From: Kineococcus rhizosphaerae
GTDB lineage: Bacteria > Actinomycetota > Actinomycetes > Actinomycetales > Kineococcaceae
Direction of reading: 5' to 3'
Assembly: GCF_003002055.1 (NCBI RefSeq)
Contig: NZ_PVZF01000008.1
Location: forward strand, 186,001 to 250,000
Length of the DNA stretch: 64,000 bases
The notes under the pieces were generated by a model that was not told the origin of the DNA, searched no databases, and worked only from the letters and a program-made list of their open reading frames with translations. The translations under genes were made by a program, and so were the position numbers. Below, in pieces: positions 1 to 64,000 of the stretch (position 1 is its first letter; each line of letters opens with the position of its first letter).

Positions 1-1
1 G

Positions 2-103
2 GGCGGCACGGGGCTGGTGTTCGTGGTGTTCGGGGTGGCGTTCGCCGTGGCGGCCTCGGCGAGCTTCCTGCTGCCGGAGCGCCGGGGAGCGGCTCTCGAC
101 TAG
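2..103 (+). CDS. C-terminal end of an MFS-type transporter (partial)
   Basis: Only the last 33 codons are present; the gene begins before the window. The encoded tail has one hydrophobic helix (GLVFVVFGVAFAVAASASFL) followed by LPERRGAALD. That is how the last transmembrane helix and short cytoplasmic tail of major facilitator superfamily transporters often look. The stop codon is the first TAG of a tandem 11-bp repeat. The substrate cannot be judged, and the family call rests on this tail alone. Confidence 0.5.
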   Translation, partial: GGTGLVFVVFGVAFAVAASASFLLPERRGAALD

Positions 104-133
104 CGGTCGACTAGCGGTCGACTAGCGGTCGAC
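101..133. repeat. Three tandem 11-bp repeats giving stops in six frames
   Basis: TAGCGGTCGAC occurs three times without interruption. Because 11 is not a multiple of three, the TAG triplets at 101, 112 and 123 fall in all three forward frames, and the CTA triplets at 100, 111 and 122 give stops in all three reverse frames. Both the upstream forward gene and the downstream reverse gene end inside the array. Confidence 0.9.
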
Positions 134-508
134 GCGGTAGCTCAGCTCCAGCTCGTCGCCCGGCAGCCCCCGGATGCCCCAGTCGTGCCGGGGCGTCTCG
201 AGGATCACGACCTCGAGGTCGACGGGGGAGATGCCCAGCGTCTGCACGTCGGCGAACAGCCTGCGGTAGAACGCCTTCTTCGTCGCCACGCTCCGGCCCT
301 CGAACATGACGACCTCGACGACCGTGTAGCGCTCGGTGCGGCCGTCGGGGGTCGGGAAGTCCTCGGCGTCCATCGGGAAGAAGCGGTGGAACCGCTTCGC
401 CTCCGGCAGGCCGAGCACCTCGACCGCGGCGCGGTGCAGCACGTCGGACAGGTCGGCGCGGATCGGGCGCAGGTGCTCCGCGCGGCCGTGGACCTTGAAC
501 TGCGCCAC
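122..508 (-). CDS. Tautomerase family protein
   Basis: A 128-residue protein resembling 4-oxalocrotonate-tautomerase-like proteins of the longer type seen in actinobacteria and proteobacteria (AQFKVHGRAEHLRPIRADLS at the start, VATKKAFYRRLF in the middle, HDWGIRGLPGDELELSYRV at the end). The GTG start is chosen because GGAGGAG lies just upstream and because the open frame further upstream is arginine/proline-rich nonsense. Known members isomerise keto-enol substrates using an N-terminal proline; that proline is not visible here, so the activity is uncertain. Confidence 0.75.
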   Translation of the reverse strand: MAQFKVHGRAEHLRPIRADLSDVLHRAAVEVLGLPEAKRFHRFFPMDAEDFPTPDGRTERYTVVEVVMFEGRSVATKKAFYRRLFADVQTLGISPVDLEVVILETPRHDWGIRGLPGDELELSYRVDR

Positions 509-549
509 CGTCTCCTCCTGCTGTGCCGTCGGTCCGCCCGGGCGGGCGG

Positions 550-1140
550 TCAGGTCCTGCTCGCGCCCAGGCTCGCGGCGGCCTCGGCCTCCAGGGCGGC
601 GAGGTCGACGAGCAGGCTCGCCGCCCCGTACAACCGGTCGCTGAGGGCGTCCATCCCGGGCGACAGCAGCGTGAGGTCCCCGCGCTCGGCGAGGTCGGCG
701 AAGATGCCGTCGTTGCTGACGACCACGAACTCGACCGGGTCGGGGACCTTGCGGGCCGCCGCCAGCAGCGCCAGGTCGGCGACGTCGGCGCCGTCGGGGA
801 CGGCCTGGGCGCGGGAGGCGAACTCCTCCAGCCACGGCTGCGAGCGCGCCACCGCCCCGACCTGGCCGGCCAGCGCCACCCGGTCGGCCTGCCGGGCGAG
901 GTCGAGGACGACGGACAACCGGGCGCGCAGCCGCGACGGGCCCGCCCGCAGGTTGTCGAGGTCGACCAGGAGCACGCGGGTCGCGCCCTCACCGGCCCAG
1001 ACGGGGTACCCCCGCACGAGCTCGCGCAGGGCGTCGCTCAGCGGGTCCGGACCCGGGCGGACGATCTCCGGGGCGGGGACGTCGGCGAGGTCGAACCACT
1101 CGTAGTCGGCGTACTCTCCCGGTGCGCCGCCCAGTCCCAT
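550..1140 (-). CDS. NYN/PIN-like domain protein
   Basis: A 196-residue soluble protein. The strand VLLVDLDNL, the helix DVADLALLAAARKV and the segment FVVVSNDGIFADLAERG match the conserved acidic residues of NYN-type (PIN-fold) nucleases: D-D-N, a mid-chain D, then SNDxxF. About 50 residues precede the domain. An ATG start is chosen because GACCCT lies 7 nt before it; a GTG 6 nt further upstream is possible. It lies 41 bp upstream of the tautomerase gene on the same strand. RNase activity is inferred from the fold only. Confidence 0.65.
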   Translation of the reverse strand: MGLGGAPGEYADYEWFDLADVPAPEIVRPGPDPLSDALRELVRGYPVWAGEGATRVLLVDLDNLRAGPSRLRARLSVVLDLARQADRVALAGQVGAVARSQPWLEEFASRAQAVPDGADVADLALLAAARKVPDPVEFVVVSNDGIFADLAERGDLTLLSPGMDALSDRLYGAASLLVDLAALEAEAAASLGASRT

Positions 1141-1217
1141 GCGCACCAGGGTCCCACTGCCCCCTCCGCCACCGCGCCTCAGGGCGGCGTGTCGGAGGTG
1201 GCTGACACGATGAGCCG

Positions 1218-2378
1218 GTGCGCCACGTGAGCGACGACGAACGCCGGGCCCGCCTCGCCGTCCGGCACGCGCTGGCCTCGGGGGTGGCCTCCCCCGAGGA
1301 GGCGACGCGGGCGGTGACCGTCCTGCACGCCACCGAACCCGCGACCGTCCACCTGTCCTGCTGGGCGCGGGTGCCCGGGCTGGCCGTCGCCGACGTCGAG
1401 CGCGCGCTGTACGCCGACCGCACGCTCGTGAAGCAGCTCGCCATGCGGCGCACGCTGTTCGTCGTCCCGCGCGACCTGCTGCCGGCCGTCCTGCCGAGCG
1501 CGTCGGCGCGGGTGGCCGCGACCGAGCGCGCGGCCGTCGTCAAGGACGTCGTGACGGCCGGGCTGGCCGTCGACGGGAACGCGTGGCTGGACGCCGGGCG
1601 GGCGCAGGTGATCGACCTTCTCGGACGCCACCCCGCGGGCCTGCCGGCGCAGGCGGTCCGCGAGGCCGTCCCGGCCATCGACGTCAAGGTGTCCGTCCGG
1701 CCGGGGTCGCAGTGGTCGGCCTCACGGGTCCTGACCCACCTCGGCCTGACGGGGGACGTGGTGCGGGGCGCGAACTCCGGGCACTGGCGGGTGTCGCGGC
1801 CGGCGTGGACGCTGACGCGGGACTGGATCGACCCGCCGGTGCCGTGGAGCGCGGCCGACGGGTACCGGGAGGTCGTGCGGCGCTGGCTGTGGAGCTTCGG
1901 GCCGGGCACCGAGGACGACCTGGTGTGGTGGCTGGGGGCGACGAAGGGCGTCGTGCGCACCGCGCTGGCCGGGCTGGGGGCCGTCGCGGTCCGCCTCGAC
2001 GACGGCTCCACCGGGTGGCTGCTGCCCGAGGACGAGGAGGTGGTCGCCGACCCCGGCCCGTGGGTGGCGCTGCTGCCCGTCCTGGACCCGACGGTCATGG
2101 GCTGGAAGGAGCGCGGGTTCCACCTCGGCCCGCACCGGGAGCGGCTCTTCGACCGCAACGGCAACGCGGGCACGACGGTGTGGGTGGACGGCCGGGTCGT
2201 CGGCTGCTGGGTGCAGGACGCCGCCGGCGTCGTCCACCTGCGGCTGCTGGAGCGGGTGGGCGCGCGGGCGCGCCGGGCCCTGAGCGCCGAGGCCGAGCGG
2301 CTCACGGCGTGGCTGGGCGGGGTGAAGGTGGGGACGGTCTACTCCTCGCCGGCGATGAAGGACCCCGTCGTCTGCTAG
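1218..2378 (+). CDS. Winged-helix DNA-binding domain protein (HTH_42 family)
   Basis: A 386-residue protein of the actinobacterial winged-helix family PF06224, related to the DNA-crosslink-repair proteins YcaQ/AlkX. Features are an N-terminal LAVRHALA segment, the SCWARVPGLAVADVERAL and LAMRRTLFVVPRDLLP blocks typical of the family, a central helical part and a C-terminal WVDGRVVGCWVQ strand. The GTG at 1218 is preceded by CACGAT and 6 nt, which suits a leaderless transcript; a GTG three codons later is possible. It converges with the MBL gene with one base between stops. A repair role is known only for distant relatives. Confidence 0.75.
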   Translation: MRHVSDDERRARLAVRHALASGVASPEEATRAVTVLHATEPATVHLSCWARVPGLAVADVERALYADRTLVKQLAMRRTLFVVPRDLLPAVLPSASARVAATERAAVVKDVVTAGLAVDGNAWLDAGRAQVIDLLGRHPAGLPAQAVREAVPAIDVKVSVRPGSQWSASRVLTHLGLTGDVVRGANSGHWRVSRPAWTLTRDWIDPPVPWSAADGYREVVRRWLWSFGPGTEDDLVWWLGATKGVVRTALAGLGAVAVRLDDGSTGWLLPEDEEVVADPGPWVALLPVLDPTVMGWKERGFHLGPHRERLFDRNGNAGTTVWVDGRVVGCWVQDAAGVVHLRLLERVGARARRALSAEAERLTAWLGGVKVGTVYSSPAMKDPVVC

Positions 2379-2379
2379 G

Positions 2380-2997
2380 TCACCAGCCGCGGGCGCGCCA
2401 CTCGGCGAGGTGGGGGCGTTCGGCGCCGATCGTCGTGGGTGCGCCGTGCCCGGGGTGCACGACGGTGTCGTCGGCCAGGACGTCGAACAGGCGGACGCTC
2501 ACGTCGTCGAGCAGCGACGTGAAGCGCTCGGGGTCGCCGTTCGTGTTCCCGACGCCGCCGGGGAACAGCGAGTCGCCCGTGAAGACGTGGTCGGGTCCGT
2601 CGGGGTCGCGCAGCAGCAGGGCCACCGAGCCGGGGGTGTGCCCGCGCAGGTGGACGACCTCCAGCAGGACGTCCCCGACGCGGACGACGTCACCGTGCTC
2701 GAGCCGGTCCTGGACGGGCAGGGGGAGGTCGTCGGCGTCGGCGGTCCCCGCGGCGGTGCGCGCACCGGTCGCCTCGACGACGGCGGCGAGCGCCCCCACG
2801 TGGTCGTGGTGGCGGTGGGTGGTGACGACGAGGTCGAGGGTGCCGTCGACGAGCGCGAGGAGCGTGTCCGGTTCGGCGGCGGCGTCGACGAGGAGCCTGC
2901 GGCCGGTGCTGCGGCACCGCACGACGTACGCGACGTTGTCCGTCGGGCCGACGTGCGCTTCGTCGAGGATCGCCGTGGTCGTCGTCGTGGAGGCCAT
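2380..2997 (-). CDS. MBL-fold metallo-hydrolase (glyoxalase II-like)
   Basis: A 205-residue cytoplasmic protein with a complete metallo-beta-lactamase metal site: HRHHDH (residues 61-66), HLRGHTPGS, FTGDSLF and the closing HPGHG. These provide two-metal binding as in hydroxyacylglutathione hydrolases and related thioesterases. The size fits small single-domain glyoxalase II-like proteins. The ATG start has no Shine-Dalgarno, but TACCGT sits 6 nt upstream, so it probably has its own leaderless promoter despite lying 23 nt behind a membrane-protein gene. The true substrate is unknown. Confidence 0.85.
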   Translation of the reverse strand: MASTTTTTAILDEAHVGPTDNVAYVVRCRSTGRRLLVDAAAEPDTLLALVDGTLDLVVTTHRHHDHVGALAAVVEATGARTAAGTADADDLPLPVQDRLEHGDVVRVGDVLLEVVHLRGHTPGSVALLLRDPDGPDHVFTGDSLFPGGVGNTNGDPERFTSLLDDVSVRLFDVLADDTVVHPGHGAPTTIGAERPHLAEWRARGW

Positions 2998-3003
2998 GGC
3001 GAG

Positions 3004-3009
3004 ACGGTA
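3004..3009 (-). promoter_or_regulatory. -10 element of a leaderless promoter (MBL gene)
   Basis: On the minus strand TACCGT is followed by 6 nt and then the ATG of the MBL-fold gene. No Shine-Dalgarno is present. Confidence 0.55.
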
Positions 3010-3020
3010 CAGAAGGGGCC

Positions 3021-3350
3021 TCAGCGCGACCGGGCGGCGTCCGTGGTGGCCGGTTCGCGCAGGTCGACGACCGCGGGGCGGGCGGCGGGCGGGTGCTCGT
3101 GCACGCGGCGGGCCAGGGCGACGGCGAACCCCATGGTGCACAGGCCGTAGAAGACGGCGCGGGCCGCTTCGCCCTGGGCGGCGAAGCCGCCGAGCAGCGC
3201 CAGGCACCCCAGGGCACCGATGAGGTGCACGAGGTCGATGAAGGAACGCCAGACACCCACCCGTCGATGGTGGCCCCGGACCGGGCCTCGGGCACGACGT
3301 GGGGCGGAAGTCCACCGCCCCGGTCCACGCGTCTTCACGTTGGGTCGCAC
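3021..3350 (-). CDS. Small membrane protein, function unknown
   Basis: A 109-residue protein with two predicted membrane helices (FIDLVHLIGALGCLALLGGF and AVFYGLCTMGFAVALA) and a charged tail. The GTG at 3350 follows TACAGT by 7 nt, which supports a leaderless start. However, the first 30 residues are arginine-rich and unlike the rest, so an internal GTG at 3260 (79 residues) is a real alternative. It lies upstream of the MBL gene. I do not recognise the family. Confidence 0.5.
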   Translation of the reverse strand: MRPNVKTRGPGRWTSAPRRARGPVRGHHRRVGVWRSFIDLVHLIGALGCLALLGGFAAQGEAARAVFYGLCTMGFAVALARRVHEHPPAARPAVVDLREPATTDAARSR

Positions 3351-3374
3351 CTTACGAACTGTAGGTAACTAAGG
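3350..3374 (-). promoter_or_regulatory. TTAC/GTAA dyad overlapping a -10 (possible TetR-type operator)
   Basis: On the minus strand TTACCTAC-A-GTTCGTAA forms two half-sites (6 of 8 positions symmetric) around one base, enclosed by CCTTA/TAAGG. The -10 TACAGT of the small membrane-protein gene lies inside it. This half-site layout is common for TetR-family operators. The region is notably AT-richer than its surroundings. Confidence 0.45.
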
Positions 3375-3445
3375 CGCCCGCCGCCCGCCGGGACGACGTG
3401 ATCTGCCGACGTCCGGGCCGGGGCCTCAGCCGCAGGGTCGGTCCC

Positions 3446-3637
3446 GTGAACACCTACGGGATGGACTGGGAACTGCACGAGGGCCTCGCCCTGCGCGTCG
3501 AGGAGGCCGTGGCCGCCGCCGAACGGGACCGGCTGGTCCGCGAACTGCGCGCCGCCCGCCGGGCCCGGCGCACCGGGCGAGCACGCTGGTGGCCCCGGAA
3601 CCGGCTGCTGCGCAAGGAGATCGCGGTCGGCCGCTGA
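3446..3637 (+). CDS. Small hypothetical protein
   Basis: A 63-residue, strongly charged helical protein (MDWELHEGLALRVEEAVAAA followed by an arginine-rich helix and RWWPRNRLLRKE). No family is recognised. The start may be the GTG at 3446 or the ATG at 3461. Its amphipathic helix and basic tail would suit a small nucleic-acid- or membrane-associated protein, but nothing shows this. It sits 59 bp before the large LuxR regulator, on the same strand. Confidence 0.45.
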   Translation: MNTYGMDWELHEGLALRVEEAVAAAERDRLVRELRAARRARRTGRARWWPRNRLLRKEIAVGR

Positions 3638-3696
3638 GGGCCCGGACGGCGAGCGCCCGGCGATCGGTCGGCGTGCTGTCGGTCCCCGGTGCCACG

Positions 3697-6597
3697 ATGG
3701 CGCACGTGCCCGTCCTGCCTCCCGCCGTCCCCGGGCCGCCCCCGGCCCTGGTGGGTCGCGCGGTCGAGCTCGACGCCCTCGAGGCCGCGCTCGCCACGGC
3801 GCGCGCCGGCACCTCGGTGGGCGTCCTCGTCGAGGCCGACGCCGGGGTGGGCAAGTCGCGGCTCGTCGCCGAACTGGCCGCCCACGCCCGCGAGGCCGGT
3901 GACACCGTCCTGCTCGGGCACTGCGCCTCGGCCGGCGGGGAGACGCTGCCGTACCTGCCGTTCGTCGAGGCCCTCGAACCGCTGCGCGAGCAGGGGCGCT
4001 CCCCGTCGTTCTGGGCGGCGCCGGGCGAGACCGCCGCCGACGTGTCCCAGGTGCAGCTCTTCGACGCGGTCGCCAACGCGCTGACCGGGGCCGCCCGCGA
4101 ACGCCCCGTCCTGCTCGTCGTCGAGGACCTGCACTGGGCCGACGGGGCCAGCCGGGACCTGCTGACGTTCCTGCTGCGCCGGCTGCGCTCCGAGCGGCTG
4201 CTCGTCGTGGCGACCGTCCGCACCGACGACCTGCACCGCCGGCACCCGTTGCGGCCCGTGCTGGCCGAGCTCGGGCGCCTGCCCGGCGTCCGGCGCGTCG
4301 TGCTCGACCCGTTCACGACGGAGGAGACCGCCCAGTTCCTGCGCGACCTCGCCGGCGGGGAGGTGCCGTCCGCCGTGGTGCGCCGCATCCACGCCCGCGC
4401 CGAGGGCAACGCCTACTACTGCGCCGAGCTCCTGCTGGCCGGGGCCGGCACGGGCGGGCGGCTGCCCAGCGGGCTGGCCGACGTCGTGCTCGCCCGGCTC
4501 GAGGCCCTGCCCGGCCCGGTCTCCGAGCTCGTGCGCACCGCCGCCGTCGGGGGGCGCCGCGTGCGGCACGACCTCCTGAGCGCGGTCGCCGGCCTGCCCG
4601 CGGAGGACCTCGAACGGCGCGTGCGCGACGCCATCGCCCTGCGCGTCCTCGAACCCGACGGCGAGGAGGGCTACGCGTTCCGGCACGCCCTGCTGCACGA
4701 GGCCGTCTACGGCGACCTGCTGCCGGGCGAGCGCGTGCGGCTGCACGCCGCCTACGCCGACGCCATCGCCGCCGGTGGCCGGGCGTCGGCCGCGCAGCTC
4801 GCGCACCACGCCCGGCAGAGCAACGACCTGCCCCGCGCCCTGGAGGCGGGGATCGCCGCGGCCGAGGAGGCCGGACGGCTGCGGGCCCCCGTGCAGGCCT
4901 GGCGCCACCTCGAGGAGGTCCTGCCCCTGTGGGGCGCGGTGCCCGACGCCGCCGAGCGCACCGGCACGACGCTGCTGGCCCTGACCCTGCGGGCCTCGCT
5001 GCTGGCCTCCGCGGCGGGGGAGCCCGCGCGCTCGGCGCTCATCGCGCTGGACGCCGTGACGCTGCTGCCGCCCACCGCGAGCCCGGCCGTCGCGGCGGAG
5101 GTCCACGCGCAGTGCGCCTCGGCGCTGTGGGCCTGCGACCGCGCGCAGGAGGCCATCGAGCACGCCCGGCGCGCCCAGGACGCCGGCGCGGACGACCCGG
5201 ACGCCTGGTCGGCGGTGTTCTGGGCGACGGCCGTGGCCGCCCGCTGCTACCTGGGCCTGGACCGCTTCGCCGAGGCCCGCGCCGAGGCCCACCGCGCGCT
5301 GGAGGCGATCGGGGACCGGGACTTCGCCGGGGGCGAGGCGGACGTGCTCATCACCCTGGCGGGTCTGGACAACCTCGACGGCCGGCTCGCCGACGCCGAC
5401 GCCCTCTTCGCCCGCGCCGCCGCCGCGGCCGAGGCCGGCGGCCACCTCGGGACGGCCCTGCGGGCCCGGTACAACCTCGCCGCCGACCGCTACGACCGCG
5501 GTGACCTCGCCGGCGCCCGCGAGGTCCTCGACGCGTCGTGCGCGTGGGCCGCGCAGGTGGGGCTGTCCTGGTCGCCGTACGGCCTGCAGCTGATCGCCCT
5601 GCAGGTCACGACGAGCTTCGTCACGGGGGACTTCGACCGGGCCCTGGCCCAGGCCCGGGCCGTCGGACCGCAGGCCCCGCCCCTGGTCGCCTCCGCGGTC
5701 GGCGTCGTCGTCGCCGAGGTGCTCGCGGCCCGCGGGGCCTTCGAGGAGGCCGACGCCGTCCTGCAGCCCGAGTGGTTCGACGACGTCGAGGACGGCCTGC
5801 CGGCCGCCGCGGCCCACGCGGAGGCGTTGCGCTGGAAGGGAGAACCGGCCGCCGCGGCCGACGTCCTGGTCGGCGCGCTGTTCAGCTACGAGGGCAACGA
5901 GCACCCCAAGCACCTCCTCGGGATCCGGCTGGGGGCCCTGGCCGTCGGGGCCCTGGCCGACGCCGGGTCCGACGGCCCCGACGACGAGGCCCTCGTGCGG
6001 CGGGTCGAGGAGCGGGTCGCCGACCTGGTGCGGACCGGCCAGCCCCGCGCGGGGACCCTGGGCCCCGAGGGGCGGGCGTGGGCGGCGACGCTGCGGGCCG
6101 AGGCCGCGCGGTGGCGCCGCGCACCCGCCGCCGACCAGGTCGCCGCGTGGCGCGAGGTCGTGGAGGAGTTCTCCTACGGCGACGTCCACGACCTGGCCCG
6201 CGCCCGGTGGCGGCTGGCCGAGGCGAGCTTCGCGGCCGGGCTGCGCGAGGAGGCGGTGCTCCTGCTCGACGAGGCCCGCCGGACGGCGTCGCGGCTGCGG
6301 GCCGTCCCCCTGGCCGCGGCCCTGGAGGACCTGGCCCGACGGGTGCGGGCGCGGTCCACCCCGGGCCGCGGTCCGCTGACCTCCCGGGAGCTGCAGGTGC
6401 TCGACCTGGTGGCCGCCGGGCGCACCAACAAGCAGGTGGGGGAGGCGCTGTTCATGGCCGAGAAGACCGCCAGCGTGCACGTCTCGCGGATCTTCGCCAA
6501 GCTCGGGGCATCGTCTCGCGCCGAAGCGGTCTCGATCGGGTTGCGCAGCGGGCTCCTCACCGCCTCCCCGACCGGTCGGGACCACGACGGCGGCTGA
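3697..6597 (+). CDS. Large AAA-ATPase/LuxR-family (LAL-type) transcriptional regulator
   Basis: A protein of about 966 residues. An N-terminal AAA ATPase module has Walker A DAGVGKSR (about residue 48) and Walker B PVLLVVEDLHWAD (about 138). A long middle of alpha-helical TPR-like repeats follows, and the C-terminal 65 residues are a LuxR-type helix-turn-helix (LTSRELQVLDLVAAGRTNKQ and SVHVSRIFAKLG). This is the LAL/MalT-like architecture of ligand-sensing transcription activators common in actinomycetes. The ATG at 3697 is used; the GTG at 3706 has CACGAT 7 nt upstream and may be the leaderless start. Its target and inducer are not evident. Confidence 0.85.
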   Translation: MAHVPVLPPAVPGPPPALVGRAVELDALEAALATARAGTSVGVLVEADAGVGKSRLVAELAAHAREAGDTVLLGHCASAGGETLPYLPFVEALEPLREQGRSPSFWAAPGETAADVSQVQLFDAVANALTGAARERPVLLVVEDLHWADGASRDLLTFLLRRLRSERLLVVATVRTDDLHRRHPLRPVLAELGRLPGVRRVVLDPFTTEETAQFLRDLAGGEVPSAVVRRIHARAEGNAYYCAELLLAGAGTGGRLPSGLADVVLARLEALPGPVSELVRTAAVGGRRVRHDLLSAVAGLPAEDLERRVRDAIALRVLEPDGEEGYAFRHALLHEAVYGDLLPGERVRLHAAYADAIAAGGRASAAQLAHHARQSNDLPRALEAGIAAAEEAGRLRAPVQAWRHLEEVLPLWGAVPDAAERTGTTLLALTLRASLLASAAGEPARSALIALDAVTLLPPTASPAVAAEVHAQCASALWACDRAQEAIEHARRAQDAGADDPDAWSAVFWATAVAARCYLGLDRFAEARAEAHRALEAIGDRDFAGGEADVLITLAGLDNLDGRLADADALFARAAAAAEAGGHLGTALRARYNLAADRYDRGDLAGAREVLDASCAWAAQVGLSWSPYGLQLIALQVTTSFVTGDFDRALAQARAVGPQAPPLVASAVGVVVAEVLAARGAFEEADAVLQPEWFDDVEDGLPAAAAHAEALRWKGEPAAAADVLVGALFSYEGNEHPKHLLGIRLGALAVGALADAGSDGPDDEALVRRVEERVADLVRTGQPRAGTLGPEGRAWAATLRAEAARWRRAPAADQVAAWREVVEEFSYGDVHDLARARWRLAEASFAAGLREEAVLLLDEARRTASRLRAVPLAAALEDLARRVRARSTPGRGPLTSRELQVLDLVAAGRTNKQVGEALFMAEKTASVHVSRIFAKLGASSRAEAVSIGLRSGLLTASPTGRDHDGG

Positions 6598-6626
6598 CGG
6601 CCACCCGCCCGACCCGAGGAGTCCCG

Positions 6627-7091
6627 GTGCACCGCAACGCAGTCGTCGTCGCCCAGGCGTTGCGCGAGGCCGGGGTGCGGGGCGAGGTCGTCGAGCTGAC
6701 GAACTCGGCCCGCACCGCCGCCCAGGCCGCCGCCGTCCTCGGCTGCCCCGTCGGGGCCGTCGCCAACAGCCTCGTGTTCCTCGCCGACGGCGAACCGGTG
6801 CTGGTGCTGACCAGCGGCGGGCACCGCGTCGACGTCGCCGCCACCGCGGCCGCCCTCGGCGCCGGCGACCTCACCCGGCCCAAGGCCCCGGCCGTGCGCG
6901 CCGCCACGGGCCAGCCCATCGGGGGCGTGTCCCCGGTCGGGCACCCCCGTCGGCTGCGGACCCTCATCGACGTCGACCTGCTGCGCCACGACGTCGTGTG
7001 GGCCGCGGCCGGGACCCCGCACACGGTCTTCCCGACGACGTTCGCCGAGCTCGTGCGGATCTGCGACGCCGAGCCCGCCCGGGTGGCCTGA
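6627..7091 (+). CDS. YbaK/EbsC-family aminoacyl-tRNA deacylase
   Basis: A 154-residue single-domain protein of the YbaK/ProX editing family, which hydrolyses mischarged aminoacyl-tRNAs in trans. The conserved lysine region (LTRPKAPAVRAATGQPIGGVSPVGHP) and the preceding VANSLVFLADGEPVLVLTSG strand are intact. The GTG start is preceded by GAGGA. The gene starts 29 bp after the LAL regulator on the same strand, so they may be co-transcribed. Which tRNA is edited (Cys-tRNA-Pro or another) cannot be told. Confidence 0.85.
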   Translation: MHRNAVVVAQALREAGVRGEVVELTNSARTAAQAAAVLGCPVGAVANSLVFLADGEPVLVLTSGGHRVDVAATAAALGAGDLTRPKAPAVRAATGQPIGGVSPVGHPRRLRTLIDVDLLRHDVVWAAAGTPHTVFPTTFAELVRICDAEPARVA

Positions 7092-7150
7092 GCGGGTCCG
7101 TCCCGCTCGGGTACCGGAATGCCCTCCGCGCCGGGTGCCTTGCAGCAGGC

Positions 7151-7831
7151 ATGAGCATCATCGGAATCATCGGCAGCGGAAACATCGGCAGCGTCGTCGC
7201 CCGCCTGGCCGTGGACGCCGGTCACGACGTCGTCATCGCCAACTCCCGCGGCCCGGAATCGCTGGCCGGGCTCGTGGGCGAGCTGGGTCCCAAGGCCCGT
7301 GCGGCGACGACCGCCGAAGCCGCCGCGGCGGGCGACCTCGTGGTGGTGACGATCCCGCTGGGTCGCGTCCCGGACCTGCCCGCCGGGCTGCTGGACGGCA
7401 AGGTCGTCGTCGACACCTGCAACTACTACCCCGAGCGCGACGGCGACATCGCCGTCCTGGACAGCCACGAGCTGACCACCAGCGGGTTCGTGCAGCGCCA
7501 CTTCGCCGGCGCGCGCGTCGTCAAGGCGTTCAACAACATCTTCGCGCAGAACCTCGGGGAGCTGCAGCGTCCCGCGGGGGCCCCGGACCGCACGACCCTG
7601 ACGATCGCCGGGGACGACGAGGAGGCGAAGCGCACGGTCACCGGGTTCCTCGACGCGATCGGCTACGACACCTTCGACACCGGCGGCCTGGCCGACAGCT
7701 GGCGCTTCCAGCGCGACCAGCCCGCCTACGCCGGGGTCTACACCGAGAGCGGGGACCCCGCCGAGCCGCGGCGGCGCACCCGCGAGGAGCTGGCGGCCCG
7801 CCTCGGGGAGGCGGACCGCTCCATCCGCTGA
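7151..7831 (+). CDS. NADPH-dependent F420 reductase-like / NAD(P)-binding protein
   Basis: A 226-residue Rossmann-fold protein with an N-terminal dinucleotide loop (IIGIIGSGNIGS) and the downstream blocks VVVTIPLGRVPDLP, VVDTCNYYPERDG and VVKAFNNIFA. These are typical of the NADPH:F420 oxidoreductase-like family that is abundant in actinobacteria. The final third (GLADSWRFQRDQPAYAG) also matches. F420 use is plausible for an actinomycete, but many family members have unknown substrates. A strong hairpin follows the stop codon. Confidence 0.8.
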   Translation: MSIIGIIGSGNIGSVVARLAVDAGHDVVIANSRGPESLAGLVGELGPKARAATTAEAAAAGDLVVVTIPLGRVPDLPAGLLDGKVVVDTCNYYPERDGDIAVLDSHELTTSGFVQRHFAGARVVKAFNNIFAQNLGELQRPAGAPDRTTLTIAGDDEEAKRTVTGFLDAIGYDTFDTGGLADSWRFQRDQPAYAGVYTESGDPAEPRRRTREELAARLGEADRSIR

Positions 7832-7849
7832 GCACCCGCGTCCCACCCG

Positions 7850-7890
7850 CGTCCCCCCGGACGGCCGGCACCGGCCCGTCCGGGGGGACG
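7850..7890. terminator. Bidirectional hairpin terminator
   Basis: A perfect 15-bp stem (7850-7864 pairs with 7876-7890) around an 11-nt loop lies between two convergent genes. There is no U-tract, as is usual in high-GC actinobacteria. Confidence 0.8.
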
Positions 7891-7906
7891 CGCGGTTCCG
7901 GGGTCG

Positions 7907-8515
7907 TCAGGAGCGGCGCGGGTACGCCGTCTCCAGGCCGCGCACGAACAGCTCGAACGCGGCGTCGACGCGGTCGGTGTCGCCGGTGACGAGGCGGTCC
8001 AGCAGCAGCCCGCGCATGGTCGACAGGACGAGGGTGCCGAGCGAGCGGGCCGTGGCGGGGTCGGCGCCCGCGGCGGCGAACCCGGCGGCGATCAGGTCGG
8101 TGCGCTCGCGCACCGACCGGCTCACCGTCGCGGCCAGTCCCTCGTCGTAGAGCGCCTGACCGGTGACGGCCAGGAACAGCCGGACGTGGCGCCGGCCCGG
8201 TTCGGCGGTGGCGTGGCGCCACAGCGCCCGCAGCGGGCCGTCGGGGTCGCCTTCGTGCAGGCCGGGGGCGCTGAAGGCGCGGGTCAGGACGCGCTCGACG
8301 ATCTCGGCGAGCAGGTCCTCGCGGGTGCCGAAGTGGTGCAGCAGGGCGGCGTGGCTCACCCCGACGCCCTCGGCGACGCGGCGCAGCGAGGCCTGGGCCA
8401 GCCCCTCGGCGACGACGTGCTCGGTGGCCGCCTGCAGCAGCTCCTCGCGGCGGTGCCGGTAGCGCAGCCGGCGGCCGTCCTCGCGCGGGGGGACGGCGTC
8501 GGCGGGGGCTGGCAC
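7907..8515 (-). CDS. TetR-family regulator, divergent from the cutinase gene
   Basis: A 202-residue protein with an N-terminal TetR helix-turn-helix (LLQAATEHVVAEGLAQASLR, then VGVSHAALLHHFGTREDLLA) and a helical ligand domain. The start is a GTG; the frame upstream of it has no coding character. It is transcribed away from the secreted polyester hydrolase gene, and a long dyad lies over the hydrolase promoter. A role as local repressor of the hydrolase, and perhaps of itself, is inferred from that layout. The effector is unknown. Confidence 0.85.
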   Translation of the reverse strand: MPAPADAVPPREDGRRLRYRHRREELLQAATEHVVAEGLAQASLRRVAEGVGVSHAALLHHFGTREDLLAEIVERVLTRAFSAPGLHEGDPDGPLRALWRHATAEPGRRHVRLFLAVTGQALYDEGLAATVSRSVRERTDLIAAGFAAAGADPATARSLGTLVLSTMRGLLLDRLVTGDTDRVDAAFELFVRGLETAYPRRS

Positions 8516-8560
8516 GGGGGAAGGGTAGTCGCGGCGGGGTCGCCGGGCGGCGCGCCGGAA

Positions 8561-8593
8561 TTGCTTGACCACGTGGTGAGGCAAAGTTAGCGT
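8561..8593 (+). promoter_or_regulatory. TetR-type operator overlapping the cutinase promoter
   Basis: A 24-bp dyad at 8561-8584 is symmetric at 20 of 24 positions, with core ACCACGTGGT at 8568-8577. It contains the -35 TTGACC (8565-8570), which stands exactly 17 bp before the -10 TAGCGT (8588-8593). A repressor bound here would block the cutinase promoter. A leader of roughly 100 nt follows, ending in the Shine-Dalgarno GAGAGGAA. Confidence 0.75.
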
Positions 8594-8698
8594 GAGCCCG
8601 GCCCGCCCGGCGGAGGTGCTCGGGGTCACGACGTCGCGGCCCCGACCGCTCGTCCGCGCGGGCCCGCACCCCCGTCGGTCCCCGAGAGAGGAACCCCG

Positions 8699-9604
8699 AT
8701 GCCGCGCTCCACCCCCACCAGTGACCGCACCCCGCGCCGCGGGACCCGCCGCCTGCGCGCCTCGCTGGCCGCGACCACGTTCGCCCTGACCCTGCCGCTG
8801 CTCGCCGCCCAGCCCGCGCAGGCCGCCAACCCCTACGAGCGCGGCCCGGCGCCCACGACGGCCAGCGTCCAGGCCACCCGCGGCTCGTTCGCCACGGCGC
8901 AGACCACCGTCTCCGGCTTCTCGGTGCGGGGTTTCGGCGGCGGCACGATCTACTACCCGACCTCCACGACGGCCGGCACGTTCGGCGGGGTCGTCATCGC
9001 CCCCGGCTACACGGCCACCCAGTCCAGCATCGCCTGGCTGGGGCCGCGGCTGGCGTCGCAGGGTTTCGTGGTGTTCACCATCGACACCCTGAGCCGCTAC
9101 GACCAGCCCGCCACCCGCGGCGACGAACTGCTCGCAGCGGCCGACTACCTCACCGGCAGCAGCACCGTCCGCAGCCGGGTCGACGCGCGCCGCGTCGCGG
9201 TGGTGGGCCACTCGATGGGTGGCGGCGGAACCCTGGAGGCCGCCAAGGACCGGCCGTCCCTGCGGGCGGCGATCGGTCTGACCCCGTGGAACCTCGACAA
9301 GACGTGGCCGGAGATCACGACCCCGACGCTCGTCGTCGGCGCGCAGGACGACACCGTCGCGCCGGTGACGTCGCACTCCGAGCCGTTCTACCAGTCGCTG
9401 CCCTCGACGACGGACAAGGCGTACCTGGAACTGCGCGGCGCGAGCCACTTCGCCCCGAACTCGCCGAACACCACCATCGCCTCGTACAGCATCTCCTGGC
9501 TCAAGCGGTTCGTGGACGACGACACCCGGTACAGCCAGTTCCTGTGCCCGGCCCCGTCGGTGAGCACCGCCATCAGCGAGTACCGCAGCAACTGCCCGTA
9601 CTGA
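8699..9604 (+). CDS. Secreted cutinase / polyester (PET) hydrolase homologue
   Basis: A 301-residue preprotein. An arginine-rich n-region and hydrophobic helix end in PAQA, with predicted cleavage after residue 42 and mature start [11 protein letters not shown]. The mature protein follows the actinobacterial cutinase family (Thermobifida TfCut2, leaf-compost cutinase) almost throughout: [80 protein letters not shown]. The triad is Ser172, Asp218 and His250; Tyr104 and Met173 would form the oxyanion hole, Trp197 the aromatic clamp, and Cys283-Cys299 a C-terminal disulfide. Known relatives hydrolyse cutin and PET. Natural substrates here are probably plant polyesters. Confidence 0.93.
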
Positions 9605-9617
9605 TCCGGCCGGTACG

Positions 9618-9653
9618 ACGACGGCCCGGCGGGAACCCCCGCCGGGCCGTCGT
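9618..9653. terminator. Hairpin terminator after the cutinase gene
   Basis: A perfect 16-bp stem (9618-9633 with 9638-9653) closes a 4-nt loop between the convergent cutinase and argG genes. Confidence 0.85.
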
Positions 9654-9672
9654 CCTGCTGCGTCGAGCAGGG

Positions 9673-13669
<3,997 letters not shown>

Positions 13670-13698
13670 CGGGACTCCCGGCGTGGGACGATGAGTGA

Positions 13699-13753
13699 AG
13701 CGGAGGAGCCTCCGCTGAGACCAGCCTACGCCTGAAACGGAGGAACCTCCACT
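13699..13753. promoter_or_regulatory. Two GGAGG-N2-CCTCC operators between divergent TetR and AKR genes
   Basis: Site 1 (13699-13716) is AGCGGAGG-AG-CCTCCGCT, with perfect 8-bp arms. Site 2 (13736-13753) is AACGGAGG-AA-CCTCCACT, with 6 of 8 arm positions symmetric. Centres lie 37 bp apart. Site 2 abuts the TetR start codon and contains its Shine-Dalgarno, so a bound regulator would cover it. Confidence 0.75.
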
Positions 13754-14332
13754 TTGTCTGCCGCCCGACGCCCCCGCGCCGACGTCGCCCGCAACCGCGC
13801 GCTGCTGCTCGCCGCCGCCCGCGACGCCTTCACCAGCGGCGAGCCCGTCGTCCTCGAAGCGGTCGCCCGCGCCGCCGGCGTCGGCATCGGCACGCTGTAC
13901 CGGCACTTCCCCACGCGCGAGGACCTCGCCGAGGCCGTCTACGCCGCCGAGCTCGACGCCGTCGTCGAGGCCGCCCCCGCGCTCCTGGCCGAACTGCCCC
14001 CCGACCGCGCGCTGCGCGCCTGGCTGCAGCGCTACACCGAGTTCGTCGCCACCAAGCGCGGGATGCTGCAGACCCTGCGGGCCGGCTGGGCCTCGGGGCG
14101 CATCGCCACCCCCGCCACCCGGGAGCGGGTCACGGCGGTGCTCGGGACGTTCCTGAGCGCCGGGGCCGCCGCGGGCACGCTGCGCGGTGACGTCGACCCC
14201 GACGACGTCACCGCGCTCATGCTCGGGGTGTTCGTCCCCTCCGAGACCCGTTCCGCCGAGCAGCAGGACCGGCTGCTCGACCTGGTCCTCGCCGCGGTGG
14301 CCGTGCCCGGCCCCTCCTCGTCCGGGGGCTGA
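13754..14332 (+). CDS. TetR-family regulator
   Basis: A 192-residue TetR protein. The N-terminal helix-turn-helix (LLLAAARDAFTSGEPVVLEA, then GVGIGTLYRHFPTREDLAEA) is followed by a C-terminal helical domain of the type found in actinobacterial SbtR-like repressors. The start is a TTG, set by the GGAGG at 13739-13743. It is divergent from the aldo/keto reductase-antiporter pair and very probably controls it and itself through the two dyads between them. Confidence 0.88.
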   Translation: MSAARRPRADVARNRALLLAAARDAFTSGEPVVLEAVARAAGVGIGTLYRHFPTREDLAEAVYAAELDAVVEAAPALLAELPPDRALRAWLQRYTEFVATKRGMLQTLRAGWASGRIATPATRERVTAVLGTFLSAGAAAGTLRGDVDPDDVTALMLGVFVPSETRSAEQQDRLLDLVLAAVAVPGPSSSGG

Positions 14333-14339
14333 ACGGGGC

Positions 14340-15659
14340 TCAGATCCCCTTGCCCGGGTTGAGGATCCCCAGCGGGTCGAACACCGCCTTGATCCGGTGC
14401 TGCAGGTCCAGGGAGTCCTCGCCGAGCTCGGCCCGCAACCACGTCCGCTTCAGCAACCCCACGCCGTGCTCGCCGGTCAGCGTCCCGCCGAGGCGCAGCG
14501 CGAGGTCGAACACCGCGCACGCGGCCTCCCACGGCGGCCCCTCGGTCACGGTCGCACCGCGCTCGACGACGACGATGGGGTGCAGGTTGCCGTCCCCGGC
14601 GTGCGCGATGGTCGCGATCCGCACCCCCGTGCGCGCCGAGATCGCCTGGATCCCCGCGACGGCCTCGGCCAGCTTCGAGCGCGGGACGGCGACGTCCTCG
14701 ATGAACACGTCCCCCGTCGCCTCCAGCGCGGGCAGCCCGGCGCGGCGGGCGGCCAGCAGCTCCTCGGCCTCCACCGGGTCCGTCGTCGCCCGCCAGGTCG
14801 TCGCGAACGGCGCCACGACCTGCCCGACGGCCTCGATCTCGGCGAGCGCCCCGCGGCCGTCGCACTGCACGACCAGCGCCGCCGCGCCGAGGGAGCGCAA
14901 CGACGAACCCCGCGCCGCGTCGACGGCCTCCAGGGTCACGGCGTCGACGAGCTCGAGGACCGAGGGCTGCAGCCGGGCCGAGGTGATCGCGGCGGCGGCC
15001 GCGGCCGCGGCGACGACGTCGTCGAAGTGCGCGGCGAGCGTGGCGGTCTCCAGGGGTTTCGGGCGCAGCCGCAGCGTCGCCCCTACCACGACGGCCAGCG
15101 TCCCCTCCGAGCCGACGACCAGGCTCGTGAGGTCGTACCCGGCGACGCCCTTGACCGTCTGGCGCCCGGTGGCGACGCGACGGCCGTCGGCGAGCACGAG
15201 GTCGAGCCCGAGGACCGCGTCGCGGGTCACGCCGTACTTCGCGCACCGCAGGCCGCCCGCGTTCGTGGCGATGTTCCCGCCGATCGAGGAGATCGCGGCG
15301 CTGGCGGGGTCGGGGGCGTAGAACAGGCCGTGCTCACCGGCGGCGGCGTCGAGGTCGGCGGTCAGCACACCGGGTTCGACGACCGCGACCTGGTCGTCGG
15401 GCCGGATCTCGACGATCCGGTCCATCCCCGAGACGTCGAGGACGACCTGCCCGGCGTGCGCGCTGGAGCCGGCGGCCAGGCCGGACCCGGCGCCGCGGGT
15501 CACGACGGGCGTGCGGTGCGCGCTGGCCCAGCGCAGGGTCTCGACGACGTCGTCGACGTTCCTGGCCCGCACGACCGCGTCGGGCAGGGTGTCGGGGCGG
15601 TGACCGGAGCGGTCGGTCGCCACGGCCTCGCGGGCGGCGCGGTCCTCCAGCAGCCTCAC
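14340..15659 (-). CDS. FAD-linked oxidase, glycolate/D-lactate dehydrogenase (GlcD) type
   Basis: A 439-residue flavoprotein. An N-terminal PCMH-type FAD domain (VVTRGAGSGLAAGSSAHAGQ, SSIGGNIATNAGG, VVGSEGTLAVV) is followed by the FAD-oxidase C-terminal domain with the metal/substrate motif IAHAGDGNLHP and the terminal GTLTGEHGVGLLKR. The length is normal for stand-alone GlcD/D-2-hydroxyacid dehydrogenases. No GlcE or GlcF partner is adjacent. The GTG start overlaps the stop of the XRE gene upstream, so the two are co-transcribed from the iteron-containing promoter. Confidence 0.9.
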   Translation of the reverse strand: MRLLEDRAAREAVATDRSGHRPDTLPDAVVRARNVDDVVETLRWASAHRTPVVTRGAGSGLAAGSSAHAGQVVLDVSGMDRIVEIRPDDQVAVVEPGVLTADLDAAAGEHGLFYAPDPASAAISSIGGNIATNAGGLRCAKYGVTRDAVLGLDLVLADGRRVATGRQTVKGVAGYDLTSLVVGSEGTLAVVVGATLRLRPKPLETATLAAHFDDVVAAAAAAAAITSARLQPSVLELVDAVTLEAVDAARGSSLRSLGAAALVVQCDGRGALAEIEAVGQVVAPFATTWRATTDPVEAEELLAARRAGLPALEATGDVFIEDVAVPRSKLAEAVAGIQAISARTGVRIATIAHAGDGNLHPIVVVERGATVTEGPPWEAACAVFDLALRLGGTLTGEHGVGLLKRTWLRAELGEDSLDLQHRIKAVFDPLGILNPGKGI

Positions 15660-15937
15660 GCCACTCCCTTCACGGGGTCGTCGGCGGGGACCGCCGGGGG
15701 AGCGCAGCGCGCGACGACCTCGCCGAGCGGCAGGTCGAGGGCCTCGGCGAGCGCGACGACGGTGAAGAACGCCGGGGTGGGGATGCGGCCTGCCTCGATC
15801 TTGCGCAGCGTCTCCGCGGGGACCCCCGACAGGGCGGAGACCTGGGGGATCGTGCGCTCGGCGCGGGCGGTGCGCAGGAGTTCGCCGAGGCGGCGCCCGC
15901 GGGCGCGCACCTCTTCGGGCAGCGGGGGCCGGACCAT
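15656..15937 (-). CDS. XRE-family helix-turn-helix regulator
   Basis: A 93-residue protein made almost entirely of a Cro/CI-type helix-turn-helix (LGELLRTARAERTIPQVSAL, VPAETLRKIEAGRIPTP) plus a short tail. The ATG start follows TAGTAT by 7 nt and has no Shine-Dalgarno, so it is leaderless. It is coupled to the downstream GlcD-type oxidase and divergent from the methionine aminopeptidase. Three 14-bp direct repeats fill the space between, and it probably binds them and regulates itself. Confidence 0.85.
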   Translation of the reverse strand: MVRPPLPEEVRARGRRLGELLRTARAERTIPQVSALSGVPAETLRKIEAGRIPTPAFFTVVALAEALDLPLGEVVARCAPPAVPADDPVKGVA

Positions 15938-15943
15938 GGACGT

Positions 15944-15985
15944 GATACTAATACCGGGATAGAAGTACCGTGATAAGAATACCGG
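15944..15985. promoter_or_regulatory. Three contiguous 14-bp direct repeats (XRE operator array)
   Basis: GATACTAATACCGG, GATAGAAGTACCGT and GATAAGAATACCGG follow one another without spacers (15944, 15958, 15972). The consensus is GATA-N3-TACCG. The array holds the XRE -10 (TAGTAT on the minus strand, 15945-15950) and reaches the Shine-Dalgarno of the methionine aminopeptidase gene. Confidence 0.8.
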
Positions 15986-15994
15986 AGGTGCACG

Positions 15995-16762
15995 GTGGTG
16001 GAACTGAAGACGCCCGGTGAGCTCGACGCCATGCGCGCCGCGGGCCGGGTCGTGGCCCGGGCGCTGGCCGCCGTCCGCGCGCACGCCGCGCCCGGTGTGC
16101 GGCTCGACGAGCTCGACGCCCTCGCCCGCGAGGTGATCTTCGGGGCGGGCGCCACGTCCCCGTTCCTGGACTACCAGCCCCGCTTCGCCGACACGCCCTT
16201 CCCCGGGGTCATCTGCGCCTCGGTCAACGACGCCGTCCTGCACGGCATCCCCGGCCCCTACGCGCTGCGCGACGGCGACCTGCTCAGCGTCGACTGCGGC
16301 GCCGTCCTCGACGGCTGGGCCGGCGACTCGGCCACCACCTTCAGCGTCGGCACCCCCGCCCCCGGCGACGCCGACCTCGTGGCGGCGACCGAGGAGGCGC
16401 TCGCCGCCGGCATCGCCGCCGCCGTCGTCGGGAACAAGGTCGGCGACGTCTCCGCCGCCATCGGCGCCGTCGGCCACGCCCACGGGTGCGGGGTGAACAC
16501 CGAGTTCGGCGGCCACGGTGTCGGGCGGACCATGCACGAGGACCCCTCGGTCCCCAACGACGGGAAACCCGGGCGGGGGCTCACGTTGAAACCCGGCCTC
16601 GTCATCGCCATCGAACCCTGGTTCACCGCCGGCGGGAACCCCGCCTACCGCACCGACCCCGACGGGTGGACCATGCGCAGCGTCGACGGCAGCCGCGGCG
16701 CCCACGAGGAGCACACCGTCGCCGTGACGGCCGACGGGCCGCTGGTGCTCACAGCACCCTGA
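15995..16762 (+). CDS. map: Methionine aminopeptidase, type I
   Basis: A 255-residue enzyme that removes the N-terminal methionine from nascent proteins. The five metal ligands are visible: Asp100 (SVDCGA), Asp111 (GDSATTF), His174 (GGHGVG), Glu207 (AIEPWF) and Glu239 (EEHTV), with active-site His83 and His181. The GTG start has GGAGG 9 nt upstream. It lies outside the ribosomal operon where actinobacteria often carry map, so it is probably a second copy, and its shared promoter with an XRE regulator is unusual. Confidence 0.92.
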   Translation: MVELKTPGELDAMRAAGRVVARALAAVRAHAAPGVRLDELDALAREVIFGAGATSPFLDYQPRFADTPFPGVICASVNDAVLHGIPGPYALRDGDLLSVDCGAVLDGWAGDSATTFSVGTPAPGDADLVAATEEALAAGIAAAVVGNKVGDVSAAIGAVGHAHGCGVNTEFGGHGVGRTMHEDPSVPNDGKPGRGLTLKPGLVIAIEPWFTAGGNPAYRTDPDGWTMRSVDGSRGAHEEHTVAVTADGPLVLTAP

Positions 16763-16781
16763 ACCCCCCGGCGCGGGTCGC

Positions 16782-16787
16782 TACCGT
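16782..16787 (+). promoter_or_regulatory. -10 element of a leaderless promoter
   Basis: TACCGT, then 6 nt, then the GTG of the first GNAT gene. There is no Shine-Dalgarno. Confidence 0.55.
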
Positions 16788-16793
16788 TCCCCG

Positions 16794-17288
16794 GTGACCC
16801 TCCCGTACCCGGCGCGGCTCGCCGACGGCGACCTCGTGCTGCGCCTGAGCACTCCGGACGACGTCGCCACCATCACCGGCTGGCTCGCCGACCCCGCCGT
16901 CCACCGCTGGTGGGGAGGGGAACCCGTGCCCGCCGCGGAGGTGCGCCGGAAGTACTGCGGTGCGCGTGAACCCGCCGTCGCGGTCTACGTCCTGGAGTTC
17001 GCGCAGGACCCCGTGGGACTGGTGCAGGCGTGGCAGGACCCGGACGCCCGGGGGCTGGACGCGTTCCTGGCCGCCGGGCACCAGGGGCGCGGGCTCGGGC
17101 CCCGCGCCGCCCGGCTGCTGGCCGTCGACCTGCTCGCGCGCGGCTGGCGGGGACTGACCGTGGACCCGGCTGTCGACAACCCCCGGGCGCAGGCGGCGTG
17201 GCGGCGGGCGGGTTTCGTCCCCACGGGCGAGCGCGGCCTCGACGACGGGTACGAGACGGTGCTGATGGAGTTCCGCGGCGAGCCGTGA
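16794..17288 (+). CDS. GNAT acetyltransferase, AAC(6')-like
   Basis: A 164-residue GCN5-type acetyltransferase. The N-terminal part (DDVATITGWLADPAVHRWWG) resembles the aminoglycoside 6'-N-acetyltransferase/siderophore-acylase type, and the acetyl-CoA loop is AAGHQGRGLGPRAARLL. The C-terminal NPRAQAAWRRAGFVPTGE block is typical. The GTG start is preceded by TACCGT and 6 nt. The acceptor is unknown; resistance should not be assumed from family resemblance. Confidence 0.8.
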   Translation: MTLPYPARLADGDLVLRLSTPDDVATITGWLADPAVHRWWGGEPVPAAEVRRKYCGAREPAVAVYVLEFAQDPVGLVQAWQDPDARGLDAFLAAGHQGRGLGPRAARLLAVDLLARGWRGLTVDPAVDNPRAQAAWRRAGFVPTGERGLDDGYETVLMEFRGEP

Positions 17289-17298
17289 CCGGGCCCGC

Positions 17299-17304
17299 TA
17301 CCGT
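17299..17304 (+). promoter_or_regulatory. -10 element of a leaderless promoter
   Basis: TACCGT, then 7 nt, then the GTG at 17312 of the second GNAT gene. It favours this start over the GTGA-overlapping GTG at 17285. Confidence 0.5.
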
Positions 17305-17311
17305 CGGCCGC

Positions 17312-17833
17312 GTGCGGGAACTGCTGACGGCGCGGTTGCGGTTGCGGGCGTTCGGCCCGGGCGACGAGGACGCGGTGCACGCCTACGCCGGCGACCCGCA
17401 GGTGTGCACCCACGTGACGTGGGGCCCGAACTCGCGGGCCGAGTCCGAGGAGTTCGTCGCCGAGCAGCTCGCCGCGCGGGACACGGCGGACGAGGACGGG
17501 CGGTGGACGTGGGCGATCACCCGCGACGGCGAGGTCCTCGGCACGGTGGCGCTGTGGGTGTCCAGCGCCGCGAACTCCCGCGGGGAGCTGGGCTACGTGC
17601 TGCGGCGCGACGCCTGGGGTGCGGGCATCACCACCGAGGCCGCCCGCGCGGTGCTGGGGTTCGGGTTCTCCGACGCCGGGCTGGCGCGCGTCGAGGCCAC
17701 CTGCCGGCCGGAGAACACCGGGTCGCGCCGGGTGCTGGAGAAGATCGGGATGCGGTGCGAGGGTCTGCTGCGCTCGCACGTCGTGGTGCGGGGCGAACGC
17801 CGCGACAGCCTGTTGTTCGCCGCGGTCGGCTGA
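17312..17833 (+). CDS. GNAT acetyltransferase, RimJ/RimL-like
   Basis: A 173-residue N-acetyltransferase with the RimJ/RimL layout: LTARLRLRAFGPGDEDAVHA at the start, LGYVLRRDAWGAGITTEAAR as the acetyl-CoA-binding segment, and NTGSRRVLEKIGMRCEG near the end. The start is uncertain. The GTG at 17312 has a TACCGT 7 nt upstream, while the GTG at 17285 overlaps the previous stop. Proteins of this group acetylate ribosomal proteins or small amines; the target here is unknown. Confidence 0.8.
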   Translation: MRELLTARLRLRAFGPGDEDAVHAYAGDPQVCTHVTWGPNSRAESEEFVAEQLAARDTADEDGRWTWAITRDGEVLGTVALWVSSAANSRGELGYVLRRDAWGAGITTEAARAVLGFGFSDAGLARVEATCRPENTGSRRVLEKIGMRCEGLLRSHVVVRGERRDSLLFAAVG

Positions 17834-17842
17834 CGGGCCGGC

Positions 17843-18310
17843 TCAGTCGGTGACGGTTCCGGCGGGCGGGGACATCGGGGGTGTCCGGTTGGCCTGGAGC
17901 TCCCGTGCCCCGGCGGTGACCGGGGTGTAGAGGTTGATGAGGTTGCCCTCCGGGTCGCGGATGAGGACGGAGAGGTTCCCCCAGGGCATCACCGCGGGCG
18001 CCTGCACGACGGAGAAGTCGTCACCGACCTCCGCCCGCAGCGTGTCGAGCAGCGCTGCGGCGTCCGTGACGAGGAACTCGACGATCGCGCTGTCGTTGGC
18101 GCCTGCTCGCGGTGCACGGTCGGTGATGAACGCGACCCGCCCGGGGGACGTGAGCGCGAAGGTGGCCGAGGGTGTCACCAGCTCGACGAAGTCGTCGGTC
18201 AGGTACTGCGCAGTGGTGCCCGTCAGGACCTCGTAGAACCTGACCGAGCGCGGCAGGTCGTCGGTGATCAGGCGGACGGAGGCCAACTGGACGGTGTTCG
18301 AGGTGGTCAT
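17843..18310 (-). CDS. VOC-superfamily (glyoxalase/dioxygenase fold) protein
   Basis: A 155-residue protein with one vicinal-oxygen-chelate unit: SVRLITDDLPRSVRFYEVLTG at the N-terminus, a central DAAALLDTLRAEVG helix, and the closing SVLIRDPEGNLINLYTPV. The C-terminal 25 residues are outside the fold. The ATG follows TAGCGT by 7 nt (leaderless). It is divergent from a WYL regulator gene that carries a frameshift, so its control may be altered in this strain. The substrate is unknown. Confidence 0.8.
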   Translation of the reverse strand: MTTSNTVQLASVRLITDDLPRSVRFYEVLTGTTAQYLTDDFVELVTPSATFALTSPGRVAFITDRAPRAGANDSAIVEFLVTDAAALLDTLRAEVGDDFSVVQAPAVMPWGNLSVLIRDPEGNLINLYTPVTAGARELQANRTPPMSPPAGTVTD

Positions 18311-18317
18311 GGTGGCG

Positions 18318-18323
18318 ACGCTA
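18318..18323 (-). promoter_or_regulatory. -10 element of a leaderless promoter (VOC gene)
   Basis: TAGCGT on the minus strand, then 7 nt, then the ATG of the VOC gene at 18310. Confidence 0.55.
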
Positions 18324-18371
18324 GGAGGCTTTGCGGTCAGAACACGTCCACATGCGGGAGAGACTGTCGGG

Positions 18372-19386
18372 ATGGCGCGACCGACGGCCAACGTGCTGGC
18401 GTTGCTGGAGCTGCTGCAGTCCGGCCGGACGTACGGTTCGGCCGAGCTCGCGCGCCGGTTGGGCGTCGACGGACGCACCGTGCGCCGCTACGTGGATCAC
18501 CTGGCCGACCTCGACGTCCCGGTGGAGTCGACCCGGGGCAGGTACGGCGGCTACCGGCTGTCTCGCTCCTCCCGCCTGCCGCCGTTGATGTTCACCGACG
18601 AGGAGGCCGTGGCCGTGGTGTGGGCCCTGCTGTCCACGGCCCGGTCCAGCACCGGCCCCACGAGCCTGCTCGACGTCGAGACCGCCACGGCGAAGGTGCG
18701 TCGCGTCCTGCCGCCGGCCCTGGCGCAGCGCATCGACGACGTGGTGCGGACGGTGACGTTCACCGCCCGCGCCGACGGGAACGGTGCCGAGGACCCGGCC
18801 CCCCGCAGGCGTCCGCCCTCCTCCGCCGAGGTGCTGCTGGACGTGGCGCACGCCGTCGTGCACCGGCGCGTCGTCACCTTCACGTACGCACCCCGATGCG
18901 GGCGGCCGCGGGCGCGTGACGTCCAGCCGTACGCGGTCGTGGCGCACGGTGAGGCGCTGTACCTCAGCGCCCACGACGTCGGCCACGACGCGGTGCGGAC
19001 CTTCCGCCTCGATCGGATCTCCGACGTGCACGTTCGCCAGGACCTTCGTGCCCCCGCCGGACGTCGACGCCGTCCACGCCGTCCTGGGACCCCTAGCCCC
19101 CGATCCACTGCGGTACGAGGTGTCCGTCCTCGTCCGTGCCACTGTTCCCCACGTGCGGCAGTTCATGCCCGAGACCTTGGTCTCGGTCCAGCCCCTGCCC
19201 GAGCACGGCGGGCAGACCGGTTGGCTGCGCGTGTTCGTGCGCGCCGAGCGCCTCGAGTGGGTCGCGGCCAGGCTCGCCGCGCTCGACCGCCCCTTCGTGG
19301 TGGAGGCACCCGAGGCCTTGCAGCAGGTGGTGGCCGACCTCGGGCGGCGCCTCGTCGACAGGGTGCAGGTGCGCTCGGCCGGCTGA
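18372..19386 (+). pseudogene. WYL-domain (YafY-type) transcriptional regulator, frameshifted
   Basis: The N-terminal HTH_11 domain (LALLELLQSGRTYGSAELAR, VDGRTVRRYVDHL) and the WYL part (VTFTYAP, VQPYAVVAHGEALYLSAHD, VRTFRLDRISDVHVR) read in one frame to about 19037. Family-like sequence then continues in the next frame (TFVPPPDVDAVHAVLGPLAP through RLVDRVQVRSAG) to the stop at 19386. Removing one C of the CC at 19037-19038 restores a normal protein of about 338 residues. As written, the first frame runs on for some 290 arginine-rich codons. Either the regulator is inactivated or this is a sequencing error. Confidence 0.8.
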
Positions 19387-19416
19387 CGTCGCCGACGCCC
19401 GGACCCACCGCCGCGC

Positions 19417-19908
19417 TCAACCGAGCACGAGGCGGACCGCGTCGGCGATCTCCAGCACCGCCGTGTCGACGACCGTCCGGGGACCGGTCCACGGCACGAA
19501 GTCGTTGCGCTGCAAGTCGTCCCACGTCGGTTCGGGGTGGCCGGGGATGTCGGCGACGCGGTGCTCGACGCGCGCGCGGTGCAGCGCGGGGTCGGAGCAG
19601 ACGACCTCCACGTCGCGCACGCCCACCCCGGCCCCGCTCGCCACCCGCCACCACAGCTCGCGCGTCACGGGCAGGGGGTTCACCCCGTCGGCGACGACGG
19701 TGTGGCCCTGCCGCAGGAGGTCGGCGGCCACGGCGCGCGCCACGTAGTACCCCTGCGGCCCGACCGGGTGGGTCGCGGCGCCGGAGTCCACGAGCGCCTG
19801 CTCGATCGTGTCGATCCGCACGTGGGCGGCGCCGACGGCCGCGACCAGGGCGCGCGCCAGGGTGGTCTTGCCGGTTCCGGGCAGCCCGGACAGGACGATG
19901 AGCACCAC
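19417..19908 (-). CDS. AAA/P-loop kinase-like protein
   Basis: A 163-residue P-loop NTPase. Walker A LSGLPGTGKTTLARAL is near the N-terminus, RIDTIEQAL follows, and HTVVADGVNPLPVTRELWW resembles the second strand and lid of zeta-toxin-like or gluconate-kinase-like small-molecule kinases. The start is one of two adjacent GTG codons; the more upstream is used. It is divergent from the AraC gene. The phosphoryl acceptor is unknown, and no antitoxin-like partner is adjacent. Confidence 0.75.
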   Translation of the reverse strand: MVLIVLSGLPGTGKTTLARALVAAVGAAHVRIDTIEQALVDSGAATHPVGPQGYYVARAVAADLLRQGHTVVADGVNPLPVTRELWWRVASGAGVGVRDVEVVCSDPALHRARVEHRVADIPGHPEPTWDDLQRNDFVPWTGPRTVVDTAVLEIADAVRLVLG

Positions 19909-19973
19909 GGCAGTCCACCAGGGCAGCAGCGTCCGCGACATGCTCGGCACGCTCGGGGGCATGTCCCGGCGTC

Positions 19974-19979
19974 TACGCT
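19974..19979 (+). promoter_or_regulatory. -10 element of a leaderless promoter (AraC gene)
   Basis: TACGCT, then 7 nt, then the GTG of the AraC-family gene at 19987. Confidence 0.5.
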
Positions 19980-19986
19980 CGCCAGG

Positions 19987-20895
19987 GTGCTGAGCGATCT
20001 CCTCGGGGCGACGGCGCGCTCGGACGTGACGTTGTCGTACCTGGCCGAACCGTGGGGCCTGCGGTTCGCGACGCGGTCGGCGCTGACGGTCCACGTCGTC
20101 GTGCGGGGCGCGGTGCGGGCCGGGGACGGGCTGCTCGCCGCGGGGGACGTCCTGCTGGTCCGCGGCGAGCACACGATCACCGACCCGTCCGGGAGCACCC
20201 CCGGGGCGGTCGTCGAGGGTACGGGGCGCGTCCGCGCGGCCGGTGAGGGACCCGGGGCCGCCGGGGACCGGTGGCGGCTGCGGCAACCGCGCAGCTACGG
20301 CGACGGGTTGTCCGCCCGCACCCTCGTCGTGCACGCGACGTACCCGGCGCCCGACGTCGTCGGGCGCCGGGCGCTGGCGGGATTCCCCGCCTCGGTCCGG
20401 GGCGCGGTCCCGGCACCGTTGCGGGACCTGCTCGTCGCCGAGGCCGTGCGCGAGGGGCCGGTGCAGCGGGCGGTGCTGGACCGTCTCGTGGACCTGGTCG
20501 TCGTGACGGTCGTGCGCGACCGGGGTGGCCCGGGGTTGTCCGGTGCGCTGGGAGACCCGGTCGTGGGCCCGGCCCTGGACCTGCTGCACGCCGATCCGGC
20601 CCACCGGTGGACGGTCGCGGAACTCGCGGCGCGGGTGGGGGTCTCGCGGGCGGCCCTCGCCCGCCGGTTCGCCGCCCTCACCGGGTCCGGGCCCATCGGC
20701 TACCTCAGCGAGCACCGGCTCGACCTGGCCGCGGACCTGGTGCGCGGTGGCGACCGCACGCTGAACTCCGTCGCCCGCGCCGTCGGGTACTCCGACGGTT
20801 TCGCGCTGAGCGCGGCCTACCGGCGGCGCTTCGGCCGCCCGCCCTCGGCGGACCGGGGCCGGGATTCCGAGCGGGGTTCTGAGACGGCCTGGTAG
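19987..20895 (+). CDS. AraC-family regulator with N-terminal cupin
   Basis: A 302-residue protein. The N-terminal cupin_6 domain (VTLSYLAEPWGLRF, VVRGAVRAGDGLLAAGDVLLV) belongs to the group often paired with AraC helix-turn-helix modules that control oxidoreductases. The C-terminal double helix-turn-helix is complete (WTVAELAARVGVSRAALARR and TLNSVARAVGYSDGFALSAA). The start is leaderless. Its 3' end overlaps the convergent RpiR gene by 79 bp. Confidence 0.85.
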   Translation: MLSDLLGATARSDVTLSYLAEPWGLRFATRSALTVHVVVRGAVRAGDGLLAAGDVLLVRGEHTITDPSGSTPGAVVEGTGRVRAAGEGPGAAGDRWRLRQPRSYGDGLSARTLVVHATYPAPDVVGRRALAGFPASVRGAVPAPLRDLLVAEAVREGPVQRAVLDRLVDLVVVTVVRDRGGPGLSGALGDPVVGPALDLLHADPAHRWTVAELAARVGVSRAALARRFAALTGSGPIGYLSEHRLDLAADLVRGGDRTLNSVARAVGYSDGFALSAAYRRRFGRPPSADRGRDSERGSETAW

Positions 20896-21716
20896 GTGCG
20901 CTGCAGGGTCTCGGTGGCCGAGCTCCCGAGCCGGCGCACGACGGCGACGTAGAGCGCGTCCAGGACCAGGGCGGCGCCGGCGCGGCTGGCCATCGCCCCT
21001 GCGCGGTAGGCGGTCTCGCGCCCGGTGGCGACGAGCACGTGGTGGGCGGCGCGGGCCAGGGGGTTCGTCGCCGAACTCGTGACGGCGACGACGACCGCCC
21101 CGCGGTCGCGGGCCCGGAGCGCGGCGGCGACGACGTCGGGGGTGGTCCCCGAGCGGCTCACGACGAGGGCGACGTCACCGGCGCGCAGGGTCTCGGAACT
21201 GACGAGGGCGGCGTGGCCCTCGGTCCGCAACCGCGTGCCCAGGCCCACCCGCACGGCCTTGTGGTCGAAGTCGGCGGCCAGCAGCCCGGAGGTGCCGATC
21301 CCGCAGCAGTCGACGAACCGGGCCCCGTGCACGGCCGCGGCGGCCGCGTCGAGGGCGTCGAGGTCGAGGGTGCGGGCGGTGGCGTGGACGGCCTCGCTCT
21401 CCAGGGCGGCCAGCCGGGCGACGACCCCGGCGAGGTCGGTGGCGTCCTCGGGGGACCCGGTCAGCAGGGCGGCGGGTTCGGGGGCGGCTCCCGCGGCGGC
21501 CAGCGCGAGCCGCAGCTGCGGGTAGCCCGCGAAACCCAGCGACCGGGCGGTGCGGACGACGGTCGCCTCGCTCGTGCCCGTGCGGGTCGCGAGGTCGGTC
21601 ACGGTCCACTGCGCGGCGCCGGTCGGGTCGTCGAGGAGTTCGGTGAGGACCCGGGCCGTGGACGCGGTGGCCGCGGGGAGGGCGGCGAGCAGGTGCGCCC
21701 GCAGGGGTGCGGTCAC
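20817..21716 (-). CDS. RpiR-family (MurR-like) regulator with SIS domain
   Basis: A 299-residue protein. The N-terminal RpiR helix-turn-helix (WTVTDLATRTGTSEATVVRT, SLGFAGYPQLRLAL) is joined to a sugar-phosphate-sensing SIS domain (FVDCCGIGTSGLLAADF, VALVVSRSGTTPDVVAAALR). The last 20 or so residues are a basic, disordered tail encoded opposite the end of the AraC gene. The GTG start has GGAGGG upstream. It is divergent from the SIS isomerase-nagA pair, so it probably controls amino-sugar use in response to a sugar phosphate. Confidence 0.88.
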   Translation of the reverse strand: MTAPLRAHLLAALPAATASTARVLTELLDDPTGAAQWTVTDLATRTGTSEATVVRTARSLGFAGYPQLRLALAAAGAAPEPAALLTGSPEDATDLAGVVARLAALESEAVHATARTLDLDALDAAAAAVHGARFVDCCGIGTSGLLAADFDHKAVRVGLGTRLRTEGHAALVSSETLRAGDVALVVSRSGTTPDVVAAALRARDRGAVVVAVTSSATNPLARAAHHVLVATGRETAYRAGAMASRAGAALVLDALYVAVVRRLGSSATETLQRTYQAVSEPRSESRPRSAEGGRPKRRR

Positions 21717-21761
21717 GGCGGCTCCCTCCGGTCGGGTCTGGTGAGAACTTTCATCGTCCGG

Positions 21762-21791
21762 TACGGTCGTGTCAACTTCCTTCAAGAGTTG
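21762..21791 (+). promoter_or_regulatory. Promoter and dyad before the amino-sugar operon
   Basis: A -10-like TACGGT (21762-21767) is followed by CAACT-N9-AGTTG (21773-21791) over the expected start point. A related AACTTTC lies upstream at about 21746. This is a plausible RpiR operator, but the dyad is short. Confidence 0.4.
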
Positions 21792-21800
21792 GAGCCTGCC

Positions 21801-22841
21801 GTGAGCGCCCCCCGTGGTCACCTCGTCCGTTCCGAGATCGCCGAGCAGCCGGCCGTCGCCGACCGGGTCCTGTCCGCCGCCGGCGGCGAGCTGGCCCGCG
21901 TCGCCGCCGTGCTGCGCGAGGCGGCCCCGCGCGCCGTCCTGCTCACCGCCCGCGGCACCAGCGACCACGCCGCCCTGTACGCCAAGTACCTGATCGAGGT
22001 CGGCCTGGGCCTGCCCTGCGGGCTGACGTCGACCTCGACGCTCACCGTCTACGGGGCGACGCCGGACCTGCGCGGCGTGCTGTGGATCAGCATCAGCCAG
22101 TCCGGCGGCTCGCCCGACCTCGTCGAGTCCACCGCGGCCGCCCGCCGGGCCGGGGCGATCACCCTGGCGGTGACGAACAACCCCGGTTCCCCGCTGGCCG
22201 CCGCCGCCGAGCACCACCTCGACGTGCACGCCGGCCCGGAGCTCGCCGTCGCCGCGACCAAGAGCTACACCGCCCAGCTGCTGACCTTGTGGCTGCTCGT
22301 GACCACCTGGCGCGCAGGCGATCTCACCCCGGCGCAGGAGGTCCCGCAGTTCCTCGCGCAGGCCGTCGCCGCCGACGACGTGCCGGAGGTCTCGGCCCGG
22401 TACCGCTTCGTCGACCGGCTCGTGGTCACCGCCCGCGGGTACTCCTACCCGACCGCGCGCGAGGCCGCGCTCAAGCTCATGGAGACCTCGTACCTGTCGG
22501 CGCAGGCGTTCTCCGCGGCCGACCTCATGCACGGTCCGCTGGCCATGGTCGACGCCGACCGGCCCGTCATCGCCGTCGTGCCCGAGGGCCCGGGCGGGGA
22601 GGCGATCGCCCCCGTCCTGGCCGCCCTGCACGAACGCGGCGCCGACGTGTGCGCCGTCGCCCCGGCGGGTCTGGCCCCGGACGCGACCGTGCGCCTCGCC
22701 CTGCCGTCGGGGATGCCCGAGGACCTCGCGCCCATCGTGCAGATCGTCCCGCTGCAGCGGCTCGCGCTGGAGATGGCCGTCGCCCGCGGGCTCGACCCGG
22801 ACGCCCCGCGCGGGCTGCGCAAGGTGACGGAGACGCGGTGA
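21801..22841 (+). CDS. SIS-domain amino-sugar-phosphate isomerase/deaminase (AgaS/NagB-II type)
   Basis: A 346-residue protein with two SIS domains like the isomerase half of glucosamine-6-phosphate synthase but without the glutaminase half. Blocks are TARGTSDHAALYAKYLIEVG, SISQSGGSPDLVESTAAARR, AATKSYTAQLLTLWLL and ARGYSYPTAREAALKLMETS. Such proteins deaminate glucosamine-6-phosphate to fructose-6-phosphate. The downstream nagA gene starts inside its stop codon (GTGA), so the two enzymes act in sequence: deacetylation by NagA, then deamination here. Confidence 0.87.
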   Translation: MSAPRGHLVRSEIAEQPAVADRVLSAAGGELARVAAVLREAAPRAVLLTARGTSDHAALYAKYLIEVGLGLPCGLTSTSTLTVYGATPDLRGVLWISISQSGGSPDLVESTAAARRAGAITLAVTNNPGSPLAAAAEHHLDVHAGPELAVAATKSYTAQLLTLWLLVTTWRAGDLTPAQEVPQFLAQAVAADDVPEVSARYRFVDRLVVTARGYSYPTAREAALKLMETSYLSAQAFSAADLMHGPLAMVDADRPVIAVVPEGPGGEAIAPVLAALHERGADVCAVAPAGLAPDATVRLALPSGMPEDLAPIVQIVPLQRLALEMAVARGLDPDAPRGLRKVTETR

Positions 22842-23926
22842 CCGTCCTCGCGCGCGGCGCCGTCCGCACGGGGACGCGCACCGCGGAGTGGGTGCTGCTC
22901 GACGGGCCGCGCGTCCTGCGGACGGGCACCGGGCCCGCCCCCGCGGCCGACGAGGTCGTCGACGGCGCCCACGTCGTCCCGGGGTTCGTCGACGTGCACT
23001 GCCACGGCGGGGGAGGGGTGAGCTTCGGCGGGTCCGTCGAGGACGCGCTGACGGTGGCCGCGACCCACCGCGCCCACGGCACGACGACGATCGTCGCCAG
23101 CCTCGTCACGCGCCCCGTGGACGAGCTCGCCCGGACCCTGGACGCCTACGCCGACCTCGTCGCCGACGGCGTCCTGGCCGGGATCCACCTCGAGGGCCCG
23201 TGGCTGAGCCCGGACCACCGCGGTGCCCACGACGCCTCCCTGCTGCGGGCCCCCGAGGCCGGCGACCTCGACCGGCTGCTGCGCCCGGGACTGGTCGCGA
23301 TGGTGACCGTCGCCCCGGAGCTGGAGGGCGGACTGGCTGCGGTGCAGCGCATCGCCGCGGCGGGGGCGGTCGCCGCGATCGGGCACACCGACGCCGACGC
23401 CGACCTCACCCGCCGCGCGGTCGACGCCGGCGCGACCTGGGCCACGCACCTGTTCAACGCCATGCCCCCGGTGCACCACCGCGCCCCCGGTCCCGTCGCC
23501 GCGCTGCTGGAGGACGAGCGCGTCACGGTCGAGCTCATCGCCGACGGCGTCCACCTGCACCCCCTCGTGCTCTCGCTGGCCGCCCACCGCGCGGGCCGGG
23601 GGCGGGTCGCGTTCGTCACCGACGCCATGGCGGCCACGGGCTCGGCCGACGGCCGCTACCGCCTCGGCGACCTCGACGTGGACGTCGTCGACGGGGTGGC
23701 CCGGCTCGCCGGGGGCGGCTCGATCGCGGGCAGCACCCTGACCCTGGACCGGGCCCTGGCGTTCGCGGTGGCGGCCGGGCTGGACCTCGACGACGCCCTC
23801 GCCGCGCTCACCGCGGTCCCGGCCCGGGCACTGGGCCGCCCCGACGTGGGCCACCTCGAACCCGGCGCCCGCGGCGGTGCGGTCGTCCTCGCCGACGACC
23901 TCACGGTCGTCCGCGTCCTCACCTGA
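22838..23926 (+). CDS. nagA: N-acetylglucosamine-6-phosphate deacetylase
   Basis: A 362-residue amidohydrolase that deacetylates GlcNAc-6-phosphate. The metal and substrate motifs are DVHCHGGGG, HLEGPWLS (metal Glu), AIGHTDADADL (His), THLFNAMPP (His) and FVTDAMAATG (catalytic Asp). GSIAGSTLTLDRAL near the end is also typical. The GTG start overlaps the upstream stop, showing translational coupling to the SIS isomerase. With the divergent RpiR regulator this makes a compact amino-sugar catabolic module; no PTS or ABC sugar transporter is adjacent. Confidence 0.93.
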   Translation: MTVLARGAVRTGTRTAEWVLLDGPRVLRTGTGPAPAADEVVDGAHVVPGFVDVHCHGGGGVSFGGSVEDALTVAATHRAHGTTTIVASLVTRPVDELARTLDAYADLVADGVLAGIHLEGPWLSPDHRGAHDASLLRAPEAGDLDRLLRPGLVAMVTVAPELEGGLAAVQRIAAAGAVAAIGHTDADADLTRRAVDAGATWATHLFNAMPPVHHRAPGPVAALLEDERVTVELIADGVHLHPLVLSLAAHRAGRGRVAFVTDAMAATGSADGRYRLGDLDVDVVDGVARLAGGGSIAGSTLTLDRALAFAVAAGLDLDDALAALTAVPARALGRPDVGHLEPGARGGAVVLADDLTVVRVLT

Positions 23927-23949
23927 GGGCTCGTCTGAGGGCTCGCCCC

Positions 23950-24312
23950 TCAGCGCGCCCCCACCAGCGGGGCCAGCGCCCGCGCCATGTCGCGGGCCCG
24001 CGGCAGGTCCTGCGCGCTCGCCGGCCGCCGCACCGCCAGCACGCCCTCGCGGGGCGCGGGGTCGGTCACGTCCAGCACCACGGCGCGCCCGTCGCGCAGC
24101 ATGACGTCCAGCAGGCGTTCGCCGTCCCCGGTCGTGGCCACCGCGCGCGAGCGCAGCAGGTGCCCCACCGCCGTCGTGCGCGCCATGCGCAGCAGCAACG
24201 ACTCGTCGTCGAGGTGGTTCAGCTCCGGCCGGCGCAGCAGCGTCCGGGCCAGCGCGCTGATCTCGGCCGCGGTGGCCGGCGGGACGACGGCGGGTCGTGA
24301 GCGGTGCAGCAC
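23950..24312 (-). CDS. Hypothetical protein
   Basis: A 120-residue soluble protein, alpha-helical at both ends (AAEISALARTLLRRPELNHL, DLPRARDMARALAPL) with a beta-rich centre (ERLLDVMLRDGRAVVLDVTD). No family is recognised. The GTG start lacks a clear ribosome-binding site. Coding status is supported mainly by codon-position composition and protein-like sequence. The 154 bp between it and the permease gene hold nothing I can identify. Confidence 0.5.
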   Translation of the reverse strand: MLHRSRPAVVPPATAAEISALARTLLRRPELNHLDDESLLLRMARTTAVGHLLRSRAVATTGDGERLLDVMLRDGRAVVLDVTDPAPREGVLAVRRPASAQDLPRARDMARALAPLVGAR

Positions 24313-24466
24313 GGTGGGTCCTCTGGGTCGACGGTCACCAGCCCCTCGTGGGCTGCCCGTTCCCCACTGCTGTCGGCGGCGGGGGCCGGTGACGCGATCG
24401 GCCGTTCGGGGGGCGTCCGGCCGTGCCGCGCGTGGGTGGACGTCCGGAGGCCCGGTCGGGGGCCGG

Positions 24467-26005
24467 TCAGAGGCCGCCGATGGGCGGCGCGCCGGTCTCC
24501 GGGACGAGGATCGGCGTGTCCGCGTCGAGCGTGCGGCCCGTGAAGAACGGCCGCAGCCGGGTCGCGCACAGCAGCATCAGCGGGACGCCGAGGACCAGCA
24601 TGCCGATGCCGATGACGAACACCCCGCCGAGCGGGCCGAACGTCGTGAACCCGTAGTCGGGCTTCAGCATGTCCACGCAGGACTGCACGAACGCCCACAG
24701 CATCGCCAGCCCGCCCAGGGCCGGGAGCACCCCGCGCAGCAGCAGGTCGCGCGCCGAACGGGTCAGGGTCCGGCGGAAGTACCAGATGCAGGAGAACGCG
24801 GTGATGCCGTAGTAGAACGCCACGGCCAGCCCGAGGGAGGCGATCGAGTCCTGCAGCGCGTTCTGGCTCACCAGGCTCAGGACGACGTAGAACGCGACGG
24901 CCGCCGCGCCCATGACGACCGTGCCGAACGAGGGCGTCTTGTACCGGGGGTGGACGTTGGCGAACCGGCGCGGCAGGGCCCCGTACACGGCCATCGACAG
25001 GGTCCCGCGGGCCGTGGGCAGGATCGTCGTCTGCGTCGAGCTCGCCGCCGAGATCGCGACGGTGATGAGCAGGAGCCCCGACATCACGGCGCCGCCGACC
25101 GGGTGCCCGAGCGTGGACAGGACGTCGTCGGCGTTGTCGGGGTTGTTCAGCCCGATGCCCGTGGTGCCGAACCCGGCGTACGCCTGCACGGCGACCGCGA
25201 CGAGCACGTAGGTCACGACGAGGATCACGGTGGCCAGCAGGGCCGCCCGGCCCGGGGTCCGGTCGGAGTCGCGCGTCTCCTCGCTCACCGCCAGGCAGGC
25301 GTCCCAGCCCCAGTAGATGAAGATGCACAGGATGACTGCCTCGGCCATCGCCGACCCGCTGACCCCGAACGGGGAGAACCAGTCCCAGGACGGGCGCACG
25401 GCCTGCGAGCCCGCGCCGCCGGAGTAGACCAGCCACAACGCGCCGACGGAGACGATCGCGAGGACGGCGAACTGCACGATGACGAGGGCGTTCTGGATGC
25501 GCTCGGAGATCGTGATGCCGCGGTAGCTGACCCACGTCATGCCGACGATGAAGACCAGGCCGAGCGCGGTGCGCAGCAGCAGGCTGTCCGCCGCCGCGTC
25601 CAGGCCGAGGAACCGCAGCGTGTAGACCGCGGAGATCTCCGCGACGTTGGCCAGGACGATGATCGCCGAGACGGCCACGCCCCACCCGCCCATCCAGCCC
25701 ACCCACGGGCCGAAGGCCTTGGTGCCCCAGGTGAACGTCGTCCCGCAGTCGGGGGCGGCGCGGTTGAGCTCGCGGTAGGCGACGGCGACCAGCAGCATCG
25801 GGACGAAGGCGAGGAGGAACATCGCGGGGGCCTTGTCGTGCACGGCGAGGACGACGTACCCGAGGGTGGCGGCGAGGCTGTAGACGGGCGCCGTCGCGCC
25901 GAGGCCGATCACGGTGTTGCCCCACAGGCCCAGGGCCCCGGACTGCAGGCCCTTGCCGGCGGGCCCGCCCGCGGGTGGTTCGGCGGGGTGGTCGGTACGC
26001 GCCAT
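24467..26005 (-). CDS. APC-family amino acid/amine permease
   Basis: A 512-residue membrane protein with about twelve transmembrane segments. The N-terminal region has the APC substrate motif (VIGLGATAPVYSLAATLGYV) and the family block PDCGTTFTWGTKAFGPWVGW. The permease is divergent from the copper amine oxidase-aldehyde dehydrogenase genes across a 179-bp intergenic region. Its likely job is to import the amine these enzymes oxidise, which is inferred from position. Confidence 0.88.
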   Translation of the reverse strand: MARTDHPAEPPAGGPAGKGLQSGALGLWGNTVIGLGATAPVYSLAATLGYVVLAVHDKAPAMFLLAFVPMLLVAVAYRELNRAAPDCGTTFTWGTKAFGPWVGWMGGWGVAVSAIIVLANVAEISAVYTLRFLGLDAAADSLLLRTALGLVFIVGMTWVSYRGITISERIQNALVIVQFAVLAIVSVGALWLVYSGGAGSQAVRPSWDWFSPFGVSGSAMAEAVILCIFIYWGWDACLAVSEETRDSDRTPGRAALLATVILVVTYVLVAVAVQAYAGFGTTGIGLNNPDNADDVLSTLGHPVGGAVMSGLLLITVAISAASSTQTTILPTARGTLSMAVYGALPRRFANVHPRYKTPSFGTVVMGAAAVAFYVVLSLVSQNALQDSIASLGLAVAFYYGITAFSCIWYFRRTLTRSARDLLLRGVLPALGGLAMLWAFVQSCVDMLKPDYGFTTFGPLGGVFVIGIGMLVLGVPLMLLCATRLRPFFTGRTLDADTPILVPETGAPPIGGL

Positions 26006-26184
26006 CGAGGCTCCTGTGCGTGGGAGGGGGCCAGAACCCGGGGACACTAGCAGCGGAGCGGGCGTGATCACGGAATTCGTCGTGAACCGGGCCCGAGACG
26101 ACGGAAAACGACAGTCACCCTTGCTCCGGACAGACGGGGACGACACACTGAGCCCCGACGGTCCACCGACGGAGGAGGTCTGAC

Positions 26185-28107
26185 GTGCCCGCGCACCCGC
26201 TGGTCCCGCTGGGTGAGGAGGAGTTCCGCCGCAACCTCGACGTCCTGCGCTCGAGCGGCCGGCTGACCCCCACGATGCGCTTCGCCGGGGTGAGCCTGGC
26301 CGAGCCCCCCAAGGCCGACGTCCTCGCCTGGTCGCCCGGCGACGCGGTGCCCCGCCGGGCCCGCTCGGTCGTGTGGGACCGCGCCGACAACCGCACCTTC
26401 GACGTCGTCGTCGACCTCGTGGGCGGCACCGTCGAGCGCTTCGAGCACCTGCCCGGCGTCACCCCCAACTTCACCCTCGACGAGTTCCACGAGGTCGACC
26501 GGGTGCTGCGCACCGAGCCGCGCGTCGTCGAGGCGCTCGCCGCCCGCGGCATCACCGACCTCGACCTGGTCCTGCTGGACACCTGGACGTACGGCGCGGC
26601 CGTCATGCCCGAGCAGTGGCGCGACCGGCGGCTCGGCTGGGTCGACGTGTGGCGCCGCGAGACGCCCACCGGCAACCCGTACGCGCACCCCGTGAACGGC
26701 CTGAAGTTCGTCGTCGACGTGAACACCTTCGAGCTGCTCGCCGTCGACGACGGGCCCGTCGTGCCCGACGCCCCGGTCCGCGGTGAGTACGACCCCGCGC
26801 TGACCGGGGAAACCCCCGAACCGGCCCTGGCCCCGCTGGAGATCACCCAGCCCGAGGGGCCGTCCTTCACGATCTCCGACGACGGTGAGCTGCGCTGGCG
26901 GAACTGGTCGGTGCGGATCGGGTTCACCCACCGCGAGGGCCTGGTGCTCCAGCAGCTCGCGTGGGACGACGGCACCGAGCGCCGCGAGATCGGCTACCGG
27001 ATGTCGTTCGCCGAGATGGTCGTGCCGTACCGCGACCCCTCCTTCGAGCACCGGCGCCGCACCGCCTACGACATCGGCGAGTGGGGCCTGGGGTACATGA
27101 CGACCTCGCTGGAGCTCGGCTGCGACTGCCTCGGCGAGATCCGCTACCTCGACGCCGTGCTCTCCGACTCCCGCGGGGAGCCCTACGTCGTCCCGCAGGC
27201 GATCTGCCTGCACGAGGAGGACGACGCCGTGCTGTGGAAGCACGTCGACGAGCGGGCCGGGGCGCAGGTGCGCCGCTCGCGCCGCATGGTGGTCTCCTTC
27301 CACGCCACGGTCGCCAACTACGAGTACCTCGTCTACTGGCGCCTGTACCTCGACGGCACGATCGAGTGCGAGGTGCGGGCGACGGGCATCATGGTGACGA
27401 CGCCGCTCGCCGAGGGCGCGCCGACACCCGCGACGGGGGTCCTCGTCGACGAGCGCACCTACGCACCCATCCACCAGCACTTCCTCGTCGCCCGCCTCGA
27501 CCTCGACGTCGACGGCCCGCGCACCACCGTCCACGAGGTCGACACCCACGTCGCGCCCACCGGGCCGGACAACCCCCACGGCCTGGCCCTGACGACGACG
27601 GCCACCCCGATCCGCTCCGAGCGCGAGGCCGGCCGCGACGTCGACTGGCAGCGGCAGCGGGTCTGGAAGGTCGTCAGCACGCAGCGCACGAACGCGTGGG
27701 GGACGCCGACCGCCTACAAGCTCGTGACGCCCGACGCGATCCCGCACCTGTTCGCCCCCGACGCCCCGCAGTTCCTGCGGGCCCCCGTCATCGGGCACGA
27801 CGTGTGGGTCACCCGGCACCACGACGACGAGCTCTGGCCCGCGGGGGACCACCCCACGCAGAGCGCGGAGGACCTCGGGATCACCCGCTGGACCGCCGAC
27901 GACGAACCGCTGGAGGACACCGACACCGTGCTGTGGCACGTGTTCGGCGTCCACCACGTGCCGCGGCCCGAGGACTGGCCCGTCATGCCCTCGGACGCCG
28001 TCGTGTTCCGCCTCAAACCCGCGGGGTTCTTCGACCGCAACCCCGCCCTCGACCTGCCGGGCACCCCGGCGGCGCACTGCCACAACCCCGTTGGAGGGAA
28101 GAACTGA
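26185..28107 (+). CDS. Copper-containing primary amine oxidase
   Basis: A 640-residue quinoprotein that oxidises primary amines to aldehydes, ammonia and hydrogen peroxide. Tyr379 in NYEY is the precursor of the self-generated topaquinone cofactor. Asp296 (YDIGEWG) is the catalytic base, and His430, His432 (IHQHF) and His591 ([12 protein letters not shown]) bind copper. The two small N-terminal domains and the large beta-sandwich are full length. There is no signal peptide, so it is cytoplasmic. The GTG start has GGAGGAGG upstream. It is coupled to an aldehyde dehydrogenase by the overlap TGATG. Confidence 0.95.
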
Positions 28108-29543
28108 TGGAGACGCTCCTCAACGTCGTCGGCGGCCGGTCCGTGCCGGCGTCCGACGGTGCCACGACCGACGTCGTCGACCCGTCGACCGGGGCCGTCT
28201 ACGCGACGGCCCCGCGCTCGAGCGCGCAGGACGTCGAGTCCGCCTACGCCGCAGCCTCGTCGGCGTTCACGTCGTGGGGCCGCACGACCCCGGCCGAGCG
28301 GCAGAAGTTCCTGCTCGACCTCGCCGACGCCATCGAGGACCGCGCCGAGGAGTTCGTCGCCGCCGAGGTGCGCAACACCGGCAAGCCCGTCTCGCTGACC
28401 CGCAGCGACGAAATCCCGCCGGGGGTCGACCAGCTCCGGTTCTTCGCCGGTGCCGCCCGCGTCCTGGAGGGCCGGTCGGCGGGGGAGTACCTCGCCGGGC
28501 ACACGTCGTGGATCCGCCGCGAGCCCATCGGCGTCGTCGGGCAGGTCACGCCCTGGAACTACCCGTTCATGATGGCGATCTGGAAGATCGGCCCGGCCCT
28601 GGCCGCGGGGAACACGATCGTCCTCAAGCCCTCCGACACGACCCCGGCCTCCACGGTCCTGCTGGCGCAGGTCGCGAACGAGGTCCTGCCGCCCGGCGTG
28701 CTCAACGTCGTCTGCGGCGACCGGGACACCGGCCGCGCCCTCGTCGAGCACCCGACCCCCGGCCTGGTCGCCATCACCGGGTCCATCCGCGCCGGGATGC
28801 AGGTCGCGGAGTCGGCGTCGAAGCAGGTCAAGCGCGTCCACCTCGAACTCGGCGGCAAGGCGCCCGTCGTGGTGTTCGACGACGCCGACGTGGCCGCGGC
28901 CTCGGAGGCCATCGCCGCGGCCGGGTACTTCAACGCCGGTCAGGACTGCACCGCCGCCACCCGCGTCCTCGTCGCGCCCCGCGTGCACGACGACTTCGTC
29001 GCCGCCCTGTCCGAGCAGGCGAGGGGCACGAAGATCGGCCTGCCGGACGACCCCGACACCGCGGTGGGCCCGGTGAACAACCCGAACCAGCTCGCCCACG
29101 TCTCCGGGTTCGTCGACCGGCTGCCCGACCACGCCGTCCTGGGCGCGGGCGGGGCGCGCGGCACGGGCGACCTGGCGAACGGGTTCTACTACCAGCCCAC
29201 CGTCGTGTCGGGGCTGCGGCAGGACGACGAGGCCGTGCAGAACGAGATCTTCGGCCCCGTCATCACGGTGCAGCGGTTCAGCGACGAGGACGAGGCCCTG
29301 CGCTGGGCCAACGGCACGAAGTACGGGCTGGCCTCCAGCGTGTGGACGAAGGACTTCGGCCGCGCCATGCGCATGTCGGCCGCGCTGGACTTCGGCTGCG
29401 TGTGGATCAACACCCACATCCCGATCGTCGCGGAGATGCCGCACGGCGGGTTCAAGCAGTCCGGGTACGGCAAGGACCTGTCGATGTACGGGTTCGAGGA
29501 CTACACCCGGGTCAAGCACGTCATGGCCAACCTCGAGTCCTGA
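28107..29543 (+). CDS. Aldehyde dehydrogenase (gamma-aminobutyraldehyde dehydrogenase-like)
   Basis: A 478-residue NAD(P)-dependent dehydrogenase that oxidises the aldehyde made by the amine oxidase. Active-site residues are Asn151 (PWNYPF), Glu247 (LELGGKAP) and Cys281 ([12 protein letters not shown]). The GQDCTA context resembles 4-aminobutanal dehydrogenases, so putrescine or a similar amine is a plausible substrate, with phenylethylamine-type amines as the alternative. The ATG overlaps the amine oxidase stop by one base. Confidence 0.92.
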
Positions 29544-29563
29544 CCCCGGACCGAGGACCGCGC

Positions 29564-30031
29564 GTGCCGAACCGTCAGCCCCCCACCCCGCTCGACGACG
29601 TCTCCAAACGGATCATCGAGGTCCTGCAGGTCGACGGCCGCATGTCCTACGCGGCCGTCGGCAAGGCCGTCGGGTTGTCCGAGGCGGCGGTTCGGCAACG
29701 CGTGCAACGACTGCTGGACTCCGGCGTCGTGCAGATCGTCGCGGTCACCGACCCGGTCCAGGTGGGGTTCGCCCGCCAGGCCATGATCGGCATCCGCGCC
29801 GACGGGGACACCCGCCTCGTCGCCGACCGCCTCGCCGACATCCCCGAGGTCGCCTACGTGGTCGTGACGGCCGGTTCCTTCGACGTGCTCGCCGAGGTGG
29901 TCTGCGAGGACGACGACGGGCTGCTGGAGATCGTCAACAACCGCGTCCGCGCCATCCCGGGGGTCCGGACCACCGAGACGTTCGTCTACCTGAAGCTGCG
30001 CAAGCAGCTGTACGACTGGGGCACCCGGTGA
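29564..30031 (+). CDS. Lrp/AsnC-family regulator
   Basis: A 155-residue protein. The N-terminal AsnC helix-turn-helix (RIIEVLQVDGRMSYAAVGKA, GLSEAAVRQRVQRLLDSG) and the C-terminal ligand-binding ASNC domain (YVVVTAGSFDVLAEVVCEDD) are complete. The GTG start is preceded by GAGGA. As the last gene of the amine oxidase-aldehyde dehydrogenase operon it probably senses an amine or its acid product and controls this operon and the divergent permease. Confidence 0.9.
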   Translation: MPNRQPPTPLDDVSKRIIEVLQVDGRMSYAAVGKAVGLSEAAVRQRVQRLLDSGVVQIVAVTDPVQVGFARQAMIGIRADGDTRLVADRLADIPEVAYVVVTAGSFDVLAEVVCEDDDGLLEIVNNRVRAIPGVRTTETFVYLKLRKQLYDWGTR

Positions 30032-30060
30032 CGTCCCCGGGGCCGGGAGGGTGACGCCCC

Positions 30061-30110
30061 GCGCCCCCTGACCGCGCCCCCTGACCGCGCCCCCAACCGC
30101 GCCCCCGACC
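30061..30110. repeat. Short tandem repeat array, 12-13 bp units
   Basis: Two copies of GCGCCCCCTGACC are followed by GCGCCCCCAACC and GCGCCCCCGACC, with degenerate copies beyond. The array lies in the 176-bp gap between the Lrp and USP-like genes and is strongly C-biased on the plus strand. Its length probably varies between strains. Confidence 0.8.
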
Positions 30111-30207
30111 GCGCACCGGCCCGCGCTCCCGTTGTGCGCCGGCCGCGCCGGGGGGACCATCGGAGGACGCCGGGACGCACCCCCGGCCCCGACCGCGAGG
30201 AGGCGGC

Positions 30208-31002
30208 GTGCGCGCGACGACGGTGGGTTTCTCCGGATCGGGTGCCTCGCGGCGGGCGCTGCGCTGGGCCGTGCAGGACAGTGCGGCGACCGGGTGGCCG
30301 CTGCACGTGGTGGTCGGGCCCGGCGCGGGGCACCGCGACCTCGACGCGGTGCTGGCCGAGGAACTGCTGCGGGTCCCGGGCCGCGAGCCACCGGTCGACG
30401 TCACCCTGACCACCGGCTCCGTCGCCCATGCGCTGCTGGCCGCGGACAGCGCCCAGCTCGTCCTCGGCTGCGGCCGCGACACCGCCCCGCTGGGGCCGGG
30501 CGCCGGGCCGGTGCTGGGCGTCGTCGTCCCCCGCAGCACCGTGCCCGTCGTGCTCGTGGGACCGCAGGCCGTGCTGACCCCGCCGCGTCGCGTGGTCGTC
30601 GTGTCCTCCTCCGGCGACCCCGGGTCCGACGGCTCCGTCGCCGACCGGGCCCTCGACCGCGACCTGCCGGTGCGGCTGCTCACGACGTGGTCGGCCGGCT
30701 CCGACCCGGCCGAGCGCCGGCACGCGCACCTCGTCGCGACGGGCCGGCACCACGAGACCCGGGCCAGGGTCTCGGCCGCCACCCACCGGCCGGTGCAGGC
30801 CGAGGTGGTGGAGGGCCGGCTGGAGGACGTCCTGCCGCGCCGGCTGAGCGTGGGGGACCTGCTCCTGGTGGCCGCGGGCACCGTCGGCACCCTGCCGGTG
30901 CGGACGTTGCGCTCACCCGTGGTCCTGGTACCCGCCGCGGCGCCGGTCACGATCGACCTGCGGGAGACGGCCCGGGGCCGGACCGCGGTGGGGGTCTCCT
31001 GA
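30208..31002 (+). CDS. Universal stress protein-like, two degenerate repeats
   Basis: A 264-residue cytoplasmic protein. The first half begins TVGFSGSGASRRALRWAVQD, which is USP-like, and ends in a TVPVVLVGPQAV strand. The second half repeats the fold more loosely and ends in SPVVLVPAAAP. The usual ATP-binding G-2x-G-9x-G(S/T) motif is not clear in either half. The GTG start has GAGGAGG upstream. A general stress role is inferred from the family only. Confidence 0.6.
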   Translation: MRATTVGFSGSGASRRALRWAVQDSAATGWPLHVVVGPGAGHRDLDAVLAEELLRVPGREPPVDVTLTTGSVAHALLAADSAQLVLGCGRDTAPLGPGAGPVLGVVVPRSTVPVVLVGPQAVLTPPRRVVVVSSSGDPGSDGSVADRALDRDLPVRLLTTWSAGSDPAERRHAHLVATGRHHETRARVSAATHRPVQAEVVEGRLEDVLPRRLSVGDLLLVAAGTVGTLPVRTLRSPVVLVPAAAPVTIDLRETARGRTAVGVS

Positions 31003-31047
31003 GGAGGGCCATGGTCCTGGGGCCCCTGGCGAAGGGCACCCCGCGGC

Positions 31048-32016
31048 TCACGGCGTGAGCACGACCCGGCCGAACACCTCCCCGGCGTCCATCGCGCGGT
31101 GCGCGTCGGCGGCCCGCCCCAGCGGCAGGACGTCGTGGACGACGGTGTGCAGCTCCCCGCGGACCGCTGCCGCGAACTGCTCCGCGCGCACGGCCGTGAC
31201 GTCCGGGTGGGGGACCGTGTCGAGCGAGAACGTCGAGAACGTCGGGGAACGGCGGAAGTTCGCCAGCAGACGGGCGCCGAAGTCCGCCGGGGGCATCCCC
31301 GCCACGGCCCCCACGGTGACGTACCGGCCGTTCGGCCGCAGCCGGTCGAGGAACCGCGGGACGTCGGGACCGCCCACGACGTCCACCACCACGTCGAAAC
31401 CCGCGTCGGGGCCCGCGCCGGGACCCGCGCCGGAACGGTCCAGCACGTGGGTGGCCCCGAACTCCCGCAGCCGCTGACCGCGCCCGGGGGAGGAGGTCGT
31501 CACCGCGACCGCGCCGGCGCCCCCGGCGGCGGCGAGTTCCACCGCGGCGATCCCGATGCTCCCCGCGGCCCCGCGCACCAGGACCGACTCCCCGGCGCGG
31601 AACCGCCCGTGCGCCAGGGCGAAGTGCGCGACGGGACCCGCGCTGCCGAGGGTCACGGAGTCGACCGGTGACAGTCCCGCCGGGAGTTCGAGGACGTCGG
31701 CCACGTCCACGGCGACCCGTTCGGCGTACCCGCCGCCGGTCAGGCGCAGGAACGCCCACACGGACCGTCCCCGCCAGGAGGGGTCGACGCCGTCACCGAG
31801 GTCCCGCACGGTCCCCGCGACCTCCGCGCCGGGCACGAAACCCGCCCGGAACCCGTACCCGCCGAGCGTCCCGCGCCGGATCACGGCGTCCACCCCGGCC
31901 ACGCCGGCGGCCCCGACCTCCACGAGCACCTGGCCCGGACCCGGCGCGGGGTCGGGGACGTCGACCACCTCCAGGCCCTCGGGACCGCCGAACTCCCGGA
32001 CCACCACTGCACGCAC
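31048..32016 (-). CDS. Quinone oxidoreductase-type MDR reductase
   Basis: A 322-residue medium-chain dehydrogenase/reductase without the zinc-binding cysteines. It has the N-terminal GroES-like fold (PGPGQVLVEVGAAGVAGVDA, FVPGAEVAGTV), the cofactor motif VLVRGAAGSIGIAAVELAAA and the VVDVVGG strand. This is the NADPH:quinone reductase type. The GTG start has GAGGAG upstream. The gene is divergent from a TetR regulator that probably controls it. Confidence 0.88.
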   Translation of the reverse strand: MRAVVVREFGGPEGLEVVDVPDPAPGPGQVLVEVGAAGVAGVDAVIRRGTLGGYGFRAGFVPGAEVAGTVRDLGDGVDPSWRGRSVWAFLRLTGGGYAERVAVDVADVLELPAGLSPVDSVTLGSAGPVAHFALAHGRFRAGESVLVRGAAGSIGIAAVELAAAGGAGAVAVTTSSPGRGQRLREFGATHVLDRSGAGPGAGPDAGFDVVVDVVGGPDVPRFLDRLRPNGRYVTVGAVAGMPPADFGARLLANFRRSPTFSTFSLDTVPHPDVTAVRAEQFAAAVRGELHTVVHDVLPLGRAADAHRAMDAGEVFGRVVLTP

Positions 32017-32086
32017 GTCGTCTCCTCGTCTAGGGTTTCGCCGGACCGTAGTGGACGCCCCCGTCCGTTCGAGGGAAGTGAGGGAC

Positions 32087-32659
32087 GTGACGACCGGACT
32101 GCCTCAGGTGCTGCGCAGCGACGCGCGCGACAACCGCGAGCGCGTGCTGCAGGCGGCGCGCGAACTGTTCGCCGAGCGCGGGCTGGACGTCACCGTGCGC
32201 GAGGTCGCCCGCCGCGCCGGCGTCGGGCCCGCGACCCTCTACCGGCGGTTCCCGGCGAAGCAGGACCTCCTCGAGGCCGCGTTCGCCGAGGAGGTGCGCC
32301 GGTGCTCGGCCGTCGTGGACGAGGGCTGCGCCGATCCCGACCCCTGGTCGGGGTTCAGCACGATCGTCGAGCAGGTCCTCGTCGTGAACTCCCGCAACCA
32401 GGGTTTCACCGAGGCCTTCACGGCCGCCGACCCGCACGAACCGGGACTGGCGGCCCACCGGCACGCGCAGGTGCGCCGGTTGCGCCGGCTGATGGCCCGC
32501 GCCCGGGAGGCGGGCGACCTGCGTGCGGACGCCACCGTCGACGACTTCGTCCTCGTCCTGCAGGCCGGCCGGGCCCTGAGCGCGGTCCCGGCCCGGCGCC
32601 GGACGGCGGCCGCGCGGCGGCTGGCGCGGATCGCGCTCGACGGGCTGCGCGCCCGCTGA
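32087..32659 (+). CDS. TetR-family regulator
   Basis: A 190-residue TetR protein. The helix-turn-helix is VLQAARELFAERGLDVTVRE, then GVGPATLYRRFPAKQDLLEA, and a C-terminal domain (ARAREAGDLRADATVDDFVL) is of the SbtR-like kind. The GTG at 32087 is preceded by AGGGA; GTG codons at 32051 and 32078 are in frame and possible. It is divergent from the quinone oxidoreductase gene, its most likely target. Confidence 0.85.
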   Translation: MTTGLPQVLRSDARDNRERVLQAARELFAERGLDVTVREVARRAGVGPATLYRRFPAKQDLLEAAFAEEVRRCSAVVDEGCADPDPWSGFSTIVEQVLVVNSRNQGFTEAFTAADPHEPGLAAHRHAQVRRLRRLMARAREAGDLRADATVDDFVLVLQAGRALSAVPARRRTAAARRLARIALDGLRAR

Positions 32660-32757
32660 GCGGGACGGTCCGCGCTCCGGGGTGCGGACGCCCCGGTCCG
32701 GGGTCACGGTGGGTCCACCGGGCCGGCCGGCTCGGGTGGATCTTCGTGGAGGTCGGC

Positions 32758-33111
32758 GTGGCGAGTGGTGTGGCGACGGTGTGGGTACCGGTCGACGACA
32801 TGGACCGGGCGGTGGCGTTCTACGGCCAGACCCTGGGGCTGGACGTGACGTCCACCTCGCCGGACTGGAGCGAGATCGACGCCGGGGGCCTGATGATCGG
32901 TCTGAACGGCCGGGAGGAGACCGCGACGCGCTCCGCCGGCGGGGCCGTCATCAGCTTCCAGCCCGACGGCGGGCTGGACGACGAGGTGGCCCGGCTGAAG
33001 GACGCCGGGGTCGAGTTCACCGGGCCGATCAGCGACCACGAGTGGGGTCGCATCGCCCCCTTCAAGGACAGCGAGGGCAACGACCTGCAGTTCTACGCCC
33101 CGCCCGCGTGA
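32758..33111 (+). CDS. VOC-superfamily protein
   Basis: A 117-residue single VOC unit (VWVPVDDMDRAVAFYGQTLG at the start, FKDSEGNDLQFYAPP at the end), the size of glyoxalase-like monomers that dimerise. The GTG at 32758 is selected because GGAGG lies just upstream; a GTG at 32746 is in frame. It stands alone between a TetR gene and the LOV phosphatase gene. The substrate is unknown. Confidence 0.8.
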   Translation: MASGVATVWVPVDDMDRAVAFYGQTLGLDVTSTSPDWSEIDAGGLMIGLNGREETATRSAGGAVISFQPDGGLDDEVARLKDAGVEFTGPISDHEWGRIAPFKDSEGNDLQFYAPPA

Positions 33112-33206
33112 ACGGGCGCGTCCCGCCGGGGTGATCGTCACCCCCTCGCGCACCGCAGGCCCCTCGCGCGCGACAACGGTCGCGGGGGGTGGTCCCATGG
33201 GGGGTG

Positions 33207-34472
33207 ATGACGACGCACAGCGCAGCAGGACCCGACGCCGTCCCCGCCGATCCGGCGGCGGCCCTGGCGGAGGAGCACCTGCGGAGCCTGCTCGTGCGGG
33301 CCGCGCAGCAGGGCCGCAACGCGGTGTGCCTGTCGGACGTCTCCCTGCCGGACCAGCCCGTGGTGTGGGTGAACGAGGCCTTCACCGCCATCACCGGGTA
33401 CACCTTCGACCAGACGGTCGGCCGCAACTGCCGCTTCCTGCAGGACGGCGTGCCGACGGCCGGTGAACTCTCCGGGGGTCCCGACGTCACCGACGCCGCC
33501 CGCCGGATCCGCGAGCTCATCGACGACCGCCGGTCCGGGACGGTCGTGATCCCCAACCGCCGCGCCGACGGCGGGGTCTTCTACAACGCGCTGGCCCTCA
33601 GCCCGCTGCCCGACGAGCGGGGGGTCGTCCGCTACTACCTGGGCGTCCAGCAGGACGTCACCGAGCAGATCAGGGCCGAGCAGGCCCGCGACCGGTCGTA
33701 CGCCGAGGCGGCCGAGCTGGCCGACCAGCTCCAGAACCGGCTCGTGCCCGCGATGCTGGCGGACACCCCGGAGTGGGACGTCGCCGTCCGGTACCAGCCG
33801 GCGACCCGCGCCGACGGGAGCCGCGGAGAGGTCAGCGGCGACTTCTACGACCTGCAGGTCCGCCCCGACGGGCACGTGCTCGCCGTCATCGGCGACGTCT
33901 CCGGCCGCGGGCCCCGGGCGGCGGCCACCACGGCGGCCCTGCGCTGGAGCATCCGCGGTCTGAGCAGCGTCGTCGACCGGCCCGGGCGGTTGCTGGAGCA
34001 CGTCGCGGACGCCGTGCACGAGGCCCTGGACGACCGGTTCGCGACGGTGGCGGCGGTCCGCCTGCCGGAGTTCCCCGCCGATGCCGAGGCGGGTCGCGAC
34101 GCGGTGGTCGCCCTGGCCGGGCACCCCCAGCCGGTGCTGCTGCCGCGCGGGGGCCCGGCCCGGTTCGTGGGCCGGCCCGGGATGCTGCTGGGGCCGTTCG
34201 CGGACGTGACGGTGCTCGAGGAGCAGGTGCCGGTCCGCTCCGGCGACGTCCTGGTCCTCTACACCGACGGGGTGACCGAGGCCGCCTCACCCGAGCACGA
34301 GCTGCTGGGTGACGAGGGGCTGCTCGGGGCGCTGGACGAGGCGCTGGACGAGGCGCCGGGCGGGGCGCGGACGGCCGACGACGTCGCCGACGCGGTGCTG
34401 CGGGCCGTGGCCCGCCACGTGGCCGGGGGACCCACCGACGACCTCACGCTCATGGTCCTGCGCCGCCGTTGA
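33207..34472 (+). CDS. LOV-domain PP2C-type serine phosphatase (blue-light RsbU-like)
   Basis: A 421-residue protein. Residues about 25-155 are a LOV photosensor. It has the canonical GRNCRFLQ motif with photoreactive Cys75, plus the flavin-contacting Asn117 (IPNRR), Asn127 (FYN) and Gln148 (GVQQD), all in their usual places. A short helical linker leads to a SpoIIE/RsbU-type PP2C domain with metal motifs GEVSGDFYDL, VIGDVSGRGP, LYTDGVTEA and PTDDLTLMVL. By analogy with RsbU/RsbP proteins it would dephosphorylate an anti-sigma-factor antagonist in response to blue light. No partner-switch genes (antagonist, anti-sigma) are adjacent. The ATG at 33207 is preferred to in-frame codons upstream. 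Confidence 0.92.
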   Translation: MTTHSAAGPDAVPADPAAALAEEHLRSLLVRAAQQGRNAVCLSDVSLPDQPVVWVNEAFTAITGYTFDQTVGRNCRFLQDGVPTAGELSGGPDVTDAARRIRELIDDRRSGTVVIPNRRADGGVFYNALALSPLPDERGVVRYYLGVQQDVTEQIRAEQARDRSYAEAAELADQLQNRLVPAMLADTPEWDVAVRYQPATRADGSRGEVSGDFYDLQVRPDGHVLAVIGDVSGRGPRAAATTAALRWSIRGLSSVVDRPGRLLEHVADAVHEALDDRFATVAAVRLPEFPADAEAGRDAVVALAGHPQPVLLPRGGPARFVGRPGMLLGPFADVTVLEEQVPVRSGDVLVLYTDGVTEAASPEHELLGDEGLLGALDEALDEAPGGARTADDVADAVLRAVARHVAGGPTDDLTLMVLRRR

Positions 34473-34512
34473 GCGCGCCGGCCGGGACCCCGCGGCCTGG
34501 CACCCTGGGGGC

Positions 34513-34968
34513 GTGAGCGCCCACGCCGTGGTCCGGCAGGTCCTGCCCGTGCCCGCCGCCGTGGCCTTCGACGTCGTCCACGACTACCCGGGCCGGTTGC
34601 GGTGGGACACCCTGCTGCGCGAGGCGTTCACCGTGGGCGGTGCGGCTCCGGCCCGGGGCGTCGAGGCCGTCTGCCGGGCCCGGTGGACGCTGGGGGGCCT
34701 GACCTTCCGCACCCGCTACGTGACCTTCCGGCGCCCGGAGCTGGCCGCGGTCACCCTGACGTCACGCTCGCCCTTCTTCGCCGCCTGGGCCGCGTCCATG
34801 CGCCACCGCGACCTCGGCGACGGCCGCAGCGAGGTCGTCTACACCCTGACCTTCACCGGCGCCCCGGCTCCGCTGGCCCGGCTCGTGGAACCCGTGGCCG
34901 TGCGGGTCTTCCGCTGGGAGACGGGGCGCCGGCTGCGGGCCCTGGCCCACCACCTCGACGCCCGCTGA
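34513..34968 (+). CDS. SRPBCC (polyketide cyclase/START-like) protein
   Basis: A 151-residue helix-grip-fold protein (VVRQVLPVPAAVAFDVVHDY at the start, VYTLTFTGAPAPLARLVEPV near the end), a fold that binds hydrophobic ligands in a central cavity. The GTG start is preceded by CACCCT and 6 nt. It follows the LOV phosphatase gene by 40 bp on the same strand. No function can be assigned. Confidence 0.75.
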   Translation: MSAHAVVRQVLPVPAAVAFDVVHDYPGRLRWDTLLREAFTVGGAAPARGVEAVCRARWTLGGLTFRTRYVTFRRPELAAVTLTSRSPFFAAWAASMRHRDLGDGRSEVVYTLTFTGAPAPLARLVEPVAVRVFRWETGRRLRALAHHLDAR

Positions 34969-34977
34969 CCCCCGGTC

Positions 34978-35634
34978 TCAGCCCCGGGGCCGGAACAGGG
35001 TGTGCGGCGCCGCGCCGTCCGGGGCGGACAGGCTCCAGCCCTCCCCGTCGGGCTGCCCGTGCCCGCGGTCGAGCAGGTCGGCGAGCTGCTCCAGGTAGGA
35101 CCGCAGGGACGGGGCCAGGACCCGGTGCCACTCGTCGTCGCGGCCGAACAGGAGGACCTGGCCGACGGTGCCGCGCACGTCCGGGTCGAGGTCGATCCCC
35201 ACGTGGTTGCCGCCGCCGTCGTGCGTGAGCGGGATCCACCCGCGCAGGGAGTACTTCGCCCGCGCGAAACCCTCCGGCTCCGAGGACACCCCCTCGTCGA
35301 GGCCGGTCTCGTCCTCGAAACCGGCCCACTGGTCCCAGTGGAACAGGACGTCCTGCAGGGGCAGCAGCGGCTCCCCGCCGAGCAGGCCCGCGGCCCAGCG
35401 CGGGTCGTCGTGCCGGTGCTGCACCTGCCCGTCGTGCAGGAGGTACAGCGCCCGCACGTCCGCCGGCAGGGGGCGCCCGAGGTGCTCCTGCGCGGCGTCG
35501 AGCTGGTCCACGGTCGCGGGTGGGCGCAGCAGCGGGTCACCGGGGACCGACGCCACCACGCGCTCCAGCGCGGCCCGCGTCCGGTCGGCCGTGTCCTGGT
35601 CGTCCGCCGTCGGACCGTCCTGGTGAGCGTCCAC
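34978..35634 (-). CDS. SMI1/KNR4-family protein
   Basis: A 218-residue protein with a SMI1/KNR4 (SUKH-like) domain: PPATVDQLDAAQEHLGRPLP, VRALYLLHDGQ, then WIPLTHDGGGNHVGIDLDP. In bacteria this fold often serves as an immunity protein to contact-dependent toxins, but no toxin gene is adjacent and stand-alone members are common in actinobacteria. The GTG start is 6 nt after TACGGT, suggesting a leaderless transcript. Confidence 0.85.
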   Translation of the reverse strand: MDAHQDGPTADDQDTADRTRAALERVVASVPGDPLLRPPATVDQLDAAQEHLGRPLPADVRALYLLHDGQVQHRHDDPRWAAGLLGGEPLLPLQDVLFHWDQWAGFEDETGLDEGVSSEPEGFARAKYSLRGWIPLTHDGGGNHVGIDLDPDVRGTVGQVLLFGRDDEWHRVLAPSLRSYLEQLADLLDRGHGQPDGEGWSLSAPDGAAPHTLFRPRG

Positions 35635-35640
35635 CGCAGC

Positions 35641-35646
35641 ACCGTA
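35641..35646 (-). promoter_or_regulatory. -10 element of a leaderless promoter (SMI1 gene)
   Basis: TACGGT on the minus strand, then 6 nt, then the GTG of the SMI1/KNR4 gene. Confidence 0.5.
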
Positions 35647-35667
35647 CCGATCCCGCGGCGGCCGGGG

Positions 35668-36495
35668 TCAGGACGGCCCGGCCCCGGCGGGCCCGTGCCC
35701 GACGACGAGGCGCAGCGAGCCGGCGAAGGTCGGCTGGCGGCGCAGGTGGCCGAACTCCGCGTCCCAGGCGCCGGAGTCCAGGTCGGCGCGCAGGGTCTGC
35801 TCGAAGCGCCGCTCGACCTCGGGGCCGACGAAGCTCCACGCCGAGTTCGCCCGGCGCGCCCCGGGGTCCAGCAGCAGTTCCGGGCGCCCGTAGTAGGCCT
35901 CGGAGAACCCGTCGACGCACCCCAGGGGGATGTCCACCGCCCGCACCTCGACCCGTGCGCCCGCCGCGCCGGGGCCCGTCAGCGCCCGCTCGATCGCGGC
36001 GATCGCCGGGTAGCGGCGCGCCTCGGTGGCGATGACCTCCGGTGCGTAGCGCGTCAGCCAGGACGCCTCCAGGGCCGCGGGGTCGCAGGTCAGGACCAGC
36101 ACGGGGCCGCGGGTGACGCGGCGCACCTCGGCCAGGCCCGCGGCCAGGTCCGGCCACTGGTGCACGGTGAAGGTGGCCATCGCCGCGTCGAAGGCGCCGT
36201 CGTCGAAGGGGAGGTGCTCGGCGGTCGCGTCGACGGCGACGCTCAGGTGCGGTGGACGTTGCCGGCGCATCGTGGCGCTGGGTTCGACCGCGCTGACCCG
36301 GCGCTCGGCCGGTTCGTAGGACCCGGCGCCGGCGCCCACGTTGAGGACGGTCTCCGCCGTTCCCAGCGCGGTCTCGACGGCGGCCGCGATGACCGGGTCA
36401 GGACGCCGGTAGGTGCTGTACCCGGTGCCGATGCGGGCGTAGTCGGCGTCGCCCGCGCTGCCGTCGGTGCGGGGCGTGCTCTGCTGGTCGGTCAC
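35668..36495 (-). CDS. Class I SAM-dependent methyltransferase
   Basis: A 275-residue methyltransferase of the Methyltransf_11 type. It has motif I VLNVGAGAGSYEP, an acidic ribose-binding position in VSAVEPSATM, DATAEHLPFDDGAFDAAMAT, and the post-motif RVTRGPVLVLTCDP. The substrate cannot be inferred. The GTG start has GAGGAG upstream. It is divergent from the PAS-GAF-PP2C gene; the 262 bp between them hold no further gene, only a TACGCT hexamer near 36685 that could serve as the phosphatase -10. Confidence 0.85.
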   Translation of the reverse strand: MTDQQSTPRTDGSAGDADYARIGTGYSTYRRPDPVIAAAVETALGTAETVLNVGAGAGSYEPAERRVSAVEPSATMRRQRPPHLSVAVDATAEHLPFDDGAFDAAMATFTVHQWPDLAAGLAEVRRVTRGPVLVLTCDPAALEASWLTRYAPEVIATEARRYPAIAAIERALTGPGAAGARVEVRAVDIPLGCVDGFSEAYYGRPELLLDPGARRANSAWSFVGPEVERRFEQTLRADLDSGAWDAEFGHLRRQPTFAGSLRLVVGHGPAGAGPS

Positions 36496-36757
36496 GGATC
36501 CACGTCTCCTCGTGTCCTGCAGGTGCTTCCCCGTCCACCCTGGGTGCTGTCGACGTGGACGACCACTGGCCGGAGCGCCGATGGTCGCAAGGATCCAGCC
36601 ACGGTTCGGCGCTCCTCGCCGGGGGTGGGCCCGGACACCGCGTGTTTCTAGAACCTCACCGGGCCAGACCGCCCGGAGCCTGCGTACGCTGCCGGGGGAA
36701 CAGCGGTGCAGCCGCCCGCCGGCGGGCTGGCGGAGCGCCAGGCGGAGGAGGGGAACG

Positions 36758-38557
36758 GTGCCGGACGTCCGACCCGGTGCACCTGCCGACCGGCTCCAGG
36801 GGCCCGTCCCCCAGCAGGGGGTGGCCCAGCCGGCGGCCGGGGGCGACCAGCGCGACACCCGCGCCGCCGTCGACGTCGCGCTGCTGCCGGCGGTGTTCAG
36901 CGGCGCCCTGGTGGCGATGATCGCCCTGGACCGCGACGGGACCGTGACGGCGCTGACCCCGTCCGTGGAGCGTCTGCTGGGCTGGACCGAGTCCGAGCTG
37001 CTCGGAACCCCGCTGCACCGGCACGTGCGCCACCAGCGCGCCGACGGCCGGCCGGTGCCCGCCGAGGACAGCCCGGTCCTGGCGGGCCTGCGCGAGGCCC
37101 GGCCCGCGGGCCGGGACGACGAGTACCTCGTGCGCAAGGACGGGTCCCTGCTCCCCGTCACCTGGGCGTTCGCGCCGACGGTGCTGGCGCGCACGCCGGT
37201 CGGGGGCGTCCTGACCTTCTACGACGCGCAGGCCGCCCGGGCCCAGACCGCGCGGCAGCGGCAGCGGCTGGCCGAGGTGGAGGAGTCCAACGCGCGCCTG
37301 GCGCTGCTGGCCGACGTCTCGCACGTGCTGGGCGAGAGCGACGACGTCGTCGAGGGCCTGCGGGCGGTGGCCCGCCGGGTGGTCCCCGTCCTGGCCGACT
37401 GGGTGTGCGTCGACGTCCTGGGGGAGGACGGGACCACCCTGGAACGGGTCGCCCTGGCGCACCGCGACCCGGTCCTGGACGCCGTCGGCGCCACGCACCT
37501 GGGGCCGTTGCCGCCGCTGCGCCCGGGGATGACCAGCGCGCTGGCCCAGGTCCTGCAGGGCCTGCCGCTGCTCCACCAGCAGGAGGTGCCGGCGACCGCC
37601 GTCGACGAACTGGCCGCCGACCGCCTCGCCCTGGTGCGCGAGCTCGGGGCGGCCGAGGGCATCACCGCCCCGCTGCGGGCCCGGGGGCGGACGCTGGGCG
37701 CGATCACGCTGGTGCGCACCGACGGCACCCGCCCCTACCGGCAGGAGGACCGGGACTTCGTCGCCGACCTGGCCGCCCGGGCCGCGGCCCTGCTGGACAC
37801 CACCCGCCTGCTGGGGCACCAGGTGCGCCGGGCGGAGCAGATGCAGCGCGCCCTGCTGCCGGAACTGGCCGACCGGATCGGTCCGCTGGCCCTGTCCGGC
37901 CTCTACCGCCCCGCCAGCGACCTCGCCCAGGTGGGTGGTGACTGGTACGACGCGTTCGCCCTGCCCGACGGCAGCACCGGCCTGGTCATCGGTGACGTCG
38001 CCGGTCACGACCTGCACGCCGCCACCCGCATGGGCGCGATCCGCCACAAGCTGCGCGCCCTGGCGGGCGACCGCGTCGCCCCGGCCTCGGAGGTCGTGGC
38101 CCGGCTGGACCGCGTGGTGCAGCGCTTCGCCCCCCAGGACCTGGTGACCCTGCTGTACGCGCGCGTCACCGCCGCCGGTCCGGCCGGGGTGCGCCTGGAG
38201 TGGTCGAACGCGGGCCACCCCCCGCCGCTGCTGCTGAGCCCCGGTGGACCGGCGCGCCTGCTGGACGACGTGGTGGACCTGCCCGTCGGGGTCGACGACC
38301 TGCCGCGCGCCGACGCCGCGACGGCCCTGGAGGACGGGTCGACCCTGGTCCTGTACAGCGACGGGCTGGTCGAACGTCCCCGCGAGTCGCTGACCACCGG
38401 CCTCGAGCGCCTGCTGCGGGTCGCGGCCGACCTGGGGACGGTGCCCCTGCGGGGGCTGGGTCAGGACCTGCTGACCGGGATGCGTCCCACCGGCCTCGAC
38501 GACATCGCCGTCCTCGCGGTCCGGCTGGGCCCGCAGGGGGCGGACGCCGCCCCCTGA
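36758..38557 (+). CDS. PAS-GAF-PP2C sensor phosphatase (RsbU-like)
   Basis: A 599-residue cytoplasmic sensor. A PAS domain (MIALDRDGTVTALTPSVERL, LGWTESELLGTPLH, VRKDGSLLPV) is followed by a coiled-coil linker (RQRQRLAEVEESNARLALLA), a GAF domain (ARRVVPVLADWVCVDVLGED to LARAAALL) and a C-terminal SpoIIE/RsbU-type PP2C domain (AQVGGDWYDAF, VIGDVAGHDL, LYSDGLVERP, GLDDIAVLAV). Unlike the LOV protein it lacks the photoreactive cysteine. It would feed another signal into a partner-switching stress pathway. The Shine-Dalgarno GGAGGAGG precedes the GTG start. Confidence 0.9.
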   Translation: MPDVRPGAPADRLQGPVPQQGVAQPAAGGDQRDTRAAVDVALLPAVFSGALVAMIALDRDGTVTALTPSVERLLGWTESELLGTPLHRHVRHQRADGRPVPAEDSPVLAGLREARPAGRDDEYLVRKDGSLLPVTWAFAPTVLARTPVGGVLTFYDAQAARAQTARQRQRLAEVEESNARLALLADVSHVLGESDDVVEGLRAVARRVVPVLADWVCVDVLGEDGTTLERVALAHRDPVLDAVGATHLGPLPPLRPGMTSALAQVLQGLPLLHQQEVPATAVDELAADRLALVRELGAAEGITAPLRARGRTLGAITLVRTDGTRPYRQEDRDFVADLAARAAALLDTTRLLGHQVRRAEQMQRALLPELADRIGPLALSGLYRPASDLAQVGGDWYDAFALPDGSTGLVIGDVAGHDLHAATRMGAIRHKLRALAGDRVAPASEVVARLDRVVQRFAPQDLVTLLYARVTAAGPAGVRLEWSNAGHPPPLLLSPGGPARLLDDVVDLPVGVDDLPRADAATALEDGSTLVLYSDGLVERPRESLTTGLERLLRVAADLGTVPLRGLGQDLLTGMRPTGLDDIAVLAVRLGPQGADAAP

Positions 38558-38592
38558 CCGCCGGCGGCACGGGTGCGGGGCCCGCGGTCTCG

Positions 38593-38598
38593 TACCGT
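38593..38598 (+). promoter_or_regulatory. -10 element of a leaderless promoter (TetR gene)
   Basis: TACCGT, then 6 nt, then the second of two adjacent GTG codons (38605), which decides the start. Confidence 0.5.
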
Positions 38599-38604
38599 GG
38601 CGTG

Positions 38605-39177
38605 GTGAGCGAGCCGATGACCAGGCGGGGTCCCTACGCGGTCGGCACCGAACGCAAGGCGCAGCTCGTCCGGGCGACCGAGCGGCTGGTCCTCGAGCAC
38701 GGTCACCAGAACGTCACCATGCGCATGGTCGCCGCGGCCGTCGGGGTCTCCGAAGCGGCTGCGTACCACCACTTCTCCTCCCGGGACGAGCTCCTCGTCG
38801 CCGTCATCGGCTTCCGCGACGAGGGGGAGGGGGCCCGCGACGTCGTCGACCTGGTCCACCACCTCGTCACGATCGCGGCCGAGAACCAGCGCTCGCCGCA
38901 CGCCGTCGAGCTGTTCGCCGACATGGCCGCCAAGGCCAGCGACCGGCAGCACCCGGCCCACGCCTTCTTCGCCGACCGCTACGCGCGGATCACGAAGACC
39001 CTCGAGGAGGCGGTGCTGGCCGACCAGCGGGCCGGCCGCCTGTCGACCCGGCTCAGCGCGCACGCCACCGCGGTGACGCTGATCTCGCTCATGGACGGGT
39101 TGCAGACGCGCTGGCTGGTCACCCCCGACCTCGACATGGCCGACCACCTGCGGCAGCTGATCGACGCCCTGCGCTGA
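38605..39177 (+). CDS. TetR-family regulator
   Basis: A 190-residue TetR protein with the N-terminal helix-turn-helix (LVRATERLVLEHGHQNVTMR, VGVSEAAAYHHFSSRDELLV) and a helical effector domain. It lies 155 bp upstream of the glycosidase gene that opens the carbohydrate locus and in the same orientation, but the locus has its own GntR regulator with matching operators, so this TetR is probably unrelated. A GTG start is used, leaderless as above. Confidence 0.85.
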   Translation: MSEPMTRRGPYAVGTERKAQLVRATERLVLEHGHQNVTMRMVAAAVGVSEAAAYHHFSSRDELLVAVIGFRDEGEGARDVVDLVHHLVTIAAENQRSPHAVELFADMAAKASDRQHPAHAFFADRYARITKTLEEAVLADQRAGRLSTRLSAHATAVTLISLMDGLQTRWLVTPDLDMADHLRQLIDALR

Positions 39178-39237
39178 GGGTCCACCCGACGGTCCCACCT
39201 CCCCGGGCGAAGGCCTGTCCTCCAAACCTGAGGCGTG

Positions 39238-39271
39238 TTAGCTTTTGAGGGCACTGGTCAACCGGTGCACC
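39238..39271 (+). promoter_or_regulatory. GntR operator 1 and -10, before the glycosidase gene
   Basis: GGTCAACC-GGTGCACC (39256-39271) matches the palindrome GGTCAACC-GGTTGACC at 14 of 16 positions. It sits just downstream of a TTAGCT -10 (39238-39243), where a bound repressor would block start or elongation. Confidence 0.6.
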
Positions 39272-39332
39272 TCTGCCTCCGCCGCAGAGGTCGTGTCAGC
39301 GACGACGCGCGTCCGCGCACCGGGAGAGATCC

Positions 39333-41093
39333 GTGCCCTACACCCGTGAGTCCAGCGTCGGCCACGTCCTGGACGACCCCGCCGCCCGCGCCGTCGTGCA
39401 GAAGTTCCTGCCCGGCGTCGCCAACTCCCCCATGGCCCTGCAGCTGCGCTCCGCCCCCCTCGGCGTCATCGTCGACCACGACCGGGTCCTCGCCGGCGAC
39501 CCCCAGCGGCTCCAGGACTTCTGGGACCGGATCTCCGAGATCGAGGTCGGTGAGGTCGCACCGCGTCCCGAGGCCCCGAGGATCGAGCCGGACCCCGGGT
39601 ACGAGACCCCCGACGTCCCGCGCGGCAGCGCCCGCGTCCACGTCCCCGCCCGCGGGACCCGCTACGGCGTGGTCGAGATCTCCTTCCACGGACCCGACCA
39701 CGGCAACCCCTTCGTCGACGTCGACCTCACCGCCGACGTCCACGGCCCGTCCGGCGACGTCCGCGTCGGCGGGTTCTACGACGGCGAGGGCCGCTACCTG
39801 CTGCGCTTCTGCCCGCAGGTCGAGGGCACGTGGACCTTCCGCACCCGCTCCACCGCGCGGTCCCTCGACGGCATCGAGGGGACCGTCGAGGTCGACCCCC
39901 CGGCCCCCGGCCAGCACGGCCCCGTGCGCGTGGCCGACACCTTCCACTTCGCCCACGCCGACGGGACCCGCTACACGCCCGTCGGCACCACGGCCTACGC
40001 CTGGATCCACCAGCCCGCGCACCTGCGCGAGCAGACGCTGGAGACGCTGGAGGCCTCGCCCTTCACGAAGATGCGCATGACGGTGTTCCCCAAGTCCTAC
40101 CTGTACAACTCCAACGAACCCGAGGTCTTCCCCTTCGTCCGCGGCGACGACGGCGAGTTCGACCACACCCGCTTCGACCCGGCGTTCTTCCACCTGCTCG
40201 AGGAGAGCGTCGCGGCGCTCGCCGAGCGGGGGATCGAGGCGGACCTCATCCTCTTCCACGCCTACGACCGCTGGGGTTTCTCCGACATGGGCGCGGCGGC
40301 CGACGACCGGTTCGTCCAGCACGTCGTCCGCCGGCTGGCGGCGTTCCCCACCGTCTGGTGGTCCATGGCCAACGAGTACGACCTGTTGTGGGCCAAGACC
40401 GTCGAGGACTGGGAGCGCATGGCGCAGGTCGTCGTCGCCGAGGACCACGTCGGGCACCTGAACTCGATCCACAACTGCTTCGGGTTCTACGACTACACCA
40501 GGCCCTGGATCACGCACTGCTCGACCCAGCGCATCGACGTCTACCGCACGGCGGAGAACACCACCGAGTGGCGGGAGCAGTGGGGCAAGCCGATCGTCGT
40601 CGACGAGTGCGCCTACGAGGGCGACATCGACCAGGGCTGGGGCAACATCACCGGCGAGGAGATGACGCGCCGCTGCTGGGAGGGGGCGGTGCGCGGCGGG
40701 TACGTCGCGCACGGGGAGACCTACTGGAACGAGCGGGAGGAGATCTGGTGGTCCAAGGGGGGTGAGCTCGTCGGCGACAGCCCGGCGCGCATGGGTTTCC
40801 TGGCCGACGTCATCGGGCAGGCCCCCGGTGGGGCGATCGAGCCGCTGGCCTCGGAGTGGGACGTGCGCTGGGGTGGCGTCGACGGGGAGTACCTGCTGGC
40901 CTACCTCGGTTTCGGCCGGCCCCGGTTCCGCGACGTCGTGGCGCCGCCGGGACGCTGGACCGTCGACGTCATCGACACGTGGAACATGACCGTGGACCGG
41001 CTCGAGGGTGAGTTCGAGGGCAGGTTCCGCGTGCAGCTGCCGGCCCGGCAGTGGATGGCGCTGCGCCTCGTCCGGGTGCGCGAGAGTTCCTGA
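39333..41093 (+). CDS. Intracellular DUF5060/DUF4038-type glycoside hydrolase (apiosidase-like)
   Basis: A 586-residue protein without a signal peptide. After a helical N-terminal segment of about 75 residues comes a beta-sandwich (about 95-195, DUF5060-like), then a TIM barrel (about 200-480) of the DUF4038 kind with motifs WWSMANEYDLLWAKT (acid/base Glu348) and VVDECAYEGDIDQGWGNIT (nucleophile Glu425), then a C-terminal DUF5605-like sandwich. DUF4038 proteins include the characterised apiosidases (GH140). The rest of the locus points to an apioside-like substrate cleaved after import. The exact glycoside is inference. Confidence 0.8.
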   Translation: MPYTRESSVGHVLDDPAARAVVQKFLPGVANSPMALQLRSAPLGVIVDHDRVLAGDPQRLQDFWDRISEIEVGEVAPRPEAPRIEPDPGYETPDVPRGSARVHVPARGTRYGVVEISFHGPDHGNPFVDVDLTADVHGPSGDVRVGGFYDGEGRYLLRFCPQVEGTWTFRTRSTARSLDGIEGTVEVDPPAPGQHGPVRVADTFHFAHADGTRYTPVGTTAYAWIHQPAHLREQTLETLEASPFTKMRMTVFPKSYLYNSNEPEVFPFVRGDDGEFDHTRFDPAFFHLLEESVAALAERGIEADLILFHAYDRWGFSDMGAAADDRFVQHVVRRLAAFPTVWWSMANEYDLLWAKTVEDWERMAQVVVAEDHVGHLNSIHNCFGFYDYTRPWITHCSTQRIDVYRTAENTTEWREQWGKPIVVDECAYEGDIDQGWGNITGEEMTRRCWEGAVRGGYVAHGETYWNEREEIWWSKGGELVGDSPARMGFLADVIGQAPGGAIEPLASEWDVRWGGVDGEYLLAYLGFGRPRFRDVVAPPGRWTVDVIDTWNMTVDRLEGEFEGRFRVQLPARQWMALRLVRVRESS

Positions 41094-41110
41094 GAGTTTC
41101 CACGAAATCC

Positions 41111-41149
41111 GGTCAACCGGTTGACGCGGAAACCTGACAGCGGCAGAAT
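41111..41149 (+). promoter_or_regulatory. GntR operator 2 overlapping the transporter promoter
   Basis: GGTCAACC-GGTTGACG (41111-41126) is symmetric in 7 of 8 base pairs. Its right end is the -35 TTGACG (41121-41126), exactly 17 bp before the -10 CAGAAT (41144-41149). A bound regulator would occlude the promoter of the binding-protein gene. Confidence 0.75.
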
Positions 41150-41282
41150 CACCGGTGGGACGTCGTCCCGCCCCCTCTGATCACCGCCGGACCGACACGG
41201 CAGTCGGTTCCGGCGCCCGTTCCACTCCCACCCCTCGGTGACCGGGCGCGGCCCGGCCAGAACTCGGCAACCAGGAGCAGAC

Positions 41283-42815
41283 ATGCAACGGCGCACCTTC
41301 CTCGCAGCCAGCGGCGGCTCGGCGGCTGTCCTCGGACTCAGCGCCTGCGGCGGTGGCGGCGACTCCGGCGGCGACGGCGGCAGCTCGACGACGCTGACGC
41401 TGGCGACCATCGCCGCCCCGCAGCCGTGGGACCTCAAGGACGCGGGTTTCGGCAACAACACCATCTACTACCAGCCCGTCTACGACTCCCTCCTGCTGGC
41501 CAGCGCCGAGGCCGAGCTCGAACCGAACCTGGCCACCGAGTGGAGCTGGGACGCGAGCCAGACCGTCCTGACGCTCAAGCTGCGCACCGACGTCAAGTTC
41601 ACCGACGGCACCGCGTTCGACGCCTCGGCGGTCAAGGCCAACCTGGAGAACACCAAGACCGGTTCGAACGAGGCCGCGACCCACCTCGCCGGGCTGAAGT
41701 CCGTCGACGTCGTCGACCCCTCGACGGTGACGGTGACCATCACCGCCCCCGATCCCTCGCTCCTGGCCAACCTCGCCAACGTCTCCGGGATGATGGCCAG
41801 CCCCAAGGCCATCGGCACACCCGGGCTGCAGACCCAGCCCGTGGGCTCGGGCCCCTACGTGCTGTCCGGCTCCGGCACGACGGCGGGTTCGCAGTACACG
41901 TTCACCCGCAACGCCGACTACTGGAACAAGGCCGCGTTCCCCTTCGACACGATCGTCTTCAAGTACCTGTCCGACGCCACCGCGCTGGTCAACGCGCTGC
42001 GGTCCGGTCAGATCGACGCCGGCCAGATCACCGACTACAAGCAGGCCGAACCGCTCAAGAGCGCCGGGCTCAACGTCGTCAAGTACTCCCCGGGGGACAT
42101 CACGGGCCTGTACATCTGGGACCGCGGCGGGAAGATCCTGCCCGCGCTGAAGGACGTGCGCGTCCGGCAGGCCCTCAACCACGCGATGGACCGCGAGGCC
42201 ATCGTCAAGGCCAACGGCGGGCTCGGGAAACCCACCGCCCAGGTCTTCAACCCGGACACCGGTGCCTACGACGAGACCCTGAACGACCTCTACCCCTACG
42301 ACGTCGCCAAGGCCAAGTCGCTGCTGGCCGAAGCGGGGTACCCGAACGGGTTCGAGGTCGCCATGCCGGACTTCTCGGCCATCTTCCCCAGCGCCCAGGC
42401 CTCCATCACCGAGGCGTTGCAGGCCATCGGGGTGACGCCGAAGTACGAGACGGTGCCCAGCGACCAGCTCATCACCCAGCTGCTCAGCGGCAAGTGGGCG
42501 ATGTGCTGGTTCATCCTGGCCTCGTTCCGCGCCTGGGACACCGTGAGCATCGAGATCGCCCCCGACTCCCTGTGGAACCTCACGAAGTACACCGACCCGC
42601 AGGCGCAGGCCCTCATCGACCAGGCGCAGCGGGCCACCGACGACACCACGCGCGACGGCATCCTGCGCCAGCTCAACGAGTACACCGTCCAGCAGGCCTG
42701 GAACGCGCCGTGGTCGACGTCCGAGGCCTACCACGCCTCCTCGAAGAAGGTCGCGGTCGTCCAGCGCAAGTTCGCCACGGCGCCCTGGATCTACGACTAC
42801 AAGCCCGCGAACTGA
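41283..42815 (+). CDS. ABC transporter substrate-binding lipoprotein (SBP_bac_5 family)
   Basis: A 510-residue exported lipoprotein. A Tat-type signal (RRTFLAASGG) leads to lipobox LSAC with lipidated Cys22. The rest is the cluster C (peptide/oligosaccharide) binding fold, e.g. LEPNLATEWSWDASQTVLTL, LRTDVKFTDGTAFDASAVKA and the VRQALNHAMDREAIV helix. Relatives bind peptides, nickel, opines or plant oligosaccharides; the adjacent glycosidase favours a glycoside. A GGAG lies before the ATG. Two permease modules and two ATPase modules follow, so the importer is complete. Confidence 0.9.
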   Translation: MQRRTFLAASGGSAAVLGLSACGGGGDSGGDGGSSTTLTLATIAAPQPWDLKDAGFGNNTIYYQPVYDSLLLASAEAELEPNLATEWSWDASQTVLTLKLRTDVKFTDGTAFDASAVKANLENTKTGSNEAATHLAGLKSVDVVDPSTVTVTITAPDPSLLANLANVSGMMASPKAIGTPGLQTQPVGSGPYVLSGSGTTAGSQYTFTRNADYWNKAAFPFDTIVFKYLSDATALVNALRSGQIDAGQITDYKQAEPLKSAGLNVVKYSPGDITGLYIWDRGGKILPALKDVRVRQALNHAMDREAIVKANGGLGKPTAQVFNPDTGAYDETLNDLYPYDVAKAKSLLAEAGYPNGFEVAMPDFSAIFPSAQASITEALQAIGVTPKYETVPSDQLITQLLSGKWAMCWFILASFRAWDTVSIEIAPDSLWNLTKYTDPQAQALIDQAQRATDDTTRDGILRQLNEYTVQQAWNAPWSTSEAYHASSKKVAVVQRKFATAPWIYDYKPAN

Positions 42816-42827
42816 CGGAGGGTCGTC

Positions 42828-43766
42828 GTGCTCGGATTCCTGGTGCGGCGCCTGGTCGCCGCCCTGGTCCTCGTGCTGGTGCTGGCCAGCGTGACGTTCG
42901 TCCTGCTGCAGTTCACCGGCACGAACCCGGCCCGCGCCATCGTGGGGCAGTCGGCGACGGCGGCGCAGGAAGCGCAGAAGGCCGCCGAGCTCGGGCTCGA
43001 CGAGCCCCTGCCCGTGCGGTACGCGAGCTTCCTCGGCCACCTCGTCCGCGGTGACCTCGGGACCTCGTGGTTCACGGGTCAGCCGGTCAGCTCCACCCTC
43101 GCCAACGCGCTGCCGGTGACCCTGTCGATCGTCGTCCTCGGCCTGGTGCTGTCCGCCGTGGTCTCCACCCTGATCGGGGTGGCGGCCGCGGTGCGCGGGG
43201 GCTGGCTGGACCGGGTCGTCCAGGTGCTGGCGGTCCTGGGCTTCGCGCTGCCGAGCTTCCTCGTCGCGCTGCTGCTGGCCCTGTTCGTCGCCGTGAAGTG
43301 GCACCTGCTGCCGGCGACGGGGTACGTGCGGTTCGCCGACGACCCGTCGGGGTGGTGGAAGTCCATCCTCCTGCCGGCGGTCTCCCTGGCCGTCGGCGCG
43401 ATCGCCGCCACGGCCCAGCAGGTCCGCGGCTCCATGGTCGACGTCCTGCGCCGCGACTACGTGCGGACCCTGCGGGCCCGGGGGATCAGCACCCGCAGCC
43501 TGCTCTTCCGGCACGCGCTGCGCAACGCGGCGCCCCCCGCGCTGACCGTCCTGGCCCTGCAGTTCATCGGCCTCATCGGCGGGGCCGTCGTGGTCGAGAA
43601 GGTGTTCGGCCTGTCGGGCATCGGGACGGCGGCGTTGTCGACGGCCTCGCAGGGCGACCAGCCCGTCGTCCTCGGGATCGTCGTCGTCACGGTCGTCCTC
43701 ATCGCCCTGGTGAACCTGCTGATGGACGTGGCGCACGGCTGGCTCAACCCGAAGGTGCGTGTCTGA
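42828..43766 (+). CDS. ABC importer permease (DppB type)
   Basis: A 312-residue inner-membrane protein with about six helices, the DppB N-terminus (LGFLVRRLVAALVLVLVLAS), a periplasmic loop containing DEPLPVRYASFLGHLVRGDL, and the coupling EAA-like loop DYVRTLRARGISTRSLLFRH. The GTG start has GGAGGG upstream. The stop overlaps the next start (TGATG). It pairs with the permease half of the following fused gene. Confidence 0.92.
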   Translation: MLGFLVRRLVAALVLVLVLASVTFVLLQFTGTNPARAIVGQSATAAQEAQKAAELGLDEPLPVRYASFLGHLVRGDLGTSWFTGQPVSSTLANALPVTLSIVVLGLVLSAVVSTLIGVAAAVRGGWLDRVVQVLAVLGFALPSFLVALLLALFVAVKWHLLPATGYVRFADDPSGWWKSILLPAVSLAVGAIAATAQQVRGSMVDVLRRDYVRTLRARGISTRSLLFRHALRNAAPPALTVLALQFIGLIGGAVVVEKVFGLSGIGTAALSTASQGDQPVVLGIVVVTVVLIALVNLLMDVAHGWLNPKVRV

Positions 43767-45535
43767 TGAGTTCCATCCCCACCCCCGCCGCGACCCCGGT
43801 CGTGGCCCCGGCCGCCCGGAAGGGACTGGCCCACCGCGTGGTCCGCAACCCGGTCGCGCTGGCCTGCCTCCTGGTCCTGGCCCTCATCGTCCTCGCCGCG
43901 GTGTTCGCCCCGCTGCTCACCTCCGCCGACCCGCGCAGGACGGCCGTCGCCGACGCCCTGGCCCCCGCGGGCGCCGGGCACCCCCTCGGGGCCGACGGCG
44001 TCGGCCGCGACGTGTGGGCCCGGTTGCTGTACGGGGCGCGCACGAGCCTGACGGGCACCCTCGTCGCGACCGGTGTGGCGTTGCTCATCGGGGTCCCCGC
44101 CGGTCTGGTCGCGGGCTACTTCCGCGGCTGGTTCGACGCCGTGACGTCGTGGCTGGCGAACCTGCTCATGGCGGTCCCCGCGATCATCCTGCTGCTCGTC
44201 GTGCTCTCGGTCGTCGGGCAGTCGACGTACCTCGCGATGGCCGTCTTCGGCGTCCTGCTCTCACCCGGGGTGTTCCGCCTGATCCGGGCCTCGGTGACCG
44301 CGGTGCGCGAGGAGCTCTACGTCGACGCCGCGCGGGTCTCGGGGTTGTCCGACGCGCGCATCGTCCGCCGGCACATCCTGCCCGTCGTCGCCGCGCCGTC
44401 GATCATCCAGGCCGCGCAGATGTTCGGCATCGGCGTCGTCATCCAGTCCGGCCTGGAGTTCCTCGGCCTCGGGTCGGCGGGCGACCCCAGCTGGGGTTCC
44501 ATGCTGTCCGACGCCTTCCAGAACATCTACCTCAAGCCCGTGCTGCTGCTGTGGCCCGGGCTGACCCTGGGCCTCATGGTCGTCGCGTGCGCCCTGCTGG
44601 GCAACAGCGTCCGCGACGCCCTGGAGGGTGGCGCCTCCAGGGCCCGGCGTCGCCGGGTCGCCGGGGGCACGGCCGTCGTGGAGGCCGCGGGCCGGCCCCG
44701 CGCGCCGCACGACGAGGACGCGCTGCTCGTCGTCGACGACCTGCGCGTCTCCTACCCCCGGCCCGACGGTTCACTCAGCACCGTCGTCGACGGCGTCTCG
44801 CTGACGGTCCGCCGCGGTGAGGTCCTCGGGCTGGTGGGGGAGTCCGGGTCGGGCAAGTCGCAGACGGCGTTCTCGGTGCTCGGGCTGCTGCCGCCGGAGG
44901 CGGTGATCTCCGCCGGCTCCCTCACCTTCGCCGGCGAGGACCTGACCGGTCTGTCGGGCAAGACCCTCAACGACCTGCGCGGCGCGAAGATCGGCTACAT
45001 CCCGCAGGAGCCCATGAGCAACCTCGACCCGTCGTTCACCATCGGGTGGCAGCTGGTGGAACCCCTGCGCCGGCACCTGGGGCTGTCCAGGGCCGCGGCG
45101 AAGGAGAAGGCCCTCGGGCTGCTGGCCCGCGTCGGCATCGCCGACCCCGCCCGCGTCTTCGCCTCCTACCCGCACGAGGTCTCCGGGGGGATGGCCCAGC
45201 GCGTCCTCATCGCCGGGGCGGTCTCCTGCGAACCGGACCTGCTCATCGCCGACGAACCCACCACCGCCCTGGACGTCACCGTCCAGGCCGAGGTCCTCGA
45301 CCTCATCCGGTCGTTGCAGGCCGAGCGGAACATGGGGGTCCTGCTCGTCACCCACAACTTCGGGGTCGTGGCCGACCTGTGCGACAGCGTGGTCGTCATG
45401 CAGACGGGCAGGATCGTCGAGCACGCGTCGGCCGTCGCGGTGTTCGCGGACCCGCAGCACGAGTACACCCGGATGCTGCTGGACTCCACCCTGGAGGACA
45501 CCGCCCCCCGTCCCGAGCTGAAGGTGATCTCGTGA
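43766..45535 (+). CDS. Fused ABC permease-ATPase (DppC-DppD)
   Basis: A 589-residue fusion. Residues 1-290 are a DppC-type permease (LGADGVGRDVWARLLYGART, AARVSGLSDARIVRRHILPV). A charged linker of about 30 residues follows. The C-terminal half is a DppD-type ATPase with Walker A GESGSGKS, Q-loop YIPQEPMSNLDP, signature VSGGMAQR, Walker B LLIADEPTTALD and the H-loop THN. Fusing membrane and nucleotide-binding parts fixes their stoichiometry; similar fusions occur in some actinobacterial peptide-type importers. The ATG overlaps the DppB stop. Confidence 0.92.
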   Translation: MSSIPTPAATPVVAPAARKGLAHRVVRNPVALACLLVLALIVLAAVFAPLLTSADPRRTAVADALAPAGAGHPLGADGVGRDVWARLLYGARTSLTGTLVATGVALLIGVPAGLVAGYFRGWFDAVTSWLANLLMAVPAIILLLVVLSVVGQSTYLAMAVFGVLLSPGVFRLIRASVTAVREELYVDAARVSGLSDARIVRRHILPVVAAPSIIQAAQMFGIGVVIQSGLEFLGLGSAGDPSWGSMLSDAFQNIYLKPVLLLWPGLTLGLMVVACALLGNSVRDALEGGASRARRRRVAGGTAVVEAAGRPRAPHDEDALLVVDDLRVSYPRPDGSLSTVVDGVSLTVRRGEVLGLVGESGSGKSQTAFSVLGLLPPEAVISAGSLTFAGEDLTGLSGKTLNDLRGAKIGYIPQEPMSNLDPSFTIGWQLVEPLRRHLGLSRAAAKEKALGLLARVGIADPARVFASYPHEVSGGMAQRVLIAGAVSCEPDLLIADEPTTALDVTVQAEVLDLIRSLQAERNMGVLLVTHNFGVVADLCDSVVVMQTGRIVEHASAVAVFADPQHEYTRMLLDSTLEDTAPRPELKVIS

Positions 45536-45654
45536 GCGACGAGCGGCGCGACGGCGCCTGGACCGAGGCGGCACGCCGACGCAGTCGCTGCGTGGTGGCG
45601 GGGGAGGGCGGCGTCACGAGCGCCGCGACGGAGCGAACCGAGGTGGCAGCGTGA
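45532..45654 (+). CDS. Possible 40-residue ORF between the two ATPase genes
   Basis: The GTG overlaps the stop of the fused ATPase gene (GTGA), and its own TGA overlaps the start of the next ATPase gene (GTGA). The predicted peptide (SDERRDGAWTEAARRRSRCV onward) is arginine-rich and resembles nothing I know. The DNA consists largely of two diverged copies of a 35-37 bp repeat, so this may be an inserted repeat that happens to stay open and keeps the flanking genes coupled. Confidence 0.25.
   Translation: MSDERRDGAWTEAARRRSRCVVAGEGGVTSAATERTEVAA
45540..45651. repeat. Two diverged direct copies of a 35-37 bp repeat
   Basis: Copy A (45540-45576) and copy B (45617-45651) share CGAGCG-C-GCGACGG, then ACCGAGG-GGCA in the same order. 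They resemble short dispersed GC-rich repeats of actinobacterial genomes. They fill the only gap in an otherwise tightly packed operon. Confidence 0.55.
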
Positions 45655-46529
45655 GCCTGCTGGAGATCGAGGACGTCATCGTCGAGTACCCCGCGAAGGG
45701 GTTCGGCAAGAAGCCGTTCCGGGCCCTGCACGGGGTCTCCCTGGACATCGCCGCCGGCGAGACCGTCGGGCTGGTGGGGGAGTCCGGCTCGGGCAAGACC
45801 ACCCTCGGACGCGCCGTCCTGGGGCTGGCCCCCGTGACGGCTGGGGTGGTCCGGTTCGACGGCCGGGTGATCTCGAACATCGGCAAGGCCGAGCGGCGCA
45901 AGCTGTCCGACGACGTCCAGGTCGTGTTCCAGGACCCGTACACGTCGCTGAACCCGGCGCTGACCGTGGAGGACATCCTCACCGAGCCGCTGCTGGTGGC
46001 CGGGGTGTCCCGGGCGGCGGCGAGCAAGCGGGTGCGGGACCTGCTGGACGAGGTGCGGTTGCCCGCGGACGCGGGGGGCCGGTTGCCGCGGGAGTTCTCC
46101 GGCGGGCAGCGCCAGCGGGTGGCGATCGCGCGGGCGCTGTCGCGCGACCCGCGGTTGATCGTGTGCGACGAGCCGGTCAGCGCGCTGGACCTGTCGAACC
46201 AGGCGCGGGTGCTGGACCTGTTCATCGAGATCCAGGAGCGGACGGGGGTGGCGTACCTGTTCGTGACGCACGACCTGTCGGTGGTGCGGCACATCTCGCA
46301 CCGGGTGGCGGTGATGACGTCGGGGCGGATCGTGGAGACCGGTCCCGCGGGGTTCGTCACGTCCACCCCCGAGCACCCGTACACCCAGCGGCTGCTGCTG
46401 GCGGCGCCGGTGCCCGACCCGGCGCGGCAGGCCCAGCGCCGCGCCGACCGGCACCGGCTGCTCGCCGCCCAGGCCGAGCAGGACGAACAGGGCGGCGGCA
46501 GCTTCGCCGCCTCGAGCGCGCAGGGCTGA
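45651..46529 (+). CDS. ABC importer ATPase (DppF type)
   Basis: A 292-residue ATPase with Walker A GESGSGKTTLG, Q-loop VVFQDPYTSLNP, signature FSGGQRQRVAIA, Walker B RLIVCDEPVSALD and H-loop THDLSVVRH, plus a C-terminal oligopeptide-type extension (STPEHPYTQRLLLAAPVPDP). It is the second nucleotide-binding subunit of the importer and would heterodimerise with the ATPase half of the fused protein. Confidence 0.92.
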   Translation: MSLLEIEDVIVEYPAKGFGKKPFRALHGVSLDIAAGETVGLVGESGSGKTTLGRAVLGLAPVTAGVVRFDGRVISNIGKAERRKLSDDVQVVFQDPYTSLNPALTVEDILTEPLLVAGVSRAAASKRVRDLLDEVRLPADAGGRLPREFSGGQRQRVAIARALSRDPRLIVCDEPVSALDLSNQARVLDLFIEIQERTGVAYLFVTHDLSVVRHISHRVAVMTSGRIVETGPAGFVTSTPEHPYTQRLLLAAPVPDPARQAQRRADRHRLLAAQAEQDEQGGGSFAASSAQG

Positions 46530-46604
46530 CGCGACGCGACCGTGGTCGTCAGCGGTCCGCGCACCGACCGAGCGGAACCACCGGTTCCGGGAAACGAGTG
46601 AGAC

Positions 46605-48197
46605 GTGTTCGACGAGAGCCTGGCCCGCACCGTGCACGGTCCCGTCCGCGGACGGGTCCGCGAGGACGGCGTCCACGTGTTCAAGGGGATCCGCTACGGC
46701 GCGGACACCCGTGGGCACCGGTTCGAGCCGCCCCGTCCGCCCGCCGGCTGGACGGACGTGGCGAACGCCTGGGAGTTCGGCCCCACCTGCCCGCAGGACG
46801 ATCCCGACGTCCGGTTCGACCGCGCGCAGTTCCCGTTCCTGCAGATGATCGGGCTCACGGACAACCTGCCCGAGAGCGAGGACTGCCTGTTCCTCAACGT
46901 CTGGACGCCCGCGACGCGCGACGGCGGCCAGCGCCCCGTGATGGTGTGGGTGCACAGCGGCGGGTACGCGACCAACTCCGGGTCGTCGCCGTCCATCGAC
47001 GGGGCGAAGCTCGCGGCCGAGGGCGACGTCGTCGTCGTGACCTTCAACCACCGGCTCAACGTCTTCGGGTACCTGCACCTCGGCGACCACCTGGGTGACG
47101 ACCCGGACCACCCGTGCGCCAGGTCGGGGAACGCCGGGATGCTCGACGTCGTCCAGGTGCTGCAGTGGGTGCGGGACAACGCCGCCGAGTTCGGCGGGGA
47201 CCCGGGGAACGTCACGGTGTTCGGTCAGTCCGGCGGGGCGATGAAGATCTCGACGCTGCTGGGGATGCCGGCCGCCCGGGGGTTGTTCCACCGGGCGATC
47301 CTGTCCAGCGGGGCCACCCCGCGGGTGCAGACGACGGCCCAGGCCGCCGTCGCCGCGAAGGAGCTGTTCGCCGCGGCCGGGACCTCCGACGTCGAGGGGC
47401 TGCGGGAACTGTCGACGCAGGACCTGCTGCGGGCCGGCCGGTCCGTCAGCGCCCGCCGGGGCCTGACGGCGTTCGGGGCGGTCGCCGACGGCGTCGTGGT
47501 GCCCGACGACCCGTTCGAACCCCGGCCCAGCGCCGTGAGCTTCGACGTCCCCGTCCTGGTCGGTGACCTCGACACCGAGGTCGCGCTGTTCACGAGCGTC
47601 GGCTCCCCGGACCTGCCGTCCCTGACCGAGCAGGGCCTGGCGCAGCGGTTGGCCCCGCTGGGGGAGGCCGCGGCGGGGGTCGTCGACGCCGTGCGCGTCT
47701 CGCACCCGGGCGCCTCGCCGTACGAGGTGTTCCTGCGCATCGCCTCGGGACTGGTCTTCACCGCGAACGCCGAACGGCTCGCCGACCGGGCGGCCTCGCG
47801 CGCCGCCGACGGTGGGGCACCGGCCTGGCGGTACCGGATCACGTGGCGGACACCGGTGGGCGACTTCCTGTCGCCGCACGAGGTGGACGTCGCGCTGGTC
47901 TTCGGCAACGTCGACGCCGCCGCGGGGCTGAACGGCGGGGGAGCGGACGCCCACCGGCTCTCGGAACTGCTGCGTGCGACCTGGGTCGCGTTCGCGCGCA
48001 CCGGGTCCCCGCAGAACCCGCTGCTGCCCGAGTGGCCGGCGTACGCGTCGGCGGAGCGCCCCGTGCTGGCGTTCGGCCCGGAACCGCGCGTCGTCCCCGA
48101 CCTCGACGGCCCCGAGCTGCGAGCCTTGCGGCCGCTGGTCGACCACCCGCCGGTCGACTCCGACTGGCTCAACGTCCTGCTGTTCTCGAACCGCTGA
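46605..48197 (+). CDS. Type-B carboxylesterase
   Basis: A 530-residue cytoplasmic esterase. The triad is Ser209 (GQSGGA), Glu325 (DTEVALF) and His425 (SPHEVDVALVFGN); the oxyanion loop reads HSGGY where HGGG is usual. The SEDCLFLNVW block is typical. In this locus it could remove acyl groups (acetyl, malonyl or phenolic) from the imported glycoside. The 75-bp upstream gap holds the dyad CGGAACC-ACC-GGTTCCG (46573-46589), whose half-sites differ from those of the GntR sites. Confidence 0.9.
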   Translation: MFDESLARTVHGPVRGRVREDGVHVFKGIRYGADTRGHRFEPPRPPAGWTDVANAWEFGPTCPQDDPDVRFDRAQFPFLQMIGLTDNLPESEDCLFLNVWTPATRDGGQRPVMVWVHSGGYATNSGSSPSIDGAKLAAEGDVVVVTFNHRLNVFGYLHLGDHLGDDPDHPCARSGNAGMLDVVQVLQWVRDNAAEFGGDPGNVTVFGQSGGAMKISTLLGMPAARGLFHRAILSSGATPRVQTTAQAAVAAKELFAAAGTSDVEGLRELSTQDLLRAGRSVSARRGLTAFGAVADGVVVPDDPFEPRPSAVSFDVPVLVGDLDTEVALFTSVGSPDLPSLTEQGLAQRLAPLGEAAAGVVDAVRVSHPGASPYEVFLRIASGLVFTANAERLADRAASRAADGGAPAWRYRITWRTPVGDFLSPHEVDVALVFGNVDAAAGLNGGGADAHRLSELLRATWVAFARTGSPQNPLLPEWPAYASAERPVLAFGPEPRVVPDLDGPELRALRPLVDHPPVDSDWLNVLLFSNR

Positions 48198-48211
48198 AGG
48201 GAAACCGGATC

Positions 48212-49102
48212 GTGACCACCACCGAAGACCCCACCGAGACCCCCACCGAGACCCCGTCCGTCGTCGTCGCCGTCGTCGGGGCCGGCGGCAAGATGGGCAT
48301 GCGCGTCTCGCGCAACCTGCAGAAGTCCGCCCACACCGTCCGCTACGCCGAGACCTCCCCCGCCGGCACCGAACGCATGGCCGCCGAGGGCCGCACCGCG
48401 GTGTCCACCGCCGAAGCCGTCGACGGCGCCGACGTCGTCGTCCTCGCCGTGCCCGACACCGTCCTGGGCGTCGTCTCGCAGTCCGTCGTACCGGCCATGA
48501 AACCCGGCTCGATCCTGCTCACCCTCGACCCCGCCGCCGCCTACGCCGGCCTGCTCGCCCAGCGCGCCGACGTCGCCCAGGCCGTCGCCCACCCCTGCCA
48601 CCCCTCGGTGTTCCTCGAACGCACCCGCCCGGAGGAGTACGCCGACAACTTCGGCGGCGAGGCGGCCCGGCAGAACGTCGTCGCGGCGTTCGAGCACGAC
48701 GACCAGCAGAAGCGGGCCGTGGCCGAGGACGTCATCCGGACCATGTACGGGCCCGTCGACACCGTCCACTGGGTCAGCGTCAAGCAGCTCGCCGTCCTCG
48801 AACCCACCCTGGTCGAGACCGTGGCCTGCATGATCGGCCAGCTCCTGAAGGACGCGCTGCACGAGACCGTCCACACCGTGGGGGTGCCGGAGGAGGCCGC
48901 GAAGGCGATGCTGTTCGGGCACGTGCAGATCGCGTTGACGAACACGCTGCGCGGGTCGAACCCGTTCTCCGAGGCGTGCCTGATCGCGATGGACTACGGC
49001 CGTGAGTCCATCGTCAAGGACGACTGGAAGAAGATCTTCCGCGACGACGAACTCGACTCCGTCATCACCAGGATGCTCAAGCTGGAGAAGATCGAACGAT
49101 GA
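48212..49102 (+). CDS. D-apionate oxidoisomerase (ApnO)-like dehydrogenase
   Basis: A 296-residue protein. The N-terminal Rossmann fold (VVGAGGKMGM, residues 21-30; VVVLAVPDTVLG; LLTLDPAAAYAG) is joined to a helical phosphogluconate-dehydrogenase-C-like domain with the conserved AHPCHPSVF and QLAVLEPTLVETV. This is the architecture I associate with ApnO, which oxidises D-apionate while migrating its hydroxymethyl group to give 3-oxo-isoapionate. The assignment rests on remembered family resemblance and on the lactonase- and decarboxylase-like neighbours. The stop overlaps the SDR start (ATGA). Confidence 0.7.
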   Translation: MTTTEDPTETPTETPSVVVAVVGAGGKMGMRVSRNLQKSAHTVRYAETSPAGTERMAAEGRTAVSTAEAVDGADVVVLAVPDTVLGVVSQSVVPAMKPGSILLTLDPAAAYAGLLAQRADVAQAVAHPCHPSVFLERTRPEEYADNFGGEAARQNVVAAFEHDDQQKRAVAEDVIRTMYGPVDTVHWVSVKQLAVLEPTLVETVACMIGQLLKDALHETVHTVGVPEEAAKAMLFGHVQIALTNTLRGSNPFSEACLIAMDYGRESIVKDDWKKIFRDDELDSVITRMLKLEKIER

Positions 49103-49908
49103 GCAGCGCCACCACGGACGGCACGACCACCGGACGCCTGCGGGGCAAGCACGCCCTGGTGACCGGAGCCGCCTCCGGCATCGGCCGCGCGGTGGCGACC
49201 CGCTTCGCCGCCGAGGGCGCGCACGTCGTCTTCGCCGACCGCGACCTGCCGGGCGCCGACCGCGCGGTCGCCGAACTCCCCGCGGGGCTCGCCGGTACCG
49301 CGACCGCGGTGCAGGTGGACGTCACCGACGAGGACAGCGTCGCCGCCGCGTACGCCCGGGTCCTCGCCGGGACCGGACCGCTGGACGTGGTGGTGGCCAA
49401 CGCCGGGGTGCAGCTGTTCGGGCACGACGCGCCGGTCGCCGACCTGGACCTGGACGTGTGGCGGCGCACGATCGACGTGAACCTGACCGGCACGTTCCTG
49501 ACCGTCAAGCACGCCGTGCGGGCGATGCGCGGACGCACCGACGGACGGCGCGGCGGGTCGATCATCTGCACCGGCAGCCCCACGGGCCTGAACGGCGAGG
49601 GACGCGACTTCACCGCCTACTCCTCCTCCAAGGCCGGCGTCCACGGCCTGGTGCGCACGGTCGCCGCCGCCTACGCCGCCGACGGCGTCCGGGTCAACAC
49701 CGTCGTGCCCGGCTACACCGAGACCCCGCTGGTCACCGCCATCTCCGGCGACGCCGCCTCCCGGGCCGCCATCGTGAGCCGCACGCCCCTGGGCCGGGCG
49801 GGGACCCCGGCCGACGTGGAGGGGATCATGGTCTACCTGGGCGGCGACGAGGCCACCTTCGCCACCGGCGCGATCTTCCGCGTCGACGGGGGGATGACCT
49901 CCCTGTGA
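49099..49908 (+). CDS. SDR-family dehydrogenase in the glycoside locus
   Basis: A 269-residue classical short-chain dehydrogenase with cofactor motif TGAASGIG (22-29), NAG at 101-103, catalytic Ser160, Tyr174 and Lys178, and the C-terminal FRVDGGMTSL. The acidic FADRD after the second strand suggests NAD+. SDRs of this kind oxidise sugars to lactones; placed between an oxidoisomerase-like and a lactonase-like gene, it is the best candidate for oxidising the released sugar (apiose to apionolactone). Both ends overlap neighbours by 4 bases. Confidence 0.85.
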   Translation: MSSATTDGTTTGRLRGKHALVTGAASGIGRAVATRFAAEGAHVVFADRDLPGADRAVAELPAGLAGTATAVQVDVTDEDSVAAAYARVLAGTGPLDVVVANAGVQLFGHDAPVADLDLDVWRRTIDVNLTGTFLTVKHAVRAMRGRTDGRRGGSIICTGSPTGLNGEGRDFTAYSSSKAGVHGLVRTVAAAYAADGVRVNTVVPGYTETPLVTAISGDAASRAAIVSRTPLGRAGTPADVEGIMVYLGGDEATFATGAIFRVDGGMTSL

Positions 49909-51794
49909 GCGTGTCGTCGCCCCAGCCCACCGGCGGCACGGACAGCACCGAGGACCTGGACGCGTGGCGGGACGACGAGCCGGCTCCGCAGCACCTCTCC
50001 ACCGGTCCGTGGACGATGACGGTGCGGGGGGTTTCGGTCGACGACATCGGCTACGGCGGGGTGCCGGTCCTCAGCGCCCTGCGCGTCGTCGTGCGCGACC
50101 ACGACTGGCGCACCGTGCCCGTCACCTCCTGCTCGGTGGACGTGCGGGAAGCCGGTGATCAGCGTCTGCACGTGGTGCTCAGCGCCACCCACGACGACCT
50201 GGGCGCCGGCGTGCAGTGGCGCTCCGAACTCACCGCCGAGGGCAACCGCCTACGCCTGGCCGTGGCCGGGGAGGTGACCCGCCCGTTCCGGCGCAACCGG
50301 ATGGGGCTGGTGGTGCTGCACCCGGTCGACGTCGCCGGAACCGTTCTGCGGGTGCGCCACCCGGACGGTTCGGCCACCACCACGGCGTTCCCCCGCGACA
50401 TCGCCCCCCACCAGCCGGCCGAGGACGTGGCCGGGCTCGACTGGACGTCGGAGACCACGGACGGCGTTCTCGACGTGTCGCTGGACCTGCACGGGGAGGT
50501 GTTCGAGATGGAGGACCAGCGCAACTGGACCGACGCCTCCTTCAAGACCTACAGCACCCCTCTGACCGAACCCTTCCCCGTCCCGGTCGTCGCCGGTGAC
50601 GGTTTCGAGCACGTCGCCGAGGTCGTCGTCGCACCGGCCGGTCCGCCGCCGGCCGCCGCCGGTGAAACCACCGCGGGGGAGCCCCTCGCCGTCCTCCTCG
50701 ACCCGCTGTCGACCGGCGCGCACCCCGCGCCGCGGCTGCAGCTGCAGGCGTCGACCGCGCCCGGAGGGGTTCCCCGGCTCGAGGCGCTGGAGTGGCGCGG
50801 GCCGCTGCTCGTGGAGCTCGACGCCACCGGCCGGGCCTGGCCGGGTGTGCTCGCGCGGGCGGGGCGGGAGGCCGACCTGCTGGGCGGGGCCGGTCTCGAC
50901 GTGCGGATCACCGCACGCGACGGCGCCGACCTGGACCCGGTGCTGGTGGCCCTGCGGCGGTACCGGGTGGAGCGGGTGGCCGCCTACGACGGCGTCGGGC
51001 ACGTCACCACCCCCGCGCTGTGGCGCCACCTGCGCGAGCGGGCCGTAGAGCTGTCGGTGGACCTGCCGCTGGCCGGGGGGACCCGGGCGCACTTCACCGA
51101 GCTGAACCGCCGCCGCCAGGACCTGCCCGCCGACCTGCCCGCGTGGACGTTCTCCAGCACCCCGCAGATGCACGACACGGGCCGGCGCCAGCTGCTGCAG
51201 GCCGTCGCCGTGCAGCGGCAGACCGCCGAGCAGGCCGTCCGCCTCGCCGGTGCCCGCCCGGTGCACGTCGGGCCGGTGACCCTGCGCGCCCGCTTCAACG
51301 CCGTCGCGACGTCCGGGCGCCACGACGAGGACGCCGACGTCGTGGCGGCCGGCACCGGCCCGCAGCACGTGTGGGCGGCCGACGACCCGCGCCAGGCCGG
51401 CCACGGGTTCGCGGCCTGGCTGATCGCCTCCTACCAGGCCTTCGCCGTCCCCGGCGTGGCCTCGGTGACCTTCGCCGAGACGTGGGGGCCCCGGGGCGTG
51501 GTCTCCGTCGCGGGGGAGCCCTTCCCCGCCGCGCAGTCGGTGGGCTGGCTGGCCGCGCTCGACGGCTGGGACCTGTTGCCCTGCCCCCTCGTCCCCGGGC
51601 TGGGCCTGGTCGCGGCCCGCCGCGCCGGCCGGCTCGTCGTGCTCGCCGCCGACCTGACGGGGCGGGGCCGGCGGGTCCGGGCCGGTGGTCTGGACCTGGT
51701 GGTCGGGCCGTGGGGCACCGCCCGCGGCGAGGGCAGCGCCTCGGGCGGTGCCCCCGTGGACCAGCCGGCGTCGACCCCGAGCGTGAGAGGCTGA
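49905..51794 (+). CDS. D-apionate lactonase (ApnL)-like large protein
   Basis: A 629-residue cytoplasmic protein. The N-terminal 245 residues form a beta-sandwich-like region with NRMGLVVLHP, HPDGSATTTAFPRDIAPHQP and the striking block EMEDQRNWTDASFKTY (201-216). A TIM-barrel-like middle (VELSVDLPLAGGTRAHFTEL, FSSTPQMHDTG, FNAVATSG) and a C-terminal sandwich follow. I recall the MEDQRNWTDASFKTY block from the apionolactone-hydrolase (ApnL) family, so I infer ring opening of an aldonolactone. The GTG start overlaps the SDR stop (GTGA). Confidence 0.65.
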   Translation: MSVSSPQPTGGTDSTEDLDAWRDDEPAPQHLSTGPWTMTVRGVSVDDIGYGGVPVLSALRVVVRDHDWRTVPVTSCSVDVREAGDQRLHVVLSATHDDLGAGVQWRSELTAEGNRLRLAVAGEVTRPFRRNRMGLVVLHPVDVAGTVLRVRHPDGSATTTAFPRDIAPHQPAEDVAGLDWTSETTDGVLDVSLDLHGEVFEMEDQRNWTDASFKTYSTPLTEPFPVPVVAGDGFEHVAEVVVAPAGPPPAAAGETTAGEPLAVLLDPLSTGAHPAPRLQLQASTAPGGVPRLEALEWRGPLLVELDATGRAWPGVLARAGREADLLGGAGLDVRITARDGADLDPVLVALRRYRVERVAAYDGVGHVTTPALWRHLRERAVELSVDLPLAGGTRAHFTELNRRRQDLPADLPAWTFSSTPQMHDTGRRQLLQAVAVQRQTAEQAVRLAGARPVHVGPVTLRARFNAVATSGRHDEDADVVAAGTGPQHVWAADDPRQAGHGFAAWLIASYQAFAVPGVASVTFAETWGPRGVVSVAGEPFPAAQSVGWLAALDGWDLLPCPLVPGLGLVAARRAGRLVVLAADLTGRGRRVRAGGLDLVVGPWGTARGEGSASGGAPVDQPASTPSVRG

Positions 51795-51798
51795 GACC

Positions 51799-52626
51799 GT
51801 GCCCGCCTTCCGAGACGACGACCCCATCCGGGTGGAGCTGGAGCTCAAGGCGCTCCCGCGCGGGTCGGCCGTCGCCGACGTGGCCCGGCAGATGACCTCA
51901 CTGATCGCTCAGGGCACCTTCCCCGCCGGTTCCCGGCTGCCTCCCGAGCGCCAGCTGGCCGAGTCCCTGGGCGTGGGGCGCTCGGCGGTGCGCGAAGCGC
52001 TGGCGGCGCTGGAGATCCTCGGGCTGGTCACCGTGCGCCCCGGTTCGGGGACCTACATCCGCGACAGCACCTCCGAGTTGCTGCCCACCACTCTCAGCTG
52101 GGGGCTGATGCTGTCGGGCGAGCACACCGCCCAGCTGTCGGAGGTCCGCAGCGCCCTGGAGGTGGGGTCGGCGGTCCTGGCCGCCCAGCGCATCGACGCC
52201 GACGGTGTGCAGGAGCTGCGCGCCCACCTGGAGGCCATGGAGTCGCACACCGGCGACCTGGGCGCCTTCATCGAGGCCGACGCGGCGTTCCACCTGCAGG
52301 TGGCTCGCGCCGCCGGCAACGGGGTGATGGGCGACCTGCTGCAGACGGTCCGCTCGCTGCTGCGGGTCTGGGTCGAGCGCGGCCTGCGCAGCCAGGACCA
52401 GGCCCTGACCGCCTGCCGGGAGCACCGGGCCGTCTACGAGGCCATCGCCGCCGGGGACGCCGCGGCGGCCGGGGCGGCGATGGACGCGCACATGCGCACC
52501 GCGGGCGACCGGGTCGAGCACGCCGAGACCCCGGCCGGAGCCGCCGTCGAGGCGGTCGCGGCCCCGGCGGCGCGGACCGTCTCGGCCCCGCGCAAGGGTG
52601 GGCGGGCGGCCAAGCTCGCGCGCTGA
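51799..52626 (+). CDS. GntR/FadR-family regulator of the glycoside locus
   Basis: A 275-residue regulator. The N-terminal GntR winged helix (FPAGSRLPPERQLAESLGVG, RSAVREALAALEILGLVTVR) and the FCD effector domain (LSEVRSALEVGSAVLAAQRI, ADAAFHLQVARAAGNGVM, CREHRAVYEAIAAGD) are complete, with a C-terminal low-complexity alanine-rich tail. It lies inside the locus, between the lactonase-like and TIM-barrel genes. Three copies of a 16-bp dyad in the locus are its likely targets; relief by a pathway acid or lactone is typical of FCD regulators. Confidence 0.9.
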   Translation: MPAFRDDDPIRVELELKALPRGSAVADVARQMTSLIAQGTFPAGSRLPPERQLAESLGVGRSAVREALAALEILGLVTVRPGSGTYIRDSTSELLPTTLSWGLMLSGEHTAQLSEVRSALEVGSAVLAAQRIDADGVQELRAHLEAMESHTGDLGAFIEADAAFHLQVARAAGNGVMGDLLQTVRSLLRVWVERGLRSQDQALTACREHRAVYEAIAAGDAAAAGAAMDAHMRTAGDRVEHAETPAGAAVEAVAAPAARTVSAPRKGGRAAKLAR

Positions 52627-52663
52627 CGCACCGGCGCGGGGAAGGTGACCGGCACCAGGTACC

Positions 52664-52679
52664 CTTGAACCGGTTGACC
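52664..52679 (+). promoter_or_regulatory. GntR operator 3, before the TIM-barrel gene
   Basis: CTTGAACC-GGTTGACC shares its right half with the ideal palindrome GGTCAACC-GGTTGACC and is weaker on the left (5 of 8). It covers a -35-like TTGACC (52674-52679). No good -10 follows at the normal distance. Confidence 0.5.
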
Positions 52680-52717
52680 AGTGCGAGGCTCCGGGTCGTG
52701 GAGCCGGAGGAGGCGTC

Positions 52718-53518
52718 GTGGCCGTCGGAGTGTCCACCTACGCGTACCAGCACCGCTCGGCGGCGCAGGCGGTCCCGTTGCCGGGGATGCTGCACGAGAT
52801 CGCCGACCTCGGCGGGCAGGTCTTCCAGATCTGCGACCACCCCGACCTGGAGACCCTCACCCCCCCGGGAGCGCAGGAGCTGCGGGCGGCCGCCGACGAC
52901 CGCGGCCTGGTCCTGGAGACCGGCACCCGCGGCACCCGCCCGGACCACCTGCGCAAGCACCTGGCCCTGGCCCGGTCCCTGGGGGCGCGGACCGTGCGCT
53001 CCATGGCGTACGCGGTCGTCGACGGGGTCGACGACCGCCCCTCGCACGCCGAGATCGTCGAGCGCCTGCGCCTGGTGGTCCCCGAGTACGCCGCCGCGGG
53101 GGTGACGCTGGGCCTGGAGACGTACGAGCAGCTGACGACGACCGACCTGCTGGCGATCGTCGAGGCGGTGGACTCCCCGCACCTGGGGATCGTGCTGGAC
53201 CCGGCCAACTGCGTGGCCAACCTCGAGCACCCGCGCGACGTCGTGCGCCGCCTGGCGCACCGCGTGGTCAACGTCCACGTCAAGGACTTCGTCTTCACTC
53301 GGCGCGAGGGCTGGGCCGGTTTCACCCTGGCGTCCTGCCCGCTGGGGGAGGGGCAGCTGGACTACCGCGACCTGCTGGCCGTCGTGCAGCCCGACCCCGA
53401 GCGCGTCCACCAGGTGCTCGAGCACTGGCTGGTGCCCCAGGAGGACCCGGCCTCCACCTGCGCCACCGAGGCCGACTGGACCGAGCGGTCGCTGCGCACC
53501 CTGATCGGCTACCAGTGA
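52718..53518 (+). CDS. Xylose-isomerase-like TIM-barrel protein (3-oxo-isoapionate decarboxylase candidate)
   Basis: A 266-residue AP-endonuclease-2/xylose-isomerase-like TIM barrel. Metal ligands are Glu134 (LGLETYEQ), Asp161 (VLDPANCV), His187 (VNVHVKDF) and Glu235 (VLEHWL). The start VGVSTYAY and the segment LETGTRGTRPDHLRKHLALA recall the group that includes OiaC, which decarboxylates 3-oxo-isoapionate to L-erythrulose. An isomerase or epimerase role is the alternative. A ribosome-binding site GGAGGAGG precedes the GTG. Long hairpins follow the stop. Confidence 0.75.
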   Translation: MAVGVSTYAYQHRSAAQAVPLPGMLHEIADLGGQVFQICDHPDLETLTPPGAQELRAAADDRGLVLETGTRGTRPDHLRKHLALARSLGARTVRSMAYAVVDGVDDRPSHAEIVERLRLVVPEYAAAGVTLGLETYEQLTTTDLLAIVEAVDSPHLGIVLDPANCVANLEHPRDVVRRLAHRVVNVHVKDFVFTRREGWAGFTLASCPLGEGQLDYRDLLAVVQPDPERVHQVLEHWLVPQEDPASTCATEADWTERSLRTLIGYQ

Positions 53519-53549
53519 CCCTCCGGTGAGCGCGGCGCCCGTCCGCCGG

Positions 53550-53602
53550 AGTGGTGCGTTCCGACCCGCTCGCGAGTCGCGGACGGGTCGGGACGCACCA
53601 CT
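53550..53602. terminator. Long hairpin at the end of the glycoside operon
   Basis: Arms 53550-53568 and 53584-53602 pair at 18 of 19 positions (the exception would be a G-U pair in RNA) around a 15-nt loop. It lies 31 bp after the TIM-barrel stop. Confidence 0.75.
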
Positions 53603-53608
53603 TCCGCG

Positions 53609-53664
53609 GTGCGGCACGTCACGGGCCGCGAGTCGACGACCTCGCGGACGACGTGGTGCCGCAC
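53609..53664. repeat. Second inverted repeat following the operon
   Basis: GTGCGGCAC (53609) pairs with GTGCCGCAC (53656-53664), with further partly complementary sequence inside (GTC/GAC and CGCGAG/CTCGCG). It ends 9 bp before the stop of the convergent hypothetical gene. Confidence 0.5.
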
Positions 53665-53673
53665 CCGGTGCGC

Positions 53674-54051
53674 TCACCCGTCCAGGCCCCAGCCGACCGG
53701 GTCGGCCGTCCACGCCTCCAGGTCGGCCGCCGTGCGGAAGTGCCACCGCACCCAGCGCGCCTCCTCGTGAGCCCGCACCAGGACGTCGCCCGGCCGGAGC
53801 GCGGGCAGCGACTCCAGCGAGTCGTCGACCTCGAGCAGGTGCCCGAAGTGGCACACCAGCACGTCCTCCTCGCCTTCGTCGGTGCGGGGGTGGGCGAACA
53901 GGACCCCGTGGTCGTCGGACGGATCCGCCGGGTCCAGCGGGAACCGCCCGAGCACCGTGACGGGCTCGCCGGCGGCGGCCAGCGCGGTGGTCGTCACGGG
54001 TTCTGCCGGGTCGGGGACGAGACCCGGCTGTCGCTTCCACGGCCACTCCAC
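53674..54051 (-). CDS. Hypothetical protein
   Basis: A 125-residue acidic soluble protein (VEWPWKRQPGLVPDPAEPVT at the start, ARWVRWHFRTAADLEAWTAD near the end). No family is recognised. The start is a GTG without a clear ribosome-binding site; the open frame upstream is arginine-rich and not protein-like. It is divergent from the LexA-box gene across 186 bp. Confidence 0.55.
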   Translation of the reverse strand: MEWPWKRQPGLVPDPAEPVTTTALAAAGEPVTVLGRFPLDPADPSDDHGVLFAHPRTDEGEEDVLVCHFGHLLEVDDSLESLPALRPGDVLVRAHEEARWVRWHFRTAADLEAWTADPVGWGLDG

Positions 54052-54201
54052 CCGATCACGGTGGCAGGTCGAGGAACGGTGACGCAGCACCGGCTCGCGG
54101 TAGCGGCGCGCCGTCGTGGGCGGCCGACACCTGCTCGGCCCCACGACCGTCAGCGGTGTCCGGACGCACCGCACCCCCGGACGGGTGGTCCGCCGGGACG
54201 A

Positions 54202-54217
54202 TCGAACGGGTGTTCGA
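54202..54217 (+). promoter_or_regulatory. LexA (SOS) box
   Basis: TCGAAC-GGGT-GTTCGA is a perfect match to the actinobacterial/Gram-positive LexA consensus (CGAAC-N4-GTTCG). It ends 8 bp before a CATCCT -10 (54226-54231), which is itself 6 nt before the GTG of the next gene. Confidence 0.85.
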
Positions 54218-54237
54218 ATCCGTGGCATCCTCGGAGG

Positions 54238-54534
54238 GTGTCCGGTGGTCAGCTGCGCAGGGACGGGCAGCGCCCGCTGTACGAGATCGTCCGCGAGCAG
54301 CGGGCCCGCGCCGAGCGGCCCGCCGTCCGGCACTGCTGGGTCCGTCCCCCCGACGGCGGGGACCCGTGGCCGGGGATCGTCGTCGCCTGGGTCCGCGGGC
54401 CGCGCGGGTGGCGCGGGCGCGTCGTCTACGTGGTGCCGGGGTCGGTGCCGGGGGAGGACCCCGTCCTCGTGGAGACCTGGGTGGAGGCCGAGAACCTGCG
54501 GCCCGCGGGGGGTGCCGGGGGGTTCAGCGGCTGA
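54238..54534 (+). CDS. SOS-controlled small protein, function unknown
   Basis: A 98-residue soluble protein. A basic N-terminal helix (LRRDGQRPLYEIVREQRARA) is followed by a beta-rich part (RHCWVRPPDGGDPWPGIVVA, WRGRVVYVVP, LVETWVEAENLRPA). I do not recognise the family. The perfect LexA box just upstream places it in the DNA-damage response. The GTG start is both preceded by GGAGG and correctly spaced from a -10. Its 3' end overlaps the convergent RidA gene by 11 bp. Confidence 0.75.
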   Translation: MSGGQLRRDGQRPLYEIVREQRARAERPAVRHCWVRPPDGGDPWPGIVVAWVRGPRGWRGRVVYVVPGSVPGEDPVLVETWVEAENLRPAGGAGGFSG

Positions 54535-54913
54535 TGATCGCGTCGGCCTCGATCTCGACCAGCAGGCCGGGTTCGATGAGCCGGCTCACCTCGACCATCG
54601 TGCAGGCCGGGCGCACGTGCCCGAGGAACTCCCCGTGCACGCGCCCGACCTCCTCCCACCGGGAGATGTCGGTGACGAAGATCCGGGTGCGGACGACGTC
54701 CTCGAGGGTCGCGCCCGCCTCCAGCAGCGCGGCCCGGATCCGGACCAGGCAGGCGCGGGTCTGCGCGCCGACGTCGTCACCGCCCTCGGGTCCGTCGGCG
54801 GTCGCGGCCGTCGTCCCCGCCACGCTGACGTGGTCGCCCAGGCGGACGGCGCGCGAGTAGCCGACGACGGGTTCCCACGGGCCGCCGCTGGAGATCAGCT
54901 GTCGGTTGCTCAC
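54524..54913 (-). CDS. RidA/YjgF/YER057c family protein
   Basis: A 129-residue protein with the family pattern: GYSRAVRLGDHVSVAGTTAA near the start, AALLEAGATLEDVVRTRIFV in the centre, and RPACTMVEVSRLIEPGLLVE containing the arginine used for imine/enamine hydrolysis. RidA proteins deaminate reactive enamines. The GTG start has GAGG further upstream. It is divergent from the isochorismatase-like gene. Confidence 0.88.
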   Translation of the reverse strand: MSNRQLISSGGPWEPVVGYSRAVRLGDHVSVAGTTAATADGPEGGDDVGAQTRACLVRIRAALLEAGATLEDVVRTRIFVTDISRWEEVGRVHGEFLGHVRPACTMVEVSRLIEPGLLVEIEADAIISR

Positions 54914-54948
54914 GGGGAGGACTCTGCCGCACCCCTGCCGCACCGAGG

Positions 54949-54954
54949 TAGCGT
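54949..54954 (+). promoter_or_regulatory. -10 element of a leaderless promoter
   Basis: TAGCGT, then 7 nt, then the GTG of the isochorismatase-like gene at 54962. Confidence 0.55.
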
Positions 54955-54961
54955 CCGGGAC

Positions 54962-55492
54962 GTGACCCAGACGCCGTGGCTCGTCCTGATCGACCTGCAG
55001 CGCATCTTCGCCGATCCCGCCGGTCCGTGGGCCGCGCCCCGCTTCGAGGCCGCGGCCGCCGGGTGCGCCCGGCTCGTCGAGCGGTTCGCGCCGAACGTCG
55101 TCCTCACCCGGTTCGTCGCGCCCGCCGAACCGCGGGGGGCCTGGGTGCCGTACTACGAGCAGTTCCCCTTCGCGCTCGTGCCGGACGCCGACCCCCTGTA
55201 CGACCTGGTCGACGGGTTCGCCGGGACGGACTTCCCCGTCGTGACCCGCCCGACGTTCGGCAAGTGGGGCCCCGAGCTCGCCGCGGTCACCGGCGACGCG
55301 CCCCTGGTCGTGGGCGGGGTCTCCACGGACTGCTGCGTCCTGTCCACGGTGCTGCCCGCCGCGGACGACGGGATCGCGGTCACGGTCGTCGCGGACGCGT
55401 GCGCGGGGGCCGGGGACGTCGAGCACGAGCGGGCGCTGGACGCCATGAGGCTCTACGCCCCGCTGGTCACGGTCGTCGCCTCACTCGGCTGA
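54962..55492 (+). CDS. Isochorismatase-like cysteine hydrolase
   Basis: A 176-residue hydrolase with the family triad Asp11 (VLIDLQ), Lys101 (FGKWG) and Cys125 (GGVSTDCCV). Such proteins hydrolyse amides or ureido compounds (nicotinamidase, N-carbamoylsarcosine amidase, biuret hydrolase); the substrate is unknown here. With the divergent RidA it may handle nitrogen compounds. The start is leaderless. The 3' end overlaps the convergent GntR gene by 12 bp. Confidence 0.88.
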   Translation: MTQTPWLVLIDLQRIFADPAGPWAAPRFEAAAAGCARLVERFAPNVVLTRFVAPAEPRGAWVPYYEQFPFALVPDADPLYDLVDGFAGTDFPVVTRPTFGKWGPELAAVTGDAPLVVGGVSTDCCVLSTVLPAADDGIAVTVVADACAGAGDVEHERALDAMRLYAPLVTVVASLG

Positions 55493-56134
55493 CGTCCGCG
55501 TCACGATCTCGCGCATCACGTCCGCGGCCTGCACGGCGTCCCCGTCCGCCACGGCGCGGGCGAGGACCGCGTGCAGGTGCACGTCGTGGGCGACGGGTTC
55601 GACGCCGGCGCGTTCGGCCACGGCGAGCGCCACGACCGCGCCGAGGTTCACGAACATCGCGTTCCCACCGGCGCGCAGCAGCAGGTCGTGCAGTTCGGCG
55701 TCGGTGCGCAGGAACCGCGCGGGATCGCCGGAACCGTCGTCGAAACCCTCCGCGAGGGTCCGCAGGCGTTCCCGGGTCGCCGGGTCGGCGCGCGCCGCCG
55801 CCGCCTGCGCCGCAGCCGGTTCGAGCACCTGGCGCAGTTCCCGCAGTTCGGTCAGCTGGGTCTCGCGCTGCGGCCCGGCGAGCCGCCAGCGGACCACCTG
55901 CGGGTCGAGCAGGTTCCAGTCCGCGGCCGGCCGCACGACGAGCCCCACGCGCGGCGACGCCGACAGCAACCCCAGGGCGGCCAGGACCCGGGTCGCCTCG
56001 CGCACGATGCTGCGCGAGGCCAGCGTGCGCTCGACGAGCACCTCGACCGAGGTCCGCGAACCCGCGGGGAACTCCCCGTCGACGATCGCGGCGCCGATCT
56101 CGTCGAGGACGCGGGTGAACGCGGGGCTCCTCAC
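55481..56134 (-). CDS. GntR/FadR-family regulator
   Basis: A 217-residue GntR protein. The winged helix (FPAGSRTSVEVLVERTLASR, SIVREATRVLAALGLL) and the FCD domain (LRELRQVLEPAAAQAAAARA, TDAELHDLLLRAGGNAMFVN) are complete. The GTG start overlaps the stop of the upstream SDR gene (GTGA). It likely controls that SDR and the divergent SDR through the AT-rich dyad between them. It is a different regulator from the one in the glycoside locus and shares no obvious operator with it. Confidence 0.87.
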   Translation of the reverse strand: MRSPAFTRVLDEIGAAIVDGEFPAGSRTSVEVLVERTLASRSIVREATRVLAALGLLSASPRVGLVVRPAADWNLLDPQVVRWRLAGPQRETQLTELRELRQVLEPAAAQAAAARADPATRERLRTLAEGFDDGSGDPARFLRTDAELHDLLLRAGGNAMFVNLGAVVALAVAERAGVEPVAHDVHLHAVLARAVADGDAVQAADVMREIVTRTSAE

Positions 56135-56838
56135 CGCTGGGAGACCGGGGACACCACGAGTTCGTCGATGCGCACGTGCGCGGGGGAGTCCAGCACGAAC
56201 TGCACGGTCCGGGCGATGTCCTCGGGGGTGAGCATGCGCGCGCGGGCCGCGGCGTCGGGGACGTTCGGGCGCTGGTCGAGGAAGTCGGTGGCGACGTCGC
56301 CCGGGCACAGGTGGGTGGCCCGGACGCCGTGCGCGGCCTCGCCGGAGTTCAGGGTCCGCACGACCGAGGACAGGGCGCTCTTGCTGGCGGAGTACGCGAC
56401 CCCGGCACCGGGGTGGAACGCCCAGCCCGCGTAGGAGGAGACGACGACCGCGACCCCCGAACTCGCGCGCAGGTCGGGCAGGGCCGCGTCGATCACGGTG
56501 ACGACGGCGTTCAGGTTCACGGCGACGACGTCGTGGAACGTCTCGACGTCCTGGTCGTCCCACTGCCGGCGCGGGGTGTTGCGGCCCGCGGCGAGCACGA
56601 GGGCGTCGAGGCGGCCGAACTCGTCGACGATCCGGGCCCGGGCGGCGCGGACCGCGTCACCGTCGCGCACGTCGAGCGGGATCTGCAGGATGGGCCCCTC
56701 GACGCCCGAAGCGCTGTCCCGCAACGCCTCCGCGCGGCGGCCGGACAGGACGACGGTCCAGCCGGCCGCGGCCGCCGAGCGGGCGACGGCCCGGCCCATG
56801 CCGGACCCGGCGCCGGTGATCCACAGGACTCGTTGCAC
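56131..56838 (-). CDS. SDR-family oxidoreductase
   Basis: A 235-residue short-chain dehydrogenase: cofactor motif TGAGSGMG (8-15), LAAG at 82-85 where NNAG is usual, and catalytic Ser135, Tyr149 and Lys153. SGRR after the second strand suggests NADP(H). The protein is somewhat short at the C-terminus (VRIDELVVSPVSQ). It is co-transcribed with the GntR regulator, and GAGGAG precedes the GTG. Confidence 0.87.
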   Translation of the reverse strand: MQRVLWITGAGSGMGRAVARSAAAAGWTVVLSGRRAEALRDSASGVEGPILQIPLDVRDGDAVRAARARIVDEFGRLDALVLAAGRNTPRRQWDDQDVETFHDVVAVNLNAVVTVIDAALPDLRASSGVAVVVSSYAGWAFHPGAGVAYSASKSALSSVVRTLNSGEAAHGVRATHLCPGDVATDFLDQRPNVPDAAARARMLTPEDIARTVQFVLDSPAHVRIDELVVSPVSQR

Positions 56839-56869
56839 GTCGGTCTCCTCGGTCGTAGGTTTGCCCGTG

Positions 56870-56884
56870 AATAGTATGTCTATT
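56870..56884. promoter_or_regulatory. AT-rich dyad between divergent SDR genes
   Basis: AATAG-TATGT-CTATT has perfect 5-bp arms and is an island of A and T in GC-rich DNA, 11 bp before the plus-strand SDR start. It is a candidate operator for the adjacent FadR-type regulator or part of the divergent promoters. Confidence 0.5.
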
Positions 56885-56895
56885 GAGGGGGAACC

Positions 56896-57648
56896 GTGCA
56901 CCTGGACCTGACCGACCGCGTCGTCGTCGTCACCGGAGCCGGACGGGGGATCGGCCGCACGCTGGCCCGCCGGTTCGTCGACGAGGGCTGCCGGGTCGTC
57001 GGCTACGACCGCGCCTTCGAGACCCCCGGCGAACCCGGCGTCCTGGAGATCACCTGCGACGTCACCGACCCCAGGTCCGTCCAGGACGCCGTCGCCCGCA
57101 CCGTCGCGGAGTACGGCGCGATCGACGTCCTCGTCAACAACGCCGGCATCAACGTCGACGGCCGCGTCGCCGACCTGGAGTGGGCCAGGTTCAGGCAGTG
57201 CCTCGACGTGAACGTCGGCGGCGTGTTCCTCGTCAGCCAGGCCGTCGCCGAGGTCATGAGACCCCGCCGCCGCGGCCGCATCCTCAACGCCGCCTCGTTC
57301 GCGGCGATCGTCCCCAGCGTCGGCAGCGCCGCCTACGCCGCGTCCAAGGCCGCCGTCGTCCAGTTCACCCGCGTCCTGGCCTCCGAGCTCGGCCCGTACG
57401 AGATCACCGTCAACGCCTACGCCCCCGGCATGGTCCCCACCGCCATGAACGGTTTCGCCGAGCTGCCCGCCGCCCAGGCCGACGAGCTGCTCGACACCCT
57501 CTCGCTGCGCCGCTGGGAGAGCGCCGACGACGTCGCGGACCTCCTGGTGTTCCTGGCCAGCGACGCGGCGGGCTACATCACCGGCACCCTCCTCGACGTC
57601 TCCGGCGGCAAGCTCGCCACCCAGATCCCCAGCCGCGCCCACCGCTGA
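56896..57648 (+). CDS. SDR-family oxidoreductase (FabG-like)
   Basis: A 250-residue classical short-chain dehydrogenase with TGAGRGIG (13-20), NNAG (81-84), Ser134, Tyr147 and Lys151, and the C-terminal GTLLDVSGGKLA. An acidic residue after the second strand (GYDRA) suggests NAD+. The GTG start is preceded by GAGGGG. Divergent from the SDR-GntR pair, it probably belongs to the same pathway; the substrate is unknown. Confidence 0.88.
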   Translation: MHLDLTDRVVVVTGAGRGIGRTLARRFVDEGCRVVGYDRAFETPGEPGVLEITCDVTDPRSVQDAVARTVAEYGAIDVLVNNAGINVDGRVADLEWARFRQCLDVNVGGVFLVSQAVAEVMRPRRRGRILNAASFAAIVPSVGSAAYAASKAAVVQFTRVLASELGPYEITVNAYAPGMVPTAMNGFAELPAAQADELLDTLSLRRWESADDVADLLVFLASDAAGYITGTLLDVSGGKLATQIPSRAHR

Positions 57649-57766
57649 GGGTGGAGACGTCTCCACCCCCGACCCACCCGTGATCGACCCGTCGGCCGAG
57701 GACCGCGGCCGGTGCCGGGGGCAGTCTTCGGGGGTCGCCAGGAAAACCCCTCCGGAAGGCCCCGAG

Positions 57767-58297
57767 ATGTCCCTCACCACCTCGCTCCTCATCGCCGTCA
57801 CGATGGTCCTGACCACCCTGCTCGCCGACCGCGGCGTCCGCGCCGTCGGCTGGGGCCGGCTCCTGCGCCCCCTGCTCATCGGCACCCCGATCGCGCTGTG
57901 GTTCGCCTCCCACGTCGTCACCCACGGCGTCGGGCTGGCCGTCGAGGTCGCCGGGGCGCTCGCCGGTCTGGTGCTGGGCCTGGGGGCGGTCGCCCTGGCC
58001 CGCGTCGGCCGCGACGAGCGGACCGGGCAGGTCGTCACCCGCGCCGGCGCCGGGTACTTCACCGTCTGGATCGGCGCCTGCGTCCTGCGCTTCGCCTTCT
58101 CCTACGGCGCCCAGCACTGGTTCGGTCAGGACCTGGGCACGTGGCTGTACCGGCACGGCGTCGCGCTGCCCGACATCGCCGCCGTCATCGGCAACGCCAT
58201 CGTCTTCTCCGTCGTCGGGATGCTGCTGGCCCGCTCCGCCGGGATCGCGCTCAAGGCCCGCTCGGCCCGCGGGCAGGAGTTCGCCCTCGCCCGCTGA
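57767..58297 (+). CDS. Multi-pass membrane protein, function unknown
   Basis: A 176-residue protein with about five membrane helices (LTTSLLIAVTMVLTTLLA, LLRPLLIGTPIALWFASHVV, LAVEVAGALAGLVLGLGAVA, and further segments ending AVIGNAIVFSVVGMLLA). A conserved-looking FTVWIGACVLRFAFSYGAQH segment lies between helices. The ATG start has GGAAGG upstream. I do not recognise the family with confidence. A perfect 60-bp palindrome begins 10 bp after the stop. Confidence 0.7.
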   Translation: MSLTTSLLIAVTMVLTTLLADRGVRAVGWGRLLRPLLIGTPIALWFASHVVTHGVGLAVEVAGALAGLVLGLGAVALARVGRDERTGQVVTRAGAGYFTVWIGACVLRFAFSYGAQHWFGQDLGTWLYRHGVALPDIAAVIGNAIVFSVVGMLLARSAGIALKARSARGQEFALAR

Positions 58298-58307
58298 TCC
58301 CACCCCC

Positions 58308-58367
58308 ACTCCTGGGGAGTTCTCAACCCCTCCCGGGCCCGGGAGGGGTTGAGAACTCCCCAGGAGT
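58308..58367. repeat. Perfect 60-bp palindrome (30-bp arms, no loop)
   Basis: Positions 58308-58337 are the exact reverse complement of 58338-58367, meeting at the centre CCCGGG-CCCGGG. Outer parts read ACTCCTGGGGAGTTCTCAAC and its complement. It separates the membrane-protein gene from the MFS gene, 21 bp before the MFS start. As RNA it would be a very strong hairpin. Confidence 0.95.
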
Positions 58368-58388
58368 CGTGTCTGGGATCGTTGCCGG

Positions 58389-59564
58389 GTGCCCGCCGAC
58401 CCCGCCCCCCGCTTCCTCGGCTGGCGGTCCCTCGCCGCGGTCTACGCCCCCGCAGCCCTCTTCAGCACCAGCCAGGGCGCCGTCCTGCCCGTCCTGCCGC
58501 TCACGGCCCGCGACCTCGGCGCCTCCGTGGCGGCCTCCGCCTTCCTCGTCGCCCTCCTCGGGATCGGGCAGGTCGCCGGGGCCCTGCCCGCGGGCGCGAT
58601 GGTGGCCCGCGTCGGCGAGCGCCGCGCGATGCTGTTCTCCGCGCTCGTCTCCGGGGCCGCCCTCACCGGGGCCGTCCTGGCCCCGGACGAGACCGTCCTG
58701 GCCGCCTGCGTCCTGGCCCTCGGCCTGGCCGCCGCGATCTGGAGCCTGGCGCGGCAGTCGTTCCTGACCGCCGCGGCCCCGCCCCACCTGCGTGCACGGG
58801 CGCTGTCGACCCTCGGCGGCGTCGGGCGGATCGGGACGTTCGTCGGGCCGTTCCTCGGCGCCGCCGGCAGCGCCGTCTGGGGCGTGCGCGGGTCCTACGT
58901 CGTCGCCGGCGTCGCCGTCGTGCTCGCGGCCGCCGTCGTCCTCACCCTGCCCGACCCCGAGGTCGCCGAGCACCACCCCGGACCCGCGCCCACCCTGCGC
59001 GAGGTGTTCCGCTCCCACGCCCACGTCCTCGCGACCCTCGGGGTCTCCGCGCTCGCCGTCCAGGCCGTGCGCCAGTCCCGGCAGACCGTGCTCCCGCTGT
59101 GGTGCGAGCACCTCGGGCTCGACGCCACCACCACCAGCCTCGTCGCCGGGGTCTCCGGCGCCGTCGACATGCTCCTGTTCTACCCGGCCGGTTCCGTCAT
59201 GGACCGGGTCGGGCGCGCGGCCGTCGGCGTCCCCTCGATGCTCGTCCTGGCCGTCGGGCACGTGCTCCTGCCGTTCTCGCACACCGCCTGGACCGTCGCC
59301 CTCGTCGGGGTCGTCATGGGGTTCGGCAACGGCATGGGCGCCGGGCTCGTCATGACCCTCGGCGCCGACGTCGCCCCGCCGGGGGGCCGGGCCGTGTTCC
59401 TCGGCGCCTGGCGCCTGGTCACCGACACCGGGGCCGCGTCCGGGCCGCTGCTCGTGGGGGCGCTCGCGGGCGCGGGGAGCCTGGTCGTCGCCACCGGGGG
59501 CGTGGCGGTGCTGGCCGTCGCCGCGGCGGGCGGGCTGTTCCGCTTCGTCCCCCGGCGGGCCTGA
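58389..59564 (+). CDS. MFS transporter
   Basis: A 391-residue protein with twelve predicted membrane helices and the MFS signatures ALPAGAMVARVGERRAMLFS (loop 2-3) and FYPAGSVMDRVGRAAVGVPS (loop 8-9). It resembles drug/metabolite efflux members of the superfamily; direction and substrate are unknown. The GTG start lies just downstream of the 60-bp palindrome with no clear Shine-Dalgarno, so the palindrome lies in or next to its promoter region. Confidence 0.87.
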   Translation: MPADPAPRFLGWRSLAAVYAPAALFSTSQGAVLPVLPLTARDLGASVAASAFLVALLGIGQVAGALPAGAMVARVGERRAMLFSALVSGAALTGAVLAPDETVLAACVLALGLAAAIWSLARQSFLTAAAPPHLRARALSTLGGVGRIGTFVGPFLGAAGSAVWGVRGSYVVAGVAVVLAAAVVLTLPDPEVAEHHPGPAPTLREVFRSHAHVLATLGVSALAVQAVRQSRQTVLPLWCEHLGLDATTTSLVAGVSGAVDMLLFYPAGSVMDRVGRAAVGVPSMLVLAVGHVLLPFSHTAWTVALVGVVMGFGNGMGAGLVMTLGADVAPPGGRAVFLGAWRLVTDTGAASGPLLVGALAGAGSLVVATGGVAVLAVAAAGGLFRFVPRRA

Positions 59565-59629
59565 GCCGTTCGGGGGAAGCGGTCCCGAAACCCTGCGGTG
59601 CGCCGCGGCGGGCGGCGACGGTGGAGGGC

Positions 59630-60562
59630 GTGCCGCCGCGCGACCAGCTCCCCGACGTCCCCCGCTCACCGACCGGCCGCGTCCCGCAGTGGGTCCTGGA
59701 CGAGGCCACCGGCCGCCCCGTCGGCGACACCCGGTGGCGCGGGCAGCCCCTGTCCGTCCCCGCCCCCCGTCGTCGTGGTCATCGTCGCCGTCTCGTGGTG
59801 GGCGGTGCGCTGCTCGGGGCCGCCGTCCTGGTGGCCGTCGGCGCGGGCCTGCCCGGCGACCTGACCTCCACGGCGGGGGCCGGTCCCGGGACGGGCCGGG
59901 CGCTGCCCGTCGCACCCGACCAGGCCCCGGCCCCCCTCGGGACCCCCGAACCCGTCGCGGTGACCAGCGACCGGTGGGAACCCCTGGAGAGCGTCGGGGA
60001 CCAGCCCGTGCGCTGGGACCCCTGCCGCCCGGTCCACTTCGTGGTCAACCCCGCCGGGATGCCCGCCGGGGGCCGGGCCGTGCTGGACGCCGCGATCGCC
60101 CGGGTCAGCCGGGCGAGCGGCCTGCGGTTCGTCGACGACGGGGAGACGGACGACACCGAGCGGACCTCCCCGGTCGAGGACGGCTGGTTCCGCTCCCGGT
60201 GGGCTCCCGTCCTCGTCCGCTGGGACCTGCCCGCCGAGCGCTCCGAGGAACCCGAGGGGGAGCGCCGGGTCCTCGGCGAGGCGGGCCCGCTGAGGATCAG
60301 CACCGGCGCAGGCCGCGTGGCCTACGTGTCCGGGCAGGTCGGGCTCACCGTCGACGCGGCGTCCCTGGACCCGGCCGACCCGCCCCAGGCCGCCCTGATG
60401 CGGGCCGTCTGGCTCCACGAGTTCGCCCACCTCGTGGGCCTCGGCCACGTCGAGGACCCCACCCAGCTCATGAACCCGAGCATCCAGGGGCTCACCGACT
60501 ACGCCCCCGGCGACCTCACGGGCCTGGCCGCGCTCGGCACCGGTCCCTGCCTGCCGGACTGA
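59630..60562 (+). CDS. Membrane-anchored matrixin-like zinc metalloprotease
   Basis: A 310-residue protein. About 45 cytoplasmic residues (DQLPDVPRSPTGRVPQWVLD) precede one hydrophobic helix (LVVGGALLGAAVLVAVGAGL), then an extracytoplasmic domain. That domain carries the metzincin zinc site HEFAHLVGLGH (His263, His267, His273) with catalytic Glu264 and a downstream Met-turn (QLMNPS). PVRWDPCRPVHFVVNPAG begins the catalytic domain. Small actinobacterial matrixin-like proteins of this layout have unknown targets. The GTG at 30 or 33 bases upstream of the PRDQ segment may also be used. The end overlaps the convergent hydrolase gene by 64 bp. Confidence 0.82.
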   Translation: MPPRDQLPDVPRSPTGRVPQWVLDEATGRPVGDTRWRGQPLSVPAPRRRGHRRRLVVGGALLGAAVLVAVGAGLPGDLTSTAGAGPGTGRALPVAPDQAPAPLGTPEPVAVTSDRWEPLESVGDQPVRWDPCRPVHFVVNPAGMPAGGRAVLDAAIARVSRASGLRFVDDGETDDTERTSPVEDGWFRSRWAPVLVRWDLPAERSEEPEGERRVLGEAGPLRISTGAGRVAYVSGQVGLTVDAASLDPADPPQAALMRAVWLHEFAHLVGLGHVEDPTQLMNPSIQGLTDYAPGDLTGLAALGTGPCLPD

Positions 60563-61428
60563 ACCGCGGACCGGACCACGGACCGCACCAGCGACGTCAC
60601 CTCCGCGGGCGCCTGCTCGGCCACGAAGTGCCCCGCCGTCGTCAGCCGGTGGTCCAGGTCCGGCGCCCACGCCCGCCACCGCGCCGCCAGGTCCTGCCCC
60701 AGCCGCGCGCCCCAGTCCTGCTGCAGCACACCGACGGGCATCGACAGCGTCCGGCCCGCGTCGCGGTCGGCGACGTCGTGCGCGAGGTCCACCCCGGCCG
60801 AGGCGCGGAAGTCCGCCACGATCGACGGCACGCGCGCCGCCGACGCCTCCAGGTAGTGCTCGCGGACGTCGGCGAACACCGCCGGGTCCGTCGCCCACGC
60901 GTCGAGGAAGTGCCCGAAGAACTCCCGCGGCGCGGCGCCGATCAGCGCCTCCGGGAGGCCGGGCGGCTGGGCCATGAGGTACAGGTGGAACGCGACGGCC
61001 GCCGAGACCCCGTGCAGCACGGCCCAGCTGTCCACGGTCGGGACGACGTCCAGGCACACGAGGCCGGCGATCCGGTCGGGGTGGTCCAGCCCCGCCCGGA
61101 AGGCGACCAGCGCACCGCGGTCGTGGCCGACGAGCGTGAACCGCCCGAAGCCGAGGGCGTCCACCACGGCCACGACGTCGCGGGCCATCGACCGCGCCGA
61201 GTACGTGTCCTCGTCCAGGGCGGGCGGGGCGTCGCTGTCGCCGTAGCCGCGCAGGTCCGCGGCCACGACCGCGTGGTCGGCCGCGAGGTCGGCGACCACG
61301 TGCCGCCACATCCGCCGGGTCTGCGGGAAGCCGTGCAGCAGCACCACCGGCTCACCCGCCCCTGCGACGTCCACCGCGATCCGCACCCCGTCGGCCCCTG
61401 TGATCAGTTCGTCCACTCCTCGGTCCAC
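60499..61428 (-). CDS. Alpha/beta hydrolase (haloacetate dehalogenase/epoxide hydrolase-like)
   Basis: A 309-residue alpha/beta-hydrolase. HGFPQTRRMW carries the oxyanion HG, DLRGYGDSDAP is typical of the dehalogenase/epoxide hydrolase group, and the nucleophile elbow GHDRGA uses Asp, not Ser. TAGHFVAEQAP provides the catalytic His. Fluoroacetate dehalogenases share this arrangement, but sequence alone cannot separate dehalogenase from epoxide hydrolase. The GTG at 61428 or at 61416 may be the start. The basic C-terminal tail overlaps the metalloprotease gene. Confidence 0.82.
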   Translation of the reverse strand: MDRGVDELITGADGVRIAVDVAGAGEPVVLLHGFPQTRRMWRHVVADLAADHAVVAADLRGYGDSDAPPALDEDTYSARSMARDVVAVVDALGFGRFTLVGHDRGALVAFRAGLDHPDRIAGLVCLDVVPTVDSWAVLHGVSAAVAFHLYLMAQPPGLPEALIGAAPREFFGHFLDAWATDPAVFADVREHYLEASAARVPSIVADFRASAGVDLAHDVADRDAGRTLSMPVGVLQQDWGARLGQDLAARWRAWAPDLDHRLTTAGHFVAEQAPAEVTSLVRSVVRSAVQSGRQGPVPSAARPVRSPGA

Positions 61429-61505
61429 GTCGGCGAGCCTGCCCGGCCCCGATGAGCGGTGGATGAGCGAGCGGTGAGCGGGAGGACGCGCGCGAGGATG
61501 ACCCC

Positions 61506-63305
61506 GTGGACGTCCGCATCGGCCTGCTCGGTCCCGTCGTCGCCTGGCGCGACGGCGTCGAGGTCGACCTGCGCGGACCGCGCCACCGCGCCGTCCTGGC
61601 GCGGCTGGCCGTCGCCGCCGGCCGCACGGTCCCCGTGGACGTCCTCGTCGAGGACCTGTGGACCGCCCCGCCCGCCGGGGCGCTCGCGGCCGTGCGGACC
61701 TTCGTCGCCGCCCTGCGCCGCAGCCTCGAACCCGACCGGGCGCCGCGGACCCCGGCGCGCGTGCTCGTGACCTCCGGGACGGGGTACGCCCTGCGGGCGA
61801 CGACCGACGCGCAGGAGTTCTCGGCGGCCGCGGACGAGGTGCCCGACCTCGAGCGCGCACTGCGGCTGTGGCGCGGCCGGGCTCTCGACGGTCTCGGCGA
61901 CGAACCGTGGCTCACGGCCGAACGCACCCGGCTGGACGACGGGCGCCTGCGCGCCGTCGAGCGGCTCGCCGCCGCCCGGTTGCGCGCGGGCGAGCCCGAC
62001 CGCGCCGTCACCGACCTGCTCGCCCACACCGCCCGGAACCCGTGGCGGGAGGAGGGCTGGCGGGTGCTGGGCCTGGCCCAGGCCGCCGCGGGACGACGGG
62101 CCGAGGCGCTGCAGACCCTGCGCCACGCCCGCCGGCTGCTCGGGGCCGAACTCGGCCTCGACCCCGGACCCGGGCTGCGGGCCGCCGAGCAGCGGGTCCT
62201 CGCCGGGCACCCCGACCCCGTCCGCTGGCCCGCCACCGTCGACGGCCTGCGGCACCTGGCCGTGACCGGACCCGACGGTCTGCGCGCCGCCGTCGCCGGC
62301 CGCGCCACGACCCTCGACGCCGCCGAGACCCTCGAACCCCGGCTGGCCGCCCGCGTCCTCGGCGGGTTCGACGTCCCGGCGCTGTGGTCCCGGGCCGACG
62401 ACCCCGCGCAGGCCGCGCGGATCGTCACCGCCGCCGGGCGTCTGCTCGCCCGCGACCCCTCCGCCACCCACCGCGCCCGGCTGCTGGCGACCACCGCGAT
62501 CGAACGCCGGGGCCTGGGGGGCGCGCGCGGGCCGGCGGCCGCGGCCGTCCGCGCGGCCCGGGAACTGGGGGACCCGGCCGTCCTGGTCCACGCGCTGAAC
62601 GCGAGTTTCCTGGCGAGCTTCGAGGTCCCGGGGGCGAGGGCCGAACGGGCGGCGATCGGGGCCGAACTCGTCGAGGTCGCCGCGCGTCACGAGTTCTGGC
62701 CGCACGAGGTCCTGGGGCACCTGGTCCTGGTGCAGACGCACTGCGCGACGGGGGACGTCGACGCGGCCGGCCGGCACGTCGACCGGGCCCGGGAACTCGC
62801 CGACCTCGAGGGCGCCCCGCTCGTGGCGGTGTTCGAGGGCTGGTTCGAGGCGTTGCGCGGTGCCCTGGCGGGGGACCCGCACGCGAGGGTGCTGGCGAAC
62901 TACCGCCGCCAGGTGGGGCTCACCGAGGGCATGCCGGGGGTCCGGGACGGGTTGCGGGAGGTCGCGGTCGCCGCCGCCCACGTCCAGCACGGCCGGCCCG
63001 TGCCGGCGGAGTGCGCGGCCGGACCGTGGCGGGCGTGGATCGAACCCCTCGCGCTCCTGGAGTCCGACCCGGACGCGGCCCGCCGCGCGGTGCGCGCGGC
63101 GGGTGAACCTCCGCCGGGTCACCTCCACGACCTGCTGCTGTGCTTCCTCGCCCGCGCCGCCGCCGACCTCGGCGAGCGCCCGCTCGCGCGCGGGCTCCTG
63201 CGCCGGCTCGAACCCGTCGAGGACGAGGTCGCCGGGGCGGGCAGCGGGCTCGTGACGGCGGGTCCCGTCGCGGGTTTCACCGCCGCCCTGCGCCGCCTGG
63301 GTTAG
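61506..63305 (+). CDS. BTAD-domain (AfsR/SARP-type) transcriptional regulator
   Basis: A 599-residue regulator. The N-terminal OmpR-like winged helix (VRIGLLGPVVAWRDGVEVDL, RTVPVDVLVEDLWTAPPAGA) and the bacterial transcriptional activation domain (RALDGLGDEPWLTAERTRLD, GRRAEALQTLRHARRLLGAE) end near residue 235. The remaining 360 residues are alpha-helical TPR-like repeats without an NB-ARC ATPase. The GTG start is 6 nt after GAGGAT, so it may be leaderless. No biosynthetic cluster is adjacent. Its stop overlaps that of the IclR gene. Confidence 0.87.
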   Translation: MDVRIGLLGPVVAWRDGVEVDLRGPRHRAVLARLAVAAGRTVPVDVLVEDLWTAPPAGALAAVRTFVAALRRSLEPDRAPRTPARVLVTSGTGYALRATTDAQEFSAAADEVPDLERALRLWRGRALDGLGDEPWLTAERTRLDDGRLRAVERLAAARLRAGEPDRAVTDLLAHTARNPWREEGWRVLGLAQAAAGRRAEALQTLRHARRLLGAELGLDPGPGLRAAEQRVLAGHPDPVRWPATVDGLRHLAVTGPDGLRAAVAGRATTLDAAETLEPRLAARVLGGFDVPALWSRADDPAQAARIVTAAGRLLARDPSATHRARLLATTAIERRGLGGARGPAAAAVRAARELGDPAVLVHALNASFLASFEVPGARAERAAIGAELVEVAARHEFWPHEVLGHLVLVQTHCATGDVDAAGRHVDRARELADLEGAPLVAVFEGWFEALRGALAGDPHARVLANYRRQVGLTEGMPGVRDGLREVAVAAAHVQHGRPVPAECAAGPWRAWIEPLALLESDPDAARRAVRAAGEPPPGHLHDLLLCFLARAAADLGERPLARGLLRRLEPVEDEVAGAGSGLVTAGPVAGFTAALRRLG

Positions 63306-64000
63306 CGGATCCCCGCGGCGCGCAGGTCCCGGGCGAGCCGGCCGGCGTGCCGGGTGAGGACCTGCGCCACCCGTTCGACCTCCTCGTCGGTGGCGATGTC
63401 GGCGGGCAGGCTGCAGCTCAGCGCGTCCGTGGCCGGGATCCGGTACTCCACGCGGACCCCGACGCACACCGTGCCGGGCAGGTTCTGCCCGCGTTCGAGC
63501 GCCCACCCGCGGGTGCGCACCGCCTCGAGCTCGACCTCGAGCGCCGCGCGGTCGGCGACGGTGTCGGGGGTCAGCGCCGGGAAGGGGCCGGGCGGCAGCA
63601 GGGCGTCGAGCTCGGCGGCCGTGCGTTCGGCGAGCAGCGCCTTGCCCAGCGACGTGGCGTAGGCCGGCAGGAACCGGCCGACGCGCGAGTGGCTGCGGTG
63701 GGCCTCGGGCGCGTCGCGGGTGGCGAGGTACACGACGTTCGGACCGTCGAGCCGGGCGACGTGCGTCGTGCACCCGGTCTCGTCGCGCACGGCTTCGACG
63801 GTCGCCAGGGCCCGGGGGAGCGCGGCGTCGCGGTCGAGGTAGGCCGTGCCCGTCAGCAGCGCCCGCGACCCGATGCCGTACCCGCCGGCGCCGGGCCCGG
63901 AGGCGGCGGGCGGTTCGATCCACTGCAGGTCGACCAGCGTGCGCAGGAGGGCGTGCAGGCTGGAGCGCGGGTACCCCGTGCGCTCCTGCAGCTGCGCCAC
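63302..64000 (-). CDS. IclR-family regulator (5' end cut by the window)
   Basis: The 232 visible codons cover the second half of the winged helix (LQERTGYPRSSLHALLRTLV) and the complete IclR effector domain (DETGCTTHVARLDGPNVVYL, YATSLGKALLAERTAAELDA, GVRVEYRIPATDALSCSLPA). About 20-30 N-terminal residues are probably missing beyond position 64000. The ligand and target are not evident. It converges with the BTAD regulator gene with a 4-base overlap. Confidence 0.88.
   Translation of the reverse strand: MAQLQERTGYPRSSLHALLRTLVDLQWIEPPAASGPGAGGYGIGSRALLTGTAYLDRDAALPRALATVEAVRDETGCTTHVARLDGPNVVYLATRDAPEAHRSHSRVGRFLPAYATSLGKALLAERTAAELDALLPPGPFPALTPDTVADRAALEVELEAVRTRGWALERGQNLPGTVCVGVRVEYRIPATDALSCSLPADIATDEEVERVAQVLTRHAGRLARDLRAAGIR

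Follow-up and report, generated by a model that had tools for sequence, protein, structure and literature searches.

Eleven genes, all on the plus strand, were found by ORF analysis at positions 39333-53518 of the window, the 64,000-nucleotide stretch of Kineococcus rhizosphaerae DNA that was analysed. A gene caller based on codon usage, trained on the window's own genes and prone to miss some genes, gave the same 11 genes; it placed the start of the lipoprotein later and moved that of the fused permease one codon downstream. Pfam and NCBIfam profile searches assigned the products, in order, to a glycoside hydrolase and predicted apiosidase (39333..41093), a solute-binding lipoprotein of the SBP_bac_5 family (41283..42815), an ABC permease of the OppB/DppB type (42828..43766), an OppC-type permease fused to an OppD-type ATPase (43763..45535), an OppF-type ATPase (45651..46529), a carboxylesterase of the COesterase family (46605..48197), an ApnO-like predicted D-apionate oxidoisomerase (48212..49102), an SDR and predicted D-apiose 1-dehydrogenase (49099..49908), an ApnL-like predicted lactonase (49905..51794), a GntR-FCD regulator (51799..52626) and an OiaC-like TIM barrel and predicted decarboxylase (52718..53518). 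The ApnO/SDR and SDR/ApnL junctions are 4-nt overlaps. The open reading frame of the lipoprotein opens at 41238, and a start at 41283 is more likely as judged by eye from the lipobox (MQRRTFL...LSAC). These results bear out an earlier note on this DNA, which had listed eleven co-oriented genes of the same families, among them a complete peptide-type ABC importer, with gene overlaps and catalytic residues.

The ApnO-like protein belongs to the PGDH_C family (PF16896, 194.6 bits), is linked to ApnL and OiaC genes, and shows 62.6% identity to a protein of an Erwinia operon and 40.8% to Shinella ApnO; the Shinella and Erwinia proteins themselves drew no NCBIfam match at E≤1e-20. The OiaC-like protein is a xylose-isomerase-like TIM barrel (AP_endonuc_2, PF01261) with 44% identity over its full length to a protein of the Erwinia operon; no OiaC model was among its profile matches, and its role as a decarboxylase is a prediction. 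Both assignments are in line with the earlier note, which had also stated that unrelated best family matches for both the ApnO- and the ApnL-like proteins would speak against it; such matches were not what we found. The Erwinia operon also encodes an L-erythrulose-type kinase and isomerases, and in Erwinia and Pantoea operons relatives of ApnO and OiaC stand together with a DAK-type kinase, a TPI-type isomerase and RpiB. The view of an apiose-type core is further supported by the recurring neighbours of ApnO, OiaC and ApnL relatives: GntR, LerK, RpiB, LerI, OiaC, ApnO, SDR and ApnL are all present in 29 of 80 named loci, which are the best 80 of at least 553 confirmed ApnL-type matches, so that frequencies among them lean towards close relatives. 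The counts of this gene set and of SDR and esterase relatives over these loci were made by tblastn because the gene caller misses some genes (it labelled no ApnL gene in 13 of the 80).

An ApsD-type Gfo/Idh/MocA protein was not among the 11 proteins according to Pfam, and the SDR stands there. Relatives of the SDR (E≤1e-75) were detected in 21 of 297 genomes, a search in which absences are soft because few candidates were scored per genome (8 for ApnO and SDR; 4 for ApnL, glycosidase and importer), and every one of these 21 genomes has an ApnL-like gene. In 54 of the 80 named loci (best 80 of at least 553), an SDR relative with at least 55% identity is encoded no more than 1 kb from ApnL. Given the co-occurrence with an ApnL-like gene in all 21 genomes, the SDR probably replaces the Gfo/Idh dehydrogenase ApsD, and the oxidation step that had been ascribed to it is likely. 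The genome encodes LerK-, RpiB- and LerI-like proteins on contig C1 and LerK- and RpiB-like proteins on contig C38. The description of the locus as self-contained is therefore unsupported, because the L-erythrulose kinase and the isomerases lie on other contigs, where no operator was found at the LerK clusters.

The regulator combines GntR and FCD domains, shares 33% identity with the NanR-type regulator of a Shinella locus across 179 residues, and is predicted to repress three promoters. A palindrome, ATTGGTCAACCGGTTGACCAAT, was modelled on other loci, and its three best sites in the window, all on the plus strand, precede the glycosidase (39253..39274, PWM score 17.2, third best), the importer (41108..41129, with the exact 14-base core) and OiaC (52661..52682, score 19.1, second best). 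The core of this matrix is fixed by selection because only sites with the exact ten-base core were used to build it. The core of the glycosidase site (39257-39270) has 2 mismatches to GTCAACCGGTTGAC, and the importer site overlaps the -35 box of the one promoter-like site in 39100-53800 (41121-41149). With up to 2 mismatches the window holds 3 matches (0.29 expected; none of 100 mononucleotide shuffles reached three), and with 3 mismatches allowed it holds 8 (3.1 expected; 2 of 100 shuffles reached 8). Genome-wide, the core with up to 2 mismatches occurs at 24 places, compared with 8 for a reversed-pattern control. Three of the 24 are at the locus and four others were examined: three lie in coding genes, including C10:148261 with 1 mismatch, and the fourth falls in the gap where two genes end, some 55 bases beyond the end of the one on the minus strand. 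A second palindrome from a de novo scan, GAAGATCTTC, was dropped; it is found at 49030 inside the ApnO gene. GntR and FCD domains together with a common palindrome before the target genes are consistent with a predicted operator. The idea of a single, jointly regulated locus gains from these three sites, which support a link between the glycosidase, the importer and the apiose core in this genome; the lack of a good site at similar cassettes in three other genomes (L172-L174) speaks against such a link.

The glycosidase consists of a helical N-terminal region, DUF5060, PF13204 (residues 205-466; 41.1 bits against a Pfam cut-off of 26.5) and DUF5605, and it lacks a signal peptide, as expected from its earlier description as an intracellular enzyme with these domains. 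In a 15-row alignment, one row of which is truncated before the site, Glu425 (DECAYEG) never varies and Glu348 (NEYD) hardly does. Its predicted structure is a moderate model (pLDDT 72.0). The GH140 beta-apiosidase BT_1012 (PF13204 plus PF12904) shares the PF13204 barrel (Foldseek E 1.3e-12, 14% identity), but has Asp187/Glu284 as its catalytic pair (PMC4032388) where the alignment places Glu348/Glu425; the window enzyme also differs in its flanking DUF5060 and DUF5605, which Pfam detected instead of a C-terminal PF12904, and in having no signal peptide. According to the available text of the same paper, Glu occupies the first catalytic position in 17.3% of PF13204 and about 60% of PF13204 members carry PF12904. 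Assignment to GH140 was rejected, as the catalytic pair and the flanking domains differ. The proposed DUF4038-type apiosidase is supported by the PF13204 domain, but not by the GH140 catalytic pair and PF12904. The best PDB match by phmmer is 4n0r (BVU_0362), a putative glycoside hydrolase with 36% identity over 514 alignment columns including gaps, to which its depositors gave no function.

Glycosidase relatives of at least 100 bits were found in 17 of the 297 genomes, 13 of which have a strong ApnO (>350 bits; odds ratio 42; 7 of 9 at the genus level). Strong ApnO is missing in G068, G214, G244 and G294 (a 141-bit match only in the last), and the glycosidase may therefore cut other glycosides. 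Counted by likeness to single representatives and with flanks of up to 10 kb, a glycosidase relative is present in 16 of the 80 named ApnL loci (best 80 of at least 553 matches). The importer also looks like a general plant-glycoside type by descent, rather than an apiose-specific one, because its closest relatives (76%), in two sister species, adjoin GH43-, GH42- or GH2-type genes; no operator was found before them. It is thus conceivable, though rather unlikely, that only the catabolic core is for apiose; the glycosidase and importer would then handle different plant glycosides, such as arabinoside, galactoside or xyloside conjugates, and apiose would enter as a minor or later product. Such a role would fit the GH43-, GH42-, GH3- and GH2-type neighbours of importer relatives, the four genomes named above, and G214, a genome of another family, in which the glycosidase adjoins a GH3 gene with a GH31 gene nearby. 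It would also fit the three other genomes in which glycosidase and importer occur together (L172-L174), as these cassettes have no good operator site (best 10.3, in coding sequence). Against it, the window glycosidase and importer share their operator with the apiose core, and a glycosidase relative directly follows ApnL in Humibacter albus (L079) and adjoins the SDR in G031. As to other transport systems, the MFS and ribose-type binding proteins of related loci have no close relative in this genome (best 38% and 34%). The carboxylesterase (PF00135, 300.1 bits; GQSGG at residue 207) has no signal peptide by eye. Its single relative among the 80 named loci (best 80 of at least 553) is a 30% match in L094, and the proposal that the substrate is acylated is unsupported for this reason.

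The ApnL-like protein scored 175.4 bits on NF049900 (ApnL), far from the equivalog cut-off of 750, and the positive control, Shinella ApnL, scored 813.5; it was therefore rejected as a curated ApnL equivalog. Pfam does not match this family, and among proteins of known structure it has no sequence relative. In an alignment of 85 rows, made up of the window protein with 58 actinobacterial, 10 rhizobial-type and 16 other sequences, no row departs from the eight counted positions of the EMEDQRNWTD block. The suggested lactonase gains support from this block, but not from the score. The predicted structure (pLDDT 86.6), a beta-sandwich plus TIM barrel, looks glycosidase-like, with Foldseek matches to GH36, GH97 and GH30 at low TM-scores; in the DSSP line of the model Glu399 and Glu525 end barrel strands 4 and 7. 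These features would suit an actinobacterial ApnL-like protein that is itself a glycosidase, the lactone opening spontaneously or through another enzyme, as would the distribution of Glu525 (57 of 58 actinobacterial, 14 of 16 other and none of 10 rhizobial-type rows) and the SGL-type lactonase gene that adjoins ApnL in L041 and L101. We regard this as improbable, given the invariant block, the presence of Glu525 also in L117, a locus that has an ApsD relative of full length, and in L116, which has OiaX besides a fragment of ApsD, and the Pfam result that no second lactonase family occurs among the 11 window proteins. In L106, where ApsD and ApnO are present, ApnL has Gln at the Glu525 position.

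Equally doubtful is a pathway for a different branched or unbranched aldose with its aldonate as ApnO substrate: identity of the ApnL and ApnO pieces to their Shinella counterparts is no more than 30-41%, and a tested substrate for actinobacterial members was not found in the accessible parts of the open-access literature on apiose/apionate, Actinobacteria and transporters, but OiaC, LerK, LerI and RpiB fit the D-apionate route to D-erythrose 4-phosphate, and ApsD-type and OiaX/OiaK-type genes are found alongside ApnO and ApnL relatives.

Taken from sequence, the gene content, recurring neighbours, co-occurrence and operator-like sites point to a GntR-controlled regulon for the use of an apiose-containing plant glycoside, which we consider fairly probable. 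For the enzyme activities, the transported compound and the direction of regulation we infer the following. The lipoprotein and peptide-type ABC importer would take up an intact apiose glycoside, from which the cytoplasmic DUF5060/PF13204/DUF5605 glycosidase would free D-apiose. The SDR would convert D-apiose to apionolactone, the ApnL-like protein would open the ring, the ApnO-like protein would turn apionate into 3-oxo-isoapionate, and decarboxylation of the latter by the OiaC-like TIM barrel would yield L-erythrulose. From there, LerK-, RpiB- and LerI-like proteins from other parts of the genome may lead to D-erythrose 4-phosphate, and the GntR protein would repress the three promoters through ATTGGTCAACCGGTTGACCAAT. 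The names and steps of ApnO, OiaC, LerK and LerI reportedly go back to work by Carter et al. in 2018, in which the D-apiose oxidative pathway is said to consist of ApsD-ApnL-ApnO, followed by OiaC or OiaK/OiaX.

With that pathway the window has in common ApnO- and ApnL-family proteins, an OiaC-like TIM barrel, a NanR-like GntR regulator and, as predicted, the endpoint L-erythrulose. It differs in having an SDR for ApsD, an ApnL far under the curated cut-off, an additional glycosidase, a peptide-type importer in place of a ribose-type ABC or MFS transporter, and an unlinked kinase and isomerases. Its importer is of the same families as other SBP_bac_5 systems, but is preceded by the operator of the apiose locus. 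In their available text, PMC6302742 cites Carter et al. 2018 for the D-apiose pathway, and PMC11747546 gives an EC list for it and names RG-II pectin, flavonoid glycosides and the cell walls of aquatic plants as places where apiose occurs. The E. coli D-apiose cluster, as presented in the accessible part of PMC13001218, follows another, transketolase-type route, with two putative oxidoreductases replacing the isomerase. The accessible open-access literature on apiosidases contained no report of an intracellular bacterial apiosidase, and that on apiose/apionate, apiosidases, DUF4038/5060/5605, apiose in Actinobacteria and transporters none of such a locus.

More tentatively, the locus could represent a distinct actinobacterial apioside regulon, which would combine an intracellular Glu/Glu apiosidase family outside GH140, an SDR as non-homologous replacement of ApsD, and an ApnL lactonase on a glycoside-hydrolase-like scaffold that still carries the strand-4/strand-7 glutamate pair. 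The locus supplies a candidate apiosidase family and a candidate apiose dehydrogenase of the SDR type, together with a candidate regulator and its predicted operator, and these candidate proteins have relatives across many actinobacterial genera. In addition, the ApnL model points to a possible lactonase of glycosidase-like fold.

In agreement with the earlier note, which had described eleven co-oriented genes, gene calling placed eleven genes on the + strand between 39333 and 53518. Domain searches identified a glycosidase combining DUF5060 with PF13204 and DUF5605, an ABC importer of the peptide type whose second permease is fused to an ATPase, a carboxylesterase, an ApnO-type protein with a PGDH_C domain, an SDR, an ApnL-like protein, a GntR-FCD regulator and an OiaC-like, xylose-isomerase-like TIM barrel. 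Inspection by eye revealed no signal peptide in the glycosidase or the esterase, and a lipobox is present in the importer's binding protein.

Erwinia sp. E602 encodes a protein with 62.6% identity to the ApnO-like protein of the window, and the product of the gene adjoining this ApnO relative matches the window's TIM barrel at 44% identity over the barrel protein's full length. The Erwinia locus further contains dihydroxyacetone-kinase-type, triose-phosphate-isomerase-type and MFS genes, with RpiB on the opposite strand, and a Pantoea locus has a similar gene set. A gene set leading from D-apionate via L-erythrulose to D-erythrose 4-phosphate was reportedly described by Carter et al. in 2018, a study cited in PMC6302742, and we take the Erwinia locus to be this set. 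Shinella and Microvirga plasmids combine ApnO, a ribose-type ABC importer, a Gfo/Idh enzyme, ApnL and an OiaX-type gene (so named in the Shinella record), while two Sinorhizobium plasmids carry the ribose-type importer, Gfo/Idh and ApnL. For a strain that grew on D-apiose, PMC11747546 lists the enzymes D-apionolactonase, D-apiose dehydrogenase and D-apionate oxidoisomerase.

The ApnL-likeness previously proposed was borne out in part by the HMM check: the ApnL model is the sole NCBIfam match of the window protein, which has zero Pfam matches, but the score for NF049900 is 175 bits against a cut-off of 750 (Shinella ApnL, 813.5). The predicted structure (pLDDT 86.6) comprises a beta-sandwich, a TIM barrel and a small beta domain; Foldseek ranked GH36 and GH97 first and GH30 lower, all with low TM-scores. 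Counting strands from the DSSP line of the model places Glu399 after strand 4 of the barrel and Glu525 at the end of strand 7. In the alignment, Glu525 is found in 57 of 58 actinobacterial rows, 14 of 16 other rows and none of the 10 rhizobial-type rows. Since Glu also occupies this position in two loci with an ApsD relative (L117) or fragment (L116), and Gln in a third (L106), Glu525 does not by itself mark a different function.

Scanning named genomes with the window ApnL-like protein gave at least 553 confirmed matches, the best 80 of which define the loci compared here, mostly from Microbacteriaceae and other actinobacteria. Presence was counted by tblastn with thresholds fixed in the script. 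The SDR was present in 55 of these 80 loci, in 54 within 1 kb of ApnL; gene calls placed it within 500 bases in 47. ApnO was found in 51, OiaC in 50, GntR in 43, LerI in 42, RpiB and LerK in 41 each and MFS in 26, and 29 loci had the complete set minus MFS. A full-length ApsD relative occurred in only two of the 80 (L106, L117), with a fragment in L116. By gene calls, SDR and ApsD are both absent near ApnL in some loci (e.g. L057, L074, L085, L100). Among 297 genomes of the window's order, 26 had ApnL-like matches, 25 of them exceeding 100 bits, and 33 had a strong ApnO (>350 bits). Close SDR relatives occurred in 21 genomes, every one among those 25; G105, G119, G199, G182 and G205 (45-bit match) have ApnL without one. 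Because the SDR is thus tied to ApnL, it is likely a D-apiose dehydrogenase, and would oxidise D-apiose. In L041 (8861-9772) and L101 (9063-9953), both without a close SDR, an SMP-30/gluconolactonase-type gene directly adjoins ApnL. A 421-aa gene lies immediately 3' of ApnL in L085 (11743-13008; MGH1/trehalase-like) and L098 (11737-13002), with relatives in L080 and L084.

Seventeen of the 297 genomes contain a glycosidase match of at least 100 bits, and a strong ApnO accompanies it in 13 (one-sided Fisher test by genome, 6e-11); at genus level this holds for 7 of 9 glycosidase genera (1e-7), with no correction for kinship beyond genus. Strict specificity is argued against by the four glycosidase genomes lacking a strong ApnO (G068, G214, G244 and G294, the last with a 141-bit match). 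In G214, from another family, the glycosidase lies beside GH3 and near GH31 (L180). None of the 10 other sampled genomes of the window's genus has the glycosidase. Of the 80 loci picked by ApnL alone (best 80 of 553), 16 contain a glycosidase relative, falling into close relatives (about 56-66% identity) and a second group (about 40%). Judged by similarity to one representative per family, the same 80 loci contain GH78 in 14 cases, GH42 in 10, GH3 in 8 and nucleoside-hydrolase-like genes in 7. The gene follows ApnL by 41 bases, last in the operon, in Humibacter albus (L079), is present in two copies upstream of ApnL in G085, and adjoins the SDR, distant from ApnL, in G031. The predicted structure is moderate (pLDDT 72.0). 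Foldseek ranked 4n0r, a putative glycoside hydrolase, first (36% identity), a GH5 mannanase second and the apiosidase BT_1012 third (14%); BT_1012 has an Asp187/Glu284 pair, whereas the window protein has Glu348/Glu425.

The window's genome encodes two further PF13204 proteins, L163 (C2:578047-579018) and L162 (C4:343960-344919), scoring 186 and 231 bits, above the window glycosidase. Near L163 are Gfo/Idh-like genes and apparent ABC importer genes; another palindrome, with core GGACAAACGTTTG, occurs there three times. The nucleoside-hydrolase-like (PF01156) genes, present in 7 of the 80 best-matching loci (L064 11983-12945, L078, L081, L083, L086 13090-14016, L091, L092), also occur in L189, L190 and L195 and beside importer relatives. 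In L086 an exact operator core lies 158 bases upstream of this gene, and a 'nucleoside hydrolase' is annotated in the Microvirga locus (L007). These proteins are possible furanosidases of apiosides.

Two genomes of the window's genus encode proteins 76% identical to the fused permease-ATPase; the neighbouring genes are of GH43, GH42 or GH2 type, together with one resembling a nucleoside hydrolase. In other genera, relatives of the fusion protein lie near a window-type glycosidase (G279, G187, G269) or near ApnL (L038, L064). Importer type looks exchangeable among apiose loci, because the same-genus relatives of the core adjoin, at OiaC, a ribose-type ABC importer (G148) or an MFS gene (G092), of which the window genome has no close relative (best 38% and 34%).

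Searching all loci de novo for inverted repeats close to the starts of their genes yielded GTCAACCGGTTGAC. Thirty-eight sites, 30 of them distinct, from named loci L038-L103 were used to build a matrix with consensus ATTGGTCAACCGGTTGACCAAT; the window was left out of it, though it had been one of the regions where the repeat was first noticed. The matrix scored sites at 41108 before the importer (19.6, the window's best), 52661 before OiaC (19.1) and 39253 before the glycosidase (17.2); the fourth-best, within coding sequence, scored 4.6. Fifty mononucleotide shuffles gave a mean maximum of 6.3 and a highest of 17.8, which exceeds the third site. Matches with at most two mismatches numbered three against 0.29 expected, and none of 100 dinucleotide shuffles reached three. 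The -35 box of the sole promoter-like site found in 39100-53800 overlaps the exact operator at 41108. The matrix scan found no good site where glycosidase and importer form a cassette in G279, G187 and G269 (L172-L174), at importer clusters of sister species (L189, L190) or at LerK clusters of the window genome (L170, L171). Shared control of the glycosidase, the importer and the catabolic core, as predicted from operator sites, is therefore seen in the window, and from operon structure in L079, but not across all relatives.

Taken together, we infer that the window locus is an apiose regulon of known type extended to glycoside use. An apiose-containing glycoside, the presumed transported compound, would be imported and feed the catabolic core through the predicted enzyme activities, with the regulon presumably under repression.
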